Assembly: GCF_039954625.1 (NCBI RefSeq)
Contig: NZ_CP157199.1
Span: 2,480,001-2,544,000 of the forward strand
Length of the DNA: 64,000 nucleotides
DNA from: Pontimicrobium sp. SW4
Lineage (GTDB): Bacteria; Bacteroidota; Bacteroidia; Flavobacteriales; Flavobacteriaceae
Direction: 5' to 3'
Of this stretch, positions 1 through 64,000 are shown in pieces (position 1 is the stretch's first letter; the number at the start of each line of letters is the position of its first letter). The position numbers and the translations under genes are program-made. The notes under the pieces were generated by a model that made no database searches, was not told the DNA's origin, and saw nothing but the letters and a program-made list of their open reading frames with translations.

Positions 1-362
1 GTAAAAAATCCATATTTACCTGCTGGAAGTAAGTCTCCATTGATTGATAAATCCTTATTAGTTTCTATCCATGTCGCTTTATGTGCTCCAGCTTGCCATA
101 CATTATCATAACCAACTAACCCTCCAAAAATAATTCTTCCTCTTACTCCTGGTGATGAATAATCAATATGAATATGAGCATCACCAATCATTGCCATTGT
201 TGATGTATGAGGACTTAGTGGCTTCTTCTTTGTCTCAGATTCCTTTTTTTCCATCTGATGCTCTTGATGATTCATATCTAAACCTGACTTCTCTTTCGTT
301 TCAGATTTACATCCAAAAGTCAAAATTGTTAGTACTACACTTAATATTTTAATAGTTTTCAT
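1..362 (-). CDS. DUF2911 lipoprotein, partial at window edge
   Basis: The reading frame starts at ATG 362 on the minus strand and runs off the left edge, so about 120 N-terminal residues are visible. It opens with a lipoprotein signal (MKTIKILSVVLTILTFGCKS, Cys about residue 19) and a Lys/Glu/His/Met-rich stretch (MNHQEHQMEKKE). The DUF2911 core follows: YSSPGVRGRIIFGGLVGYD, then VWQAGAHKATWIET and LLPAGKYGFFT. DUF2911 proteins are Bacteroidetes envelope proteins of unknown function. The gene starts 27 bp after the TolC-type gene, so it is probably the distal part of the metal-efflux operon. The His/Met-rich linker could bind metal, which is inference. A CusB-type adaptor was not seen and may lie beyond the edge. 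Confidence 0.8.
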   Translation of the reverse strand, partial: MKTIKILSVVLTILTFGCKSETKEKSGLDMNHQEHQMEKKESETKKKPLSPHTSTMAMIGDAHIHIDYSSPGVRGRIIFGGLVGYDNVWQAGAHKATWIETNKDLSINGDLLPAGKYGFF

Positions 363-389
363 TGTTATCTTTTTTAATTGAATTTATAA

Positions 390-1607
390 TCACTCAGTTA
401 AATACTCCGTCTTTGCTTTAGCAACAAAGGCTGTTTTTACTGCCTCAACCTCCATAAGTTGGAACTTTATTTTTTGTAATTGTAATCTTAAAATTTTATC
501 ATAATTTAAAATCCCTGTTTCATAAGCTTTTAAGTCTACATTAATTGCTAACTGGGTTTCAGTTTTATTTTTTTGAGTAGCCACAACATTTAAAATGGCA
601 TTATCTAATTGTAGAATACTTTCTTCAAGAGCCATTTCCAGTTGCTTTATTGTATTTTCCTTTTTTGAGGCTAAAACATCTTGTTTAATTTTAATTTGTT
701 GCGTTTTAGAATCATACTTTTTGGTAAACAATGGAATTGATAAACCAATTTTTGGCATAACAATATCTTTTCCATTATCTGTTAGTTTTAAATCTTGTCT
801 TTCTTCAACCAAAATATAATCTAATCCAAAAGCCAGTTTTGGTAACTTATCTTTATTTACTAATACATCTTCTGCCTTATAAACGTTACTTTGTTGATCT
901 ATTTTAGATAAACTAGGATGCTCGTTAATAGTCGGCTCTTTTATTAATATATCTAGTACGCTTAAGCTATCAGGCATCTCTATTTGAATATTTAAATCAC
1001 GTTGCAAAAGCCTATTAAAATTTTTGCTTAGAGCATCTATCTCGTTTAAGTTTTTAAAAATTTTACTATGCAATTCGTTTTTTTGAACCTTAATATTAAG
1101 CACATCACTCATTGTTGCTTTATTGTTCTCTAAAGCAGAAAGTGCCATATTCTCGTAAGTTGTTAGTATTTGTTTACTTTCTTTAAGAATGGTTGTGATT
1201 TTGTGTTTTTCATACAATTGATAATACAATTCTTTAACTTTGTACAACAGATCTCTTTCGGCTAATTCTATATCAAACAATTTTGTTTTAGACATTGATT
1301 GTGCAACACGCTTCTCTGCTTCTAATGTTCCAAACCAAGGGAGTTGTTGTTCCGCACTTAACCTAGCAATTTGAGCTCCTACGCGTGTTTCTGGAGTTGA
1401 CACAAAATATCCAAATCCAATATTAGTATTACCTAAATTCCCTACTTCATTTACCTTTTCTTCATATAGATTATGTTCAAAAGTCTTTTCTTTAATTTCA
1501 GAGCTATTAGTTTTTGCAATATTTAAATACTCTTGTAATGTTTGTGCATTACAAAAGCCAATAGCAAGAAAACTGATAGTTGTTAAATAAATATTTTTAG
1601 CTTTCAT
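390..1607 (-). CDS. TolC-family outer membrane efflux protein
   Basis: This 405-aa protein has a Sec signal peptide (cleavage after FCNA, about residue 21) and two long alpha-helical hairpin halves typical of the outer membrane efflux protein (OEP/TolC) family. The motif AEQQLPWFGTLEAEKRVAQ near residue 85 matches heavy-metal CusC/CzcC-type members from Bacteroidetes. It would form the outer-membrane exit duct of a tripartite pump. Its start overlaps the end of the upstream RND gene by 11 bp, which implies translational coupling. The pump partner is CusA-like, so the likely substrate is Cu/Ag or another heavy metal. Substrate specificity cannot be read from this subunit. Confidence 0.9.
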   Translation of the reverse strand: MKAKNIYLTTISFLAIGFCNAQTLQEYLNIAKTNSSEIKEKTFEHNLYEEKVNEVGNLGNTNIGFGYFVSTPETRVGAQIARLSAEQQLPWFGTLEAEKRVAQSMSKTKLFDIELAERDLLYKVKELYYQLYEKHKITTILKESKQILTTYENMALSALENNKATMSDVLNIKVQKNELHSKIFKNLNEIDALSKNFNRLLQRDLNIQIEMPDSLSVLDILIKEPTINEHPSLSKIDQQSNVYKAEDVLVNKDKLPKLAFGLDYILVEERQDLKLTDNGKDIVMPKIGLSIPLFTKKYDSKTQQIKIKQDVLASKKENTIKQLEMALEESILQLDNAILNVVATQKNKTETQLAINVDLKAYETGILNYDKILRLQLQKIKFQLMEVEAVKTAFVAKAKTEYLTE

Positions 1608-4600
1608 TTTGTATACGTTTTAATGAAACTTCTTTACTCAAACTATATAAAACAGGAACTACAAATAATGTAATTAATGCAATAAGCATCCCTCCAAAAC
1701 TAGGTATTGCCATTGGTATCATGATATCACTTCCTCTACCTGTAGACGTTAAAATAGGCAACAACGCTAAAATTGTTGTTGCTGTAGTCATTAAGCATGG
1801 ACGAATTCGTTTTTCTCCTGCTTCAATTACCGAATTTCTAATTTCTGATACTGATTTAGGCGTGTTTTTATCAAATGTTTGTTTTAAATAGGTTGCCATA
1901 ACTACACCATCGTCTGTAGCAATACCAAATAATGCAATAAACCCAACCCAAACTGCGACACTTAAATTAACTGGATTCATCTGAAATAATTCTCTAAGAT
2001 TAAATCCAAAAAGATCGATGTTTAAAAACCATGACTCGCCATATAGCCAAATCATGATAAAGCCTCCAGCAAACGCTACTGCAATCCCTGTAAATACCAT
2101 TAAAGATGTTAAAACTGACCTAAACTGGAAGTACAAAATTAGAAATATGATTACTAGAGCTAATGGCACTACTACTGATAATGTTTTCTCTGCTCTTAAC
2201 TGATTTTCATAAGTTCCTGTAAATTTATAACTCACACCTTTTGGAACAATTAATTCGCCTCTTTCAATAGCACCTTGAATAGCTTTTTGAGCTTTTTCTA
2301 CAACGGTGACCTCTGCTTCTTCAGCAACCTTATCAAAAAGCACATAGCCAACTAAAAAAGTGTCTTCACTTTTAATAACCTGTGGTCCTTGTTCATATTT
2401 AATATTTACTAATTCTTTTAAAGGAATAGGAACTCCGCTCTTAGTAGGCACATAAATATTCTCTAAATCCTCAGGACTTGATCGCTGCTCTCTTGGATAG
2501 CGTACACGAATTCCGTAACGCTCTCTACCTTCAACTGTCTGCGTGAGTACTTTTCCTCCTACTGCGATTTCAATAATTGTTTGTACATCTTCAATAGAAA
2601 TACCATGGCGTGCAATTTTTTCTCTATCTATATCAATTAACAAATATGGTTTGCCAACGATTCGGTCAGCAAATACAGCTTCTTTTTTAACTTCGGGTAT
2701 CTGTTTTAGAATACTTTCTAGTTGCAATCCAAAACTTTCAATGTCTTTTAAATTTTGCCCTTTCACCTTAATTCCCATTGGTGCGCGCATACCTGTTTGT
2801 AGCATCACCAATCGTGTTTCTATAGGTTGTAATTTAGGTGCCGAAGTCACTCCAGGCAGTTTTGTTACCTTTACAATTTCATTCCAAATATCATCGGCGG
2901 ATTTTATATGTTGTCGCCAATTGCGATAATACGCGCCATCATCGTCCATAATCAACTCTGAAGTATCTATTTTACTTCCTGAAGGCACAAAATTACCTGA
3001 CTTAGTTTCAAATAAACCATCTTCATTTATTTTAAATGTTTCTCGTTCACCTTCTACATTTAACTTATATTCAGGCTTATAAATAATAATATTCTCATAC
3101 ATTGATAAAGGAGCAGGATCTAATGCACTTTCAACACGTCCAGCTTTACCTACAACAGTTTTTATTTCTGGAATAGTTGCAACAGCCATATCTAACTGTT
3201 GTAATACACGCTTGTTTTCTGCTATACCTGAATGAGGCAACGATGTAGGCATCAATAAAAAAGACCCTTCATTTAACGATGGCATAAATTCTTTTCCTGT
3301 ATTGCTCCAAATATTAATTCCGAAGAAAACTATAATTGTTGGTATACTTAAAAAGAGTAATTTATGTGCTAATGCCCAACTTAAAATACGCACATAATAA
3401 CGTCTAAATAAGGTAAACACTGCCAATAAGCCAAAACAAATAATACTTACAAAAACAAGGTTAGAAATAATACTATAATCTACACCTAGAGGTCGCCAAT
3501 ACACACTTAGCATAAAAATTATAGCTATAGCCGAAATAGCTATATTAACTTTATTAGCCTGTAATTTAGATAATGTGCCTTTTAATTTTAAAACGTTTAC
3601 AATAGCAAAAGCTATAAGAATTATTCCTAGTAAATAGCCACTTAAAATAACTACAATGCCAAATACACCTAGTATTACATTTAAAATATAACCAACTTTT
3701 CTTTTAGGCGATTTCCATCCAAATAACCATGCTGCAAAAGGTGGAATTAGAAATAAGGCTATCATAACCGAAGCAATAAGTGCCATAGTTTTTGTTGCTG
3801 CTAAAGGTCTAAATAACTTGCCTTCTGCTCCAATCATAGTAAACACAGGAATAAAACTAATTACAGTGGTCATTACTGCAGTTAAAATTGCTCCAGACAC
3901 TTCTTTAGTAGCATTAAAAACAATAGTGTTTATTGGAAATTTTTCTCTATACTCATCGATATGTCGAATAATATTTTCAGAAAGAATTACACCAACATCT
4001 ACCATTGTTCCAATAGCAATGGCAATACCAGAAAGCGCTACTATATTTGCATCAACACCAAAGAGTTTCATACCAATAAATACCATAAGCACTGCAACTG
4101 GTAATAATCCAGATATTAATATAGACGCTCTTAAATTGAATACCATAATAATGATTACTAAAATGGTAACTAAAATTTCTAAGGTTAATGCTTCATTAAG
4201 TGTATTTAAGGTTTCCTGTATAAGTTCAGTTCTATCATAAAATGGTACAATTGTAAGTTGTGACGTACGACCATCTTTTAGCACTTTAGTAGGCAAGCCT
4301 TCACTTAGCTCAATAATTTGTTTCTTTACGTTATTAATCACTTCCATTGGATTAGCACCATATCTAGCAACAACTACACCTCCAACAACTTCGGCTCCTT
4401 CCTTATCAAGAATTCCTCTTCGTTCACTTGGTCCTAAAGATACTTTGGCAACATCTTTAATAAGAATTGGTGTGTTATTCTCTGAAGTAACTACTGCTGT
4501 TTCAATATCTTCAGTAGATTTTACATAACCTAGTCCACGAACTAAATACTCTGCTTGATTAATTTCAATGGTTTTAGCACCAATATCTTTGTTTGTTTTT

Positions 4601-5286
4601 CTAACAGCATTTACTACTTGATCTAAGGAGATATTATACTCTTTTAAAACATCAGGGTTAACATCTACCTGATACTCTTGCACATAACCGCCAATGGATG
4701 CCACTTCAGACACACCAGATGCTGAAGACAATCCATACTTAACATAATAATCTTGTATGCTTCGTAGCTCATGTAAATCCCATCCTCCAGTAACTTTACC
4801 ATTCTCATCCCGTCCTTCTAATGTATACCAGAAAATTTGTCCTAGTCCAGTCGCATCTGGACCTAAACTTGGTTGGATATTATTTGGTAGCAATCCATTA
4901 GGTAAGGAATTTAATTTTTCTAAAATGCGGCTTCTACTCCAATAAAACTCTACGTCTTCTTCAAAAATGACATAGATACTTGAAAACCCAAACATAGATG
5001 AACTACGTATCGTTTTAACTCCTGGTATTCCTAATAAAGATGTTGTTAAAGGATAAGTTATTTGATCTTCTATATCTTGAGGTGAGCGACCATCCCATTT
5101 AGTAAATACAATTTGTTGGTTTTCACCAATATCAGGAATAGCATCAACAGCAACAGGACTTCTAGGAAAGCTTCCAGTATCCCAGTTAAATGGTGCGTTG
5201 GTAACTCCCCAACCAATAAATAAAGCTAGAAGCAATACTGCAACTAATTTATTTTCTATTAAAAATTTAATGCTTTTATTTAGCAT
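1597..5286 (-). CDS. CusA/CzcA-family heavy-metal RND efflux pump
   Basis: A 1229-aa inner-membrane RND permease that would drive proton-coupled export of heavy metals from periplasm or cytoplasm through TolC. It shows the HME-RND opening (WDGRSPQDIEDQITYPLTTS), the proton-relay segment GTMVDVGVILSENIIRHI in TM4, and the C-terminal FGIATDDGVVMATYLKQ. Methionines resembling the CusA metal triad occur in SFLLMPTSLP and ETRLVMLQTGMRAPMGIKV. Family members are usually about 1040 aa. Extra length lies around residues 555-670, where several additional hydrophobic segments sit between the first transmembrane block and the second periplasmic loop. It is followed by tolC with an 11-bp overlap and preceded by the HYC_CC_PP gene (118-bp gap). 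Cu/Ag is the best guess, with Zn/Co/Cd possible. Confidence 0.93.
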   Translation of the reverse strand: MLNKSIKFLIENKLVAVLLLALFIGWGVTNAPFNWDTGSFPRSPVAVDAIPDIGENQQIVFTKWDGRSPQDIEDQITYPLTTSLLGIPGVKTIRSSSMFGFSSIYVIFEEDVEFYWSRSRILEKLNSLPNGLLPNNIQPSLGPDATGLGQIFWYTLEGRDENGKVTGGWDLHELRSIQDYYVKYGLSSASGVSEVASIGGYVQEYQVDVNPDVLKEYNISLDQVVNAVRKTNKDIGAKTIEINQAEYLVRGLGYVKSTEDIETAVVTSENNTPILIKDVAKVSLGPSERRGILDKEGAEVVGGVVVARYGANPMEVINNVKKQIIELSEGLPTKVLKDGRTSQLTIVPFYDRTELIQETLNTLNEALTLEILVTILVIIIMVFNLRASILISGLLPVAVLMVFIGMKLFGVDANIVALSGIAIAIGTMVDVGVILSENIIRHIDEYREKFPINTIVFNATKEVSGAILTAVMTTVISFIPVFTMIGAEGKLFRPLAATKTMALIASVMIALFLIPPFAAWLFGWKSPKRKVGYILNVILGVFGIVVILSGYLLGIILIAFAIVNVLKLKGTLSKLQANKVNIAISAIAIIFMLSVYWRPLGVDYSIISNLVFVSIICFGLLAVFTLFRRYYVRILSWALAHKLLFLSIPTIIVFFGINIWSNTGKEFMPSLNEGSFLLMPTSLPHSGIAENKRVLQQLDMAVATIPEIKTVVGKAGRVESALDPAPLSMYENIIIYKPEYKLNVEGERETFKINEDGLFETKSGNFVPSGSKIDTSELIMDDDGAYYRNWRQHIKSADDIWNEIVKVTKLPGVTSAPKLQPIETRLVMLQTGMRAPMGIKVKGQNLKDIESFGLQLESILKQIPEVKKEAVFADRIVGKPYLLIDIDREKIARHGISIEDVQTIIEIAVGGKVLTQTVEGRERYGIRVRYPREQRSSPEDLENIYVPTKSGVPIPLKELVNIKYEQGPQVIKSEDTFLVGYVLFDKVAEEAEVTVVEKAQKAIQGAIERGELIVPKGVSYKFTGTYENQLRAEKTLSVVVPLALVIIFLILYFQFRSVLTSLMVFTGIAVAFAGGFIMIWLYGESWFLNIDLFGFNLRELFQMNPVNLSVAVWVGFIALFGIATDDGVVMATYLKQTFDKNTPKSVSEIRNSVIEAGEKRIRPCLMTTATTILALLPILTSTGRGSDIMIPMAIPSFGGMLIALITLFVVPVLYSLSKEVSLKRIQNES

Positions 5287-5404
5287 AAGTAATTATTTTA
5301 AGTGTTTAGAATATTATATTTCTATAATAAATACGTATATCAAAATAAGCCCATATTTAGTATGTTACTAATACTAATTGGGATATTTCTCTAAAAACTT
5401 AAAA

Positions 5405-5818
5405 TCAAATTAAATAAACTTCGTCAAGCGTATGTATGTCCTTGACTATAAGAGGAGGTGAGTACTCTTTAAAATGAATACTTTCTTTTGTAATACCTTC
5501 AAAAAGGCTGATGTAAGTATAAACAAACGAAGTAAGAAAGATTTTTTCTTGGAAATCAATTTTGGAGAAGTCAAGCTTCAAGTTGTCTTGACCTTCTATA
5601 ACTATTTGCTCATTGCTACAGCAATTCTTTTTTATGATTGAACAATCTTTACTTAAATTGTTCTGCATTTCCATCCCACATGACTTTGCTTCTCTAAATA
5701 AAGAAGTATCAACAAGTGTATTGCCACAATAATGCTTATTAACGGTAAATGACATTGTAGAAAATAGGACTACAAAAGCCATAGTAATAGATAGTATTTT
5801 ATGGAGCATAGATTTCAT
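5405..5818 (-). CDS. HYC_CC_PP family protein (copy 1)
   Basis: A 137-aa predicted exported protein with an N-terminal hydrophobic segment (ILSITMAFVVLFSTMSFTV). It carries the three motifs that name the family: NKHYCGNTLVD near residue 28, KKNCCSNEQ near residue 64, and YSPPL near residue 118. The conserved Cys and His residues suggest metal binding or a disulfide-based structure, but the function is not established. It is the first gene of the minus-strand efflux operon (next cusA-like, tolC-like, DUF2911). A paralogue at 58540-58947 heads the second metal-related operon, which supports a role in metal response. A promoter-like TATATTTA lies only about 9 bp before the ATG. Confidence 0.85.
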   Translation of the reverse strand: MKSMLHKILSITMAFVVLFSTMSFTVNKHYCGNTLVDTSLFREAKSCGMEMQNNLSKDCSIIKKNCCSNEQIVIEGQDNLKLDFSKIDFQEKIFLTSFVYTYISLFEGITKESIHFKEYSPPLIVKDIHTLDEVYLI

Positions 5819-5900
5819 TGCAATTGTAAATATATGAAATTATAACAATACAATGTTAAAATATTGATGATCTTATGGTTGTTAAGTATTAGATATTTTT

Positions 5901-6545
5901 TTACTTATACACCTCAGCACTTTTATTTAGCACAATATTTTTGATTGCCACATACATACCATCTTCTTTTTTAAGTTTTAAAATGCTATCTATACCTTTT
6001 CGCTTTAACCTTTTACGACAAGATTTTGTCAATAAAGGATCATCTTCAAACAAAAATGCACTAAGATTATATTCAGACTTGTTTGGCTCTTTAATTGTCG
6101 GTAGTATCTGTTTTGGACCTCTTCTACGCGGAAATGTGAGAGGTGTTATAGCCGAACCAGGTATAAAGGTGTAAAATGTATATTGTCCTTCTGTATTGGT
6201 TTTTATCCAACCTCTATGATAAACATAACGTCTATCATTCACATTTTTTATTTCATAATCACCATTCTCATCGGATTGATATATATATAAAATAACATCT
6301 TTGGCTGGTGTTACACCATCACTCTCATAAATAGTTCCAGTAATCTTTAATTTATTGGCTTTGGTTTCAAAACCTGGAATTGTGTCTGTATTGTTTAATT
6401 GATTTTCTGAATAGTCATAGATTGGATTCCGTTTCTTATAATCAGTTAAATTTTCTTCAAAATCATTATTAATTTCTAAGGTATTTTGAGCATAACCTAA
6501 TACTAAAAAACAAGTAAAACTAATAAGTGTAAGTAGGCTTTTCAT
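5901..6545 (-). CDS. Intradiol-dioxygenase-like secreted protein, apparently non-catalytic
   Basis: A 214-aa protein with a signal peptide (cleavage near GYAQ, residue 20) and the beta-sandwich pattern of the small flavobacterial intradiol ring-cleavage dioxygenase family: ITGTIYESDGVTPAKDVILY, then YVYHRGWIKTNTEGQYTFYT and the tail TIKEPNKSEYNLSAFLFEDDPLL. In active relatives the iron is held by two Tyr and an HIH-type His pair. Here the second Tyr region reads IPGSAITPL and the His pair position reads PKQIL, so three of four ligands appear lost while the fold and reading frame are intact. It is probably a binding or structural protein. It lies 82 bp upstream of the HYC_CC_PP gene on the same strand, so it may be co-transcribed with the efflux genes. 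Ligand assignment is from memory of family motifs. Confidence 0.75.
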   Translation of the reverse strand: MKSLLTLISFTCFLVLGYAQNTLEINNDFEENLTDYKKRNPIYDYSENQLNNTDTIPGFETKANKLKITGTIYESDGVTPAKDVILYIYQSDENGDYEIKNVNDRRYVYHRGWIKTNTEGQYTFYTFIPGSAITPLTFPRRRGPKQILPTIKEPNKSEYNLSAFLFEDDPLLTKSCRKRLKRKGIDSILKLKKEDGMYVAIKNIVLNKSAEVYK

Positions 6546-6664
6546 GGGGTAATTATTTATTAATTAGCTTAAAATTAAATATTTAAGTCTACCTATAAAT
6601 AAAAATCGTATAAATGCTAAATTATTACGATGTATGTATTAAAAATCTAGTAAAAGGAAATATT

Positions 6665-6683
6665 CATCGATGAATCGATGAAG
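6665..6683 (+). promoter_or_regulatory. Tandem CGATGAA motif
   Basis: Two overlapping CGATGAA copies (CATCGATGAATCGATGAAG) occur about 100 bp upstream of the promoter for the gene at 6828. They match the left half of the CGATRAAAYGC element found immediately upstream of the -7 boxes at 6792 and 22643 and near gldK. The motif is seen directly. A regulatory role is inference. Confidence 0.35.
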
Positions 6684-6755
6684 TGCAAAAACACAAAATT
6701 CTCATTAACAAAAAACACATTGAAAAGTGCTAATTCATTTTTTATAAACACAAAT

Positions 6756-6799
6756 AATCGATAAAATGCTTTTTTTTCTCGATTAATTGCATAAATTTG
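6756..6799 (+). promoter_or_regulatory. Promoter with CGAT/T-tract/CGAT element and TAAATTTG -7 box
   Basis: AATCGATAAAATGC (6756-6769) is followed by eight T, then a second CGAT at 6780 and the Bacteroidetes -7 box TAAATTTG at 6792-6799. The two CGAT cores start 21 bp apart, and the second starts 12 bp before the -7 box. The same spacing occurs upstream of the giant adhesin at 22841. AATCGA and TCGATT also form an inverted repeat. The start site would be near 6805, giving a ~23-nt leader to the ATG at 6828. Confidence 0.65.
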
Positions 6800-6827
6800 C
6801 ATTATTAAAAACCCTTAAACCTAAATC

Positions 6828-7265
6828 ATGAAGAAGCTTATTTTAATTAGTTTTTTGTTCGTATTTGGTATTAGCTTTGCCCAAGATAAAAACGAACCTC
6901 AAAGTATTATTAGTTCAGGAGTAGGTATCAAAAAATACCATAATAAAGAAGAATTAAATAGGATGCAAAAAGGTGAGCTATTAGGCTTATATATTGAACG
7001 TATAGAAAGTCTAGTAAGGGTATTACCATATATTGCTTTTGCAACTAAACCAGGTAAAACAATGTCTACATTTGGCATTCCAAATACAAAAGAAAATAGA
7101 AAGACCCTTGAGAATAAAGTAGAAGCTACCGATGATTTTCTTAAAACTACAATTGAATTCCAAAGAAAAATGTTACCATATTCAGATAAAAGCAACCTGA
7201 TTGCAGCTATTCTATTTTATGAAGAAACAATGAAGTTACTACATGAATATAATGAATTTGATTAG
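6828..7265 (+). CDS. Small secreted protein of unknown function
   Basis: A 145-aa protein with a clear signal peptide (MKKLILISFLFVFGISFAQ). The mature part is mostly predicted helical, with a central segment RIESLVRVLPYIAFATKPG and NTKENRKTLENKVEATDDF. I recognise no domain. Its promoter has the same CGAT/T-tract architecture as the second giant adhesin, so it may belong to the same regulon (inference). A strong terminator follows at 7336-7383, so the gene is probably monocistronic. Confidence 0.75.
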   Translation: MKKLILISFLFVFGISFAQDKNEPQSIISSGVGIKKYHNKEELNRMQKGELLGLYIERIESLVRVLPYIAFATKPGKTMSTFGIPNTKENRKTLENKVEATDDFLKTTIEFQRKMLPYSDKSNLIAAILFYEETMKLLHEYNEFD

Positions 7266-7335
7266 CAATACTTTTCATTTTATAACTGTTTGAAAATTTA
7301 TTAAACATTTGTAAAAAATCAATTTTATAAAGATT

Positions 7336-7383
7336 AAACATGCTCTTTTTTAATCATATGATTAAAAAAGAGCATGTTTTTTT
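7336..7383 (+). terminator. Strong intrinsic terminator with 22-bp perfect stem
   Basis: The block 7336-7379 is a perfect 44-bp palindrome centred on CATATG (7355-7360), followed by a T run to 7383. It sits 70 bp downstream of the gene ending at 7265. An intrinsic terminator is the simplest reading. The symmetry is longer than needed for termination. Confidence 0.85.
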
Positions 7384-7450
7384 GCTTTTTACTCATTTAA
7401 CATAATATTATATGTAAGAAAAATTATATATATTAATGCATTTAATCGAG

Positions 7451-7458
7451 TATATTTG
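7451..7458 (+). promoter_or_regulatory. Promoter -7 box TATATTTG
   Basis: TATATTTG matches the Bacteroidetes TAnnTTTG -7 box. The expected start site is near 7465, giving a leader of about 60 nt before the ATG at 7524. No convincing TTG -33 element was found at the usual distance. Confidence 0.5.
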
Positions 7459-7523
7459 CTTTTTAAAGATGAGTTACATAGATTTGTGGTATAAATAAAG
7501 AATATAATTTTGAAATTTTCGTT

Positions 7524-8828
7524 ATGAAAAACTTTACCCAAATCTTATGCATGTTTCTTTTTGTTATTGGAAACATATCTGCTCAACAAGAAAAAGGAAT
7601 AGTAGGAATTAGTAATTGGCTAAATAACTGGACTGAATTTGATTCTAACTCAGTTGATTATGGTGAACCTACACAAATATTAGCAGGGAATATAACTCAA
7701 GATATAACATTGTCTAAAAAATATGTTTATATGTTAATGGGCAGTGTGTTTGTTACAAACAATGCTACTCTAAACATAGAACCAGGAACAGTAATTATTG
7801 GTGATTATAAGTCAAAGGCATCATTAACAATAAGCAGAGGATCTAAAATAATTGCAGATGGTGAAGAAACTGATCCTATTGTTTTTACATCCAATAGAGG
7901 TGTAAAAAGATCTGGTGATTGGGGAGGAATTATCATTCTTGGTGATGCGCCAAGTAATAAATTTGGCAATGGCTCAGTAGCTACTTATTATCCACAGCTT
8001 CAGCCTTCAAATTATGAGTACACAAATCATGGAGGAGATAGCCTTACTGGTTCATCAGGTATTTTAAAATATGTAAGAATAGAATATGCAGGAAAGAGAA
8101 TTAAAGGAGCTGGTAATTTTAATGGATTATTATTAGCAAGTGTTGGTAACCAAACGACTCTAGAAAACATAATGATAAGCTATTCCGCTGGTAATTCATT
8201 AGAAGTTTGGGGTGGAGAGGTTCATTTAGAAAAAGTAGTGTCTTATAAATCTAATAAAAATGATTTTAAGTTTAATTATGGCGCGCAATGTCAGTTATAT
8301 AATTCTTTAGCCGTTAGATCTCCATATGTATCAAGTAGTGATGGATCAAGATCTATGCTAATTAAGTCTTATGATGAAAAAAATGAAGTTGACTTTACAA
8401 AAAAAGGAACTTTAGTCGTTGCACAAAATTTAACATTGATAAATAATAGTGAAAATTTAGTATCAGATATTGAATCTGGCTTAGTAAAAGAAGCTGTGTT
8501 CGTAGGTCAAAATGCCTCGTTAAATTTAAACAAAAGCGTTATTTCTGGTTTCAACCCAGCAATATTACTTGATGATAAAATTACTGTTAATCAAGAAAAT
8601 CTAGAAAAAATAAAGCTTACAGATATGTATTTCAACAATTGCAACGGAAATATATTTACCAAGTATAATTTGAATAATGAAGATTTAGAAAATTGGTATG
8701 GTAATAGAGCCTTTTTTAATGTCTACTCTAAAGGCAATGATGCTGAAACATTTATTAATGCAGAAAACAAGAAAAGACCTGACTTTAGATTGCGAATTAA
8801 CAGCATAATGGCATCAACAGATGATTAA
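7524..8828 (+). CDS. Secreted right-handed beta-helix-like protein
   Basis: A 434-aa protein with a signal peptide (cleavage near GNISAQ, residue 21). The body is a series of short strands and turns in the style of a right-handed parallel beta-helix: NATLNIEPGTVIIGDYKSK, ADGEETDPIVFTSNRG and GDWGGIIILGDAPSNK, then LKYVRIEYAG and ISYSAGNSLEVWGG. Similar DWGGIIILG proteins in Bacteroidetes are secreted or surface proteins of unknown function, often with a T9SS sorting domain. No recognisable type A or B T9SS domain is seen at this C-terminus (LRINSIMASTDD), so the route of surface exposure is unclear. The gene is flanked by its own promoter (7451) and a 160-bp gap before the adhesin locus. Confidence 0.75.
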   Translation: MKNFTQILCMFLFVIGNISAQQEKGIVGISNWLNNWTEFDSNSVDYGEPTQILAGNITQDITLSKKYVYMLMGSVFVTNNATLNIEPGTVIIGDYKSKASLTISRGSKIIADGEETDPIVFTSNRGVKRSGDWGGIIILGDAPSNKFGNGSVATYYPQLQPSNYEYTNHGGDSLTGSSGILKYVRIEYAGKRIKGAGNFNGLLLASVGNQTTLENIMISYSAGNSLEVWGGEVHLEKVVSYKSNKNDFKFNYGAQCQLYNSLAVRSPYVSSSDGSRSMLIKSYDEKNEVDFTKKGTLVVAQNLTLINNSENLVSDIESGLVKEAVFVGQNASLNLNKSVISGFNPAILLDDKITVNQENLEKIKLTDMYFNNCNGNIFTKYNLNNEDLENWYGNRAFFNVYSKGNDAETFINAENKKRPDFRLRINSIMASTDD

Positions 8829-8988
8829 TATTAAGATGTTTAATCAAATTATAGCATTATAAGCTCTTAAGTCTTCCTCATTTACCCCCTTATCCATTGT
8901 TTACTTAAGCTAAGTTAGTTATTGCTAATCCATAATTGACGTAAAAACGTTGAACAACTAAAACATTTAACTAGTAAATAGATAATGT

Positions 8989-10425
8989 ATGATGAGAAAC
9001 TTTACCTTAATTATTTTCTTTCTTTTTTCTTTAACTTACACTATTAGTGCACAAATAGTAATTAGCACACCTAGCTTAAGTTTTAGTCAAGCTTGTGCAA
9101 ACGAGTCTTTTAATACTTACTATGTAACATTTTCATTTTCTCCTGAATCAGAATTAAACACAACTAATCAATTTATAATAGAGCTTTCAGATGATACAGG
9201 TAGTTTTTCTAATCCAACAACCGTTTACACATCTACCCAAGGTGCTATTACAACATCGCCTGCAACTTTAGGTTTCTCGTTGCCAAATACAACCGCAAGT
9301 GAAACTTACAAAGTCAGAATAAAAAGTACGGCTCCAGCTGCGACAAGCATAGGCTCTGTTGCTTTTCCAGCATACTATAAAATTCAAGACGAACCATTTT
9401 CAATTAATAACTTAATTTCTACAGCTGTTTTTTGCTCAGGAAGCAGTTATTTATTGAGTATTGATAATCCAGGAAATGAATCAAACAATTCGCCGTTACA
9501 GTATCCATCATTGACATTTAATTGGTATAAAGAGACTAGCCCAACAACTTCAGTTTTTGTAGCTTCGGGAGAAACATTGTCTGTAACTGAACCAGGTGTA
9601 TACTTTGTTAAAACTAATTATGGCTCTTGTACATCAGATTCCTTTTCAAATCGCGTCACAGTTAGTGAAGCATCTTCAGGACAAACCACATCATCTATAA
9701 GCTCAAGTCTAGGAAATCCGTATTGCTCAACTCAAGGCCCTACCACTTTGAGCGCTATAAATGGAAATAGCTATAAATGGTTTAAAGATGGTGAAGAAAT
9801 TTCAGGAGCAACAGACCAAATGTTAGTTACCAACGAATCTGGTATATATGAGGTAAATATTGATTTAGGTGATTGCACAGCAAGTGCTTCCATTGAACTT
9901 GATAACACAGGTTTTACAAGTAGTATTGATGTTTCTGACATTAATTACATAGCAGAAGGAGAAACCTTAATGATTACAGTTTCTACAACAGCAGATAGTC
10001 CAGAATATGTTTGGTATTTGAATAATGACATTATTTCTGGAGCAATTAATAATAGTTATGAAGTTTCTCAAATTGGTAATTATAAAGTCATTATTACCCA
10101 AACAGTCGGCTGTAATGCATCAATGGAATTCAATTTTGTGGTTAGCAATCCGTTTCCAGATGTTTCAAACATTCCAAATTTAATAAGTCCAAATGGTGAT
10201 AATATTAATGATACATGGATGATTCCACAAGAATTTGTCTCTGGAACAAACACAGAAGTAATAATTATGGACACTTATGGCAAGATAGTTTTAAAAACAA
10301 CTAATTATCAAAATAATTGGCCACAAGAAGAATTGAATTTTAAAAACGTAAACCCAGTTTATTATTATGTAATTACAACTCAAAATAATAACACAAGAAA
10401 AGGCTCGATAACAGTAGTGAGATAA
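8989..10425 (+). CDS. T9SS type B sorting-domain surface protein with Ig-like repeats
   Basis: A 478-aa protein with a signal peptide (cleavage near ISAQ, residue 21), two or three Ig/PKD-like beta-sandwich segments (for example NSYKWFKDGEEISGATDQML and EYVWYLNNDIISGAINNSY), and a C-terminal domain of about 90 residues starting IPNLISPNGDNINDTWMIP and ending GSITVVR. That domain is the gliding-motility-associated/CHU_C type B sorting signal, so export by T9SS is expected. The next gene, a PorP/SprF fusion, starts 2 bp after the stop. Pairing of type B substrates with PorP/SprF genes is the usual arrangement and marks this as the first of three such pairs. Confidence 0.88.
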   Translation: MMRNFTLIIFFLFSLTYTISAQIVISTPSLSFSQACANESFNTYYVTFSFSPESELNTTNQFIIELSDDTGSFSNPTTVYTSTQGAITTSPATLGFSLPNTTASETYKVRIKSTAPAATSIGSVAFPAYYKIQDEPFSINNLISTAVFCSGSSYLLSIDNPGNESNNSPLQYPSLTFNWYKETSPTTSVFVASGETLSVTEPGVYFVKTNYGSCTSDSFSNRVTVSEASSGQTTSSISSSLGNPYCSTQGPTTLSAINGNSYKWFKDGEEISGATDQMLVTNESGIYEVNIDLGDCTASASIELDNTGFTSSIDVSDINYIAEGETLMITVSTTADSPEYVWYLNNDIISGAINNSYEVSQIGNYKVIITQTVGCNASMEFNFVVSNPFPDVSNIPNLISPNGDNINDTWMIPQEFVSGTNTEVIIMDTYGKIVLKTTNYQNNWPQEELNFKNVNPVYYYVITTQNNNTRKGSITVVR

Positions 10426-10427
10426 AC

Positions 10428-12911
10428 ATGAAAATTAATTTATTAATCATATTGATTTTTTTCTGCGCAATGCAACTTTCCTATTCACAAGAAGATGGAG
10501 TAGCTTCGCTTGCAATTCCAGTTAGAAATTCTTTAAGATTTAATAGGTTTGTTGTAAATCCTACTTTTAGTTTTGTAAGAGAACAAAATAAATACCTAAG
10601 TTTCACTAACAAAAGAGAGTGGGTACAATTTAACGATGCGCCTCTAACCTATTTAGCTAGTTATTCTGGCAGGTTTAGAGAGAATATTGGTGTTGGAGTT
10701 GGTCTGTTTCAAAAAAACCATGGCGTACTAACATCATTTGGAGGTATTTTAAACTTTGCATACAATGCAAGGCTTCAACAAGAAAGCAATCTAACTTTTG
10801 GTTTAAATTTAGGTGTATATAAAAGTGGTATCAATGAGGCGAATGTTGTAACTAATGTTCCAGATCCTTCGCTTGATAATATTCCATCAAACTTTTTATT
10901 GAGTATAAGTCCTGGTATTAATTATGGAACCCAATTTTTTGATTTAGGAATATCTGTAAACAACTTGGTACAATATAATTTAAAAGCTTCTGAATTGATT
11001 GAAGAAGATCCTCAACAAAACATTCAAGCGCACATAATGTATACAGGCTACATGGATGCTCGGGGCTTTTTTGATGAAACAAAATTTTCAACACTAATCA
11101 GATCTGAATTCAGAAAAGATAATACTATTATTTCTGGAATTGCAATGCTTACAGTGCCTAAAGGGATTTGGGGACAAGTTGGCTATAATACCGTTTACGG
11201 ATTTTCAGGCGGAATTGGTCTAAACATTACAGAACAAATCGCCATTGAATATAATTTCGAAAAAACAATTGGAGATTTAGAAACATTTGGGTCCTCTCAT
11301 GACATTACTTTGGCATATAGATTTAAGAAAAAAGAAAGCTTCTATTATAGTGATGATGATGAGGAATCTGCTTTTGTAATTCCTAAAAAGAGGAGAAAAG
11401 TTTTAGCAAAATCTACTACGACAAATGCAGATAGGGAAAAACGAGCACAAGCTAAAATTAAAGCGGACGAAGATGCAAGACTTGCTGCTGAAGCCAAAGC
11501 AAAGGCTAAGGCTGACGAAGACGCTCGTGTTGCTGCAGAAAAACTTAAGGAGATAGAGTTGATAGCTAACGAAGAAGCTAGAAAAAAAGCTGAAGCAGCA
11601 GCTAAAACTAAGGCAGATGAGGAAGCTCGTATTGCAGCTGAAAAACTTAAGGAAATTGAATTAATTGCTAAAGCTAATGAAAAAGCAAGATTAGCAGCTG
11701 AATCTAAGGCAAAATCTGAGGAAGAGGCTCGTATTGCTGAAGAAAAGCTTAAAGAGATAGAATTAAAAGCTAAGGCAGAAAAAGAACGTTTAGCAGCTGA
11801 AAAAGCAGCAAAAGCGAAGGCAGATGAGGAGGCTCGTATCGCAGCTGAAAAACTTAAGGAAATTGAATTAATTGCTAAAGCTGAAGAAGCAAAATTGGCA
11901 GCAGAAACAAAGGCTAAAGCAGATGAAGAAATTCGTATCGCAGAGGAAAAATTAAAAGAAATTGAATTAAAAGCTAAAGCAGAAAGAGAGCGTTTAGCAG
12001 CTGAAAAAGCAGTACAGTTTGATATTACTCATAAAGATGAGTTAGCAAAAACTATGTTTAATATAACAGAGCTAGCTAAAGTAGCTAAGCAAAAACAAGA
12101 AGACTTGCTAACCAGATTAAATGAAGCAGTTGAGAACAAAAATGAAGATCTTAAGGATTTAAAAGAAGAAAACGATTTAAGTGAACAAGGAATCTATAAA
12201 GAGCCTAAGCCCTTTAAAAGTGTTACTGCACAAAATAGAGCCTTGGAAGCATTAAAAGTAGAAGTTGATAATGCAATAAGTGAACGCTCTAAAAATATTG
12301 AAGAACTAGAGAAACAATATAACAATAGGCTTAAAAATGTTTCAGATAAAAATGATGCAACTAATGAGTATTACCGTAATGCTATTAAAGAATTAAAAGA
12401 TGAACAAGAATTATCTATTCGATCAAAAGCATCTTTAGTATCACGATTAGAAAAAATTGATCTTGATTTAGAATTTGAGCGCAACCGAAGAATAAAACGA
12501 GCACTTTATGATAATGAAGAAGATAGGTATGAAAAAGACAGAGTTACGCTTAATCAAATAAAACAAAGTACAGAAATAGGTGCTAATAGATTATTAAACG
12601 AAAGAGATTTTGATTTTGGTGAGGAACGTATTTTAGATAACATACAAATTGTTAAAGATGTAAAACATGTGGATGAAGGTTATTATGTTGTACTCGCAGT
12701 GCACAATGATGTTGATAAAAGGGATGAATTCTTGACAAAAGTAATATCAGCTGGTCAACCAAAAATAGACTTCTTCTACGATATTAATTCAAGTAAATAC
12801 TTTATTTATTATGAAAAATTTCAAAGTATAGACGAAGCAAGAAAAGCCATACAATTAGATAATGGTAAGCCATATAACAGTAAAATGTCGATAGTGAAAA
12901 TTGAGAAATAA
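10428..12911 (+). CDS. PorP/SprF-type barrel fused to TolA-like coiled coil and SPOR-like domain
   Basis: An 827-aa protein. Residues 1-20 are a signal peptide (MQLSYSQ). Residues ~25-300 resemble a PorP/SprF beta-barrel (NRFVVNPTFSFVREQNKYL, WGQVGYNTVYGFSGGIGLN, ending HDITLAYRFKKK). Residues ~335-530 are Ala/Lys/Glu helix with five copies of a ~34-residue unit built on EARIAAEKLKEIELIAKA. Residues ~530-725 remain charged and helical. The last ~85 residues (GYYVVLAVHNDVDKRDEF ... KYFIYYEKFQSIDEARKAI) look like a SPOR domain, which in other proteins binds denuded peptidoglycan. Ordinary PorP/SprF proteins are about 300-350 aa. The layout suggests an outer-membrane barrel tethered through the periplasm to the cell wall, partnering the type B protein at 8989. 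The SPOR call is by pattern only. Confidence 0.82.
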   Translation: MKINLLIILIFFCAMQLSYSQEDGVASLAIPVRNSLRFNRFVVNPTFSFVREQNKYLSFTNKREWVQFNDAPLTYLASYSGRFRENIGVGVGLFQKNHGVLTSFGGILNFAYNARLQQESNLTFGLNLGVYKSGINEANVVTNVPDPSLDNIPSNFLLSISPGINYGTQFFDLGISVNNLVQYNLKASELIEEDPQQNIQAHIMYTGYMDARGFFDETKFSTLIRSEFRKDNTIISGIAMLTVPKGIWGQVGYNTVYGFSGGIGLNITEQIAIEYNFEKTIGDLETFGSSHDITLAYRFKKKESFYYSDDDEESAFVIPKKRRKVLAKSTTTNADREKRAQAKIKADEDARLAAEAKAKAKADEDARVAAEKLKEIELIANEEARKKAEAAAKTKADEEARIAAEKLKEIELIAKANEKARLAAESKAKSEEEARIAEEKLKEIELKAKAEKERLAAEKAAKAKADEEARIAAEKLKEIELIAKAEEAKLAAETKAKADEEIRIAEEKLKEIELKAKAERERLAAEKAVQFDITHKDELAKTMFNITELAKVAKQKQEDLLTRLNEAVENKNEDLKDLKEENDLSEQGIYKEPKPFKSVTAQNRALEALKVEVDNAISERSKNIEELEKQYNNRLKNVSDKNDATNEYYRNAIKELKDEQELSIRSKASLVSRLEKIDLDLEFERNRRIKRALYDNEEDRYEKDRVTLNQIKQSTEIGANRLLNERDFDFGEERILDNIQIVKDVKHVDEGYYVVLAVHNDVDKRDEFLTKVISAGQPKIDFFYDINSSKYFIYYEKFQSIDEARKAIQLDNGKPYNSKMSIVKIEK
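11515..12015 (+). repeat. Tandem coding repeat, ~102-105 bp period, five units
   Basis: Five in-frame units begin near 11512, 11617, 11718, 11823 and 11924, each encoding a variant of EARIAAEKLKEIELIAKA with a short Ala/Lys-rich spacer. Units 2 and 4 are the most alike at DNA level, suggesting expansion by unequal exchange. Unit number may vary between strains. Confidence 0.75.
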
Positions 12912-12963
12912 AATATAATGAAGACGCACCATTTTTTTCAACGATTCCCCAACACTGAAAAAA

Positions 12964-15900
12964 ATGCAAAAATATACAGCCGTGAAAAAACCTACTTATT
13001 TAAAAACCAGCCTAGTTATTTTAGCACTATTTTTTGGGATACAGTCTTTTGCACAAAACTATGTTCCATTTACTCCTAGATTTGATCAAGATGTAAAAGG
13101 TGATATTGTCTTAATTGGTAACAATATTTTAGGACCAGACAACAATGCATTTAATGATAATTCGGTATATAATCATAACGTTAATATGCAATATATTGAC
13201 ATTGATGGGGATGCATCAACATATAACTCTTCTAGCGCAGATTTAGAAATACCAAACCCAAATTGTTATAGAATTATACACGCTGGATTATATTGGGGAG
13301 CGGTTACCAATGGTGCTGAATCAATTACCGATGTAAAATTTAAGGGTCCAGTTGGTCCATATTATGATGTAGTTGGAACTGTTATTTTTAATGCTAATGG
13401 CACCTCTGTAGATGGTGGTGATAGCTTTCCTTATGCCGCTTATGCCGATGTAACATCTATTGTTACAGGTATTGGCAATGGTGCTAATCTTGGCACCTAT
13501 ACAATTGCTAATGTGTCTAGTGCTCAAGGACAAACAGATACTTACAGTCCATATAATGGAACTGGACATTCAGCTGGTTGGTCATTATTTATTGTTTATG
13601 AAGACCCAACAATGCCTGGTAAATCCATTACCAGTTTTGATGGTTTTAGTGCTATTAGTGTTCCAGGAGGAAATCCTTCGTTAGATATACCAGTTTCAGG
13701 GTTTAGAACAATTCCTGCTCCAGCTCCTGTAAGAGCTAATTTTGCATTTGCTACTCTAGAAGGAGATAGCCCAATTCTGGGTGATCAGTTATTGCTTAAT
13801 GGTGTAAATCTTTCAACAGTAGATAGACCTGCAGCTAACTTTTTTAACAGTTCGGTAACGCGATTAGATGCAACACCTGTTACAAATAGAAATCCTAATA
13901 GCACTAATACCTTAGGATTTGACACTGGTGTTATGGTTGTTCCTAACCCTGGAAATACTGTTATCGCGAATAATGCTACAAATGCAACCGTACGTTTAGA
14001 AACAAGTGGCGATACCTTTTTTCCATATTTCTTCGCTTTAGCAGTTGATATTATTGAGCCAAATTTAGTCCTTACTAAAATTGTTGAAGATGCTTTAGGT
14101 AATGATATTGGTGGCCAGCTAGTAAATCTTGGTGATGAACTTAACTATGTTATTGGTTTTCAAAATACAGGAAATGATGATGCTACAAATATTACTATTA
14201 GAGATGTGCTACCAACTAATATCATTTTCAATTATCCTGCAGATATAGTATCATTACCAGCTGGAGTTACTGTGGATAGTTATAATCCAACAACAAAAGA
14301 AATTGTTTTTAGAATTGATGAATCTTTAGTTGAAGAAAACGACCCCGTTTCAGAAATTAGATTTAAAGTAACAGTTGTAGAATCTTGTAGTTTGCTTAGT
14401 GATGCTTGTTCTAATATTATAAGCAATCAAGCATTCACTACGTATTATGGTACATTAAACCCTACTTTTCAAATTACCGATGACCCTAGTTTAAGTAGTA
14501 ATACAGGTTGTTTATTAACACCTGCTGCAACTAATTTTCTAGCTGATTTAAACTGTACTTTTTCAGAAGAAGTCATTCTATGTGGTGACAGTGTTGTTTT
14601 AACAGCTGCAAATGGTTATGATTCATATTCTTGGTCAACTAGCCCAACTGGTACTCCAGTAATTGGAACCACACAGTCTATTACAGTTACAAGTACAGGA
14701 ACATATTATTCATTTAATACAGCAGCAGCACCTTGCCAATCTATAGAGCAGGAATATAATGTCATTACGTTTGGAGCAAATGTGCCTAATCCTGTACTTC
14801 CATATGCAGATCAAATAGTTATATGCCCTAATGACGGAAAAGAACTTCCAAATATATTTTTATGTGGTGCGAATGATGAAAGATTCATTCAAACGGGAAT
14901 TACAGATACTACATCAATGATTTGGGAAAAATTAGATGAAACTAGTTGTCCTGCAGTTGTAGACCAAGATTGTGCAAACGAAGATGCTACTTGTACATGG
15001 AATCAAGTTGCCACAGGACCTGATTATTTAGTGGATACCGCTGGACAATACAGGCTAACCCTAAACTATGATGGTGGTTGTTTTAACCAATTCTACTTTA
15101 ATGTTTATACCAATTTATTAGAACCTACAGTTACCTCAAGAGATATTGTATGTACAACACCAGGAGAAATTGTAGTCAATAATGTTCCAAGTGGTTATGA
15201 ATATAGTATTGATGGTGTGAATTATCAAGCTAGTAATATATTTTCTATTACGACTCCTGGAATTTACTCTATCTACATTAGACAAATAGGCGTATCTCCT
15301 AATCCTTGTATTTTTTCAGTTCCAGATGTTCAAATTAGAGAAAGAGATTTTACAGTTTCAACAATTATTACGCAACCGTATTGTAATGGTGATTTAGGAA
15401 GTGTACATATTGCTGCAAATGATGCAAATCCACAATATTTCTTTTCAATTTATCAAGGAGCAACACTAATTAATAGTGTTGGGCCTATAGTGCCAAGTGA
15501 TTATACGTTTAGTAATTTAAATCCAGGAATTTATACAATAAATGTGTCTACTGAAGATGGTTGTGCTTTTACTGGTGATATAGAAATTATTGAACCTCCA
15601 TTATTAACAGCAACTGCTGCACTTACAAAACCATTAACATGTACCGAAGGAGAAATTACCATATATCCTGTAGGTGGAACTCCTCCATATTTCTATTTCG
15701 TAAATAGCACTACTGTTTTTCAAACAACACCTATAATTACGGTTACAACGCCTGGGGTTTATAATATTACTGTTCTAGATTCTAATAACTGTTCTGCAGA
15801 TACTACTATAACAGTTGACGTTGCTCCTGCTCCAGAATACACAGTTACTCATACAGATATTCTATGTTCAGATGCTGGTAATGTTGGAGAAATTAGTATT

Positions 15901-18900
15901 AACGTTACAAACCCCAACGGAAATACTTTAGAATACAGTATTGATGGTGGCACAACATTTTTTAGTTCACCAATTTTTACTGGACTTGCTGCTGGAGATT
16001 ATGATGTAGTTGTTCAATACACTTTAGGAACAGATGTATGTGCAACTGCACCGCAAACTGTAACTATCTCTGCAGTAACTGCCATTGATGGCACTGCAAC
16101 GTTAACAACACCTTACACGTGTACAACTAATGGAGTTATTACAGTTTCAGGAGTCACTGGTGGAACTCCACCATATATGTATAGTATTGATGGATTTACT
16201 TTTCAATCAGGAAATACTTTTACAGGATTAACTTCAGGAACTTATACTATAACTATACAAGATGACAACAACTGTACATTTATTGCTGTACCAGTAACGA
16301 TTGATGTATTAAATCCACCAACTGATCTTACTTTTAGCAATACACCTTTAAGTTGTCCATCAATTACTTCTGATGTCACCATAACAGGAACTACAGGAGG
16401 AACTGCTCCTTTAGAATATCAAATTATTGCTCCAGCAGTTTCAGCAACTCCTTACCAAACATCAACTATTTTCCCAGGACTTGCTCCAGGAACTTATACA
16501 TTTCAAGTAAGAGATGCTAATGATTGTACATATAGTGAATCATACACTATTGCGCCATTACCTCCAACGACGGTGAGTACGGTTCTAACAAAAGATTTAG
16601 ACTGTACAGCCTCCCCTGATGCTATCATCACTGGAACAATTACTGGAGGAACTGCACCATTTACTTATGCAGTATCTATAAACGGAGGTGCTTATACTTC
16701 GTTAGGTGCAACAGGGTCTCCATTTACTTATATTGCTCCGACTGATGGAACATATCAATTTCAAATTACTGATGCAAATGGTTGTATTACAGAATCAGGA
16801 GTGCAAACAGTAAACGCTATTTCATTACCTGAAATAAGTTCAGTAACATCTACTTCAAATCTATGTAATGGCGATTTAAACGGTTCTATTCAAGTAACCA
16901 TTAATCCAAATGTTGGAACACCTCCATTTACAATTAATGTTTATACTACTACTACTAGCACTGATTACGGAACTCAAACAAGTGGTTTACCTGCTGGCAA
17001 TTATACAATTACATTAACAGATTCAAAATCTTGTACAGATACCGAAACTATTACCATAACCGAACCAGATCCAATTTTAGTAACCTACCATACTGTTGAT
17101 ATTACTTGTAGCCCAAGTGGCGTGTCACAAGGGTCAATAATAATTGATAGTGTTACTGGAGGAACTGCGCCTTATAATTACTTTGTAACTGGTACTAATG
17201 GTTATTCAGCCTCAGAGCTTAATGTTTCTGGTACAACATCTACAACGTTTGACGTTGTTGATTTTGGACTATATCAAATCAATGTTGTTGATGCTAATGG
17301 CTGTTCCATATTAATTCAAGATGTACTCGTTGCATCACCACCAGATGATTTAGATATTTCTGTAACATCAACGGTTGATTGTACTTTGGGTGGAGAAGCT
17401 GTAATTAGTATTGGTACAACTTTAATTGGTACTGGTCCTTTCTATTTTGATATTTATAGAGGATTTATTCCTCCTCCACCACCAGGAGGAACATGGATTC
17501 CCGAAGATTCTCCTGGAAGTCAATCGGCTACTTTTACAGGTTTATTACCTGGAGTTACCTACACTTTTATAGTATATGATGCTTCTACTGGTTGTAGTTA
17601 TTTTGAAACAGCAACAACATCAATTCCAACCAATTCAACATTAACAGCTGATGCCCTAACAGCAAATAATATTACCTGTGTTGGTAGTGCTGATGGGAAC
17701 GTATCATTTACAATAAATAGCACTTATGGTGTGTCAACAGATGTGAATTATGAAATATTTGACTCCTTAGCAACAACTACAACTGGTATCTCTGGTTCTG
17801 GTACAGTTGCAGCTGGAGGGTCTTTAACGGTAAACAATTTAGGACCATTACCTTTTGGAACTTATTTTGTACTGATTACAGAAACTACTGGGCCAAATGC
17901 TGGATGTAGCGTGGTTACTGTTCCTTTTAATATCACTGAATCTGCTTTTGATTTAAATATCACAGCAACGGTTGATAAAAATGCAAACTGTAATCCAAAT
18001 TCAGGAGTTATTAGTGCCATTGCAACAAATGGTACTGCACCATATTTATATCAATTAACTACGTCTGCAACGCCTCCGTTAGCTACAGACCCTTCTTGGG
18101 CATCTGCTAATGTATTTAACGTTGATGCAAACAACTATTATGCGCATGTTATGGATGCTTATGGCTGTATTAGAAGCACTTCAGTAATTGTGTTACCGAA
18201 TGACCCTGAACCAGTCATTGCTGCTTCAGTAAGCAATCAATGTACAGTTACCGACGGGAATTTTGAAATAGATGTTGCATTAACAACTGCTGGAATAGCG
18301 CCTTACAGTTATAGTATTGATGGTGGTGCATTCCAAACGCTTACTGCACCATTTACAATATCTAATTTAGCCTCAGGAACGCATACAATAGAAGTTCAAG
18401 ATGCTAATGGTTGTGGGAATTTAGTGTCTGTAGATATTGAAGCTTCATTAGAATTAATTCCAGAGATTACCACGATGCCTTCTTGTAATAATGATGATGG
18501 GCAAATAACCATTACAGGTTCTGGTGGAAGTGGAACCTATAGTTATTCTATAAGTCCAAATCCTGCATCAATTACCTTAGCTGGCAATGTGTTTTCTGGT
18601 GTACCATCAGGAACATATACTGTTACTATGACTGATACAGCAACATTATGTACTGAAGATGTTGAAATTGTAGTTCCAGAGGCAACGCTTCCTACATTAA
18701 CTACAACACCAACAGCAGTCACTTGCTTTGGAGATAATACAGGTACTTTTGAATTAAATGTGAGCGGTTACACTGGCGCATATAATTATGAAGTGTTTGA
18801 CAGTGGAAGTACATCAGTTTTTGGACTTGTTTCAGCGAATACGTCAACTAACCCAGAAATAGTAACGGGATTAATCGCAGGAACTTATACGGTTGTAATA

Positions 18901-21207
18901 ACTGAAACTGCAAGTCCGTTTTGTTCAAACACAACTGATGTCATCATTTCATCTCCAGCTGATGCTTTAACTGTGATTGCAACGGAAACGTCAAACGTAA
19001 CCTGTGATGATGATAGTGGTACCATAACTGCTATTGCAAGTGGTGGTTGGGGCACTTACGAATATGAATTAACTGGAGCAGCCACAATTGCTTACTCAGC
19101 AAACGGAACGTTTACAAACTTATCAGCTGGTACTTACACAGTAAATGTTAGAGACGCTGGAGGATGTATAGCATCAGATACTGTAACACTAGACATTCCA
19201 CCACCAATAACTTCAACAGTAACTGCAAGTACAACACTATTGTCTTGTTTTGGAGATGATAATGCAACAATAACTGCAAATGCCACAACTGGTGGTCAAG
19301 GTGCAAACTATACATATACATTGAATATGTTGTTGCCTACAGTAAGTACGTCTGGTCCGCAGTCATCGAATGTGTTCGGTAACCTAGGGGCTGGAACCTA
19401 TCAAGTAGTCGTAACTGATGGCTATAATTGTGAGTTTATTTCAGCAGATATTACTATTAATGAGCCAACTCAAGTAGAAGCTAGTTTAGTAGCAGCTACT
19501 ACTCCAACTTGTACAATTGATGCGACGCTTACTTTAAGTGCTTCAGGAGGGACTGGAACATACACTTATAGTAATGACGTTAGTTTTTCTACTGTTTTAG
19601 GGTCTTTTGCATCATCAACTACATTTTCTGTAACACCAGGAACATATCAATATTACGTTAGAGATGCTAATGGATGTATTTCTGCTGTATCAAACGAAAT
19701 AACAATTGATCCACTTCCAACATTGGATGTTAACTTGGAAGCAACAGATATCTTTATTAATTGCGTTGGAGATAATACTGGTGTTATTGTAGCGACTGCC
19801 GAAGGTGGATTAGGTAGCTACGTATACACCTTACAAGATGGATCAGGAAATGATATTTTACCTGCTCCAACACAAAATAGTCCAGGAGTGTTTACTGATC
19901 TTCCAGCAGGAACCTATCAAGTAGAAGTAGAAAGTGGTGATTGTTTAGCAACATCAGATATCATAAACATTACTGAACCATCGTCACCTCTAGTTGCAAA
20001 TTATACAGTAACTGATATCACTTGTAGTGGTAGCAATAACGGAATGGTTGAGATTACTGCTTCTGGTGGAACTGGAATTATTAAATATGCCATTTCTCCA
20101 CAGTTAAATCAGTTCTTTGACTCTCCAATATTTGAAGATCTTGCTCCAGGAGTTTATCAAGCTATTGCGCAAGATGAACTTGGCTGCTTTGTGATTATTG
20201 ATTTTACAATAAACGATCCAATTCCTGTATCACTTACTATTGTTGGAGGCTCTATACTTCCCGAAATTTGTGATGGCGATTTAGATGGTGAATTTAGTGT
20301 TGACATCTCTGGAGGTAATTTACCATACAGCGTTAGTTTAGATGATATTAATGGCACTTATACAATAGGTGGTCCAACTCAAACACAATTTGATTTTACA
20401 GGATTATCTGGAGGCGACCACATTGTTTATGTGCGTGATGCACTTGGATGTGAGTCGGAATGGAATATTTCATCCCCTGAATCCGTATTAATAGACCCTC
20501 AAGTTGAGGTAGAATTTGGTTGTGTGAATAATGCTCCTTCAAATATTGTTACTGTGATTGTTGATGATAGTATCACCAATCTTTCAGATTTAGACTATTC
20601 ATTAAATGGTGGTCTATATCAAGCTAGCAATGTGTTTGTTAATGTATCAGCAGGAACAGGGCATTATATTGATGTAAGACATACAAACGGTTGTATACAA
20701 AGAACCGAACTTTTTGATATTCCTGATTTTAACCCTTTAGTATTAACATTACAAGAGGGTGAAATAAATCAAATTGTGGCCATCACTTCAGGTGGTTCAG
20801 AACCTTATCAATACACATTAAACGGAGAGGATTATGGAAGTACTGATACATTTATTATTTATGAAACTGGTACTTACACCGTCACTGTAACTGATGCTAA
20901 TGGTTGTGTAGCTACTGCCATAATTGAGATGACCTATGTAGATGTTTGTATACCAAATTATTTTACGCCTAATGACGATGGTGTTCAAGATGATTGGGGA
21001 CCAGGTTGTACGGCTCAATACCCAAATCTTACGTTCGATATTTTTGATAGATATGGTCGTGTAATAGCCACGCTTAACCAGGGTGACAAATGGGATGGTA
21101 AATATAATGGTAATGAACTCCCAACTGGAGATTACTGGTATGTAGTGAAATTAAACGATACTAATGATAATCGCCATTTTGTTGGTCATTTTACTTTATA
21201 TCGCTAA
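12964..21207 (+). CDS. Giant SprB-repeat adhesin with T9SS type B domain (copy 1)
   Basis: A 2747-aa cell-surface protein. A signal peptide ends at QSFAQ (~residue 31). Residues ~35-365 form the head (PFTPRFDQDVKGDIVLIGN, NVNMQYIDIDGDASTY, RIIHAGLYWGAV). Residues ~370-490 contain a DUF11-like repeat (DLVLTKIVED is NLVLTKIVED here; NTGNDDATNITIRDVLPTN). From ~540 on there are many SprB-like units of the form GGTPPYMYSIDG ... GTYTITIQDDNNC. The end carries a type B sorting domain (CIPNYFTPNDDGVQDDWGP ... HFVGHFTLYR). SprB-like proteins are T9SS-exported and can move on the surface in gliding cells. The start may instead be GTG 12982, since copy 2 begins MKKPTYIK and this frame reads VKKPTYLK there. 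Residues ~973-2747 are identical to copy 2. The paired PorP/SprF gene follows after 11 bp. Confidence 0.9.
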   Translation: MQKYTAVKKPTYLKTSLVILALFFGIQSFAQNYVPFTPRFDQDVKGDIVLIGNNILGPDNNAFNDNSVYNHNVNMQYIDIDGDASTYNSSSADLEIPNPNCYRIIHAGLYWGAVTNGAESITDVKFKGPVGPYYDVVGTVIFNANGTSVDGGDSFPYAAYADVTSIVTGIGNGANLGTYTIANVSSAQGQTDTYSPYNGTGHSAGWSLFIVYEDPTMPGKSITSFDGFSAISVPGGNPSLDIPVSGFRTIPAPAPVRANFAFATLEGDSPILGDQLLLNGVNLSTVDRPAANFFNSSVTRLDATPVTNRNPNSTNTLGFDTGVMVVPNPGNTVIANNATNATVRLETSGDTFFPYFFALAVDIIEPNLVLTKIVEDALGNDIGGQLVNLGDELNYVIGFQNTGNDDATNITIRDVLPTNIIFNYPADIVSLPAGVTVDSYNPTTKEIVFRIDESLVEENDPVSEIRFKVTVVESCSLLSDACSNIISNQAFTTYYGTLNPTFQITDDPSLSSNTGCLLTPAATNFLADLNCTFSEEVILCGDSVVLTAANGYDSYSWSTSPTGTPVIGTTQSITVTSTGTYYSFNTAAAPCQSIEQEYNVITFGANVPNPVLPYADQIVICPNDGKELPNIFLCGANDERFIQTGITDTTSMIWEKLDETSCPAVVDQDCANEDATCTWNQVATGPDYLVDTAGQYRLTLNYDGGCFNQFYFNVYTNLLEPTVTSRDIVCTTPGEIVVNNVPSGYEYSIDGVNYQASNIFSITTPGIYSIYIRQIGVSPNPCIFSVPDVQIRERDFTVSTIITQPYCNGDLGSVHIAANDANPQYFFSIYQGATLINSVGPIVPSDYTFSNLNPGIYTINVSTEDGCAFTGDIEIIEPPLLTATAALTKPLTCTEGEITIYPVGGTPPYFYFVNSTTVFQTTPIITVTTPGVYNITVLDSNNCSADTTITVDVAPAPEYTVTHTDILCSDAGNVGEISINVTNPNGNTLEYSIDGGTTFFSSPIFTGLAAGDYDVVVQYTLGTDVCATAPQTVTISAVTAIDGTATLTTPYTCTTNGVITVSGVTGGTPPYMYSIDGFTFQSGNTFTGLTSGTYTITIQDDNNCTFIAVPVTIDVLNPPTDLTFSNTPLSCPSITSDVTITGTTGGTAPLEYQIIAPAVSATPYQTSTIFPGLAPGTYTFQVRDANDCTYSESYTIAPLPPTTVSTVLTKDLDCTASPDAIITGTITGGTAPFTYAVSINGGAYTSLGATGSPFTYIAPTDGTYQFQITDANGCITESGVQTVNAISLPEISSVTSTSNLCNGDLNGSIQVTINPNVGTPPFTINVYTTTTSTDYGTQTSGLPAGNYTITLTDSKSCTDTETITITEPDPILVTYHTVDITCSPSGVSQGSIIIDSVTGGTAPYNYFVTGTNGYSASELNVSGTTSTTFDVVDFGLYQINVVDANGCSILIQDVLVASPPDDLDISVTSTVDCTLGGEAVISIGTTLIGTGPFYFDIYRGFIPPPPPGGTWIPEDSPGSQSATFTGLLPGVTYTFIVYDASTGCSYFETATTSIPTNSTLTADALTANNITCVGSADGNVSFTINSTYGVSTDVNYEIFDSLATTTTGISGSGTVAAGGSLTVNNLGPLPFGTYFVLITETTGPNAGCSVVTVPFNITESAFDLNITATVDKNANCNPNSGVISAIATNGTAPYLYQLTTSATPPLATDPSWASANVFNVDANNYYAHVMDAYGCIRSTSVIVLPNDPEPVIAASVSNQCTVTDGNFEIDVALTTAGIAPYSYSIDGGAFQTLTAPFTISNLASGTHTIEVQDANGCGNLVSVDIEASLELIPEITTMPSCNNDDGQITITGSGGSGTYSYSISPNPASITLAGNVFSGVPSGTYTVTMTDTATLCTEDVEIVVPEATLPTLTTTPTAVTCFGDNTGTFELNVSGYTGAYNYEVFDSGSTSVFGLVSANTSTNPEIVTGLIAGTYTVVITETASPFCSNTTDVIISSPADALTVIATETSNVTCDDDSGTITAIASGGWGTYEYELTGAATIAYSANGTFTNLSAGTYTVNVRDAGGCIASDTVTLDIPPPITSTVTASTTLLSCFGDDNATITANATTGGQGANYTYTLNMLLPTVSTSGPQSSNVFGNLGAGTYQVVVTDGYNCEFISADITINEPTQVEASLVAATTPTCTIDATLTLSASGGTGTYTYSNDVSFSTVLGSFASSTTFSVTPGTYQYYVRDANGCISAVSNEITIDPLPTLDVNLEATDIFINCVGDNTGVIVATAEGGLGSYVYTLQDGSGNDILPAPTQNSPGVFTDLPAGTYQVEVESGDCLATSDIINITEPSSPLVANYTVTDITCSGSNNGMVEITASGGTGIIKYAISPQLNQFFDSPIFEDLAPGVYQAIAQDELGCFVIIDFTINDPIPVSLTIVGGSILPEICDGDLDGEFSVDISGGNLPYSVSLDDINGTYTIGGPTQTQFDFTGLSGGDHIVYVRDALGCESEWNISSPESVLIDPQVEVEFGCVNNAPSNIVTVIVDDSITNLSDLDYSLNGGLYQASNVFVNVSAGTGHYIDVRHTNGCIQRTELFDIPDFNPLVLTLQEGEINQIVAITSGGSEPYQYTLNGEDYGSTDTFIIYETGTYTVTVTDANGCVATAIIEMTYVDVCIPNYFTPNDDGVQDDWGPGCTAQYPNLTFDIFDRYGRVIATLNQGDKWDGKYNGNELPTGDYWYVVKLNDTNDNRHFVGHFTLYR

Positions 21208-22211
21208 TAATTAGCGCTATGCATCTAAACATTAAAATGAAAAAAATGAAAAAACGTATCATATATCTTTTAACTCTAATTGTAAGTTACAGTTATGGTC
21301 AAGAGTTGAATTTACCCGTTTTTACACAATATTTGGCAGATAATAATTTTGTTGTTGCTCCAACTTATGCTGGTATTGGAGATAATTTAAAACTTAGAGC
21401 AAACGGCCTAACACAATGGGTTGGAATTAAAGGTGCTCCAGACAATCAATCATTCTATGGAGACTTTAGAATTGCAGACCGTTCTGGAGTTGGATTGTCA
21501 TTTTATAATGATAGAAATGGAAATACCATTCAAAAAGGAGCAAAATTCTCTTTTGCACATCATCTCATTTTAGATTTAGTAACAGAACAATACTTATCGT
21601 TAGGCCTTACTTATAATATCAATAATTTTAGAATAGACATTGAAAATTTTATCTCAACTCCTGAAAACCCAATAATCGATCCTTTTATTACTGATGATAG
21701 AAAAACTACTAATAGTAACTTTGATGTTGGTGCGTTGTATAGATACAGAGCATTCTTTTTTAGTTTAAACCTAAATAATATTTTAAAGAAAAAAATTGAT
21801 GAAAGCGTTAGAGCATTTGAACCTAGTTTATTATTAAACTATCAACTTTATGCAGGTTATACGTATGGCCAAGCTAAAGAAGGTGGCATTGAGTTTGAAC
21901 CATCTGTATACTACCAATATTTCTCAAGCGACAAACGCTCAAGTACTGATATAAATATGAAAGTTAGAAAATTTGGGAAAGATGATAGTTACTTTTGGGG
22001 AGGTATATCATATCGTTTTCTTAATGATCAGTTCTTTAAACCTCTAAACATAGGTCCAATGGTTGGGTTTAAACAATCTATATTTTATTTTGGGTATGCT
22101 TACCAATTTACTACCAATGGATTATCTCCTTATAATTCTGGTACACATGTCGTTACTATCGGATTAGATTTTTTACGCGGAATTAGTGATTGTGCCTGTA
22201 CTAACAATCGT
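15880..22211 (+). repeat. Direct repeat unit 1 (~6.33 kb)
   Basis: This block covers the 3' 65% of adhesin 1 and nearly all of its PorP partner. It matches 25751-32082 at a constant offset of 9871 bp. The encoded proteins are identical throughout, and every stretch of DNA I compared was identical. The left edge is the T/C difference at 15879 versus 25750. The right edge is the A/T difference at 22212 versus 32083, near the end of the PorP gene. Confidence 0.92.
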
Positions 22212-22223
22212 AGCCCTTGGTAA
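21219..22223 (+). CDS. PorP/SprF family type IX secretion membrane protein (copy 1)
   Basis: A 334-aa predicted outer-membrane beta-barrel of the PorP/SprF family, with typical openings QELNLPVFTQYLADNNFVV and PTYAGIGDNLKLRANGLTQW and the end TIGLDFLRGISDCACTNNR. Such proteins help export or anchor their adjacent SprB-like T9SS substrates. The gene starts 11 bp after adhesin 1 and is surely co-transcribed with it. Later ATGs at 21237 or 21246 give a more standard signal peptide (MKKRIIYLLTLIVSYSYGQ). Only the last four residues (RSPW here) differ from copy 2 (RFRY), because the long repeat ends inside codon 331. Confidence 0.93.
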   Translation: MHLNIKMKKMKKRIIYLLTLIVSYSYGQELNLPVFTQYLADNNFVVAPTYAGIGDNLKLRANGLTQWVGIKGAPDNQSFYGDFRIADRSGVGLSFYNDRNGNTIQKGAKFSFAHHLILDLVTEQYLSLGLTYNINNFRIDIENFISTPENPIIDPFITDDRKTTNSNFDVGALYRYRAFFFSLNLNNILKKKIDESVRAFEPSLLLNYQLYAGYTYGQAKEGGIEFEPSVYYQYFSSDKRSSTDINMKVRKFGKDDSYFWGGISYRFLNDQFFKPLNIGPMVGFKQSIFYFGYAYQFTTNGLSPYNSGTHVVTIGLDFLRGISDCACTNNRSPW

Positions 22224-22411
22224 GATATTTTGAATTCTTTTATAATCACCAAACTAGCTTTATAACCGGTTCTAATAAGCCATCTCTTAGACGTTAAATA
22301 TTACAAGCAATAGATTACTAGTATAAAATAAATTTTGAAAATATAAATATTTATTCAGGACATTTTTCTCTAATAAAACATAAACGGCTCTAAACAGAAC
22401 ATAAGATTACT

Positions 22412-22440
22412 AAAAGCCTAAATCTAGTTGAGGCTTTTTT
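22412..22440 (+). terminator. Intrinsic terminator after adhesin/PorP cassette 1
   Basis: AAAAGCCT (22412-22419), an 11-nt loop, and AGGCTTTTTT (22431-22440) form an 8-bp stem with a T run, about 190 bp after the PorP stop. This separates cassette 1 from cassette 2. Confidence 0.8.
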
Positions 22441-22608
22441 ATTTTATTATATACTTTTAAGTGTTTCATGAATGAAATTATATTTTCACAAAATTTTTTA
22501 ATCAATTTGTCTTGAAATTTTAATATTCATATGATTTTTAGTTATAACTTAATTGTGATAGAATAGACTCCAATGATTAAAAGTGCTCTACAGGTTATTA
22601 TTAAATAT

Positions 22609-22650
22609 TCGATGAAACGCTTTTTTTTTACGATATATTACATATATTTG
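22609..22650 (+). promoter_or_regulatory. Promoter of adhesin 2: CGAT/T-tract/CGAT plus TATATTTG
   Basis: TCGATGAAACGC (22609-22620), nine T, A, CGAT at 22631-22634, then the -7 box TATATTTG at 22643-22650. The spacing from CGAT to CGAT (21 bp) and from the second CGAT to the -7 box (12 bp) is the same as at 6759-6799. The start site would be near 22657, giving a long leader (~185 nt). Confidence 0.7.
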
Positions 22651-22840
22651 TAGTGTTAATCCTTATATTTTTAAATATGGAAACCAGAATTATTTTTTTG
22701 TCTTTAAGTTTTTTTAGTGGCAAAAATTGGTTTTTGCTCAAAAAAATATAATAATAAAGAAGATGCAACAAAATAAAAGTAGTTAAGCATATCATTTTTT
22801 TATTTGCCCCCAATAAAAAAAGGTGTAAAATTATACAAAC

Positions 22841-25800
22841 ATGAAAAAACCTACTTATATTAAGATTCCCTATATTGTTTTATTACTGCTATTTGGTCTT
22901 AATAGTTTTGCTCAAACTTTTAAACCATTTACTCCAAGAGAGAATCTCAATGTGAAAGGAAGTATGCTTGTGATTGGTAATACAATTCTTGGCCAAAATA
23001 ACCAAAATTTCAATGATCTTACACGAGACAACCAAGATATCTCCATGCAATATATTGATATTGATGGTGATACATCAACTTTTAGTTCTAGTAGCGCAGA
23101 TTTAGTATTGCAGCCTCAAGAAGATGGAAGCTCAACAACTTGTTATCGTGTAGCTTATGCTGGTTTGTATTGGGGTGCTGTTTTACAAAGTGGAGATAGA
23201 TCTAATATTAATAATGTTAAATTTAAATTACCAGGAAGTAACACTTATAATGATATCACAGGTGAGTTAATATATGATGCTACTATAAATCCTATAATTG
23301 CTGAAGCTAATGAACCAGGAAATACACCTTATGCTTCCTATGCAGATGTAACAGATTTACTTACTGACTTAACAGATATTGAAGGGGCTTATACATTAGC
23401 GAATATAACTTCAAGCTTAGGTTTTAATAATTCTACTGGATTATCTGCAGGTTGGTCGTTAGTTGTAATTTATGAAGATCCAAATCTTCACACAAAATCT
23501 TTTACAACTTATGATGGGTTTAGCCACATATATAATGGTCATCAAGAAACAGTTCCAGTAACCGGTTTTACGACACCTCCTGCTGGCCCAATAGACTTAC
23601 AATTTGCCTATGGCACATTAGATGGTGATAGAACTAAAAGAGCAACAAAATTAGAAATTAATGGTAAAGAGGTTACAACTCCTTTTAGACCAGCCAATAA
23701 ATTTTTCGGATCTGTTATTGAAAACTATAATGGAATATCACATCCAAGAAACCCTTTCAGTGTTAACACTTTGGGTTATGATACTGGCTTTTTAGAAATT
23801 AAAAATTCTGAACCAGAATTTATAAAGAATGGTGATACTTCTGCAGACTTTAGGCTTCAAGTAGCGAGAGGACAAGCAGATCCTATTTTCGCTTTTTTTG
23901 CTGCTTTTGCAGTAGATATTATAGCGCCTGATTTAGACCTAACAAAGATAGTTTTAGATGAAAATGGAGTTAATATAGATGGAGATAATGTTGTACTTGG
24001 CCAAACAGTATTTTATGAAATTACATATCAAAGTGTCGGTAATGATAATATAACACAATCTACAATAACTGACATTTTACCAGAAAATATCATTTTTAAT
24101 CCTGCTACAGATATTGATTTAAGTAATGCAGGAGGAGCGACACTCTTATCATACGACCCTATTACTAGAACAATTGTTTTTAGTATTCCCGATGAGTCAG
24201 TTGAAGTAAATGATCCTAGCTTTGTAATTCGTTTACAAGTTCAAATAGTACCAAATTGTTATGATCTGAGCCAAGCATGTTCTAACGAAATAATTAATCA
24301 AGCTTTTGCAACTTATCAAGGAGTAATTAATTCAACTATCATAGAAGAGGAAGGTAGTTATGCAAATACAGAATGTTTAAGTGACCCTGGACCGACTAAT
24401 TTTATTGTAGATATTTCTAATTGTAATTTTGAAAAAACTGAAATTCTTTGTGGCAATAGTGTTGTTTTAACAGCTGCAAACGGATACGATTCATATTCTT
24501 GGTCAACAAGCCCAACTGGTACTCCAGTAATTGGAACAACACAATCTATTTCTGTTACAACAACAGGCACTTATTATGTAACAAATACAACATCTGCTAC
24601 ATGTCTTTCTATTGAAGAAGTCTTTCATGTAATTACCTATGGAAATACAATCACTAATCCTGTAATTCCATATGCAGATCAAATAGTTATATGCCCTAAT
24701 GACGGAAAAGAACTCCCGAATATTTTCTTGTGTGGTGCAAATGATGAACGAATTATTAATACAGGAATAAGTGATGCGGTTTCTATTGTATGGGAAAAAT
24801 TAGATGAAACAAGTTGCTTAGCGGTTGAAGTTGAAGATTGTGCAAATGAGGATGCTACTTGTACATGGAATCAAGTAGGTACTGGACCGGATTATACTGC
24901 AAATACATCAGGACAATTCCGCTTAGTAATTAATTATCCTGGAGGTTGTTTTAGTATTTTTTATTTTAATGTTTATACTAATTTATTAGAGCCAACAGTC
25001 ACCGCTAATGATATTTTATGTACAACACCAGGACAAATTACAGTTGGAGGTGTGCCTTCAGGGTATGAATTTAGTTTAGACCCTAATGGACCTTATCAAA
25101 CATCAAATATTTTCATTATTAATACACCTGGTTTTTATACAGTATATATCAGACAAATAGGTGTATCTCCAAACCCTTGTATTTTTGAAACCCCAGAAGT
25201 ATACATTAGAGCTAGAAACTTTAACGTAACTTCGACTGTCCTTCAACCTTTTTGTTATGGTGATTTAGGCAGTATTATTCTAGCAGTTAATGATGCGTTA
25301 CCTCAATATTATTATAGTATTTATGAAGGCACAACCTTAGTAAATAGTGTTGGGCCAATTTCAGAGAGTGATTATACTTTTGCCAATTTGAATTCAGGTA
25401 ATTACACTGTTAATGTTAGTACAGATGATGGTTGCTTTTATACTGAAGATATAGAAATTATTGAGCCTCCTCTATTAACCGTTACTGCTGCGCTAACTGT
25501 ACCTTTAACATGTACTGATGGTGAAATCACAATATATCCAGAAGGTGGAACTCCTCCATATACCTATTATATTAATAGTACAACTGAATCTCAGGATACA
25601 CCAGTTTATACAGTAACTGATTCAGGCGTATATAATATCACAGTGTATGACTTTAACAGCTGTATTGCAACAACATCTATTACTGTTGAACAGTCTTTAC
25701 CTCCAGATTTCAATATTACAACAACAGATATTTTATGTTCAGATGCTGGCAATGTTGGAGAAATTAGTATTAACGTTACAAACCCCAACGGAAATACTTT

Positions 25801-28800
25801 AGAATACAGTATTGATGGTGGCACAACATTTTTTAGTTCACCAATTTTTACTGGACTTGCTGCTGGAGATTATGATGTAGTTGTTCAATACACTTTAGGA
25901 ACAGATGTATGTGCAACTGCACCGCAAACTGTAACTATCTCTGCAGTAACTGCCATTGATGGCACTGCAACGTTAACAACACCTTACACGTGTACAACTA
26001 ATGGAGTTATTACAGTTTCAGGAGTCACTGGTGGAACTCCACCATATATGTATAGTATTGATGGATTTACTTTTCAATCAGGAAATACTTTTACAGGATT
26101 AACTTCAGGAACTTATACTATAACTATACAAGATGACAACAACTGTACATTTATTGCTGTACCAGTAACGATTGATGTATTAAATCCACCAACTGATCTT
26201 ACTTTTAGCAATACACCTTTAAGTTGTCCATCAATTACTTCTGATGTCACCATAACAGGAACTACAGGAGGAACTGCTCCTTTAGAATATCAAATTATTG
26301 CTCCAGCAGTTTCAGCAACTCCTTACCAAACATCAACTATTTTCCCAGGACTTGCTCCAGGAACTTATACATTTCAAGTAAGAGATGCTAATGATTGTAC
26401 ATATAGTGAATCATACACTATTGCGCCATTACCTCCAACGACGGTGAGTACGGTTCTAACAAAAGATTTAGACTGTACAGCCTCCCCTGATGCTATCATC
26501 ACTGGAACAATTACTGGAGGAACTGCACCATTTACTTATGCAGTATCTATAAACGGAGGTGCTTATACTTCGTTAGGTGCAACAGGGTCTCCATTTACTT
26601 ATATTGCTCCGACTGATGGAACATATCAATTTCAAATTACTGATGCAAATGGTTGTATTACAGAATCAGGAGTGCAAACAGTAAACGCTATTTCATTACC
26701 TGAAATAAGTTCAGTAACATCTACTTCAAATCTATGTAATGGCGATTTAAACGGTTCTATTCAAGTAACCATTAATCCAAATGTTGGAACACCTCCATTT
26801 ACAATTAATGTTTATACTACTACTACTAGCACTGATTACGGAACTCAAACAAGTGGTTTACCTGCTGGCAATTATACAATTACATTAACAGATTCAAAAT
26901 CTTGTACAGATACCGAAACTATTACCATAACCGAACCAGATCCAATTTTAGTAACCTACCATACTGTTGATATTACTTGTAGCCCAAGTGGCGTGTCACA
27001 AGGGTCAATAATAATTGATAGTGTTACTGGAGGAACTGCGCCTTATAATTACTTTGTAACTGGTACTAATGGTTATTCAGCCTCAGAGCTTAATGTTTCT
27101 GGTACAACATCTACAACGTTTGACGTTGTTGATTTTGGACTATATCAAATCAATGTTGTTGATGCTAATGGCTGTTCCATATTAATTCAAGATGTACTCG
27201 TTGCATCACCACCAGATGATTTAGATATTTCTGTAACATCAACGGTTGATTGTACTTTGGGTGGAGAAGCTGTAATTAGTATTGGTACAACTTTAATTGG
27301 TACTGGTCCTTTCTATTTTGATATTTATAGAGGATTTATTCCTCCTCCACCACCAGGAGGAACATGGATTCCCGAAGATTCTCCTGGAAGTCAATCGGCT
27401 ACTTTTACAGGTTTATTACCTGGAGTTACCTACACTTTTATAGTATATGATGCTTCTACTGGTTGTAGTTATTTTGAAACAGCAACAACATCAATTCCAA
27501 CCAATTCAACATTAACAGCTGATGCCCTAACAGCAAATAATATTACCTGTGTTGGTAGTGCTGATGGGAACGTATCATTTACAATAAATAGCACTTATGG
27601 TGTGTCAACAGATGTGAATTATGAAATATTTGACTCCTTAGCAACAACTACAACTGGTATCTCTGGTTCTGGTACAGTTGCAGCTGGAGGGTCTTTAACG
27701 GTAAACAATTTAGGACCATTACCTTTTGGAACTTATTTTGTACTGATTACAGAAACTACTGGGCCAAATGCTGGATGTAGCGTGGTTACTGTTCCTTTTA
27801 ATATCACTGAATCTGCTTTTGATTTAAATATCACAGCAACGGTTGATAAAAATGCAAACTGTAATCCAAATTCAGGAGTTATTAGTGCCATTGCAACAAA
27901 TGGTACTGCACCATATTTATATCAATTAACTACGTCTGCAACGCCTCCGTTAGCTACAGACCCTTCTTGGGCATCTGCTAATGTATTTAACGTTGATGCA
28001 AACAACTATTATGCGCATGTTATGGATGCTTATGGCTGTATTAGAAGCACTTCAGTAATTGTGTTACCGAATGACCCTGAACCAGTCATTGCTGCTTCAG
28101 TAAGCAATCAATGTACAGTTACCGACGGGAATTTTGAAATAGATGTTGCATTAACAACTGCTGGAATAGCGCCTTACAGTTATAGTATTGATGGTGGTGC
28201 ATTCCAAACGCTTACTGCACCATTTACAATATCTAATTTAGCCTCAGGAACGCATACAATAGAAGTTCAAGATGCTAATGGTTGTGGGAATTTAGTGTCT
28301 GTAGATATTGAAGCTTCATTAGAATTAATTCCAGAGATTACCACGATGCCTTCTTGTAATAATGATGATGGGCAAATAACCATTACAGGTTCTGGTGGAA
28401 GTGGAACCTATAGTTATTCTATAAGTCCAAATCCTGCATCAATTACCTTAGCTGGCAATGTGTTTTCTGGTGTACCATCAGGAACATATACTGTTACTAT
28501 GACTGATACAGCAACATTATGTACTGAAGATGTTGAAATTGTAGTTCCAGAGGCAACGCTTCCTACATTAACTACAACACCAACAGCAGTCACTTGCTTT
28601 GGAGATAATACAGGTACTTTTGAATTAAATGTGAGCGGTTACACTGGCGCATATAATTATGAAGTGTTTGACAGTGGAAGTACATCAGTTTTTGGACTTG
28701 TTTCAGCGAATACGTCAACTAACCCAGAAATAGTAACGGGATTAATCGCAGGAACTTATACGGTTGTAATAACTGAAACTGCAAGTCCGTTTTGTTCAAA

Positions 28801-31078
28801 CACAACTGATGTCATCATTTCATCTCCAGCTGATGCTTTAACTGTGATTGCAACGGAAACGTCAAACGTAACCTGTGATGATGATAGTGGTACCATAACT
28901 GCTATTGCAAGTGGTGGTTGGGGCACTTACGAATATGAATTAACTGGAGCAGCCACAATTGCTTACTCAGCAAACGGAACGTTTACAAACTTATCAGCTG
29001 GTACTTACACAGTAAATGTTAGAGACGCTGGAGGATGTATAGCATCAGATACTGTAACACTAGACATTCCACCACCAATAACTTCAACAGTAACTGCAAG
29101 TACAACACTATTGTCTTGTTTTGGAGATGATAATGCAACAATAACTGCAAATGCCACAACTGGTGGTCAAGGTGCAAACTATACATATACATTGAATATG
29201 TTGTTGCCTACAGTAAGTACGTCTGGTCCGCAGTCATCGAATGTGTTCGGTAACCTAGGGGCTGGAACCTATCAAGTAGTCGTAACTGATGGCTATAATT
29301 GTGAGTTTATTTCAGCAGATATTACTATTAATGAGCCAACTCAAGTAGAAGCTAGTTTAGTAGCAGCTACTACTCCAACTTGTACAATTGATGCGACGCT
29401 TACTTTAAGTGCTTCAGGAGGGACTGGAACATACACTTATAGTAATGACGTTAGTTTTTCTACTGTTTTAGGGTCTTTTGCATCATCAACTACATTTTCT
29501 GTAACACCAGGAACATATCAATATTACGTTAGAGATGCTAATGGATGTATTTCTGCTGTATCAAACGAAATAACAATTGATCCACTTCCAACATTGGATG
29601 TTAACTTGGAAGCAACAGATATCTTTATTAATTGCGTTGGAGATAATACTGGTGTTATTGTAGCGACTGCCGAAGGTGGATTAGGTAGCTACGTATACAC
29701 CTTACAAGATGGATCAGGAAATGATATTTTACCTGCTCCAACACAAAATAGTCCAGGAGTGTTTACTGATCTTCCAGCAGGAACCTATCAAGTAGAAGTA
29801 GAAAGTGGTGATTGTTTAGCAACATCAGATATCATAAACATTACTGAACCATCGTCACCTCTAGTTGCAAATTATACAGTAACTGATATCACTTGTAGTG
29901 GTAGCAATAACGGAATGGTTGAGATTACTGCTTCTGGTGGAACTGGAATTATTAAATATGCCATTTCTCCACAGTTAAATCAGTTCTTTGACTCTCCAAT
30001 ATTTGAAGATCTTGCTCCAGGAGTTTATCAAGCTATTGCGCAAGATGAACTTGGCTGCTTTGTGATTATTGATTTTACAATAAACGATCCAATTCCTGTA
30101 TCACTTACTATTGTTGGAGGCTCTATACTTCCCGAAATTTGTGATGGCGATTTAGATGGTGAATTTAGTGTTGACATCTCTGGAGGTAATTTACCATACA
30201 GCGTTAGTTTAGATGATATTAATGGCACTTATACAATAGGTGGTCCAACTCAAACACAATTTGATTTTACAGGATTATCTGGAGGCGACCACATTGTTTA
30301 TGTGCGTGATGCACTTGGATGTGAGTCGGAATGGAATATTTCATCCCCTGAATCCGTATTAATAGACCCTCAAGTTGAGGTAGAATTTGGTTGTGTGAAT
30401 AATGCTCCTTCAAATATTGTTACTGTGATTGTTGATGATAGTATCACCAATCTTTCAGATTTAGACTATTCATTAAATGGTGGTCTATATCAAGCTAGCA
30501 ATGTGTTTGTTAATGTATCAGCAGGAACAGGGCATTATATTGATGTAAGACATACAAACGGTTGTATACAAAGAACCGAACTTTTTGATATTCCTGATTT
30601 TAACCCTTTAGTATTAACATTACAAGAGGGTGAAATAAATCAAATTGTGGCCATCACTTCAGGTGGTTCAGAACCTTATCAATACACATTAAACGGAGAG
30701 GATTATGGAAGTACTGATACATTTATTATTTATGAAACTGGTACTTACACCGTCACTGTAACTGATGCTAATGGTTGTGTAGCTACTGCCATAATTGAGA
30801 TGACCTATGTAGATGTTTGTATACCAAATTATTTTACGCCTAATGACGATGGTGTTCAAGATGATTGGGGACCAGGTTGTACGGCTCAATACCCAAATCT
30901 TACGTTCGATATTTTTGATAGATATGGTCGTGTAATAGCCACGCTTAACCAGGGTGACAAATGGGATGGTAAATATAATGGTAATGAACTCCCAACTGGA
31001 GATTACTGGTATGTAGTGAAATTAAACGATACTAATGATAATCGCCATTTTGTTGGTCATTTTACTTTATATCGCTAA
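22841..31078 (+). CDS. Giant SprB-repeat adhesin with T9SS type B domain (copy 2)
   Basis: A 2745-aa surface protein with the same plan as copy 1: signal peptide ending NSFAQ (~residue 25), head with ISMQYIDIDGDTSTFSSSS and YRVAYAGLYWGAV, a DUF11-like segment (DLDLTKIVLDENGVNIDGD), SprB-like repeats, and the type B sorting domain. Residues 1-970 are homologous to but clearly diverged from copy 1, with patches of near identity such as NGYDSYSWSTSPTGTPVIG and DQIVICPNDGKELPNIFLCG. Residues 971-2745 are identical to copy 1. It has its own promoter (22609-22650), so the two heads can be expressed independently. It would be secreted by T9SS and paired with the PorP gene 11 bp downstream. Confidence 0.92.
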   Translation: MKKPTYIKIPYIVLLLLFGLNSFAQTFKPFTPRENLNVKGSMLVIGNTILGQNNQNFNDLTRDNQDISMQYIDIDGDTSTFSSSSADLVLQPQEDGSSTTCYRVAYAGLYWGAVLQSGDRSNINNVKFKLPGSNTYNDITGELIYDATINPIIAEANEPGNTPYASYADVTDLLTDLTDIEGAYTLANITSSLGFNNSTGLSAGWSLVVIYEDPNLHTKSFTTYDGFSHIYNGHQETVPVTGFTTPPAGPIDLQFAYGTLDGDRTKRATKLEINGKEVTTPFRPANKFFGSVIENYNGISHPRNPFSVNTLGYDTGFLEIKNSEPEFIKNGDTSADFRLQVARGQADPIFAFFAAFAVDIIAPDLDLTKIVLDENGVNIDGDNVVLGQTVFYEITYQSVGNDNITQSTITDILPENIIFNPATDIDLSNAGGATLLSYDPITRTIVFSIPDESVEVNDPSFVIRLQVQIVPNCYDLSQACSNEIINQAFATYQGVINSTIIEEEGSYANTECLSDPGPTNFIVDISNCNFEKTEILCGNSVVLTAANGYDSYSWSTSPTGTPVIGTTQSISVTTTGTYYVTNTTSATCLSIEEVFHVITYGNTITNPVIPYADQIVICPNDGKELPNIFLCGANDERIINTGISDAVSIVWEKLDETSCLAVEVEDCANEDATCTWNQVGTGPDYTANTSGQFRLVINYPGGCFSIFYFNVYTNLLEPTVTANDILCTTPGQITVGGVPSGYEFSLDPNGPYQTSNIFIINTPGFYTVYIRQIGVSPNPCIFETPEVYIRARNFNVTSTVLQPFCYGDLGSIILAVNDALPQYYYSIYEGTTLVNSVGPISESDYTFANLNSGNYTVNVSTDDGCFYTEDIEIIEPPLLTVTAALTVPLTCTDGEITIYPEGGTPPYTYYINSTTESQDTPVYTVTDSGVYNITVYDFNSCIATTSITVEQSLPPDFNITTTDILCSDAGNVGEISINVTNPNGNTLEYSIDGGTTFFSSPIFTGLAAGDYDVVVQYTLGTDVCATAPQTVTISAVTAIDGTATLTTPYTCTTNGVITVSGVTGGTPPYMYSIDGFTFQSGNTFTGLTSGTYTITIQDDNNCTFIAVPVTIDVLNPPTDLTFSNTPLSCPSITSDVTITGTTGGTAPLEYQIIAPAVSATPYQTSTIFPGLAPGTYTFQVRDANDCTYSESYTIAPLPPTTVSTVLTKDLDCTASPDAIITGTITGGTAPFTYAVSINGGAYTSLGATGSPFTYIAPTDGTYQFQITDANGCITESGVQTVNAISLPEISSVTSTSNLCNGDLNGSIQVTINPNVGTPPFTINVYTTTTSTDYGTQTSGLPAGNYTITLTDSKSCTDTETITITEPDPILVTYHTVDITCSPSGVSQGSIIIDSVTGGTAPYNYFVTGTNGYSASELNVSGTTSTTFDVVDFGLYQINVVDANGCSILIQDVLVASPPDDLDISVTSTVDCTLGGEAVISIGTTLIGTGPFYFDIYRGFIPPPPPGGTWIPEDSPGSQSATFTGLLPGVTYTFIVYDASTGCSYFETATTSIPTNSTLTADALTANNITCVGSADGNVSFTINSTYGVSTDVNYEIFDSLATTTTGISGSGTVAAGGSLTVNNLGPLPFGTYFVLITETTGPNAGCSVVTVPFNITESAFDLNITATVDKNANCNPNSGVISAIATNGTAPYLYQLTTSATPPLATDPSWASANVFNVDANNYYAHVMDAYGCIRSTSVIVLPNDPEPVIAASVSNQCTVTDGNFEIDVALTTAGIAPYSYSIDGGAFQTLTAPFTISNLASGTHTIEVQDANGCGNLVSVDIEASLELIPEITTMPSCNNDDGQITITGSGGSGTYSYSISPNPASITLAGNVFSGVPSGTYTVTMTDTATLCTEDVEIVVPEATLPTLTTTPTAVTCFGDNTGTFELNVSGYTGAYNYEVFDSGSTSVFGLVSANTSTNPEIVTGLIAGTYTVVITETASPFCSNTTDVIISSPADALTVIATETSNVTCDDDSGTITAIASGGWGTYEYELTGAATIAYSANGTFTNLSAGTYTVNVRDAGGCIASDTVTLDIPPPITSTVTASTTLLSCFGDDNATITANATTGGQGANYTYTLNMLLPTVSTSGPQSSNVFGNLGAGTYQVVVTDGYNCEFISADITINEPTQVEASLVAATTPTCTIDATLTLSASGGTGTYTYSNDVSFSTVLGSFASSTTFSVTPGTYQYYVRDANGCISAVSNEITIDPLPTLDVNLEATDIFINCVGDNTGVIVATAEGGLGSYVYTLQDGSGNDILPAPTQNSPGVFTDLPAGTYQVEVESGDCLATSDIINITEPSSPLVANYTVTDITCSGSNNGMVEITASGGTGIIKYAISPQLNQFFDSPIFEDLAPGVYQAIAQDELGCFVIIDFTINDPIPVSLTIVGGSILPEICDGDLDGEFSVDISGGNLPYSVSLDDINGTYTIGGPTQTQFDFTGLSGGDHIVYVRDALGCESEWNISSPESVLIDPQVEVEFGCVNNAPSNIVTVIVDDSITNLSDLDYSLNGGLYQASNVFVNVSAGTGHYIDVRHTNGCIQRTELFDIPDFNPLVLTLQEGEINQIVAITSGGSEPYQYTLNGEDYGSTDTFIIYETGTYTVTVTDANGCVATAIIEMTYVDVCIPNYFTPNDDGVQDDWGPGCTAQYPNLTFDIFDRYGRVIATLNQGDKWDGKYNGNELPTGDYWYVVKLNDTNDNRHFVGHFTLYR

Positions 31079-32082
31079 TAATTAGCGCTATGCATCTAAA
31101 CATTAAAATGAAAAAAATGAAAAAACGTATCATATATCTTTTAACTCTAATTGTAAGTTACAGTTATGGTCAAGAGTTGAATTTACCCGTTTTTACACAA
31201 TATTTGGCAGATAATAATTTTGTTGTTGCTCCAACTTATGCTGGTATTGGAGATAATTTAAAACTTAGAGCAAACGGCCTAACACAATGGGTTGGAATTA
31301 AAGGTGCTCCAGACAATCAATCATTCTATGGAGACTTTAGAATTGCAGACCGTTCTGGAGTTGGATTGTCATTTTATAATGATAGAAATGGAAATACCAT
31401 TCAAAAAGGAGCAAAATTCTCTTTTGCACATCATCTCATTTTAGATTTAGTAACAGAACAATACTTATCGTTAGGCCTTACTTATAATATCAATAATTTT
31501 AGAATAGACATTGAAAATTTTATCTCAACTCCTGAAAACCCAATAATCGATCCTTTTATTACTGATGATAGAAAAACTACTAATAGTAACTTTGATGTTG
31601 GTGCGTTGTATAGATACAGAGCATTCTTTTTTAGTTTAAACCTAAATAATATTTTAAAGAAAAAAATTGATGAAAGCGTTAGAGCATTTGAACCTAGTTT
31701 ATTATTAAACTATCAACTTTATGCAGGTTATACGTATGGCCAAGCTAAAGAAGGTGGCATTGAGTTTGAACCATCTGTATACTACCAATATTTCTCAAGC
31801 GACAAACGCTCAAGTACTGATATAAATATGAAAGTTAGAAAATTTGGGAAAGATGATAGTTACTTTTGGGGAGGTATATCATATCGTTTTCTTAATGATC
31901 AGTTCTTTAAACCTCTAAACATAGGTCCAATGGTTGGGTTTAAACAATCTATATTTTATTTTGGGTATGCTTACCAATTTACTACCAATGGATTATCTCC
32001 TTATAATTCTGGTACACATGTCGTTACTATCGGATTAGATTTTTTACGCGGAATTAGTGATTGTGCCTGTACTAACAATCGT
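25751..32082 (+). repeat. Direct repeat unit 2 (~6.33 kb)
   Basis: Second copy of the block at 15880-22211 (offset 9871 bp). It contains the SprB-repeat tail and sorting domain of adhesin 2 and its PorP/SprF gene except the final codons. It is separated from unit 1 by 3539 bp made of the intergenic region and the diverged head of adhesin 2. Confidence 0.92.
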
Positions 32083-32094
32083 TTTCGCTATTAA
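31090..32094 (+). CDS. PorP/SprF family type IX secretion membrane protein (copy 2)
   Basis: A 334-aa protein identical to the protein at 21219-22223 for residues 1-330 and differing only in the last four (RFRY instead of RSPW). An aromatic C-terminus (FRY, ending in Tyr) is closer to what is normal for outer-membrane barrel ends, although both copies end in an aromatic residue. The gene is 11 bp behind adhesin 2 and is its likely export/anchoring partner. Identity to copy 1 means either PorP should serve either adhesin tail. Confidence 0.93.
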   Translation: MHLNIKMKKMKKRIIYLLTLIVSYSYGQELNLPVFTQYLADNNFVVAPTYAGIGDNLKLRANGLTQWVGIKGAPDNQSFYGDFRIADRSGVGLSFYNDRNGNTIQKGAKFSFAHHLILDLVTEQYLSLGLTYNINNFRIDIENFISTPENPIIDPFITDDRKTTNSNFDVGALYRYRAFFFSLNLNNILKKKIDESVRAFEPSLLLNYQLYAGYTYGQAKEGGIEFEPSVYYQYFSSDKRSSTDINMKVRKFGKDDSYFWGGISYRFLNDQFFKPLNIGPMVGFKQSIFYFGYAYQFTTNGLSPYNSGTHVVTIGLDFLRGISDCACTNNRFRY

Positions 32095-32135
32095 CCTAAC
32101 ATACAACCTATTAATTGAATACTACTAAGATTATA

Positions 32136-32169
32136 TTTATTAATTCTTCTTTTTAAAAGAATTAATAAA
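32136..32169 (+). terminator. AT-rich hairpin, possible weak terminator of cassette 2
   Basis: A 13-bp perfect stem (32136-32148 with 32157-32169) and 8-nt loop lie 42 bp after the PorP stop. There is no T run after the stem and only one G-C pair, so termination activity is uncertain. It could be an mRNA 3'-end stabilising hairpin. Confidence 0.45.
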
Positions 32170-32273
32170 GCCTCTGACTATTCAATAAATAAAAATAAGA
32201 TTCCTCTGACCAAAAGGCAATAAAGAAAAACATTCCTACTACAATATTATTATTTGTTGACTTACTATTTATC

Positions 32274-32297
32274 AATAATAATAATAATAATAATAAT
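32274..32297 (+). repeat. (AAT)8 microsatellite
   Basis: Eight uninterrupted AAT triplets lie in non-coding DNA between cassette 2 and the tRNA. Slippage is possible, but no gene or promoter is obviously affected. Confidence 0.9.
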
Positions 32298-32380
32298 GTA
32301 ACTGTAGACATTGGATTAAAGGTTGCTACTATTTTAGATGTTAAAACGTTAATGATTATTTATCAAAATGATATAAAACA

Positions 32381-32414
32381 AAAAATCCATTTAACTTTTG
32401 TCAAATGGATTTTT
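32381..32414 (-). terminator. Intrinsic terminator after tRNA-fMet
   Basis: AAAAATCCATTT (32381-32392) pairs with AAATGGATTTTT (32403-32414) around a 10-nt loop. Reading on the minus strand it ends in a T run just after the tRNA 3' end. On the plus strand it could also stop transcription leaving cassette 2. Confidence 0.8.
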
Positions 32415-32419
32415 CTTAG

Positions 32420-32492
<73 letters not shown>

Positions 32493-32563
32493 ATGTAATC
32501 TCAAAATAATTTTCTTAGCTTTTAACTTTCGGTTCATAATGCCGACTAAATCATTTCGGACTG

Positions 32564-32593
32564 CAAATATACAACCCTTTTCTATTTTAACAA
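32564..32593 (-). promoter_or_regulatory. Promoter of tRNA-fMet (TTG-N19-TATATTTG)
   Basis: On the minus strand TTG (32593-32591) is followed after 19 bp by TATATTTG (32571-32564), a textbook Bacteroidetes sigma-A promoter. The start site is near 32557, about 65 nt before the tRNA. Confidence 0.75.
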
Positions 32594-32606
32594 GCATAAT
32601 ATTAAA

Positions 32607-32638
32607 AAAAAGCCACTTCGAAATTGAAATGGCTTTTT
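32607..32638 (-). terminator. Intrinsic terminator of the LRR gene
   Basis: AAAAAGCCA (32607-32615) and TGGCTTTTT (32630-32638) form a stem extended by TTC/GAA across one mismatch. On the minus strand it lies 31 bp beyond the stop of the LRR gene and ends in a T run. Confidence 0.8.
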
Positions 32639-32668
32639 CATCAAAAAAATAATTATAATACAAATTAC

Positions 32669-33571
32669 TTAATCAGTTCCTGCAAGCGCAGAATTTTTTC
32701 TTTCTCCTATATTTGCGAATTCAAATTGCACACCATTAGGAAGTTGTTTTCCTAAGCTTGCAAAATCTCCTTTAAGGTCATTATTGTTTATCATTAAAAT
32801 TTTCAACTTACTTAAACTTGCTAAATTAGTTGGAATATGTCCATATAATAAGTTATCTGAAAGCATGATTTCTTCTAGCTTAGTTAAATCTCCTAAACTA
32901 GATGGAATTGGCCCAAATAACATATTATCATATAAACTTAACTTTTCTAGGTTAACTAAATTTTTAACTGTTTTTGGAATTGCTCCAGATAATTGATTAC
33001 TACTTAAAGACAATTCCATAAGATTTGTAAGAGCTCCTATTTCATTTGGAATTGTACCTGTTAAATTATTACTGAATATTTCAATTTTTTGTAATTGAGA
33101 TAACTTACCAATAGTAGTAGGAATTGATCCTTCTAATTTATTCATAAATAACTCCAATGATTCTAAAGATGTTAAATCTCCTATTGTATTTGGCAACCTT
33201 CCTTCAAGTGCATTAAAAGCAATGTTCAATGACGTTAATTGTTTAAGATTTCCTATGGATTCTGGAATTACTCCTGATATTTTATTTCTAAATAAATTTA
33301 ATGATCTTAAGTTCTCAAGATTTCCTATTTGAGTTGGTAATAAGCCTTCAAGATTATTAAAACTTAAATCTAATGCTACGACTTTATCGTTTTCAATAAT
33401 AACTCCATGCCATGTGTTTATTGGACTATTTATATCCCAAGTAACTGTCCAATTATCACCATTGGTGGCATTACAAATTGCTATTAAAGCTTCTTTTTCT
33501 TTAGTTGAAACATTACCGAAAGCTAATGTAGATACAAGACATAACAGTAGTGCTAGTTTTAAGGTTTTCAT
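32669..33571 (-). CDS. Secreted leucine-rich-repeat protein (plant-type LRR)
   Basis: A 300-aa protein with a signal peptide (cleavage near LAFG, residue ~19) and an LRRNT-like start (EKEALIAICNATNGDNWTV, TWHGVIIENDKVVALDLS). About eight repeats of the plant-extracellular type follow: NLRSLNLFRNKISGVIPES, IGNLKQLTSLNIAFNALEG and so on to residue ~280, each ~24 residues with the GxIP signature. Bacteroidetes LRR proteins of this type are exported and presumed to bind proteins or glycans. No T9SS sorting domain or lipobox is seen. The C-terminus is GERKNSALAGTD. It is monocistronic by its terminator and by its orientation relative to the tRNA. Confidence 0.85.
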   Translation of the reverse strand: MKTLKLALLLCLVSTLAFGNVSTKEKEALIAICNATNGDNWTVTWDINSPINTWHGVIIENDKVVALDLSFNNLEGLLPTQIGNLENLRSLNLFRNKISGVIPESIGNLKQLTSLNIAFNALEGRLPNTIGDLTSLESLELFMNKLEGSIPTTIGKLSQLQKIEIFSNNLTGTIPNEIGALTNLMELSLSSNQLSGAIPKTVKNLVNLEKLSLYDNMLFGPIPSSLGDLTKLEEIMLSDNLLYGHIPTNLASLSKLKILMINNNDLKGDFASLGKQLPNGVQFEFANIGERKNSALAGTD

Positions 33572-33677
33572 AGTAGTAGATTTTAATTGAGGGCATAATC
33601 TACTACGAATATATACTTAACCAGATAAACTACCAACTTTATTCGATAAACGGTAATTAGGTACGAATAGGACTACT

Positions 33678-35585
33678 TTAAAAAGATTCTATTTCTAGCT
33701 GAATTTCTTCCCAGCTATTCATAAGCTCTTGAAGGTTCTTTTTCTTTTTTTGATAGCTATCAAAGAAATTAGGATTAGCGACTGTAGCATCATAATTAGA
33801 CTGCAGTTCGATATCTATTTCTTTAATTTCTTTTTCCAGTTGATTAATTTGAGATTCAATTTTACTAAGTCTATTATTAAGCGATTTTAGTTTTTTTTGA
33901 TCTTCATAAGACTGTTTTACTTGAGTTTTATCTTTTTGTTCTTTTATAACATCACGTTTTTCGGCTTCTCTTAAGTTTTCCAGATTACGTTGTTCTAAAA
34001 AGAAATCAATATCTCCTAAATATTCTTTTATTTTTTGGTCTTTAAACTCATACACCTTATTTGTTAAACCTTTTAAAAAATCTCTATCATGCGATACTAA
34101 AATCAAGGTGCCTTGAAACCTATCAAGTGCTTCTTTAAGTACATTTTTAGATTTAATATCTAGATGGTTTGTTGGCTCATCCATTACCAAAACATTTAAT
34201 GGTTGCAATAATAATTTTGCCAATGCCAAACGGTTTCTTTCACCTCCAGATAAGACTTTTACATATTTATCCACTTCATCGCCTCTAAACAAAAAAGCAC
34301 CTAAAATATCTCGAACTTTACTTCTATTTGTTTCATTAGCAGCATCAATCATCGTATCTAAAACAGTCTTATTACCATCTAAATATTCTGCTTGATTTTG
34401 AGCGAAATATGCAATTTGAGCATTATGTCCTAACTTTAAATGTCCTCCATACTTAATATCGCCAACAATAATTTTTGCCAGTGTAGATTTACCTTGACCG
34501 TTCTGTCCAACAAAAGCAATTTTGCTATCACGATCTACCATCATATCAATATCCTTTAGCACTTGTAAGTCTCCATAATGCTTTTCAATCTTTTCCATTT
34601 CTACAACCACCTTCCCAGGTGTTATTGAAACTGGAAAGTTAAGCGTCATTACACTGTTATCATCTTCATCAACTTCAATACGATCTATTTTATCTAATTT
34701 TTTAATTAAAGATTGCGCCATAGAAGCTTTGGATGCCTTAGCACGAAATTTCTCAATGAGTTTCTCGGTTTGTTCTATTTGTTTTTGCTGATTTTTTTGA
34801 GATGCTAATTGTTGTTCTCGCAATTCTTCTCGTAAAACTAAGTACTTTGTATACGCCTTTGGATAGTCATAAATCCTACCTATTGAAATCTCGATAGTTC
34901 TATTGGTAACATTATCTAGAAACATTTTATCGTGAGATACGATAACCACAGCTCCAGAGTAATTTTTAAGAAAAGACTCTAACCAAATAATAGACTCGAT
35001 GTCAAGGTGGTTTGTAGGCTCATCTAATAATAATATATCGTTGTTTTGTAATAATAATTTCGCTAACTCAATACGCATTCGCCAACCACCAGAAAACGTG
35101 TCGGTAAGCTTAGTAAAATCGTCTCGCTTAAATCCTAAACCTTGTAAAACTTTTTCTGTTTCTCCTTGATAATTATAACCTCCTAAGATTTCGTATTGAT
35201 GTTGTTTATCATTTAAATCGACCATTAGTTGATGATAACCATCGCTTTCATAATCGGTTCGTTCGGCTAATTGTATATTAATAGACTCAATACTTGCCTC
35301 GATTTCTTTTATTTCAGTAAATGCTTCATAGGCTTCTTCCAAAATAGTCCGCCCATATACAAAATCAATATCTTGTTTTAAAAAACCAATTTTTAGCTCT
35401 TTTTCGGTAGCAACTTGACCTGTATCATACTCCATTTCGTTAGCAAGAATCTTAAGTAGTGTAGATTTCCCAGCACCATTCTTACCAATTAAACCTACTC
35501 GGTCACCACCTTTTAGTCTAAAGGAAATATCTTCAAATAAATACTCACCTTGAAATGAGATTGAAAGCTTATGAATATTTAGCAT
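33678..35585 (-). CDS. ABC-F family ATPase
   Basis: A 635-aa soluble twin-ATPase protein without membrane segments. Domain 1 has Walker A GKNGAGKST (~residue 36), signature TFSGGWRMR and DEPTNHLD. Domain 2 has GQNGQGKST (~residue 365), LSGGERNRLALAKLL and DEPTNHLD. The linker between them is Lys/Gln-rich (QKNQQKQIEQTEKLIEK). A C-terminal coiled coil of ~90 residues (KSLNNRLSKIESQINQLEKE) is like Uup-type members. ABC-F proteins act on the ribosome, relieving stalls or modulating translation. It is transcribed divergently from the DUF983 gene. The subfamily cannot be fixed by eye. Confidence 0.93.
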   Translation of the reverse strand: MLNIHKLSISFQGEYLFEDISFRLKGGDRVGLIGKNGAGKSTLLKILANEMEYDTGQVATEKELKIGFLKQDIDFVYGRTILEEAYEAFTEIKEIEASIESINIQLAERTDYESDGYHQLMVDLNDKQHQYEILGGYNYQGETEKVLQGLGFKRDDFTKLTDTFSGGWRMRIELAKLLLQNNDILLLDEPTNHLDIESIIWLESFLKNYSGAVVIVSHDKMFLDNVTNRTIEISIGRIYDYPKAYTKYLVLREELREQQLASQKNQQKQIEQTEKLIEKFRAKASKASMAQSLIKKLDKIDRIEVDEDDNSVMTLNFPVSITPGKVVVEMEKIEKHYGDLQVLKDIDMMVDRDSKIAFVGQNGQGKSTLAKIIVGDIKYGGHLKLGHNAQIAYFAQNQAEYLDGNKTVLDTMIDAANETNRSKVRDILGAFLFRGDEVDKYVKVLSGGERNRLALAKLLLQPLNVLVMDEPTNHLDIKSKNVLKEALDRFQGTLILVSHDRDFLKGLTNKVYEFKDQKIKEYLGDIDFFLEQRNLENLREAEKRDVIKEQKDKTQVKQSYEDQKKLKSLNNRLSKIESQINQLEKEIKEIDIELQSNYDATVANPNFFDSYQKKKKNLQELMNSWEEIQLEIESF

Positions 35586-35623
35586 TTTGTTACAATAGTT
35601 ACAGTTATAAACTCAATAAAGTT

Positions 35624-35654
35624 TAATTTTGTGGTCAAATTTGGTGCAAAAGTA
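35624..35654. promoter_or_regulatory. Divergent -7 boxes between ABC-F and DUF983 genes
   Basis: TAATTTTG (35624-35631, plus) points to the DUF983 gene. TACTTTTG (35654-35647, minus) points to the ABC-F gene with a leader of ~55 nt. Both fit TAnnTTTG, and -33 elements are unclear. The start sites would be close together or overlapping. Confidence 0.5.
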
Positions 35655-35666
35655 ACATAATTAACC

Positions 35667-36056
35667 ATGCTAAGAAAAGGAAATAAATTATACAGCATTA
35701 TTACTGGCGTTTGTCCTAAGTGTCATGTTGAAAATATGTATGTGAATAAGAATGCATATATGCTTTCTGAAACCTTAAAAATGAATGAACGTTGCTCTAA
35801 CTGCAATACAAAATACAAGATAGAGCCTTCTTTTTTTTATGGATCAATGTATGTTAGTTACGGTGTTGGAATTGCTTTTGCTGTAGCAGCTTTCATAATA
35901 TCTTATGTGTTTTTTGGTGCAAGCTTGCTAACTTCTTTTATTGCAATTATTGGTACAATGGTTGGCTTTTTACCTATTATTTTAAGGCTTTCTAGAAATA
36001 TTTGGATTAACCTGTTTATGCATTACGACAAACAGTTTTCTAAGAAAAAGAGCTAG
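35667..36056 (+). CDS. DUF983 membrane protein
   Basis: A 129-aa protein with a zinc-ribbon-like N-terminus (CPKCHVENMY, then MNERCSNCNTKY) followed by FFYGSMYVSYGVGIAFAV and two strongly hydrophobic segments (~residues 62-85 and 88-108), the DUF983 arrangement. Function is unknown in this group. The two CxxC pairs could bind zinc. Its stop overlaps the 3' end of the convergent FAD oxidoreductase gene by 4 bp. Confidence 0.9.
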   Translation: MLRKGNKLYSIITGVCPKCHVENMYVNKNAYMLSETLKMNERCSNCNTKYKIEPSFFYGSMYVSYGVGIAFAVAAFIISYVFFGASLLTSFIAIIGTMVGFLPIILRLSRNIWINLFMHYDKQFSKKKS

Positions 36057-37099
36057 TTATTAAATCTGGTAATATTAATTTCAGAATCGATTTCAACGCC
36101 ATTTTCAATAAAATTGTACAATTTTTTCGCAACATAAGGTGCAATCATAACGCCTCTTGTCCCTAAACCATTTAGTATATATAATTGCTTATGTACTTTG
36201 TGTTGTCCAACCAAAGGTCTTCTATCTATAACTGTAGGTCGTATTCCTGCTACCTGATTTGCAACTTCAAAATCACAGTCAATAAATATCTTAAGTTTAT
36301 TTAAAAGCTCAGTTCTTGCTTCCTCTGTGGTGTTGTTTGATTTATCATTCCACTCATAAGTAGCTCCAACAATGTATTTGTGCTCTCCTAACGGGATTAA
36401 AAATGCTCCAGACTTCAATACAAAATCTATATTGAGTTTTGGAGCATGAATAATTAGAAGTTCTCCTTTAGTTCCTTTTAATGGTAAATCTCTAAAAAAT
36501 GGGTTTTGCTTAAGTCCAAAACCCTCAGCAAAAATTATATGTTTAGCTTCAATACCTTTATATATCACATTGTTTTGATTAAATTGAATCACATCATAAT
36601 CAAAAGATATTTCAACAAATTGATTGTTGCTTTTCAGCTCTTTTTTAAATGAATCAATTAATGCTTTAGTATCAATTCGTCCAGTATGAAGTACCTTTCC
36701 AAAGCCAAAATCACTTTTAATAGACTTGTTCTCTATTTGATGAATTTCAGGTTGGATATATTCTGAGAGTCCTACTTTATCACTTGCTAAAAACCAATTA
36801 TTCTGTTCTTCAATGGAAGCAAATAGTCTATAAACAGGAACTTTGTAATCTAATCGTACCTTTAAGGTTTTTTCTAAGGCCTTATATCTCGGTATAGCTA
36901 AGTCTAGTTGCTCTTTAGACTTCCAAACTGGTGTAAATCGCTTTAAAACAACTGGATTATAAAGTCCTCCAGCTACTATTGATGATTTTTGGGAACCATC
37001 ATCAACAACCATAAATGTTTTATTATGCTGCATTAATACATCACAAAACATAATGCCTGCAAGACCAGAACCAACTACAATGTAATCTACTTTGTTCAC
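36053..37099 (-). CDS. FAD-dependent oxidoreductase (DAO family)
   Basis: A DAO-type flavoprotein, 348 aa from GTG 37099. It shows the FAD-binding VDYIVVGSGLAGIMFCDVL at its N-terminus, SSIVAGGLYNPVVLKRF, and a C-terminal GIRPTVIDRRPLVGQH ... LNGLGTRGVMIAPYVAKKL. DAO members oxidise amines or amino acids, and the substrate here is unknown. An in-frame ATG at 37144 exists. It falls inside the gld operon terminator hairpin and would add 15 residues before the Rossmann strand, so I prefer the GTG at 37099, directly before VNKVDYIVVG. The gene stands alone between the gld operon terminator and the convergent DUF983 gene. Confidence 0.88.
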   Translation of the reverse strand: MNKVDYIVVGSGLAGIMFCDVLMQHNKTFMVVDDGSQKSSIVAGGLYNPVVLKRFTPVWKSKEQLDLAIPRYKALEKTLKVRLDYKVPVYRLFASIEEQNNWFLASDKVGLSEYIQPEIHQIENKSIKSDFGFGKVLHTGRIDTKALIDSFKKELKSNNQFVEISFDYDVIQFNQNNVIYKGIEAKHIIFAEGFGLKQNPFFRDLPLKGTKGELLIIHAPKLNIDFVLKSGAFLIPLGEHKYIVGATYEWNDKSNNTTEEARTELLNKLKIFIDCDFEVANQVAGIRPTVIDRRPLVGQHKVHKQLYILNGLGTRGVMIAPYVAKKLYNFIENGVEIDSEINITRFNN

Positions 37100-37133
37100 T
37101 AAATTAATTTGAGTTGTAAATAAATGAATAAAA

Positions 37134-37161
37134 AAAACGCTCACAAAATTGTGAGCGTTTT
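37134..37161 (-). terminator. Intrinsic terminator of the gldKLMN operon
   Basis: AAACGCTCAC (37135-37144) pairs with GTGAGCGTTT (37151-37160) and the pairing extends into the loop (CAA/TTG). It lies 20 bp past the gldN stop with an A tract that becomes a T run on the minus strand. Confidence 0.88.
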
Positions 37162-37180
37162 AAATTATTGGAACATTACT

Positions 37181-38071
37181 TTAGTAAGTCCACATATCTT
37201 GTTCGAAATCTCGAATTTTTTCTTTTATTCTATCCGATTCTAATAACTGCATCAAAGCATTATCTGAAATATACTCGGTAATAGCTCTATCCCCTTGCAC
37301 GTTCATTTCTCTAAAAATATAGCCGTTAAAACGTCTAGAGTTTAAGAGATGATCAAACGACAATGGAATGGCAGTATTTTTACCATTAAAGGCTTTTGCA
37401 TGATGTAACACATCTCGAGCGTCTGGGAAAAATACCCAAAATAATGGGAAACGACCTGGATCTTCTTCGTCAATGAAATTAACATCAGGAATCACAGGTG
37501 CAATACCTAATAAGCGGTATTTTAGTTCACCTAAACGCTTATCGAAATAATACATTCCTTTTACATGGTATTCTTGCACATCTGCAGCACTAATTTCTCG
37601 TTTACTAATATATTCTGGAGAAATTGGCTCTCCTGCATTATATTGTTCAATACCTTTTTCAGTAGTATCAATTTTCACCATAGATGCTTGAATATCCTTT
37701 AAAGTACGCTTTGCAGTAAAATAAGAGTCATCATAAACATTCTCGATATCTCCATTTTTTATACTACGCATTAATACGTCGAATAAAGAACGTCTATCTT
37801 TACCAATATTATTAGTATCTATAGGATAGTATAACGGAAAATTAACACGCTCATCAAGCACTACTTTTTCCCAAACCATTGTTGCGTATAATATGTCTCT
37901 GTCGTCAACATAGCCATACTCTAATGGTCTATCATTATCCATTAATATTTGCGCATCTGTTTTTACACCAATTTCTTCTGGACTTTTAGCATTTAGGATA
38001 TTTGCTTGAGCAACTACACTATTTGCAATTAAAACACATGCAACGGTTAATACAAAACTTTTAAAATTCAT
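37181..38071 (-). CDS. gldN: Gliding motility / T9SS protein GldN
   Basis: A 296-aa periplasmic protein with a signal peptide (cleavage near SVVAQ, ~residue 22) and the characteristic GldN/PorN sequence: DRPLEYGYVDDRDILYATM, VWEKVVLDERVNFPLYYPID, RRSLFDVLMRSIKNGDI and FPLFWVFFPDARDVLHHAKA. With GldK it forms the periplasmic ring associated with the outer membrane in type IX secretion. Last gene of gldKLMN, 41 bp after gldM and followed by a strong terminator. Confidence 0.96.
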   Translation of the reverse strand: MNFKSFVLTVACVLIANSVVAQANILNAKSPEEIGVKTDAQILMDNDRPLEYGYVDDRDILYATMVWEKVVLDERVNFPLYYPIDTNNIGKDRRSLFDVLMRSIKNGDIENVYDDSYFTAKRTLKDIQASMVKIDTTEKGIEQYNAGEPISPEYISKREISAADVQEYHVKGMYYFDKRLGELKYRLLGIAPVIPDVNFIDEEDPGRFPLFWVFFPDARDVLHHAKAFNGKNTAIPLSFDHLLNSRRFNGYIFREMNVQGDRAITEYISDNALMQLLESDRIKEKIRDFEQDMWTY

Positions 38072-38112
38072 TTTCTTAATTTATTTTAGTTTGGGACTAA
38101 TACTTTCCTTTA

Positions 38113-39681
38113 CTAGTTTGTTAATTCTACAAATACAGGAGATACTTTTTTAAGCTTATAGCTTGAGTTTCCTTGTATTTTAGCTTCAATATCAAATATT
38201 TGAATTCCAGCTCCACGTTTTGCCTTTTTCAAAGCTTGTTTTGCTCTAGCATCCAATTTATTTCCTTTCACCTCTATTGTAGGTTGCCCAGGAACTTTGA
38301 TACTAAAGCCTGTGATATTTAATGGTAATTCAAAATCGAAATCATCCAATTTAGCACCTACAGTAGAAATGTCAAGGTTTTGACGTTGCATTTTTACAGC
38401 ACCATCTTCTCCTCTAATTGTTCCTGTTGGTCTTGGAATATCTTTAATTCTAAACTTAGCATTGTCAGTTACTTTATTTCCATCAGGTAAAGTTCCAGTA
38501 ACATTAATAGTTACTTCTCTACCTTGTACTCTGGTGACATCCATTACATATTTACCAACACCATTCCCTTTAGATAATCCTTGTCCTGTTGGAACAACTT
38601 TATTATCAGAAATACCAGCAAACGAAATAGTCATTGGGTTTTTAACACCACGATATACTACATTCATTTTATCAGCTGAAATTGTTGCCGAATTTGGTTT
38701 TGGTACTGTAGCAAACGATTGGTTTACTTCAACCTCAGTTTCTTCTCCATTTTCTAAGAAAATTAACTTCCCAGTAATTTTATGTTCTCCAGGTCTTCCT
38801 GTACTTACCTTTAATTTTACTTTACCATCTTCAATAGAATACTCATTTGCATTTAATGCACGACCATCTAATGCTAATTCTACTCTATTTGGTTTTGTAG
38901 AGGCATCTTTACGACCTAATACTATTTGTCCATCAAATTGTTCACCATTAAAATAAGCAGACTTTGATGTCTCTAATAAGGTTGTATAATTAGTCATAGA
39001 TACTTCAGTAGACAATGTTCCTGTAAACATAGCTCCTAATACTTCCGACTGAGTCGTTTTAATATCAGACTGTAATTGAGTCATTTTTGTTAATGACGCT
39101 ACCAATGGAAATCCTTTATAGTGGTAATCTAACCAATCAATTTCAATTCCATCATTATTTATAACTGGATCTGTAGAAAATTTAGTTTTAACATCTCTAG
39201 AAATATCAGCAAATCTAGGATCATCTCCTAAAACTTCCACTACTCCATCTCTAAATGTTGCTATTTGATCTAAAAATTTCTGTCCATCTTCTTTTACTTT
39301 ATCGCCTTTAAAGAAATTTTGATCTAGGTAATCCCCTTTATCCATAATTTCATAATCAGACGCATCATCAACAGTAGCTGTCATGTTCCCTTTAAGAGTT
39401 TCAAGATGTGAATTAAAATCATTAGCTAAAGTTGAAATTTGATCAGCCTTATCTTTTAATGGTTTATACTTCTCAGGTTGTTCGCTAGCTTTAGTTGCTA
39501 ATTCGCCCATAAACGCTGAGTTACGCTCTGTTGCTGCTGTGTTAGATTCGGTTAATCTCTCGTTCATTAAACCGAATGCCGACAGCACTTCTTTTGACAT
39601 ATTCAATGCTAACATCGCAATGAAGATTAAATACATCAAGTTTATCATTTTCTGCCTTGCAGATAATTGTCCTCCTGCCAT
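38113..39681 (-). CDS. gldM: Gliding motility / T9SS motor protein GldM
   Basis: A 522-aa protein with a short cytoplasmic N-terminus (MAGGQLSARQKMINLMYL) and a single membrane helix (MYLIFIAMLALNMSKEVL), followed by a long periplasmic region of helical then beta-domain character (LDGRALNANEYSIEDGKVKL, GTIRGEDGAVKMQRQNLD). This is the GldM/PorM plan: with GldL it makes the proton-driven rotary motor that powers T9SS and gliding, its periplasmic arm contacting the GldK/GldN ring. It lies 40 bp after gldL. Confidence 0.97.
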   Translation of the reverse strand: MAGGQLSARQKMINLMYLIFIAMLALNMSKEVLSAFGLMNERLTESNTAATERNSAFMGELATKASEQPEKYKPLKDKADQISTLANDFNSHLETLKGNMTATVDDASDYEIMDKGDYLDQNFFKGDKVKEDGQKFLDQIATFRDGVVEVLGDDPRFADISRDVKTKFSTDPVINNDGIEIDWLDYHYKGFPLVASLTKMTQLQSDIKTTQSEVLGAMFTGTLSTEVSMTNYTTLLETSKSAYFNGEQFDGQIVLGRKDASTKPNRVELALDGRALNANEYSIEDGKVKLKVSTGRPGEHKITGKLIFLENGEETEVEVNQSFATVPKPNSATISADKMNVVYRGVKNPMTISFAGISDNKVVPTGQGLSKGNGVGKYVMDVTRVQGREVTINVTGTLPDGNKVTDNAKFRIKDIPRPTGTIRGEDGAVKMQRQNLDISTVGAKLDDFDFELPLNITGFSIKVPGQPTIEVKGNKLDARAKQALKKAKRGAGIQIFDIEAKIQGNSSYKLKKVSPVFVELTN

Positions 39682-39721
39682 AACTAATTAGTTTTTGTTA
39701 TTAATGGGTTAATTAATCTAA

Positions 39722-40366
39722 TTAGTTTTTGTTCATTGCAGTTAACATACCACCGTATACACCATTTAATGATGACAGGTTAGATGCTAAAGATTGCATT
39801 TGCTCTTTTAACTTTGCTGCATTTTCAATAGACTCTTCGTTTATTGATGCTTGCTTGTTTACGCTCTCTAATTGTACTTTGTATAGACTGTTTAATGATT
39901 CCATTTGTGCAGCTGCAAGCGACATTTCTTCGCTATACTTTTTAGTTGCAGAAATACCATCAACAGTTGGTCCCATATTTTTTGCAGCGCCTTCGAAGTT
40001 TTTAATACTATCACCTAAGCTAGCCATAAGCTCTCCATCGATTTTAGCATCTTTTAATAAATCATCTAATTTTTTAGATAATAAACCTTCAGCGTCTTTT
40101 GGGTTATCTTTTTTCTTGTCTTTTGCCATACCACCTTCTAATTCTGGGTATACTAAAGACCAATCTAAATCATCATCAACAGGTTCGAATGCTGAAATTG
40201 CAAAAATAATTGCTTCAGTTACAAGACCAATGGTTAACATTACGTTACCAGTTAATGGTCCTATTTCATAATGAATAATTTTGAAAAGTGCTCCAACAAT
40301 TACGATTGATGCTCCTAATCCGTAGGCCATATTCATGAACCTTTTACTTGCTTTTGACTGTGCCAT
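39722..40366 (-). CDS. gldL: Gliding motility / T9SS motor protein GldL
   Basis: A 214-aa inner-membrane protein with two N-terminal transmembrane helices (residues ~12-32 and ~37-60: GLGASIVIVGALFKIIHYEI, LTIGLVTEAIIFAISAFEP) including the conserved Glu in TM2, and a cytoplasmic helical tail (LAAAQMESLNSLYKVQLES). GldL forms the stator-like part of the GldLM motor. It is placed between gldK (39 bp) and gldM (40 bp). Confidence 0.97.
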   Translation of the reverse strand: MAQSKASKRFMNMAYGLGASIVIVGALFKIIHYEIGPLTGNVMLTIGLVTEAIIFAISAFEPVDDDLDWSLVYPELEGGMAKDKKKDNPKDAEGLLSKKLDDLLKDAKIDGELMASLGDSIKNFEGAAKNMGPTVDGISATKKYSEEMSLAAAQMESLNSLYKVQLESVNKQASINEESIENAAKLKEQMQSLASNLSSLNGVYGGMLTAMNKN

Positions 40367-40405
40367 AATATTTGTTTTTAGTTAAGTTTGGTTTAAGTTT
40401 TTAAT

Positions 40406-41767
40406 TTATCTTCTTTTTTTTGAGGCATTTTTGGTTACTTCGGTTCCCATATAGTCTTGTACTGTACGGAAGCCAATATAACTTCTTGCTGAATCAGCGT
40501 ACTCATAATCTCTTGAACTTACTTGTAGGAAATAAGCAACATCTTTCCAAGATCCACCTCTAACAACTTTACGTTCGTTTTCGGTATCATTAACACTTGG
40601 GTTTACTGTTGAAGAATATTCGTATGATGCTGGATCGTAAGAGGACATTACCCACTCTGATACGTTACCAGCCATATTATATAAATTGTAATCGTTAGGT
40701 TCGAATGCATCAGCTTCTACTGTATATAAAGCTTGATCTGCTGCATAATCACCACGTAATGGTTTAAAGTTTGCCATAAAACAACCTCTGTCGTTTATTG
40801 CATAAGGACCACCCCAAGGAAATGTAGCTCCTTGAAGACCGCCTCTTGCGGCATACTCCCATTCTGCTTCAGACGGTAATCTGAATCTATTTACGTGTTG
40901 TTTATTTCTTTCTTTTTGATATGCGTTTTTCTTTAAAGTTCTCCATTGACAAAACGCTTGTGCTTGTTTCCAAGTAACTCCAACTACAGGATACTCACTG
41001 TAAGCATCGTGCCAGAAATAATCATTGTGCATTGGCTCATTATAAGAGTATGCAAAATCTCGAATCCAAACAGTTGTATCCGGATATACTTCTACCTCTT
41101 CTTGCTCAATGACATCACTACGACTTAGCTCACGATATTTTGCAGCTGTTTGAATGTCCATAGTTGTGTATTGGAATTTAAATTGCTTTACATCCCATGT
41201 ACGTTGTCCATTATATGATTCTTCTAAAGGCAAATACATATTATCCATTACCTCAGCATATAACTCGTCTGGATATTCACTAGTATCGAATATTAAATCA
41301 ATATCTGTATTTAATTTTCTTATTTCACCTTCATAGTTTTCAAACATATACTTCTCATAAGGTGTCATCTCCTCCTCAGGTTTTACATCTTTATAAGCGA
41401 ATTCGCCTATGTCGCCATTTCCTGGCTCCTTACCTTCAAGGTCTGCCATTTCAGCAAGATTCGTTCTAATAGTAGAATCTCTAACCCATTCTACAAATTG
41501 ACGATACTCACTATTTGTGATTTCTGTTTCGTCCATATAGAATGCTCTTACTGTAACAGTTTTTGTAGGTGCGTCTTTAACACCTGCTCTATCGTCATCC
41601 GATTTACCCATAATAAAAGCTCCTCCTGGAATTAAACTCATTCCATAAGGCTTTTCAGGATGCCACTTTTTCCCCTTAACTCCAACTAGTTCACCTTTGT
41701 CTCCGGTTCCACAACTAGTTAATATAGCTAAGACTGCTGTTAATGTTAATAACTTCTTAATACACAT
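40406..41767 (-). CDS. gldK: Gliding motility / T9SS lipoprotein GldK
   Basis: A 453-aa lipoprotein with a formylglycine-generating-enzyme-like fold: lipobox signal MCIKKLLTLTAVLAILTSC, then SLIPGGAFIMGKSDDDRAG, FYMDETEITNSEYRQFVEW, FRLPSEAEWEYAARGGLQG, YNLYNMAGNVSEWVMSSYD and VVRGGSWKD. GldK/PorK is an outer-membrane-anchored ring component of T9SS. I chose ATG 41767 because the in-frame ATG at 41851 would put 28 residues in front of the lipobox signal. First gene of gldKLMN. CGAT/GATRAAATGC motifs lie 100-120 bp upstream. Confidence 0.96.
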   Translation of the reverse strand: MCIKKLLTLTAVLAILTSCGTGDKGELVGVKGKKWHPEKPYGMSLIPGGAFIMGKSDDDRAGVKDAPTKTVTVRAFYMDETEITNSEYRQFVEWVRDSTIRTNLAEMADLEGKEPGNGDIGEFAYKDVKPEEEMTPYEKYMFENYEGEIRKLNTDIDLIFDTSEYPDELYAEVMDNMYLPLEESYNGQRTWDVKQFKFQYTTMDIQTAAKYRELSRSDVIEQEEVEVYPDTTVWIRDFAYSYNEPMHNDYFWHDAYSEYPVVGVTWKQAQAFCQWRTLKKNAYQKERNKQHVNRFRLPSEAEWEYAARGGLQGATFPWGGPYAINDRGCFMANFKPLRGDYAADQALYTVEADAFEPNDYNLYNMAGNVSEWVMSSYDPASYEYSSTVNPSVNDTENERKVVRGGSWKDVAYFLQVSSRDYEYADSARSYIGFRTVQDYMGTEVTKNASKKRR

Positions 41768-41860
41768 AAATTTGAGGTTAATTAATGATCTTAAATATTT
41801 TAAGGGTGTAAACATATTTATATATTTCCATAAAAACAACTTTTTAAGCAAAAAAAATGC

Positions 41861-41889
41861 ATTTTATCTAAAAAAAGTGCATTTCATCG
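41861..41889 (-). promoter_or_regulatory. CGATGAAATGC / GATAAAATGC motif pair upstream of gldK
   Basis: On the minus strand CGATGAAATGCAC plus seven T is followed at once by GATAAAATGCA plus eight T, two near copies of the CGATRAAAYGC-T-tract element found before the genes at 6828 and 22841. No TAnnTTTG box sits at the matching distance, so this may be a regulator site rather than the core promoter. Confidence 0.4.
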
Positions 41890-41915
41890 ATGAATTTTAA
41901 GTATTTGATCGACGT

Positions 41916-43082
41916 TTAAACGCTATTTTTCTTGAATGCTTTGTACCATCTATCTGGTACTTTCCCTTTGCAGGCATCAATGTAATCATCATGCATGCAA
42001 GGTAATAACGTATGACGTTTTAATTTATTATTAAGGTTTGGTAAAAAAGGTATTTCAATCCACCATCGTCCTGTTTGATTGCTTTTATAAAATATTAGTT
42101 GCTGTTCGTCGACCAACACAGTAAATTTTTGATATTTATCCTCTAAAGTGAAGTCGTCATCTTGTACTCTACAGTTTACACCTTCTATAAAATACCATAT
42201 TATTTGAGCTAAAAGCATAGATGTAGCATCATCATCTTTAGAAGTTTTATATTCATAAATACCAAAAGAAGATACTTTATTACTTATACCTGCATATCTA
42301 GAAATAGCACAAATCTCTTTACCATTAAATCCGTTTGGCGAATGCTTTTGTTTTGTGCTTACCTCAGACGATCGAATACTTTTAATATCTAAACTTACAA
42401 TATTTGCATCTCGTAAAACAGGTTCGGCTAAAGCAATATTGTTTGAAACTTCTCCAAGTCGGTAAGCCTCAAAATAGAGTCTCTCCATTAAGTCAATTTC
42501 TTCTTGAGCATTGAAATAGGTTTGATAGCCTAAAGTAGAGTAGTTAAATAAATTGTATGGCTTCTCTAAAATGATTTTTCCTAAGAATGAATTATTCTTA
42601 ATTGGTTTTGCAGAATCGCCTAAATCGAAATTACAATCGACATTTACAATATTTACCATAGGCAAATAATTATCGTAAGCTCGATAATTAGCATACGTTA
42701 AGTCCTGACTACCTCCTATTATAATAGGTATAACATTATTATCTAATAAAGTAATTATGGTTTCTTGTAAAGCAAAGTAGGTATCTGCAACGGAATCTCC
42801 TTTTAAAATATCGCCTAAATCTGCAACTGTATAATGCCAATTTCCAGGAAATAGTGAGTATAAAGATTTTCTAATTTCACTTAATTGAAACTCTTCACCT
42901 ATATAATTAATATCATTACGATTTTCAAGCACACCAACAATTGCCATTTTAACATTGGTTAAATCTGGCATCCCATGTTGTTTTGAGTGAATCTTTAATT
43001 TTCTTCCTAAGACTTGGTTTGAGAGTAATTCGTTGTGTGCTAAAACTAAGTCTTGAACTGGTGAAAGAAAATTTAAGTTCAT
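41916..43082 (-). CDS. Arginase-fold protein with degenerate metal site
   Basis: A 388-aa member of the arginase/ureohydrolase (formimidoylglutamase-like) superfamily. The three metal-binding blocks are recognisable but altered: GGSQDLTYANY (family GGDHS, His to Gln), NVDCNFDLG (family DAHxD, His to Asn), and SLDIKSIRSSE (family SxDxDxxDP, second Asp to Lys). The binuclear Mn site is therefore probably lost and hydrolase activity is doubtful. It lies between topA (3-bp gap) and gldK, so it may be co-transcribed with topA, and its position next to gldKLMN raises a possible link with that operon. Its role is unknown. Confidence 0.8.
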   Translation of the reverse strand: MNLNFLSPVQDLVLAHNELLSNQVLGRKLKIHSKQHGMPDLTNVKMAIVGVLENRNDINYIGEEFQLSEIRKSLYSLFPGNWHYTVADLGDILKGDSVADTYFALQETIITLLDNNVIPIIIGGSQDLTYANYRAYDNYLPMVNIVNVDCNFDLGDSAKPIKNNSFLGKIILEKPYNLFNYSTLGYQTYFNAQEEIDLMERLYFEAYRLGEVSNNIALAEPVLRDANIVSLDIKSIRSSEVSTKQKHSPNGFNGKEICAISRYAGISNKVSSFGIYEYKTSKDDDATSMLLAQIIWYFIEGVNCRVQDDDFTLEDKYQKFTVLVDEQQLIFYKSNQTGRWWIEIPFLPNLNNKLKRHTLLPCMHDDYIDACKGKVPDRWYKAFKKNSV

Positions 43083-43085
43083 GTG

Positions 43086-45572
43086 CTATTTCTTTTTGGT
43101 GGTTGCTTTTTTTCTTGTTTTTTTCTTTGGTACATTCTTTTCGATAATATCTTGCACCTCTTCAAGTGTAAATTTAGAAACATCTACCGTTTTAGGCAAT
43201 TCTATTTTGAGTTTTCCTTGTATTACATTATGTCTTCCCCAGCGTGCTTTTTCAACACGTATACCTTCGGCTTCCCAATGATGAATTAGTTTATCTTTTT
43301 CTTTTTGAATTTTATCTTCAATCAACTCAACAATATCTGTGTCAGATAAATCGTCCCAATCGTACTTTTTATTAACATTAATAAACATATTGTTCCACTT
43401 AATAAATGGTCCAAAACGTCCTTTACCTTTTTGAACTGGTAAATCTTGATACATATATATAGGTGCATCTGCCTTTTCTTTTTCTTTTATAAGTTCTATA
43501 GCATCATCTAACTCCACAGACAAAGGGTCTACACCTTTTGGTAACGACACATACTTTTTACCAAACTTTACATAAGGCCCAAAACGTCCATTATTAACTT
43601 CTATTTCTTCATTTTTATAATTACCTAATGCTTTGGGAAGTTGAAATAAATCCATGGCTTCCTCATAACTAATAGTATTTAATTGCTGTTCTGGTGACAA
43701 ACTAGCAAATAATGGTTTATCCTCATCATCAACAGTTCCTATTTGAACCATAGGTCCAAATTTTCCTAAACGCACACTTACTTGACGTCCAGTCTCAGGA
43801 TCTGTTCCTAAAACACGCTCTCCAGATTCTCTTTCGGCATTGGCAGCAACATCTTCTACTATTGGATGAAACTCTTTATAGAAATCTTTCATCATTTCTG
43901 TCCAATCTTCTTTGCCATCTGCAATGTCATCAAATTGATTTTCAACTTTTGCAGTAAAATTATAATCTAAAATAGATTCGAAATGGGTTACTAGAAAATC
44001 GGTAACAATCATTCCAATATCTGTTGGAACAAGTTTCCCTTTATCTGAACCTACTTTTTCGATCAATTGTTTTTCTGAAACTTTATTGTTTTCTAAAATA
44101 AGTTGCACATAGTTTCGTGGTTCACCTTCAACACTTCCCTTTTCAACATATTTTCTATTTTGAATCGTTGAAATAGTTGGTGCATATGTAGATGGTCGAC
44201 CAATACCAAGCTCTTCTAATTGTTTTACTAAAGAAGCTTCGGTATATCTTGCTGGAGGTCTTGTATAACGTTCTGTTGCCGAAATATAATTGTTTAAAAG
44301 AATTTCATTCACTTTTAACGTTGGTAGCATCCCTTCTTGTTCAACATCTTCATCATCAGTACTCTCTAAATAAACTTTTAAAAAACCATCAAACTTTATC
44401 ATTTCACCATTTGCAGAAAACAAACTACTGTGTGTAGAGGCTGAAACTTTTACATTGGTTCTTTCTAATTGCGCTTCGCTCATTTGAGATGCAATAGCTC
44501 GTTTCCAAATTAAATCGTATAAACGTGCTTGATCTCTTTCTACATTAGCTGTGTGTAGTGAAAAATCGGTAGGACGAATAGCCTCATGCGCCTCTTGAGC
44601 CCCTTTTGTTTTTCCTTTATAATTTCTTGGTTTACTATATTTTTCTCCAAATGCATTTTCAATTTCAGCTTGTGCTCCTTTTCTAGCCTCGTCAGATAAA
44701 TTTACACTATCTGTTCTCATATACGTAATCAAACCAGCTTCATATAAACGTTGTGCATTATTCATCGTTCTGCTTACTGAAAAACCTAATTTTCTAGAAG
44801 CTTCTTGTTGTAATGTTGATGTTGTAAAAGGTGCTGCTGGTGATTTTTTTGCTGGTTTTTTCTCTAAATCAGCAACTTTAAAATCAGCATTTGCATTTGC
44901 TTCTAAGAATTTTTGAGCTTCTGCTTTAGTAGAAAAGTTTTTTGGAAGCTTCGCTTTAAATGTCTGACCTTCTTCGTTGGAAAATTCAGCATCTATCCTA
45001 TAAGATGCTTCAGGGGTAAACGCTTGAATATCTCTTTCACGCTCTACAATCAATCTAACAGAAACTGATTGCACACGTCCTGCAGACAGACCTCCTTTTA
45101 CTTTTCTCCAAAGTACTGGTGATAATTCGTAACCAACAATTCTATCCAATACACGACGTGCTTGTTGTGCATCAACTAAATTATAGTCTATACTTCTTGG
45201 ATTTTCAATTGCTTTTTGAATAGCAGCTTTAGTAATCTCATGAAAAACAATACGCTTTATCTTTTCTTTGTCTAATCCTAAATTTTCTGCAAGATGCCAA
45301 GCAATAGCCTCTCCTTCACGATCCTCATCACTTGCTAACCAAACCATATCAGCTTTTTTAGCTAAGTCTTTTAATTTTTTTACTACCGCTTTTTTATCGC
45401 TTGAAACTTTATATTTAGGCTTAAAATCACCTTCAACATCTACACCTAATTCCTTTGATGGTAAATCTGAAATATGTCCATAACTGGACTCTACTTTAAA
45501 ATCTTTACCTAGAAATTTTTCAATAGTTTTTGCCTTAGCAGGTGACTCTACAATCACTAAATTCTTCGCCAT
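43086..45572 (-). CDS. topA: DNA topoisomerase I
   Basis: An 828-aa type IA topoisomerase. The Toprim domain opens the protein (LVIVESPAKAKTIEKFLG, ASDEDREGEAIAWHLAENL), the catalytic region contains YEAGLITYMRTDSVNLS with the active-site Tyr near residue 290, and the C-terminal repeats (GRFGPMVQIG-like: LGKFGPMVQIG, NGRFGPYVKFGKKY, GKGRFGPFIKWNNMF) end in a Lys-rich tail. It relaxes negative supercoils. A good promoter lies upstream and the arginase-fold gene follows after 3 bp. Confidence 0.97.
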   Translation of the reverse strand: MAKNLVIVESPAKAKTIEKFLGKDFKVESSYGHISDLPSKELGVDVEGDFKPKYKVSSDKKAVVKKLKDLAKKADMVWLASDEDREGEAIAWHLAENLGLDKEKIKRIVFHEITKAAIQKAIENPRSIDYNLVDAQQARRVLDRIVGYELSPVLWRKVKGGLSAGRVQSVSVRLIVERERDIQAFTPEASYRIDAEFSNEEGQTFKAKLPKNFSTKAEAQKFLEANANADFKVADLEKKPAKKSPAAPFTTSTLQQEASRKLGFSVSRTMNNAQRLYEAGLITYMRTDSVNLSDEARKGAQAEIENAFGEKYSKPRNYKGKTKGAQEAHEAIRPTDFSLHTANVERDQARLYDLIWKRAIASQMSEAQLERTNVKVSASTHSSLFSANGEMIKFDGFLKVYLESTDDEDVEQEGMLPTLKVNEILLNNYISATERYTRPPARYTEASLVKQLEELGIGRPSTYAPTISTIQNRKYVEKGSVEGEPRNYVQLILENNKVSEKQLIEKVGSDKGKLVPTDIGMIVTDFLVTHFESILDYNFTAKVENQFDDIADGKEDWTEMMKDFYKEFHPIVEDVAANAERESGERVLGTDPETGRQVSVRLGKFGPMVQIGTVDDEDKPLFASLSPEQQLNTISYEEAMDLFQLPKALGNYKNEEIEVNNGRFGPYVKFGKKYVSLPKGVDPLSVELDDAIELIKEKEKADAPIYMYQDLPVQKGKGRFGPFIKWNNMFINVNKKYDWDDLSDTDIVELIEDKIQKEKDKLIHHWEAEGIRVEKARWGRHNVIQGKLKIELPKTVDVSKFTLEEVQDIIEKNVPKKKTRKKATTKKK

Positions 45573-45592
45573 TATTCATTTTTTTAGAGGTA

Positions 45593-45622
45593 CAAATGTA
45601 GACGATTTTTTTTATTTGCAAA
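45593..45622 (-). promoter_or_regulatory. topA promoter (TTTG-N18-TACATTTG)
   Basis: On the minus strand TTTG (45622-45619) and TACATTTG (45600-45593) are separated by 18 bp. The start site would be near 45586, giving a short leader of about 14 nt before ATG 45572. Confidence 0.7.
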
Positions 45623-45647
45623 TTTTAGTTTGCTTTTGCTCATAAAA

Positions 45648-45670
45648 AAAACCTGCACTAGACAGGTTTT
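45648..45670 (-). terminator. Intrinsic terminator of the 45692-46441 gene
   Basis: AAAACCTG (45648-45655) pairs with CAGGTTTT (45663-45670) around CACTAGA, 21 bp past the stop, with an A tract that reads as T on the minus strand. Confidence 0.8.
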
Positions 45671-45691
45671 AAAACATTGTAATTAGTCATT

Positions 45692-46441
45692 TTATTCGGT
45701 TCCAATTTTCATTATTTCGCTATCATCTTCAAAGCCTACAACATCGCGATATACAAAATACACTGGAAGATACATTATTGATATTGTAAAAAGCAAGCCT
45801 ATACCACAGGCTATAATACCAAGCATTCCTAAAATACCAGTAACAAATAGTAACCCAAAAGTTAGCAACCATTTTTTTGTTCCTAAACTAAAACTAATCT
45901 TTACGATTTCTGTTTCGGTTAATTCAGGATTATTAGAAAATACCACAGCAAAAAATGATAAAGGCACAAAAGCATATATATATGGTATAATAAATAACCA
46001 TTGAGCAATTACGGCAATTAAAGAATATACAATACCTAGCGTAAAAATTTTACCTATAAACTCACCCTTGTAATAATAGAATAAGTCATCTTTTTGTAAA
46101 TTATTCAAATCTGTTTGTTTGCAAATTCTATAAAATCCAGCCAACAGTCCGATTGTTAAGAAAGAAATCAATATAGTTTGTGGTAATGAGTAAAAAGCAT
46201 TACTGGTGTAGTTTTCAAAGAAATTAAAATTTCCGTTGTAATCAACTTCAAAAGGCTCTGGACCTAGACCAATAAAGCTAAAGAACATTGAAATACCAAC
46301 AGCAAATGCAACAAGCACTAAAACCATTAAAAACCCTTTCAACCAAATCTCCTTAAACATGTTAATTGTAAGGTCGAGGATTTTTCCAAAATCTAGATGC
46401 TGTGCATTCTGTATTTTCGATTGTATTTCGGAGTAGTTCAT
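45692..46441 (-). CDS. Integral membrane protein of unknown function
   Basis: A 249-aa protein from ATG 46441 with about five or six hydrophobic segments (FLMVLVLVAFAVGISMFFSF, TILISFLTIGLLAGFYRIC, FTLGIVYSLIAVIAQWLFII, LLTFGLLFVTGILGMLGII). Flavobacterial relatives are often mislabelled beta-carotene monooxygenase, and no enzymatic motif is visible. I chose MNYSEIQSK (46441) over the upstream ATG at 46495, because the 18 extra residues look non-native. It is transcribed divergently from miaB and ends at its own terminator. Confidence 0.75.
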   Translation of the reverse strand: MNYSEIQSKIQNAQHLDFGKILDLTINMFKEIWLKGFLMVLVLVAFAVGISMFFSFIGLGPEPFEVDYNGNFNFFENYTSNAFYSLPQTILISFLTIGLLAGFYRICKQTDLNNLQKDDLFYYYKGEFIGKIFTLGIVYSLIAVIAQWLFIIPYIYAFVPLSFFAVVFSNNPELTETEIVKISFSLGTKKWLLTFGLLFVTGILGMLGIIACGIGLLFTISIMYLPVYFVYRDVVGFEDDSEIMKIGTE

Positions 46442-46503
46442 ATTAATTGAATTTGGTTCGCTCTCAAATGTAAATAATTTAATTAAATTTAACACTCTGC
46501 CAC

Positions 46504-46536
46504 TTTGTCATAAAACCTAAATTAATTGTATCTTTG
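46504..46536 (+). promoter_or_regulatory. miaB promoter (TTTG-N21-TATCTTTG)
   Basis: TTTG (46504-46507) and TATCTTTG (46529-46536) fit the Bacteroidetes consensus with 21-bp spacing. The start site would be near 46543, which places the in-frame ATG at 46545 at the very 5' end and supports the start at 46572. Confidence 0.7.
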
Positions 46537-46571
46537 CATGCTTATTGACTATTACAGGTTTCAAGTACAAT

Positions 46572-48020
46572 ATGGAAAAGATTATAGACGAGAAAAAACA
46601 AGGACAATCCTTAATTTTAGACCAACATCAAAATAATACTAGAAAGCTTTTTATAGAGAGTTATGGCTGTGCTATGAATTTTAGCGACAGTGAAATTGTA
46701 GCGTCTATTTTAGCTAACAATGGCTTTAATACTACACAGAGGTTAGAAGAAGCCGATTTAGTTTTGGTTAATACATGTTCCATTAGAGATAAAGCCGAAC
46801 AAACTATAAGAAAACGCTTAGAAAAATATAATGCTGTAAAACGTACTCACAATCCAAAAATGAAAGTTGGTGTTTTAGGTTGTATGGCTGAGCGTTTAAA
46901 AGACAAGTTCCTTGAAGAAGAAAAAATTGTAGATTTAGTTGTTGGGCCTGATGCTTATAAAGATTTGCCTAATTTACTTGCTGAAGTTGATAAAGGCAGA
47001 GATGCCATCAATGTTATTCTATCTAAAGAAGAAACCTATGGCGATATTTCGCCAGTAAGATTGCAAAGCAATGGTGTTACAGCATTTGTATCCATTACTC
47101 GTGGTTGTGACAATATGTGTACTTTCTGCGTTGTGCCTTTTACGAGAGGTAGAGAGCGCAGTAGAAATCCGCAAAGTATTATTGAAGAAGTGAATGATTT
47201 AGCATCTAAAGGTTTTAAAGAAATCACTTTACTAGGTCAAAATGTAGATAGTTATTTATGGTATGGTGGTGGATTAAAAAAGGACTTTGATAAAGCAAGT
47301 GATATTCAAAAAGCAACAGCTGTAAATTTTGCTAATCTATTGGAATTATGTGCAGAAGCGCAACCCAAAATGCGTATTCGGTTTTCAACGTCCAATCCTC
47401 AAGATATGACCTTAGATGTTGTTGAATCTATGGCAAAACACAAAAATATTTGCAACTATATTCATCTTCCAGTACAAAGCGGTAGTAACAGAATATTAAA
47501 AGAAATGAATCGCCAGCACACTCGTGAGGAGTACATCAAGTTGATTGATGATATAAAAAAAATATTGCCTGATTGTACAGTGTCTCATGATTTAATTACA
47601 GGTTTTCCAACAGAAACTGAGAAAGATCATCAAGATACTTTAAGCTTAATGGAACATATTAAGTATTCGTTTGGATACATGTTCGCATATTCTGAACGAC
47701 CAGGTACAATGGCAGCACGAAAATTAAAAGATGATATTCCTGAGTCTGTTAAAATGAAACGGTTAGCTGAAGTTGTTGCATTACAACAAAAACACAGTAA
47801 GTATAGAACTGAGCAGTTTTTAAATAAAACTGTTGAAGTTTTGATTGAAAAAGAATCTAAAAAATCTTCTAAACAATGGTCTGGAAGAACTGAACACAAC
47901 TTAGTTGCTGTATTTCCAAAAGAGCATTATAAAGTTGGAGATTTTGTAAATGTTAAAGTGAATAATTGTACCACAGCAACACTTATAGGTGAAGCGATAG
48001 GTTATTCAGATAATAATTAA
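46572..48020 (+). CDS. miaB: tRNA-2-methylthio-N6-dimethylallyladenosine synthase MiaB
   Basis: A 482-aa radical SAM methylthiotransferase. The N-terminal UPF0004 domain has KLFIESYGCAMNFSDSEIV and two further Cys (VNTCSIRDKAE, VLGCMAERL). The radical SAM CxxxCxxC is in SITRGCDNMCTFCVVPFTRG. Further motifs are HLPVQSGSNRILKEMNRQHT and DLITGFPTETEKDHQDTL, and a TRAM domain ends the protein. It methylthiolates i6A37 in tRNAs reading UNN codons. Start chosen at MEKIIDEKK (46572) from promoter position. First gene of a long plus-strand operon, with the sigma-54-type activator 3 bp downstream. Confidence 0.96.
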   Translation: MEKIIDEKKQGQSLILDQHQNNTRKLFIESYGCAMNFSDSEIVASILANNGFNTTQRLEEADLVLVNTCSIRDKAEQTIRKRLEKYNAVKRTHNPKMKVGVLGCMAERLKDKFLEEEKIVDLVVGPDAYKDLPNLLAEVDKGRDAINVILSKEETYGDISPVRLQSNGVTAFVSITRGCDNMCTFCVVPFTRGRERSRNPQSIIEEVNDLASKGFKEITLLGQNVDSYLWYGGGLKKDFDKASDIQKATAVNFANLLELCAEAQPKMRIRFSTSNPQDMTLDVVESMAKHKNICNYIHLPVQSGSNRILKEMNRQHTREEYIKLIDDIKKILPDCTVSHDLITGFPTETEKDHQDTLSLMEHIKYSFGYMFAYSERPGTMAARKLKDDIPESVKMKRLAEVVALQQKHSKYRTEQFLNKTVEVLIEKESKKSSKQWSGRTEHNLVAVFPKEHYKVGDFVNVKVNNCTTATLIGEAIGYSDNN

Positions 48021-48023
48021 ACT

Positions 48024-49280
48024 ATGGAATCAGTACAAGCTATAAAACAACGTTTTGGAATCATTGGTAACGATGCTGCTTTAAATCGTGCTATTGAAAA
48101 AGCAATACAAGTTGCACCAACTGATATTTCGGTATTAGTAACTGGGGAGTCTGGGGTTGGAAAAGAAAGTATTCCAAAAATTATTCACCAGCTTTCACAT
48201 AGAAAACATGGAAAGTATATTGCGGTTAACTGTGGAGCCATTCCTGAAGGAACCATAGACAGTGAACTCTTTGGTCATGAAAAAGGCTCTTTTACAGGCG
48301 CTACACAAACACGCTCTGGTTACTTTGAAGTTGCAGATGGAGGCACCATTTTTTTAGATGAAGTTGGTGAATTGCCATTAACCACGCAAGTACGTTTATT
48401 ACGTGTTTTAGAAAATGGTGAGTTTATAAAAGTAGGCTCAAGCAAAGTACAAAAAACAAATGTTCGTATTGTTGCTGCAACAAATATGGATATGTTTGAT
48501 GCTATAAAAAAGGAAAAGTTTAGAGAAGACCTTTATTATAGATTAAGCACTATTGACATTCATCTTCCTCCTTTAAGAGACCGTAAAGAAGATATTCATT
48601 TATTGTTCAGAAAGTTTGCAAGTGATTTTGCTCTTAAATATAAAATGCCAACAATTAAATTAAGTGATGATGCTATCACTATGCTTTTAAAATATCGTTG
48701 GAGCGGTAACATAAGACAGCTACGTAATGTTGCCGAACAAGTGTCTGTCTTAGAACATAAACGAGAAATAACTGGTGAAATACTAAGACATTATTTACCT
48801 AATTCTGGACAAAACTTACCTGCCGTTATCGGCTCAACTAAAAAAGAAAATGACTTTAGTAATGAGCGGGAAATTCTTTACAAAGTGTTGTTCGATATGA
48901 AAAGCGACCTTAACGACTTAAAGAAGCTTACTATGGAGCTCATGCAAAAAGGTAATACGCAAGATGTTCAAAAAGACAATCAAGGACTAATCCAAAAAAT
49001 TTATGGTGAAGAAGATGACGAAACAATTAAAGAGGAGTTAGAAGTACTGTCCTTACCTAATGAAAGTGCGCAACCTGTTGAAATAGTAAATACTACTCAA
49101 GATAAATACCATTTTGCTGAAGAAATTGAAGAAGAAGAAACTTTATCGCTGCATGATAAAGAGTTGGAATTAATAAAAAAATCTTTAGAACGTCACAACG
49201 GAAAGCGTAAATTAGCAGCAGCAGAACTTGGCATAAGTGAGCGTACATTATATAGAAAAATTAAGCAGTTTGATCTTTAA
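48024..49280 (+). CDS. Sigma-54-dependent (NtrC-type) transcriptional activator without receiver domain
   Basis: A 418-aa AAA+ enhancer-binding protein. The central domain starts almost at once (residues ~5-245): Walker A VTGESGVGKESIPK, sigma-54 contact GSFTGATQT (GAFTGA variant with Ser), GTIFLDEVGELPL, and RWSGNIRQLRNVAEQ (Arg finger region). Residues ~265-370 are a charged, acidic linker, and a Fis-type HTH ends the protein (RKLAAAELGISERTLYRKI). There is no N-terminal receiver or sensor domain, so control must come from protein interactions or expression level. Bacteroidetes place this gene next to lptE-like and secG genes. It is likely co-transcribed with miaB and the small gene downstream. 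Confidence 0.93.
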   Translation: MESVQAIKQRFGIIGNDAALNRAIEKAIQVAPTDISVLVTGESGVGKESIPKIIHQLSHRKHGKYIAVNCGAIPEGTIDSELFGHEKGSFTGATQTRSGYFEVADGGTIFLDEVGELPLTTQVRLLRVLENGEFIKVGSSKVQKTNVRIVAATNMDMFDAIKKEKFREDLYYRLSTIDIHLPPLRDRKEDIHLLFRKFASDFALKYKMPTIKLSDDAITMLLKYRWSGNIRQLRNVAEQVSVLEHKREITGEILRHYLPNSGQNLPAVIGSTKKENDFSNEREILYKVLFDMKSDLNDLKKLTMELMQKGNTQDVQKDNQGLIQKIYGEEDDETIKEELEVLSLPNESAQPVEIVNTTQDKYHFAEEIEEEETLSLHDKELELIKKSLERHNGKRKLAAAELGISERTLYRKIKQFDL

Positions 49281-49289
49281 AATAAATTT

Positions 49290-49487
49290 ATGAAGGCAGT
49301 AGAAATATTTATGATTCGAAAATCGTTTGCTCGTAATAGCTCCGAAAAAATAAGACAAGAAGCTGAAGATTTAGTAAACGAAAAGCATTATCAAGGATAC
49401 CGATTAATAAGTGTAGATTTTGATATTGCAGATAATGCTGGCTATATTTATGCGTTTATTACTATGAAACGACCTAACACGTATTAA
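49290..49487 (+). CDS. Small conserved-looking protein, 65 aa
   Basis: A 65-aa frame fills the space between the sigma-54 activator (9-bp gap) and lptE-like gene, whose ATG directly follows the stop. The protein (VNEKHYQGYRLISVDFDIAD, then AGYIYAFITMKRP) has an alternating hydrophobic pattern compatible with a small alpha/beta fold. No family is recognised. Tight packing in the operon supports it as a real gene. Confidence 0.65.
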   Translation: MKAVEIFMIRKSFARNSSEKIRQEAEDLVNEKHYQGYRLISVDFDIADNAGYIYAFITMKRPNTY

Positions 49488-49997
49488 ATGAAATATTTAA
49501 AATATTCATTTCTATTAGTTTTATTGACAACTCTACAAAGCTGTTGGAAATACTCCTTTACTTCGGTTTCAATTTCTGAAAACACGAAAACGTTTCAGGT
49601 CAATTATTTTCAAAACAACGCACCTTTAATAGAACCTGGTTTAGAGCGCGATTTTAAAATAGCACTAGAGGAAATTATTTTGAATCAGACGAAATTAGAT
49701 TTAGTAAAATCTAATGGTGACCTCGTTTACGAAGGTGAAATAGTAGAGTATCGTATATCTCCTACTACAGCTACCGCAAATAACACTGCTGCACAAAACC
49801 GTTTAACCATTGCTGTTAAAGTTCATTTTTATGACAAAAACGATCCAGAAGCTGAGTTTGATCAACGTTTCTCATTTTATTTTGATTATGAAGGAAGCGC
49901 TCAATTAGTAGGTAGTCAAAAAGCTATAGCAATAGCTGAAATATTTGAACGCATAACTCAAGATGTTGTTAATGCATCATTATCTGCAAACTGGTAA
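49488..49997 (+). CDS. lptE: LptE-family LPS-assembly lipoprotein
   Basis: A 169-aa lipoprotein with a signal ending in LQSCWKYSFT (lipobox Cys ~residue 19), then SVSISENTKTFQVNYFQNN, LEEIILNQTKLDLVKSNGDL and YEGEIVEYRISPTTATANN, the Bacteroidetes LptE pattern. It would plug LptD at the outer membrane and assist LPS insertion. The start immediately follows the stop of the 65-aa gene, and the next gene begins 3 bp after its stop. Confidence 0.88.
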   Translation: MKYLKYSFLLVLLTTLQSCWKYSFTSVSISENTKTFQVNYFQNNAPLIEPGLERDFKIALEEIILNQTKLDLVKSNGDLVYEGEIVEYRISPTTATANNTAAQNRLTIAVKVHFYDKNDPEAEFDQRFSFYFDYEGSAQLVGSQKAIAIAEIFERITQDVVNASLSANW

Positions 49998-50000
49998 GCG

Positions 50001-50903
50001 ATGAATACTTCTAATTTTACAAAACTGCTACAAAATCCTCAGAATATCTCTGCAAATCAAGTAAGTGATGTAAAAGCTATTATTAATGAGTTTCCATATT
50101 TTCAATCGGCAAGAGCTATTCATCTTAAAGGACTAAAAGATCAAGAGAGTTTCAAATACAATCAAGAATTAAAAACTACTGCTGCTTACACAACAGATAG
50201 AAGTATTTTATTTGATTTTATAACATCAAACGAATTTCAACAAAACGAAATTTCAGAGCATATAAAAAAGAATATTGCACATTTAAAAGATATAGAAGTA
50301 AATGATGTCGAAGACATTTCTGTTAATAAAAGTGTTATAATTGATGAAGCTTTAAAACAACATATCAAGGATACTGAACCAACAATACGCCCTGATTTAT
50401 TTGAAGAAAAACAAGAACTAATTTCTCCTGAAAAAATTATTAAAGTAGATGTCTCTAATATTGAAAAGTCACCTCAAGAAATCCTAGAAGTTGGAAAACC
50501 TTTAGATTTCAACAAAAATGAAGTACACTCCTTTAGTGAATGGCTAAAAATCACAAGCTTTAAACCTATTATTAGAGAACAAGATGTAGCTGGTGATGTA
50601 ATAAAACCAGAAGAAGATGAAAAAACTAGAAAGTTTGAATTAATAGATAAATTTATTGCCTCAAGTCCAAAAATTCAGCCAATAAAAAAGGATACACCAA
50701 CACTCAATATTGCCAAATCACAAATGATGCAACCAGAGACTTTAATGACTGAAACATTAGCGCGAATTTATGTAGAACAAAAAAACTACTATAAAGCTAT
50801 TCAATCTTATAAAATTTTAAGTTTGAAATATCCAGAAAAAAGTGGTTTCTTTGCAGACCAAATTCAAGCAATAAAAGAAATACAAGAACAAAACAATAAA
50901 TAA
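50001..50903 (+). CDS. TPR-like cytoplasmic protein of unknown function
   Basis: A 300-aa soluble protein without a signal peptide. The N-terminus (FTKLLQNPQNISANQVSDVK, IINEFPYFQSARAIHLKGLK) and the C-terminus (ETLARIYVEQKNYYKAIQSY, KILSLKYPEKSGFFADQI) each look like a helical TPR-type element separated by ~150 acidic, probably disordered residues. Flavobacterial secG genes commonly have a homologue upstream. Possible scaffold role is inference. It lies 2 bp before secG. Confidence 0.75.
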   Translation: MNTSNFTKLLQNPQNISANQVSDVKAIINEFPYFQSARAIHLKGLKDQESFKYNQELKTTAAYTTDRSILFDFITSNEFQQNEISEHIKKNIAHLKDIEVNDVEDISVNKSVIIDEALKQHIKDTEPTIRPDLFEEKQELISPEKIIKVDVSNIEKSPQEILEVGKPLDFNKNEVHSFSEWLKITSFKPIIREQDVAGDVIKPEEDEKTRKFELIDKFIASSPKIQPIKKDTPTLNIAKSQMMQPETLMTETLARIYVEQKNYYKAIQSYKILSLKYPEKSGFFADQIQAIKEIQEQNNK

Positions 50904-50905
50904 TA

Positions 50906-51265
50906 ATGAGCACGTTTTCAATATTTTTAATTCTTATCGTTATCGTAGCGTTCCTATTAGTAGTAGTAGTAATGGTACAAAACCCAAAAGGTGGAGGATT
51001 ATCATCTTCATTTGGTGGAGGTGGTACTCAGCAATTAGGTGGTGTTAAAAAAACCTCAGACTTTTTAGATAAAAGTACTTGGGCTTTAGCTACTTTATTA
51101 ATTGCACTAATTTTACTTTCTAATGTAGCAATTGGTGGTAATGGTACAACTACAGAGTCTAAAGCTTTAGATCAAGATGCAACAACATCTCAACCTCTTC
51201 CAGCAACGACTCCTACTACAACTGACACTCCTACTAACGAAGTAAGCAACGACTCAGCACAGTAA
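50906..51265 (+). CDS. secG: Preprotein translocase subunit SecG
   Basis: A 119-aa inner-membrane protein with two transmembrane helices (residues ~3-24 and ~50-70) around the diagnostic loop VMVQNPKGGGLSSSFGGGGT / KKTSDFLDKSTWALA. It has a Thr/Pro-rich C-terminal tail typical of Bacteroidetes SecG. It assists SecYEG-mediated export. Last gene of the operon starting at miaB, followed by a strong terminator. Confidence 0.95.
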   Translation: MSTFSIFLILIVIVAFLLVVVVMVQNPKGGGLSSSFGGGGTQQLGGVKKTSDFLDKSTWALATLLIALILLSNVAIGGNGTTTESKALDQDATTSQPLPATTPTTTDTPTNEVSNDSAQ

Positions 51266-51285
51266 AAATGTGACTTAAAAATAAT

Positions 51286-51316
51286 AAAATGCCAACTTAA
51301 ACAGTTGGCATTTTTT
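51286..51316 (+). terminator. Intrinsic terminator after secG
   Basis: AAAATGCCAAC (51286-51296), 7-nt loop, GTTGGCATTTTTT (51304-51316): an 11-bp stem and T run 20 bp after the secG stop. Confidence 0.92.
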
Positions 51317-51326
51317 GTTTCTGCAA

Positions 51327-51377
51327 GTTTGTCAGTCATATTTTATTGGCACAATTTTGGAACAACGCTTTAGCGTT
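51327..51377 (+). promoter_or_regulatory. groESL upstream region: sigma-54-like -24 element and inverted repeat
   Basis: TTGGCAC (51346-51352) matches the -24 half of sigma-54 promoters. The -12 half reads TTTTGGA (around 51355-51361) rather than TTGC, so the match is partial. A GTTTGTCAGTC segment precedes it. AACGCT-TT-AGCGTT (51364-51377) is an inverted repeat in the leader. No CIRCE element (TTAGCACTC/GAGTGCTAA) is present. Which sigma factor drives groESL here is not decided. Confidence 0.45.
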
Positions 51378-51409
51378 AATCTTAATCATTAATTTAAAAC
51401 ATATAGAAA

Positions 51410-51685
51410 ATGGCTTTAAACATTAAACCATTAGCAGATAGAGTTCTAATAGAACCATTAGAAGCTGAAACTACAACAGCTTCAGGAATTATTATTCCAG
51501 ACAATGCAAAAGAAAAACCTCAAAAAGGAACAGTTATAGCTGTTGGCAAAGGCACTAAAGACGAGCCAATGACAGTGAAAAAACATGACACTGTACTTTA
51601 TGGGAAATATGCTGGTACTGAGTTAAAACTAGACGGAAAAGACTATTTAATTATGCGAGAAAGCGACATTCTTGCAATTGTATAA
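51410..51685 (+). CDS. groES: Co-chaperonin GroES
   Basis: A 91-aa Cpn10 ([20 protein letters not shown], mobile loop [39 protein letters not shown], and [13 protein letters not shown] at the end). It caps GroEL during folding cycles. Full family length. groEL follows after 21 bp. Confidence 0.97.
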
Positions 51686-53335
<1,650 letters not shown>

Positions 53336-53360
53336 GACAAAAGTCGATTCTCAAAATTAT

Positions 53361-53391
53361 AAAAAACGCTTCAATAATTGGAGCGTTTTTT
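53361..53391. terminator. Bidirectional terminator between groEL and the DUF3179 gene
   Basis: AAAAAACGCTTCAA (53361-53374) pairs with TTGGAGCGTTTTTT (53378-53391) with one G-T pair and a 3-nt loop. The right-hand T tract runs into the DUF3179 stop codon at 53391-53393. Confidence 0.9.
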
Positions 53392-54443
53392 TATGGTTGA
53401 TATATTTCTGCATCTGGATAAAAAGCTCCAATAGCAAACCAATAACTAACAACTGAGTTAGCAGGAGTCAAATAGTCACCAAGATTTCCTGATAGAACAC
53501 CTCCAAAAACATTCCTAACTGTACCTAAATCATCTTTAAAGAACCCTCCAGAATCACTTAATTCATATTCAAAAACAAGTCCTTCATTATCTTGACTTAA
53601 TTCAAATGAGTTTAAAATATGCTCATCTCCTACTATAAGATATTTTTTATTATTAAATGTATCTATTATCGCATTTCCTCCCATAAAATCTTCAAATTGA
53701 TACACTTTAGATTTATCTTCATCAATAATAGCATATACTCTTTTTTTATTTAGCAACCTCCTGTCATGAGGCGCTGGAAGAAAAAGGAAGTAATTATCAT
53801 TTGTCTTATAGTCTCCATAAGGATATACGTCATAATTTCTTGAAAACCCAGTATCTTCACTTAGCACCAATGTTTCAGGGTATAGTTTTTTCCATGTTTT
53901 CCAATCTGTCTCAACAACATTAAATAAGGTTGGTCTTTCACCAACCAAATCACCATTTACACATTGCAATTTTAATTGCGACCATAAACTTTCAGTCTTT
54001 CTATCATATAAGAGTAGATTGGAATTGTACAAAAGCCCCGAAACTCCAAAAGTTCCGTCTGCATTATCTGCTTCTCTTTCCCATGCAAAAGCAGTTCCAG
54101 TTAATGGACAATATGACAAAGCAATTGGATCGTTACCAATTACATCATTAACTATTTCATGCCAATCTAAAATATAATGAGGATAAGCTCTTGCTTCACC
54201 TTCAAAGTAAATACCTACGACTAATTCATCATCCTCAAGTCCAGCATCATCTATAAATTCAGGATTATCTATAGATGGAATTCCATCTTTACCTGCACCA
54301 CCATCTTTAATTTCACGTCTAGCAATTAACCATTCCTCCTCTGCCTCTATAGATATTCCATTTGTTTGATTTGATGTATCATCAGTTTTATTACAAGATA
54401 ATGTGATGACCGAAATGACTAATAAAGAGTATATTTTTTTCAT
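53391..54443 (-). CDS. DUF3179 lipoprotein
   Basis: A 350-aa predicted lipoprotein (signal ending VITLSCNKT, Cys ~residue 17) with the DUF3179 sequence: ELVVGIYFEGEARAYPHYIL, DWHEIVNDVIGNDPIALSYC, PLTGTAFAWERE, TFGVSGLLYNSNLLLYDR, ETLVLSEDTGFSRNYDVYPY. The invariant YCPLTGTA and DWHEIVND segments are intact. Function of the family is unknown. It is 10 bp after the outer-membrane protein gene and probably forms a two-gene operon with it. Confidence 0.9.
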   Translation of the reverse strand: MKKIYSLLVISVITLSCNKTDDTSNQTNGISIEAEEEWLIARREIKDGGAGKDGIPSIDNPEFIDDAGLEDDELVVGIYFEGEARAYPHYILDWHEIVNDVIGNDPIALSYCPLTGTAFAWEREADNADGTFGVSGLLYNSNLLLYDRKTESLWSQLKLQCVNGDLVGERPTLFNVVETDWKTWKKLYPETLVLSEDTGFSRNYDVYPYGDYKTNDNYFLFLPAPHDRRLLNKKRVYAIIDEDKSKVYQFEDFMGGNAIIDTFNNKKYLIVGDEHILNSFELSQDNEGLVFEYELSDSGGFFKDDLGTVRNVFGGVLSGNLGDYLTPANSVVSYWFAIGAFYPDAEIYQP

Positions 54444-54453
54444 AATGATAGCT

Positions 54454-55413
54454 TTAGTTAAAAAGCCTAGGCTTAGGCTCTAATCTTAATAACACACCTG
54501 TTGTCACTCTATAAGTAGGTGTTAATTGTGTCCCTTCTACATAACTATAAATTGGTAATTCAGCTTTTGTTGAAAACGTAATATTTGGTGTTATATCTAT
54601 AGTAAAATTTGGAATTAATGACACAAAATTCCCTCCTGTATTATCTAGGGGAAATTCATCCAATTCATCTTTAACCACATTTCTATATTTTAATGACAAA
54701 CTGGGTGAAACTAATGTTTTAAAAGCTACGAATATATCTGAAAAACTTAGAAAAGATAAAAACTCATCTCCAAATTTATAACTAGTGTTTCCATAATAAG
54801 AGTTATTAATTCCTGTTGCTCTATAAATAATTCTTCCTCCAATTTGAAAAGATGGTCTGAAATTAAAACTGTGGCCCACAGACATTAAATAAATAACATC
54901 CCAAGTATTACTTCCTGGTTGTAAATCAGCATTTAAAACGATCCCTTCAGTACTTTTTTCGGTTGTAGATCCAAGTGGAATTTTGGCACCGACACCTATA
55001 TTGAATTCTAAATTTTGAATTTTCTTAGGTTTAAATTTATACATCGTCAGTAATACTGCATCACCTATTCCTGAGGTTTGATCTAAATTTTCATTTCCAA
55101 ATTGCATTATTTTCCTTCGTTGATTGACATAGGTAAACAATCCTTCAATTGATAAATTATTAAAAATAGAATAATTTATATTTAGTAATGCAGAGTGGGT
55201 AATTCTTAACCTAGAATTATCATCAAGTTTTTCTTTTTCGAAATTTAACGTATTGAGATTATTATAATCATAATGTACACCAATTTGAAAGCTCCCTTTA
55301 CTTAAAGTTGGTAATCCAATATTATTGGACAACGGAATTCCACCAGAACAACATGTTTGAGCATAGCTGTAAAAAGAAAATAATAAACAGATTAGAATTG
55401 GTTTTGAATTCAT
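54454..55413 (-). CDS. Predicted outer-membrane beta-barrel protein
   Basis: A 319-aa protein with a signal peptide (cleavage near YSYAQ, residue 19) and alternating amphipathic strands to a C-terminal TGVLLRLEPKPRLFN ending near Phe. The mature N-terminus is TCCSGGIPLSNNIGLP, an unusual vicinal Cys pair. It resembles MetA/porin-like transporters of Bacteroidetes, but no substrate is evident. Operonic with the DUF3179 gene. The CC pair and the metal-binding genes just upstream suggest, weakly, metal-related work. Confidence 0.7.
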   Translation of the reverse strand: MNSKPILICLLFSFYSYAQTCCSGGIPLSNNIGLPTLSKGSFQIGVHYDYNNLNTLNFEKEKLDDNSRLRITHSALLNINYSIFNNLSIEGLFTYVNQRRKIMQFGNENLDQTSGIGDAVLLTMYKFKPKKIQNLEFNIGVGAKIPLGSTTEKSTEGIVLNADLQPGSNTWDVIYLMSVGHSFNFRPSFQIGGRIIYRATGINNSYYGNTSYKFGDEFLSFLSFSDIFVAFKTLVSPSLSLKYRNVVKDELDEFPLDNTGGNFVSLIPNFTIDITPNITFSTKAELPIYSYVEGTQLTPTYRVTTGVLLRLEPKPRLFN

Positions 55414-55479
55414 TTTAATGATTTCTTTCTAAGAAGTCGGATAATAATTCTGTTCCTTACTTTTAATTATCAATCATAA

Positions 55480-55511
55480 AAAAAGCACCTAGTTAATGCT
55501 AGGTGCTTTTT
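55480..55511 (-). terminator. Intrinsic terminator of the second metal operon
   Basis: AAAAAGCACCTAG (55480-55492), 6-nt loop, CTAGGTGCTTTTT (55499-55511): a 13-bp perfect stem 18 bp beyond the stop of the HMBD lipoprotein gene. It works on the minus strand and possibly on both. Confidence 0.9.
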
Positions 55512-55528
55512 ATTATGTATAAATTTAA

Positions 55529-55813
55529 TTAATCGTCATCATGATCTTCGGAGTCTCCTTCATCATTATCACCTTCTACTTTCTTTAAAGCCATTTTGCA
55601 AACTGGACAGTTTCCTTCTTTATCATAAGTTTTTCCTTCTTCACAATCCATTGGACATTGGTACACATCGTTCATAGCCATATCTGCATTATCAGCTGCG
55701 TGACTCTCAGTCATTTCAATTTCTTCATTATTCTCTTTTTTTTCTCCTTTACAAGACACTAAAACTGTACTTGCACTTAGCATTAATGCTAAAATTAATA
55801 GTGTTTTTTTCAT
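55529..55813 (-). CDS. Heavy-metal-binding-domain lipoprotein
   Basis: A 94-aa lipoprotein (signal MKKTLLILALMLSASTVLVSC) with an HMBD zinc-ribbon-like core YQCPMDCEEGKTYDKEGNCP and VCKMALKKVEG, flanked by Met/His-containing and Asp/Glu-rich segments (AADNADMAMND, SEDHDDD). HMBD domains occur in copper efflux proteins and bind soft metals. The usual CPMHPE is CPMDCE here. Last gene of the operon with the HMA protein and TonB receptor, 6 bp after the HMA gene. Confidence 0.88.
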   Translation of the reverse strand: MKKTLLILALMLSASTVLVSCKGEKKENNEEIEMTESHAADNADMAMNDVYQCPMDCEEGKTYDKEGNCPVCKMALKKVEGDNDEGDSEDHDDD

Positions 55814-55819
55814 CGTTAC

Positions 55820-56197
55820 TTAATTTTTTGTTTTTGTTTTTGTTTCGTTTTCGTGGTCTTTTTTTACATCCTCATCTCTATATTTACAGCAAGGATGCAC
55901 ACTGTTATAAGCTTCGTCTGTAGCTTTAAGTTCTTTGGTGTCGTGACCTACAGCTACAATATTTTTTCTAATAGCATCTAAATTTGTTTTACGCTCGTCG
56001 AAAATTAATTTAAGTTCGTGAGTTTTTACATCCCAAACTGCCGATTTCACACCTTTAGTTTTCACACTGGCTTTTTCTATTCGCTCTTTACACATTAAAC
56101 AAATTCCATCCACTTCAAGCGATGCCTTTGCGTTTTTGTTTTGTGCAAATGATGTTACTCCAAGTAACATAATTGTTAATACTAATACTTTTTTCAT
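55820..56197 (-). CDS. Secreted heavy-metal-associated (HMA) domain protein
   Basis: A 125-aa periplasmic protein (signal ending VTSFAQ) with an HMA-like fold: ASLEVDGICLMCKERIEKAS carries the CxxC (C-L-M-C), followed by GVKSAVWDVKTHELKLIFDE. A C-terminal HPCCKYRDEDVKKDHEN adds His and a CC pair. HMA proteins bind Cu(I) or similar ions. It lies 2 bp after the TonB-dependent receptor and may pass metal to or from it. Confidence 0.88.
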   Translation of the reverse strand: MKKVLVLTIMLLGVTSFAQNKNAKASLEVDGICLMCKERIEKASVKTKGVKSAVWDVKTHELKLIFDERKTNLDAIRKNIVAVGHDTKELKATDEAYNSVHPCCKYRDEDVKKDHENETKTKTKN

Positions 56198-56199
56198 TT

Positions 56200-58434
56200 T
56201 TAATTTATTTTTAATCTTAAACCTGCATAATAGTTACTTCCAAAAATTGGACCATAAACAAATGTAGTATCAAAACTACTACTAAATGGATTATCGGCAG
56301 CAACTACTGGGTTATTTTGTTTTACATTCGTGATATTTTCACCACCTAAATATACTTCAAATTTTTCAGAAAACACTCTAGTTACTTGGGCATTAAGTGT
56401 TGCAAGTGTTCCTGAATAATCAGATAACTGATATTCTAAAGGATTATTTTGAGTCGAAGAAAAACGTTGTTTACTTAGTCTATTAAATGTCGTATCGAAT
56501 TTCCATCTTGAGTTGTTTTTTATTTTAGTTTCATATGACAGATTAGCAAAAACTCGATGTTTTGGTGTTAATGGTTTTTCTAACTCACCTGAGTTATATT
56601 GTGTTTTTACATCATAGAATTTATACGCTAATCTCAAATCTAATCCTTCTGATATATTGTAGTTTAATTCTGTTTGAAAACTATTGGCATAACTATCCTC
56701 TTTTAAATTATAAAAACTAACTTCTTGCGAGTTTTCGTAATCTACTACGACCTGATTTTTAAAATCGGTTCTATAAAAATCAAACGTTATATCTGCTTTT
56801 TGTCCAAATAAATTAAATCCTTGTAAATACGACACACCATAGTTCCATGCAATTTCTGGATCTAATCCATAAATATCACCATCAGTATCAACTAGATTAA
56901 TAACTCTAGAAGTAGCAAACAGTTTTTGGTTTTCGGCAAAAATATTAGCACTTCGTTTTCCTCTACCAATAGAAGCTCTAAATGCCGACTTTTCCCAAGG
57001 TGTATATCTTAGATGAATTCTAGGTGTTATAAATGTACCAAGTAAATTGCTGTGATCTACTCGTACTCCAGCTGTTAAATTTAAAGCTTCTAAATTATCA
57101 TAAGCATATTCAAAAAATGTACCAACCGAGTTTTCATTTCTTGCAAAGTTATTCGTGTTTACATCTTCATCATAAACATCACTAGCATAACTAATTCCTG
57201 TTTTAACTTTGTGTCTAGAATCGCTTATTATAGAATTATACACCACATTTGCATAAAAACTATTATGCTTTATGTTGTATTCATTCAATCCAAAATATGA
57301 CTCTTGCTCATGATTACTATAAGCTAATTGCACACCTAGTTTTTGGTATGGAATTTCTGGATTCACATAACCAAATTTACCTGACAAATCAATACGCTTG
57401 GTATCTATTTCACTACCCCAAGCATTAGTGGTCAGCTTATCAGTTTTTGGGTTAAAATTTACCTGTCCTGATTGCTTGTCATCGTCTAGATATCGAACAT
57501 TTAAAAAACTCACGAAGCCTTTTTCATTATCAATATACTGCCAACGATTCATCACATTAATTTGATGATACAAAGGCATATCTAAAAAACCATCATCGTT
57601 TACATCATGCTTTTTGTTATGTGTATTTCCATGAAGATATAATCCTGTTGACCATTTTTTACTGACTTTCGTGTTTAAATGTGTATTAAGTTCTACACGC
57701 TCGCTTCCTGCGGCAAATAAGTTAACAAAAAGTTTATCGTCTGTTAGTGGTTTTTTTAATTCTGCATTTATCTGTCCTGCAATGCTTTCGAAACCGTTAA
57801 CAGCGCTTCCTGCTCCTTTGGTAATTTGAATACTCTCTACCCAAGTTCCAGGAATAAAACTTAAACCATAGGCTTGGGATGCACCTCTTATAGACGGTAC
57901 ATTTTCGGTTGTAATTAATATATAAGGACTTGTTAAACCCAACATTTTTATTTGCCGTGTTCCAGATACTGCATCGGCAAAATTGACGTCTATCGAAGGG
58001 TTGGTTTCAAAACTTTCCGATAGATTGCAACAAGCAGCTTTTAACAACTCGTCACTACTCACATTAATCACATTTTGTGATGCGAAATATGATGTTGCTG
58101 TGGCTTTTTTTCTTCCTTTAATAGTAACTTCATCTAGATTTGATGTTGGCTTCAACCAATGCTTTACCGTTCTTGAATTAACAATATCAATAGTATCTGT
58201 TGTAAAGCCAACATAACTAATTACAAGTTTTTTATATTCCTTTTTATAAGGAATGCTAAACTTTCCATCAATATCAGTAACATCGCCAACGGTTGTATTT
58301 AACCAATACACATTTGCTCCTGGCAATGGTATTTGTTCATTTTTTTCGTTTGCTTCTAATATTACCCCTTTAAGTTCTTCTTGAGAAAACATAAAGATTG
58401 GCATTAAAAGCAGTATGTATAGTATACGTTTCAA
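56200..58434 (-). CDS. TonB-dependent receptor, probably metal-related
   Basis: A 744-aa outer-membrane receptor. A signal peptide (~17 aa) is followed by a carboxypeptidase-like regulatory domain (GVILEANEKNEQIPLPGANV, GDVTDIDGKFSIPYKKEYKK), a plug (LLKAACCNLSESFETNPSID, IQITKGAGSAVNGFESIAGQ) and a 22-strand-type barrel ending YAGLRLKIN. The plug has a CC pair in AACCNLSESF. Such receptors in Bacteroidetes sit in copper/metal operons. Here the operon also carries HYC_CC_PP, HMA and HMBD proteins, so a metal or metallophore is the likely ligand. The direction of transport (uptake versus sensing) cannot be decided. Confidence 0.92.
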   Translation of the reverse strand: MKRILYILLLMPIFMFSQEELKGVILEANEKNEQIPLPGANVYWLNTTVGDVTDIDGKFSIPYKKEYKKLVISYVGFTTDTIDIVNSRTVKHWLKPTSNLDEVTIKGRKKATATSYFASQNVINVSSDELLKAACCNLSESFETNPSIDVNFADAVSGTRQIKMLGLTSPYILITTENVPSIRGASQAYGLSFIPGTWVESIQITKGAGSAVNGFESIAGQINAELKKPLTDDKLFVNLFAAGSERVELNTHLNTKVSKKWSTGLYLHGNTHNKKHDVNDDGFLDMPLYHQINVMNRWQYIDNEKGFVSFLNVRYLDDDKQSGQVNFNPKTDKLTTNAWGSEIDTKRIDLSGKFGYVNPEIPYQKLGVQLAYSNHEQESYFGLNEYNIKHNSFYANVVYNSIISDSRHKVKTGISYASDVYDEDVNTNNFARNENSVGTFFEYAYDNLEALNLTAGVRVDHSNLLGTFITPRIHLRYTPWEKSAFRASIGRGKRSANIFAENQKLFATSRVINLVDTDGDIYGLDPEIAWNYGVSYLQGFNLFGQKADITFDFYRTDFKNQVVVDYENSQEVSFYNLKEDSYANSFQTELNYNISEGLDLRLAYKFYDVKTQYNSGELEKPLTPKHRVFANLSYETKIKNNSRWKFDTTFNRLSKQRFSSTQNNPLEYQLSDYSGTLATLNAQVTRVFSEKFEVYLGGENITNVKQNNPVVAADNPFSSSFDTTFVYGPIFGSNYYAGLRLKIN

Positions 58435-58539
58435 AGTATATTTGTTTTCAATAGTTTATAATTTGAGAATTTCGCATTGAAACACAATGCATTACATATT
58501 GCTACAATACAAATTAAAGTAGCACTCTATTAAAAAATA

Positions 58540-58947
58540 TCAGATTAAGAATACTTGATCCATGATTTGTTTATCTACGACCAAGTTGGGTGGAGAATAA
58601 TCTTTATGCGGAATTACCAACTGAGGTAATCCTTCAAAAAGATTGATGTATGAATATGCAAAAGAATAAACAAAAAGTTGCTGTTCAAACTCTAAATCGT
58701 AAACCGTTTTTACAATTAATTCGTTTTGCCCTTCAATAACAGTGATTTCGTTTTTACAACAACTCTTCTTTTTGTAAGTAGCAGTATTCATACTAATACC
58801 GCTACAGTCTTGAGCTTGTGCAAAAATGGACACATCTACTAAAGCATCGCCACAAAAATGCTTTTCAACTTTAAAAGATATTGTTGAACATAACACAATT
58901 AATGCGAGGCTTATTGAAAATATTTGATGTAACAACTGTTTAATCAC
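58540..58947 (-). CDS. HYC_CC_PP family protein (copy 2)
   Basis: A 135-aa exported protein homologous to the one at 5405-5818: HQIFSISLALIVLCSTISFK is the hydrophobic N-terminus, then VEKHFCGDALVDVS (HFC for HYC), KKKSCCKNEITVIEGQNE and YSPPNLVVDKQ. The start must be GTG at 58947, because no ATG precedes the signal and this position aligns with the ATG of copy 1. A TACCTTTG -7 box ends only 5 bp before it, so the mRNA may be nearly leaderless. It heads the operon with the TonB receptor (105-bp gap), HMA and HMBD genes. Confidence 0.85.
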   Translation of the reverse strand: MIKQLLHQIFSISLALIVLCSTISFKVEKHFCGDALVDVSIFAQAQDCSGISMNTATYKKKSCCKNEITVIEGQNELIVKTVYDLEFEQQLFVYSFAYSYINLFEGLPQLVIPHKDYSPPNLVVDKQIMDQVFLI

Positions 58948-58951
58948 AACA

Positions 58952-58959
58952 CAAAGGTA
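58952..58959 (-). promoter_or_regulatory. -7 box TACCTTTG just before the HYC_CC_PP copy 2 start
   Basis: On the minus strand TACCTTTG matches TAnnTTTG and ends 5 bp before the GTG start codon. The transcription start would coincide with or fall within the first codons. The -33 element is not clear. Confidence 0.45.
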
Positions 58960-59003
58960 TAAAAGTAAAAATAAAGATTGCTTTTTTTACAAAACCATTA
59001 ACA

Positions 59004-59432
59004 TTAACCCTTTATTTTATTGTAATAAAATGCTGGTAGTAAAACTACTAGAATTAAAGGTTGAATTAAAAATCTACGAATATTAAAAAATAGATAATAA
59101 TCTTCTTGCTTAGGGTTTATTACAAAATAAAGAAATGCTGCCAACAGGAACAAATATGCAATTACATAAATAATAGTTGCAAACTTGACAACACTTTTAC
59201 TTTTAAAAGCAATAAACAAAATGCTAATTGAAATTATTGAATTTAATATATACCTCAAGGTTGTAAAAAGTACCAATTTTAAAGTTTCTCTTCGTGGAGA
59301 ATCAATATACAAGTAATCATTCTCAAAAAATTGCAAGTAAGGGTCGTAAAACAAGTAATCTTCAAAAAATCTTATTAACGCAAGTAAAAACACTAAAACA
59401 AGAATTAGTATGTATTTTAACCACTTATGCAT
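59004..59432 (-). CDS. Exosortase F system-associated protein
   Basis: A 142-aa integral membrane protein with about four hydrophobic helices (YILILVLVFLLALIRFFED, LKLVLFTTLRYILNSIISIS, FATIIYVIAYLFLLAAFLYF, RRFLIQPLILVVLLPAFYYN) and the pattern FYDPYLQFFENDYL / INPKQEDYYLFFNIRRFLIQ known from the small partner encoded next to XrtF in Flavobacteria. It overlaps the end of the exosortase gene by 8 bp. Function is unknown. Confidence 0.88.
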   Translation of the reverse strand: MHKWLKYILILVLVFLLALIRFFEDYLFYDPYLQFFENDYLYIDSPRRETLKLVLFTTLRYILNSIISISILFIAFKSKSVVKFATIIYVIAYLFLLAAFLYFVINPKQEDYYLFFNIRRFLIQPLILVVLLPAFYYNKIKG

Positions 59433-59976
59433 TTTGTTTTTTTAACGTAGCAAAACGGTTTACCCAAACCATCCAAAGTAAAAATACTATTCCGTAAATA
59501 ATTAACGGAAAAATAATGTTGTGCAAAATATCGCGTCGCCAAGGATAATGAAACAAACCTATGGATAGAATAACGATTCGCATTAAATTAACTGCATAGA
59601 TCAATACACTTCCAGCAAGTAAGTAAATAATTGTTGGCTTTAATCGTCCAGAAAAAGCAATGATAAACGATATAAATAACACAATAACACTTACTGAATT
59701 ACAACCTTCTATAACTCGTGCCACATATTTGTTATTGATGATTAATTTCATAGATGGTTCATCAGGATGTACTTCAATTGATGCATTATAGCCTAGAGAA
59801 TCCAAAAGCGATTCGCTTTGCTTTGCCGTAAGGTTTGTAACATAATCTGGGTAATATTTTGAGCCATCAGAATAATCTAAATACAACTTATAAGACATCG
59901 ATAAAACTGCATACACCAACACAAATGTTAGGATGAATTTTATAACCGACTTATATTTAACGAAAAGTGCTTGCAA
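59425..59976 (-). CDS. xrtF: Exosortase family protein XrtF
   Basis: A 183-aa multi-spanning membrane protease/transpeptidase of the exosortase/archaeosortase superfamily. The catalytic triad is present: Cys in RVIEGCNSVSVIVLFI, Arg in YAVNLMRIVILSIG, His in RRDILHNIIFPLIIYG. The length fits the short XrtF type. Exosortases cleave C-terminal PEP-CTERM-like signals and may attach the protein to an envelope molecule. No candidate target with such a signal was recognised in this window. First gene of a two-gene operon divergent from the GAF gene. Confidence 0.92.
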   Translation of the reverse strand: MQALFVKYKSVIKFILTFVLVYAVLSMSYKLYLDYSDGSKYYPDYVTNLTAKQSESLLDSLGYNASIEVHPDEPSMKLIINNKYVARVIEGCNSVSVIVLFISFIIAFSGRLKPTIIYLLAGSVLIYAVNLMRIVILSIGLFHYPWRRDILHNIIFPLIIYGIVFLLWMVWVNRFATLKKQNA

Positions 59977-60016
59977 ATTGATTTGAATTTTAAATACTTT
60001 TACAAAAAATTACTAC

Positions 60017-60475
60017 ATGGAACTCAAAACTCTTGAACCAAAAATAACCGAAATTGTTTCAAACACAAATGAAACTGTTGAAAATCGGTTGTACAACATC
60101 TGTAAGTTGCTAGAAACCAATATTAGCTACTATAATTGGGTTGGTTTTTATTTTAAAAATGGTGACAAGGAAGAGCTAAAACTAGGTCCTTATGTTGGAG
60201 AACCAACAGATCATACTATTATTCCATTTGGAAAAGGTATTTGCGGACAAGTGGCTGTGAGTAATGAAAATTTTGTGGTTCCGGATGTAGCAGCACAACA
60301 CAATTATATAGCTTGTAGCATTACTGTAAAAGCCGAAATTGTAATCCCAATTTTTGTAAATGGTGAAAATATTGGACAAATAGACATAGACTCTAACACA
60401 CCTGACCCTTTTACTGAAGCAGACGAACGCTTTTTGGAGTTTGTATGTAAAGAGGTTTCTGAAATCTTGGTTTAA
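60017..60475 (+). CDS. GAF-domain protein, free-methionine-(R)-sulfoxide-reductase-like
   Basis: A 152-aa single GAF domain with the fRMsr pattern: YYNWVGFYFKNGDKEELKLG, PFGKGICGQVAVSNENFVVP, NYIACSITVKAEIVIPIFV, GQIDIDSNTPDPFTEADERF. Two of the three family cysteines (GICG and IAC) are kept. The first, in the segment before PFGKG, is replaced (EPTDHTIIPF). It may still reduce free Met-R-sulfoxide using the remaining pair or may be a binding protein. It overlaps the convergent hypothetical gene by 4 bp. Confidence 0.85.
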   Translation: MELKTLEPKITEIVSNTNETVENRLYNICKLLETNISYYNWVGFYFKNGDKEELKLGPYVGEPTDHTIIPFGKGICGQVAVSNENFVVPDVAAQHNYIACSITVKAEIVIPIFVNGENIGQIDIDSNTPDPFTEADERFLEFVCKEVSEILV

Positions 60476-60891
60476 TTATCAATCATAATTTTCCCAACAA
60501 TATTTTTTCTATTTTCTTCTCTTATTTGCCAACTATATCCTGATGAAGATTGCTGTATCTTAATGGATTCGCAATCTGGATATACTTCAAATCCTGAAAA
60601 ACCTTCATTTTTTCCTATAATGGTTAATACTTCTTTTAAAAGTAACGTTCTAGAATTTGGAATAAAACCAGGTAAAATAATTTCTCCAATATAAATAGTA
60701 TCTGTTTTTGTTTCTACTCTATAAAGAGAAACAACTTTGTATATATAGTTATTCTTTTGAATTTGAATTGTATCAAATTTCAAAGAATCATCACATCTTA
60801 AATTCCTGTATTTCGGCTTATTTATTTGAGTGAAAGCAGAAAATGAAATCAAGAAAATAAAGCTGAATAAAAGTATTTTCCTCTTACGCAT
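60472..60891 (-). CDS. Secreted hypothetical protein, 139 aa
   Basis: A 139-aa protein with a signal peptide (KILLFSFIFLISFSAFTQ). The mature part includes YIYKVVSLYRVETKTDTIYI, GEIILPGFIPNSRTLLLKEV and SSSGYSWQIREENRKNIVGK, likely beta-rich. No family is recognised. Convergent with the GAF gene and divergent from purH. Confidence 0.7.
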   Translation of the reverse strand: MRKRKILLFSFIFLISFSAFTQINKPKYRNLRCDDSLKFDTIQIQKNNYIYKVVSLYRVETKTDTIYIGEIILPGFIPNSRTLLLKEVLTIIGKNEGFSGFEVYPDCESIKIQQSSSGYSWQIREENRKNIVGKIMIDN

Positions 60892-61011
60892 ATATTTGTT
60901 TTGTTTCTTCTCCCATAGTAAAACTACAAAAATAATTCTAGTCTGTTAACAACTCCTCTTTTTAGTTAAAAAGTCCAATACATTTTCAATAAAAAACGCT
61001 TGCAAATTGCT

Positions 61012-61019
61012 TATTTTTG
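61012..61019 (+). promoter_or_regulatory. purH -7 box TATTTTTG
   Basis: TATTTTTG fits TAnnTTTG and lies 22 bp before the purH ATG (61042). The -33 element is not clear. No purine riboswitch-like structure was seen in the 150-bp gap. Confidence 0.45.
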
Positions 61020-61041
61020 ATGGCTTATTAATACATCTATA

Positions 61042-62574
61042 ATGAGCAACAACAAAATCATAAAATCTGCATTAATTTCCGTTTTTAGTAAAGACGGTTT
61101 AGCACCTATTGTTAAAAAATTAAACGAGCAAGGTGTCACCATTTATTCTACTGGAGGCACACAAAAATTTATTAACGATTTAGGTATCAATGTTGTTCCA
61201 GCTGAAGACATTACCTCCTATCCTTCCATTCTTGGAGGTCGTGTAAAAACCTTGCATCCAAAAATATTTGGTGGTATTTTAAATCGTCAAGACAATGCTC
61301 AAGATATTGCAGAATTAGCAGAATTTGATATTCCACAAATTGATTGTGTGATTGTGGATTTATATCCATTTGAAAAAACAGTTGCTTCAGGAGCTAGTAA
61401 CCAAGATATTATTGAAAAAATTGATATTGGTGGTATTTCGTTAATTCGTGCTGCAGCCAAAAATTATAACGACGTTATTTGTGTCTCTTCAGTAGATGAT
61501 TATCAAGAATTTTTGGAGTTGATTTCAGAAAACAATGGCTCTACTACTGAAGCTGATAGAAAACGTTTCGCAGCAAAATCGTTTAATGTATCGTCGCATT
61601 ATGATTCTGCCATTTTCAATTACTTCAACAAAAACCATGAGATTGCTACGTTAAAGATTAGTGAAACCAAAGGTCAAGTGTTGCGCTATGGTGAAAATCC
61701 ACATCAAAGAGGTTTTTTCTTTGGAGATTTTGAAGCGATGTTCGACAAACTTCACGGCAAAGAATTAAGCTATAACAACCTTTTAGATGTTGATGCTGCA
61801 GTGAATTTAATGAACGAATTCAAAGGTGAAGCTCCAACATTTGCTATACTAAAACACAATAACGCTTGTGGTTTAGCACAAAGAAATACCATTCATCAAG
61901 CGTATGTTGACGCCTTAGCAGGAGATCCTGTTTCTGCTTTTGGAGGCATTTTAATTAGTAACTCAGAAATTGATGTTGCTACTGCAAACGAAATCCACCA
62001 ATTGTTTTGTGAAGTTGTGATTGCTCCTTCTTTTTCTGATGAGGCTTTAGACATTCTTAAAGGCAAAAAGAATAGAATTATTTTAGTTCAAAAAGATGTT
62101 CAGTTACCAAAAACCACAGTGAGAACCTGTTTAAATGGGGTACTAGTTCAATTTAGAGATAATATTACCGATTCTCGTGAAATGCTTACTACAGCGACAA
62201 ATAGCTCACCTTCAGAAGCAGAACTTGAAGATTTATTATTTGCCTCAAAATTATGTAAACATACCAAGTCAAATACTATCGTTCTTGCAAAAAACAAGCA
62301 ACTTTGTGCTAGTGGAACAGGACAAACAAGTCGTGTAGATGCTTTAAATCAAGCCATTCATAAAGCACAATCGTTTAAGTTTGATTTAAAAGGTGCTGTC
62401 ATGGCAAGTGACGCCTTTTTTCCTTTTCCAGACTGTGTAGAAATAGCTAATAATGCAGGAATTACAGCTGTAATTCAACCTGGAGGCTCTATAAAAGATC
62501 AATTGAGTATTGATTATTGTAATGAAAACAATATGGCAATGGTAATGACTGGGACTAGACATTTTAAGCACTAA
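61042..62574 (+). CDS. purH: Bifunctional AICAR transformylase / IMP cyclohydrolase
   Basis: A 510-aa bifunctional enzyme for the last two steps of IMP synthesis. The N-terminal MGS-like cyclohydrolase part has LISVFSKDGLAPIVKKLNEQ, YSTGGTQKFINDLGI and GGRVKTLHPKIFGGILNRQD. The transformylase part has the catalytic Lys-His in FAILKHNNACGLAQ, DPVSAFGGILISN, SGTGQTSRVDALNQAI and ASDAFFPFPDCVEIANNAGI. Complete. Stands alone upstream of mreB (124-bp gap). Confidence 0.98.
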   Translation: MSNNKIIKSALISVFSKDGLAPIVKKLNEQGVTIYSTGGTQKFINDLGINVVPAEDITSYPSILGGRVKTLHPKIFGGILNRQDNAQDIAELAEFDIPQIDCVIVDLYPFEKTVASGASNQDIIEKIDIGGISLIRAAAKNYNDVICVSSVDDYQEFLELISENNGSTTEADRKRFAAKSFNVSSHYDSAIFNYFNKNHEIATLKISETKGQVLRYGENPHQRGFFFGDFEAMFDKLHGKELSYNNLLDVDAAVNLMNEFKGEAPTFAILKHNNACGLAQRNTIHQAYVDALAGDPVSAFGGILISNSEIDVATANEIHQLFCEVVIAPSFSDEALDILKGKKNRIILVQKDVQLPKTTVRTCLNGVLVQFRDNITDSREMLTTATNSSPSEAELEDLLFASKLCKHTKSNTIVLAKNKQLCASGTGQTSRVDALNQAIHKAQSFKFDLKGAVMASDAFFPFPDCVEIANNAGITAVIQPGGSIKDQLSIDYCNENNMAMVMTGTRHFKH

Positions 62575-62698
62575 ATTTCAGCAGAAAATAAAGTCTGTTT
62601 TTTAGAAGTCTGTTTTCCTAATAATAACGTATATTTTATTACATTTACAGTTAATCAGAATTTAATATTAACAACCCTCAGATAATTTAAGATAGCCC

Positions 62699-63727
62699 AT
62701 GGGATTTTTTGATTTCTTAACCGAAGAAATTGCAATAGATTTAGGAACAGCAAACACACTTATAATTCACAACGATAAAGTAGTTGTAGACAGTCCATCG
62801 ATAGTCGCAAGAGACCGTATTTCAGGAAAAATAATCGCAGTTGGTAAAGAAGCCAACTTAATGCAAGGAAAAACACACGAAAATATTAAAACAATTCGCC
62901 CTTTAAAAGATGGTGTAATTGCAGATTTTGATGCTTCCGAGCAAATGATAAGCATGTTTATTAAAAACATTCCTGCTTTAAAAAAGAAATTATTTGCTCC
63001 TGCATTGCGAATGGTGGTTTGTATTCCTTCAGGAATTACCGAAGTTGAAATGCGAGCTGTAAAAGAATCGTGCGAACGTGTAAACGGTAAAGAAGTGTAT
63101 TTGATACATGAACCTATGGCAGCAGCTATTGGTATTGGGGTAGATATTATGCAACCTAAAGGAAATATGATTGTAGATATAGGTGGTGGAACTACTGAAA
63201 TTGCAGTTATTGCCTTAGGTGGTATTGTTTGTGACAAATCGGTTAAAGTCGCTGGTGATGTATTTACAAACGACATCATTTATTACATGCGCACACAACA
63301 CAACTTGTATGTTGGAGATAGAACAGCTGAAAAAATTAAAATACAAATTGGTGCAGCTACAGAAGATTTAGAGTTACCACCTGAAGAAATGAGTGTTCAA
63401 GGACGTGATTTACTAACTGGAAAACCTAAACAGGTTCAAATATCATATCGTGAAATTGCTAAAGCTTTAGACAAGTCTATTTTACGTGTAGAAGATTCAG
63501 TTATGGAAACGCTATCGCAAACACCTCCAGAATTAGCAGCCGATATTTATAATACAGGAATTTATTTAGCTGGTGGAGGATCGATGCTTCGAGGTTTAGA
63601 CAAACGATTATCTCAGAAAACAGATTTACCTGTTTATATTGCTGAAGATCCTTTAAGAGCAGTTGTAAGAGGAACTGGAATTGTACTAAAAAATCTTCCT
63701 AAGTTTAAAAGCGTATTGATTAAATAG
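62699..63727 (+). CDS. mreB: Rod shape-determining protein MreB
   Basis: A 342-aa actin homologue: phosphate loops AIDLGTANTLIIHNDKVVVD and MIVDIGGGTTEIAVIALGGI, HEPMAAAIGIGVDIMQP, and the adenosine motif TGIYLAGGGSMLRGLDKRL. It polymerises under the inner membrane to guide lateral wall synthesis. mreC follows after 10 bp, the standard mre order. Confidence 0.98.
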   Translation: MGFFDFLTEEIAIDLGTANTLIIHNDKVVVDSPSIVARDRISGKIIAVGKEANLMQGKTHENIKTIRPLKDGVIADFDASEQMISMFIKNIPALKKKLFAPALRMVVCIPSGITEVEMRAVKESCERVNGKEVYLIHEPMAAAIGIGVDIMQPKGNMIVDIGGGTTEIAVIALGGIVCDKSVKVAGDVFTNDIIYYMRTQHNLYVGDRTAEKIKIQIGAATEDLELPPEEMSVQGRDLLTGKPKQVQISYREIAKALDKSILRVEDSVMETLSQTPPELAADIYNTGIYLAGGGSMLRGLDKRLSQKTDLPVYIAEDPLRAVVRGTGIVLKNLPKFKSVLIK

Positions 63728-63737
63728 AGCATAACTC

Positions 63738-64000
63738 ATGCAACAAATTATAAATTTTATAATAAGAAACAAAACCTTTCTTTTGTTTTTGTTGCTGTTT
63801 AGTATATCGCTACTTTCTACTTTTCAATCACATTCGTATCATAAAAGTAAGTTTATAAATTCGGCCAATTTTTTAACTGGAGGAATTTATGAGTCGGCAA
63901 ATAACATTGGAGGTTACTTCGGTTTAAAAAAAGAAAATCAAATACTCCTTGAAGAAAATAATAGACTTAAATCTATATTATTTAACTCTAAAACTGGAGA
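63738..64000 (+). CDS. mreC: Rod shape-determining protein MreC, partial
   Basis: The frame starts at ATG 63738 and runs off the right edge with 87 codons visible: a short cytoplasmic start (MQQIINFIIRNKTF), one membrane helix (LLFLLLFSISLLSTFQ), then periplasmic NSANFLTGGIYESANNIGGY and coiled-coil LKKENQILLEENNRLKSIL. This is the MreC plan, and the position after mreB supports it. Confidence 0.93.
   Translation, partial: MQQIINFIIRNKTFLLFLLLFSISLLSTFQSHSYHKSKFINSANFLTGGIYESANNIGGYFGLKKENQILLEENNRLKSILFNSKTG

Follow-up and report, generated by a model that had tools for sequence, protein, structure and literature searches.

Distinct heads on homogenised tails in tandem SprB-type adhesins of Flavobacteriaceae

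In several genera of Flavobacteriaceae, speciation was followed by homogenisation of the tails of paired giant adhesins inside each genome, and the heads retained their old class. The window, the whole stretch of 64,000 nucleotides analysed here from Pontimicrobium sp. SW4 (genome G000), can be read as holding one adhesin/carrier unit twice, with different heads (class Y in adhesin A1 and class X in A2) and a tail in common. The common tail comprises a SprB-type stalk, a type B sorting domain and a PorP/SprF carrier with a Cys-X-Cys C-tail. We consider it probable that the heads are tip cassettes that can be exchanged on a tail/carrier module specific to the lineage and that the tails of two-headed arrays are homogenised by recurrent recombination. 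The parts of the array and its upstream neighbours are as follows.

8989..10425, plus strand: 478-aa protein with a CHU_C sorting domain, upstream neighbour, present in several relatives too
10428..12911, plus strand: 827-aa protein with an N-terminal PorP_SprF domain (Pfam), 52 bp upstream of A1
12964..21207, plus strand: adhesin A1, 2,747 aa, SprB repeats and type B T9SS sorting domain (PF13573 SprB, E 1.9e-56; TIGR04131, E 2.1e-25)
12964..15879, plus strand: head of A1, class Y, residues 1-972 (copy comparison, head tree)
15880..22211, plus strand: exact repeat copy 1, the A1 tail (residues 973-2747) and PorP1 to 12 bp before its end
21219..22223, plus strand: PorP1, PorP/SprF carrier, 334 aa, C-tail Cys-Ala-Cys (PF11751, E 3.7e-69; TIGR03519, E 2.3e-60)
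22224..22840, plus strand: AT-rich spacer, 617 bp, with one TANNTTTG box at 22643
22841..31078, plus strand: adhesin A2, 2,745 aa, SprB repeats and type B T9SS sorting domain (domain profiles)
22841..25750, plus strand: head of A2, class X (copy comparison, head tree)
25751..32082, plus strand: exact repeat copy 2, the A2 tail and PorP2 to 12 bp before its end
31090..32094, plus strand: PorP2, unlike PorP1 in the last three residues only (copy comparison)

The earlier note on this DNA had described an exact direct repeat of about 6.33 kb, and this is borne out. Compared pairwise, 15880-22211 and 25751-32082 match without a break over 6,332 bp (0 mismatches, offset 9,871), which leaves no scattered mismatches inside the block. 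This run takes in the last 1,775 residues of both SprB-type T9SS adhesins and almost the whole of the carrier genes, as the note had it, and the match ends 12 bp before the PorP end. Its claim of identical encoded proteins holds for the tails, and PorP1 and PorP2 are the same up to their last three residues (SPW versus FRY).

Outside the block the copies part. Downstream, identity is 0.25-0.36 per 250 bp, which is the chance level, and the copies are unrelated. Upstream (15251-15750), it is 0.68-0.73 per 250 bp at an offset that differs by 3 bp from that of the repeat; the heads are homologous yet diverged as had been claimed, being 58% identical with three short exact runs of 29, 49 and 26 bp.

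The repeat copies lie in direct orientation just 3.5 kb apart. The genome has 2 full copies and no more, the third match being 121 bp at 69%. No transposase or integrase was found near the repeat among the 12 ORFs scanned with Pfam of the 50 listed, so the earlier statement that none is nearby holds for those 12.

A1 and A2 are SprB-type T9SS adhesins with type B sorting domains. TIGR04131 matches their C-termini at residues 2663-2747 of A1 and 2661-2745 of A2 (E 2.1e-25, 88.7 bits, cut-off 35), and PF13573 finds 7 and 8 SprB stretches in A1 and A2 (E 1.9e-56 and 2.4e-57). PorP lies directly downstream of each adhesin, with a gap of 11 bp between A1 and PorP1 and the same layout for A2 and PorP2 (31078 to 31090). 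PorP1 and PorP2 are SprF-like carriers by their PorP/SprF family (profile: PorP1) and their Cys-X-Cys C-tail, which reads SDCACTNNR in both. A C-X-C within the last 40 residues is present in 77 of 77 close PorP homologues in the relatives' loci. The three residues that differ between the carriers (22212-22223 versus 32083-32094) come right after this motif.

Three reports bear on the pairing of adhesin and carrier. The Cys-X-Cys of F. johnsoniae SprF is required for gliding and bonds SprF to GldK (PMC12635249), each type B domain has its cognate carrier, though there is some crosstalk among close relatives (PMC12618676), and pull-downs suggest that SprB binds SprF via its C-terminal 368 residues (PMC9143113). 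Given the cognate pairing and this C-terminal binding, the block identical in A1 and A2 spans everything that needs an adhesin-carrier match, and the stalk as well.

Copy number was compared across the six genomes of the genus (G000-G005). Sister species G001 carries both heads, G002 and G005 have one unit with an A1-type head, and only a distant paralogue (37%) was recovered in G003 and G004. Contigs C1 and C9 of G001 each have one of the heads at an end, and the tail with PorP forms the single contig C6 of 6,394 bp, which corresponds to window positions 15830-22222. On its head side, C6 has an overlap of exactly 140 bp with each of C1 and C9; on its PorP side, it has 140 bp in common with C9 and with C36. 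Such a layout is what a short-read assembler produces when it collapses a repeat. The two G001 tails would hence be identical, as read from the assembly shape rather than from two sequences.

The tail dS is 0 within G000 (1,760 codons) versus 0.475 between G000 and G001. By a crude estimate, about 830 mismatches would be expected between the G000 tails had their divergence time equalled the species split. The tail paralogues are therefore closer within the genome than to the orthologues of the species having both, which is concerted evolution. The heads behave otherwise, with dS of 0.60 for orthologous head Y and 0.22 for orthologous head X between the two species, and about 1.2 for head Y versus head X within G000. 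For 10 of the 11 other nearby genes tested, PorP1 among them, G001 has matches at dS 0.41-1.16.

Head X (22841-25750) is far closer between G000 and G001 than head Y, the tail or the neighbours, and its low dS suggests a more recent horizontal exchange of this head. Another close stretch surrounds the sorting domain, where 20630-21380 is 91-99% identical between the two genomes and the other tail and PorP windows 78-92%.

The full pattern is repeated in two other genera. G045, a one-contig genome of another genus, carries two adhesins in tandem that match with 1 mismatch in 5,147 bp, their heads being 57% identical. In a third genus, G364 and G432 show exact runs of 6,471 and 6,617 bp that extend into PorP; their tail dS is 0 within each genome versus 0.673 between the species, and their orthologous heads are at dS 0.60 and 0.65. 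Draft assemblies may copy a collapsed consensus into both places, and the word exact applies most securely to G000 and G045. In G045 the tail of the second adhesin is nearly identical but no PorP follows it, and this adhesin may have to share the first carrier.

Six further genomes have partial or assembly-collapse signs. Both head contigs end at the same residues in G378, G231, G299, G406, G264 and G383, which is a sign of a collapsed shared tail. One head contig of G378 additionally overlaps the tail contig by 127 bp, and the two PorP copies of G406 have 1 mismatch in 1,611 bp. Within the genus of G045, the tails differ unevenly at 193 of 4,203 positions in G264, with a 269-bp exact run, and at 396 of 3,867 positions in G383. 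The G383 mismatch, in a genome flagged 7% contaminated, is about 20-35% from 150 to 1,350 bp and then about 3%.

Altogether 22 two-unit genomes were followed up, which are not a full census. Eleven of them, in 6 genera, are homogenised fully, partly or by assembly sign. Nine are non-homogenised (G008, G011, G022, G084, G148, G165, G214, G249 and G419), seven of these with the two units inside about 25 kb of a single contig, and the remaining two (G345 and G358) are counted neither way. Six non-homogenised tandem pairs consist of one short and one long adhesin, and their tails group by length class.

The two head classes are older than the split of the genera. A search with head X in 395 genomes of the family gave at least 33 matches in 33 genomes at 66-100% identity, and the next ones were at 58% or less among the matches listed. 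The 33 come from 23 genera; a 53-58% match occurs in 13 of these genera as well, by a hand count among the matches listed. These 53-58% matches were taken as class Y, part of them having been placed on the tree. Residues 361-528 of head X share a fold with the antigen I/II-like Ig domain. Comparison of the N-terminal head domain (residues 24-345) with known folds yielded no clear match.

Head class is uncoupled from tail ancestry in the sample of 30 adhesins from 26 genomes, selected among those available in one piece. The class label changes once on the head tree (support 100/100) versus 11 times on the tail tree, where 429 of 500 label shuffles are as low. The head order varies too, being Y then X in the window and G001 and X then Y in G045, G364 and G432.

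Head replacement seems to occur in the wider family, and one clear example comes from a single-copy locus. The two genomes concerned, G033 (X) and G257 (Y), belong to the same genus and share the operon, with one such unit found in each. Their DNA is 83-95% identical in the upstream operon, 53-73% in the head and 83-96% in the tail and PorP save one window of 71%; at the protein level, the heads are 55% and the last 1,200 residues 92% identical. The change of head occurs near residue 950 and so resembles that in the arrays, where the exact block starts at residue 973 (G000), 957 (G001), 888 (G364) and 870 (G432) in A1 numbering. The longest run of G045 starts later owing to its one mismatch, and its whole block starts near residue 990.

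This pair is the one clean single-locus swap, the X/Y comparisons in three other genera being less clear. Between G174 (X) and either G325 or G427 (Y), good agreement is confined to the final portion of the tail, and the G220/G355 and G011/G243 comparisons are diverged over the full length.

Identical tails might arise in other ways. A single unit duplicated or mis-joined in assembly would yield exact identity as a copied contig does, and we regard this as very improbable, because each copy has its own head, spacer and downstream flank inside one 3,431,248-bp contig (C1, of the two in the genome) and other species, including the sister in its own assembly, show like arrays. Strong purifying selection without recombination is a negligible prospect; the tail proteins are indeed conserved within the genus (dN 0.036-0.067), but the synonymous sites are identical as well, which refutes selection alone. 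The earlier note offered as an alternative a very recent duplication followed by head replacement. One tandem duplication of a unit and then replacement of one head would give exact tails, and it gains from the swap at the single-copy locus, from the one-unit congeners G002 and G005 and from the unusually close head X, which suggests a horizontal move. This is nonetheless improbable and misfits the origin of the array, since G001 already has orthologues of both heads with a collapsed shared tail, and the rare pair of events would be needed anew there and in two other genera.

The note's main proposal, recent gene conversion of the whole tail/translocator module, is supported as to homogenisation by recombination but not as to one recent event. 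The heads predate the genus split, and the sister species and two other genera show the same homogenisation, so that recurrent concerted evolution is indicated. The recombination might instead be unequal crossing-over with expansion and contraction of the array, a serious possibility that we lean against. The closeness of the direct repeats favours it, and so does the upstream-type head of the one-unit congeners, as a pop-out would leave. Against it, no three-unit array was found among the genomes examined, and the three single units of genus g222 carry the downstream-type head Y. The partial and uneven homogenisation in G264 and G383 resembles conversion tracts, and repeated exchange could produce the same. 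Both processes are compatible with the data, and conversion between repeats can be frequent, as described for E. coli rRNA operons (PMC8022953).

As to the recurrent homogenisation, we infer its mechanism and benefit, and binding by the heads and a common gliding track are putative. Homologous recombination between nearby direct repeats, by gene conversion and/or unequal exchange, would keep the tails identical, and heads would move between genomes through recombination in the conserved flanks. All heads may use the same carrier and gliding track, and the cell would present two distal tips without two secretion/anchoring modules.

SprB of F. johnsoniae gave the Pfam SprB family its name. The array resembles SprB/SprF (PMC9143113, PMC12618676, PMC12635249) in the SprB repeats, the type B sorting domain, the PorP/SprF gene directly downstream and the Cys-X-Cys C-tail. 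It differs in having two heads on one identical tail and carrier, the heads being uncoupled from the tails.

The products of P. gingivalis hagA, rgpA and kgp belong to other protein families. They are type A substrates, and we know of no carrier gene inside their repeat. They are similarly Bacteroidota T9SS surface proteins with identical adhesin-domain repeats between genes, allelic domain variants and allelic exchange (PMC5266723). In F. psychrophilum, a 10-kb repeat of an adhesin, PorP/SprF and an outer membrane protein flanks a 1.9-Mb inversion (PMC5808330). This is likewise an adhesin and PorP/SprF module repeated in one genome, but it is inverted and far apart, and the portion of that report at hand discusses it for the inversion rather than for heads versus tails. 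Repeated adhesin and PorP/SprF modules (PMC5808330) and identical adhesin repeats (PMC5266723) are thus already in print, and the searches of the open-licence literature yielded no earlier description of SprB-type adhesins with homogenised tails and exchangeable heads.

Paralogues nearer within a genome than to their orthologues are known from long-lasting concerted evolution in prokaryotes (PMC6053082) and from E. coli rRNA operon conversion (PMC8022953). Those genes evolve in concert as units, whereas here homogenisation affects one half of the gene and leaves the other half distinct. Recombination among neighbouring adhesin copies is also proposed for the Bartonella badA island; these are trimeric autotransporters with a variable stalk and a conserved N-terminus, the reverse of the present array (PMC8859334).

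The arrays would show where a giant T9SS adhesin splits into an exchangeable tip and a carrier-tied tail. The switch falls in one region (around residues 870-990) in the arrays and the single-locus swap, and the tail and carrier stay together. This division fits the cognate pairing of sorting domains and carriers in F. johnsoniae. The X and Y heads may serve as a natural guide for testing tip ligands, and the array is a clear bacterial example of concerted evolution in half a gene. It is also a warning that some assemblies collapse such arrays and put the second tip on a separate contig.

A wider reading, which we offer tentatively as rather unlikely, is a two-class tip system (X and Y) kept across genera of Flavobacteriaceae by balancing selection. 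Tip cassettes of about 2.8 kb would be captured and lost via two-headed arrays, and the identical tail/carrier modules would be platforms of frequent recombination for high-frequency reversible tip switching within populations.

Some observations concern the surroundings. The 827-aa protein (10428-12911) has a long extra C-terminal part, and a similar gene is at the equivalent place in several relatives. The TANNTTTG box at 22643, possibly a Bacteroidota promoter, is found in the G001 spacer too. Synteny breaks between the PorP2 end and a tRNA-Met gene (32419-32492, minus strand), within 32095-32492, the tRNA side being elsewhere in G001, G002 and G005.
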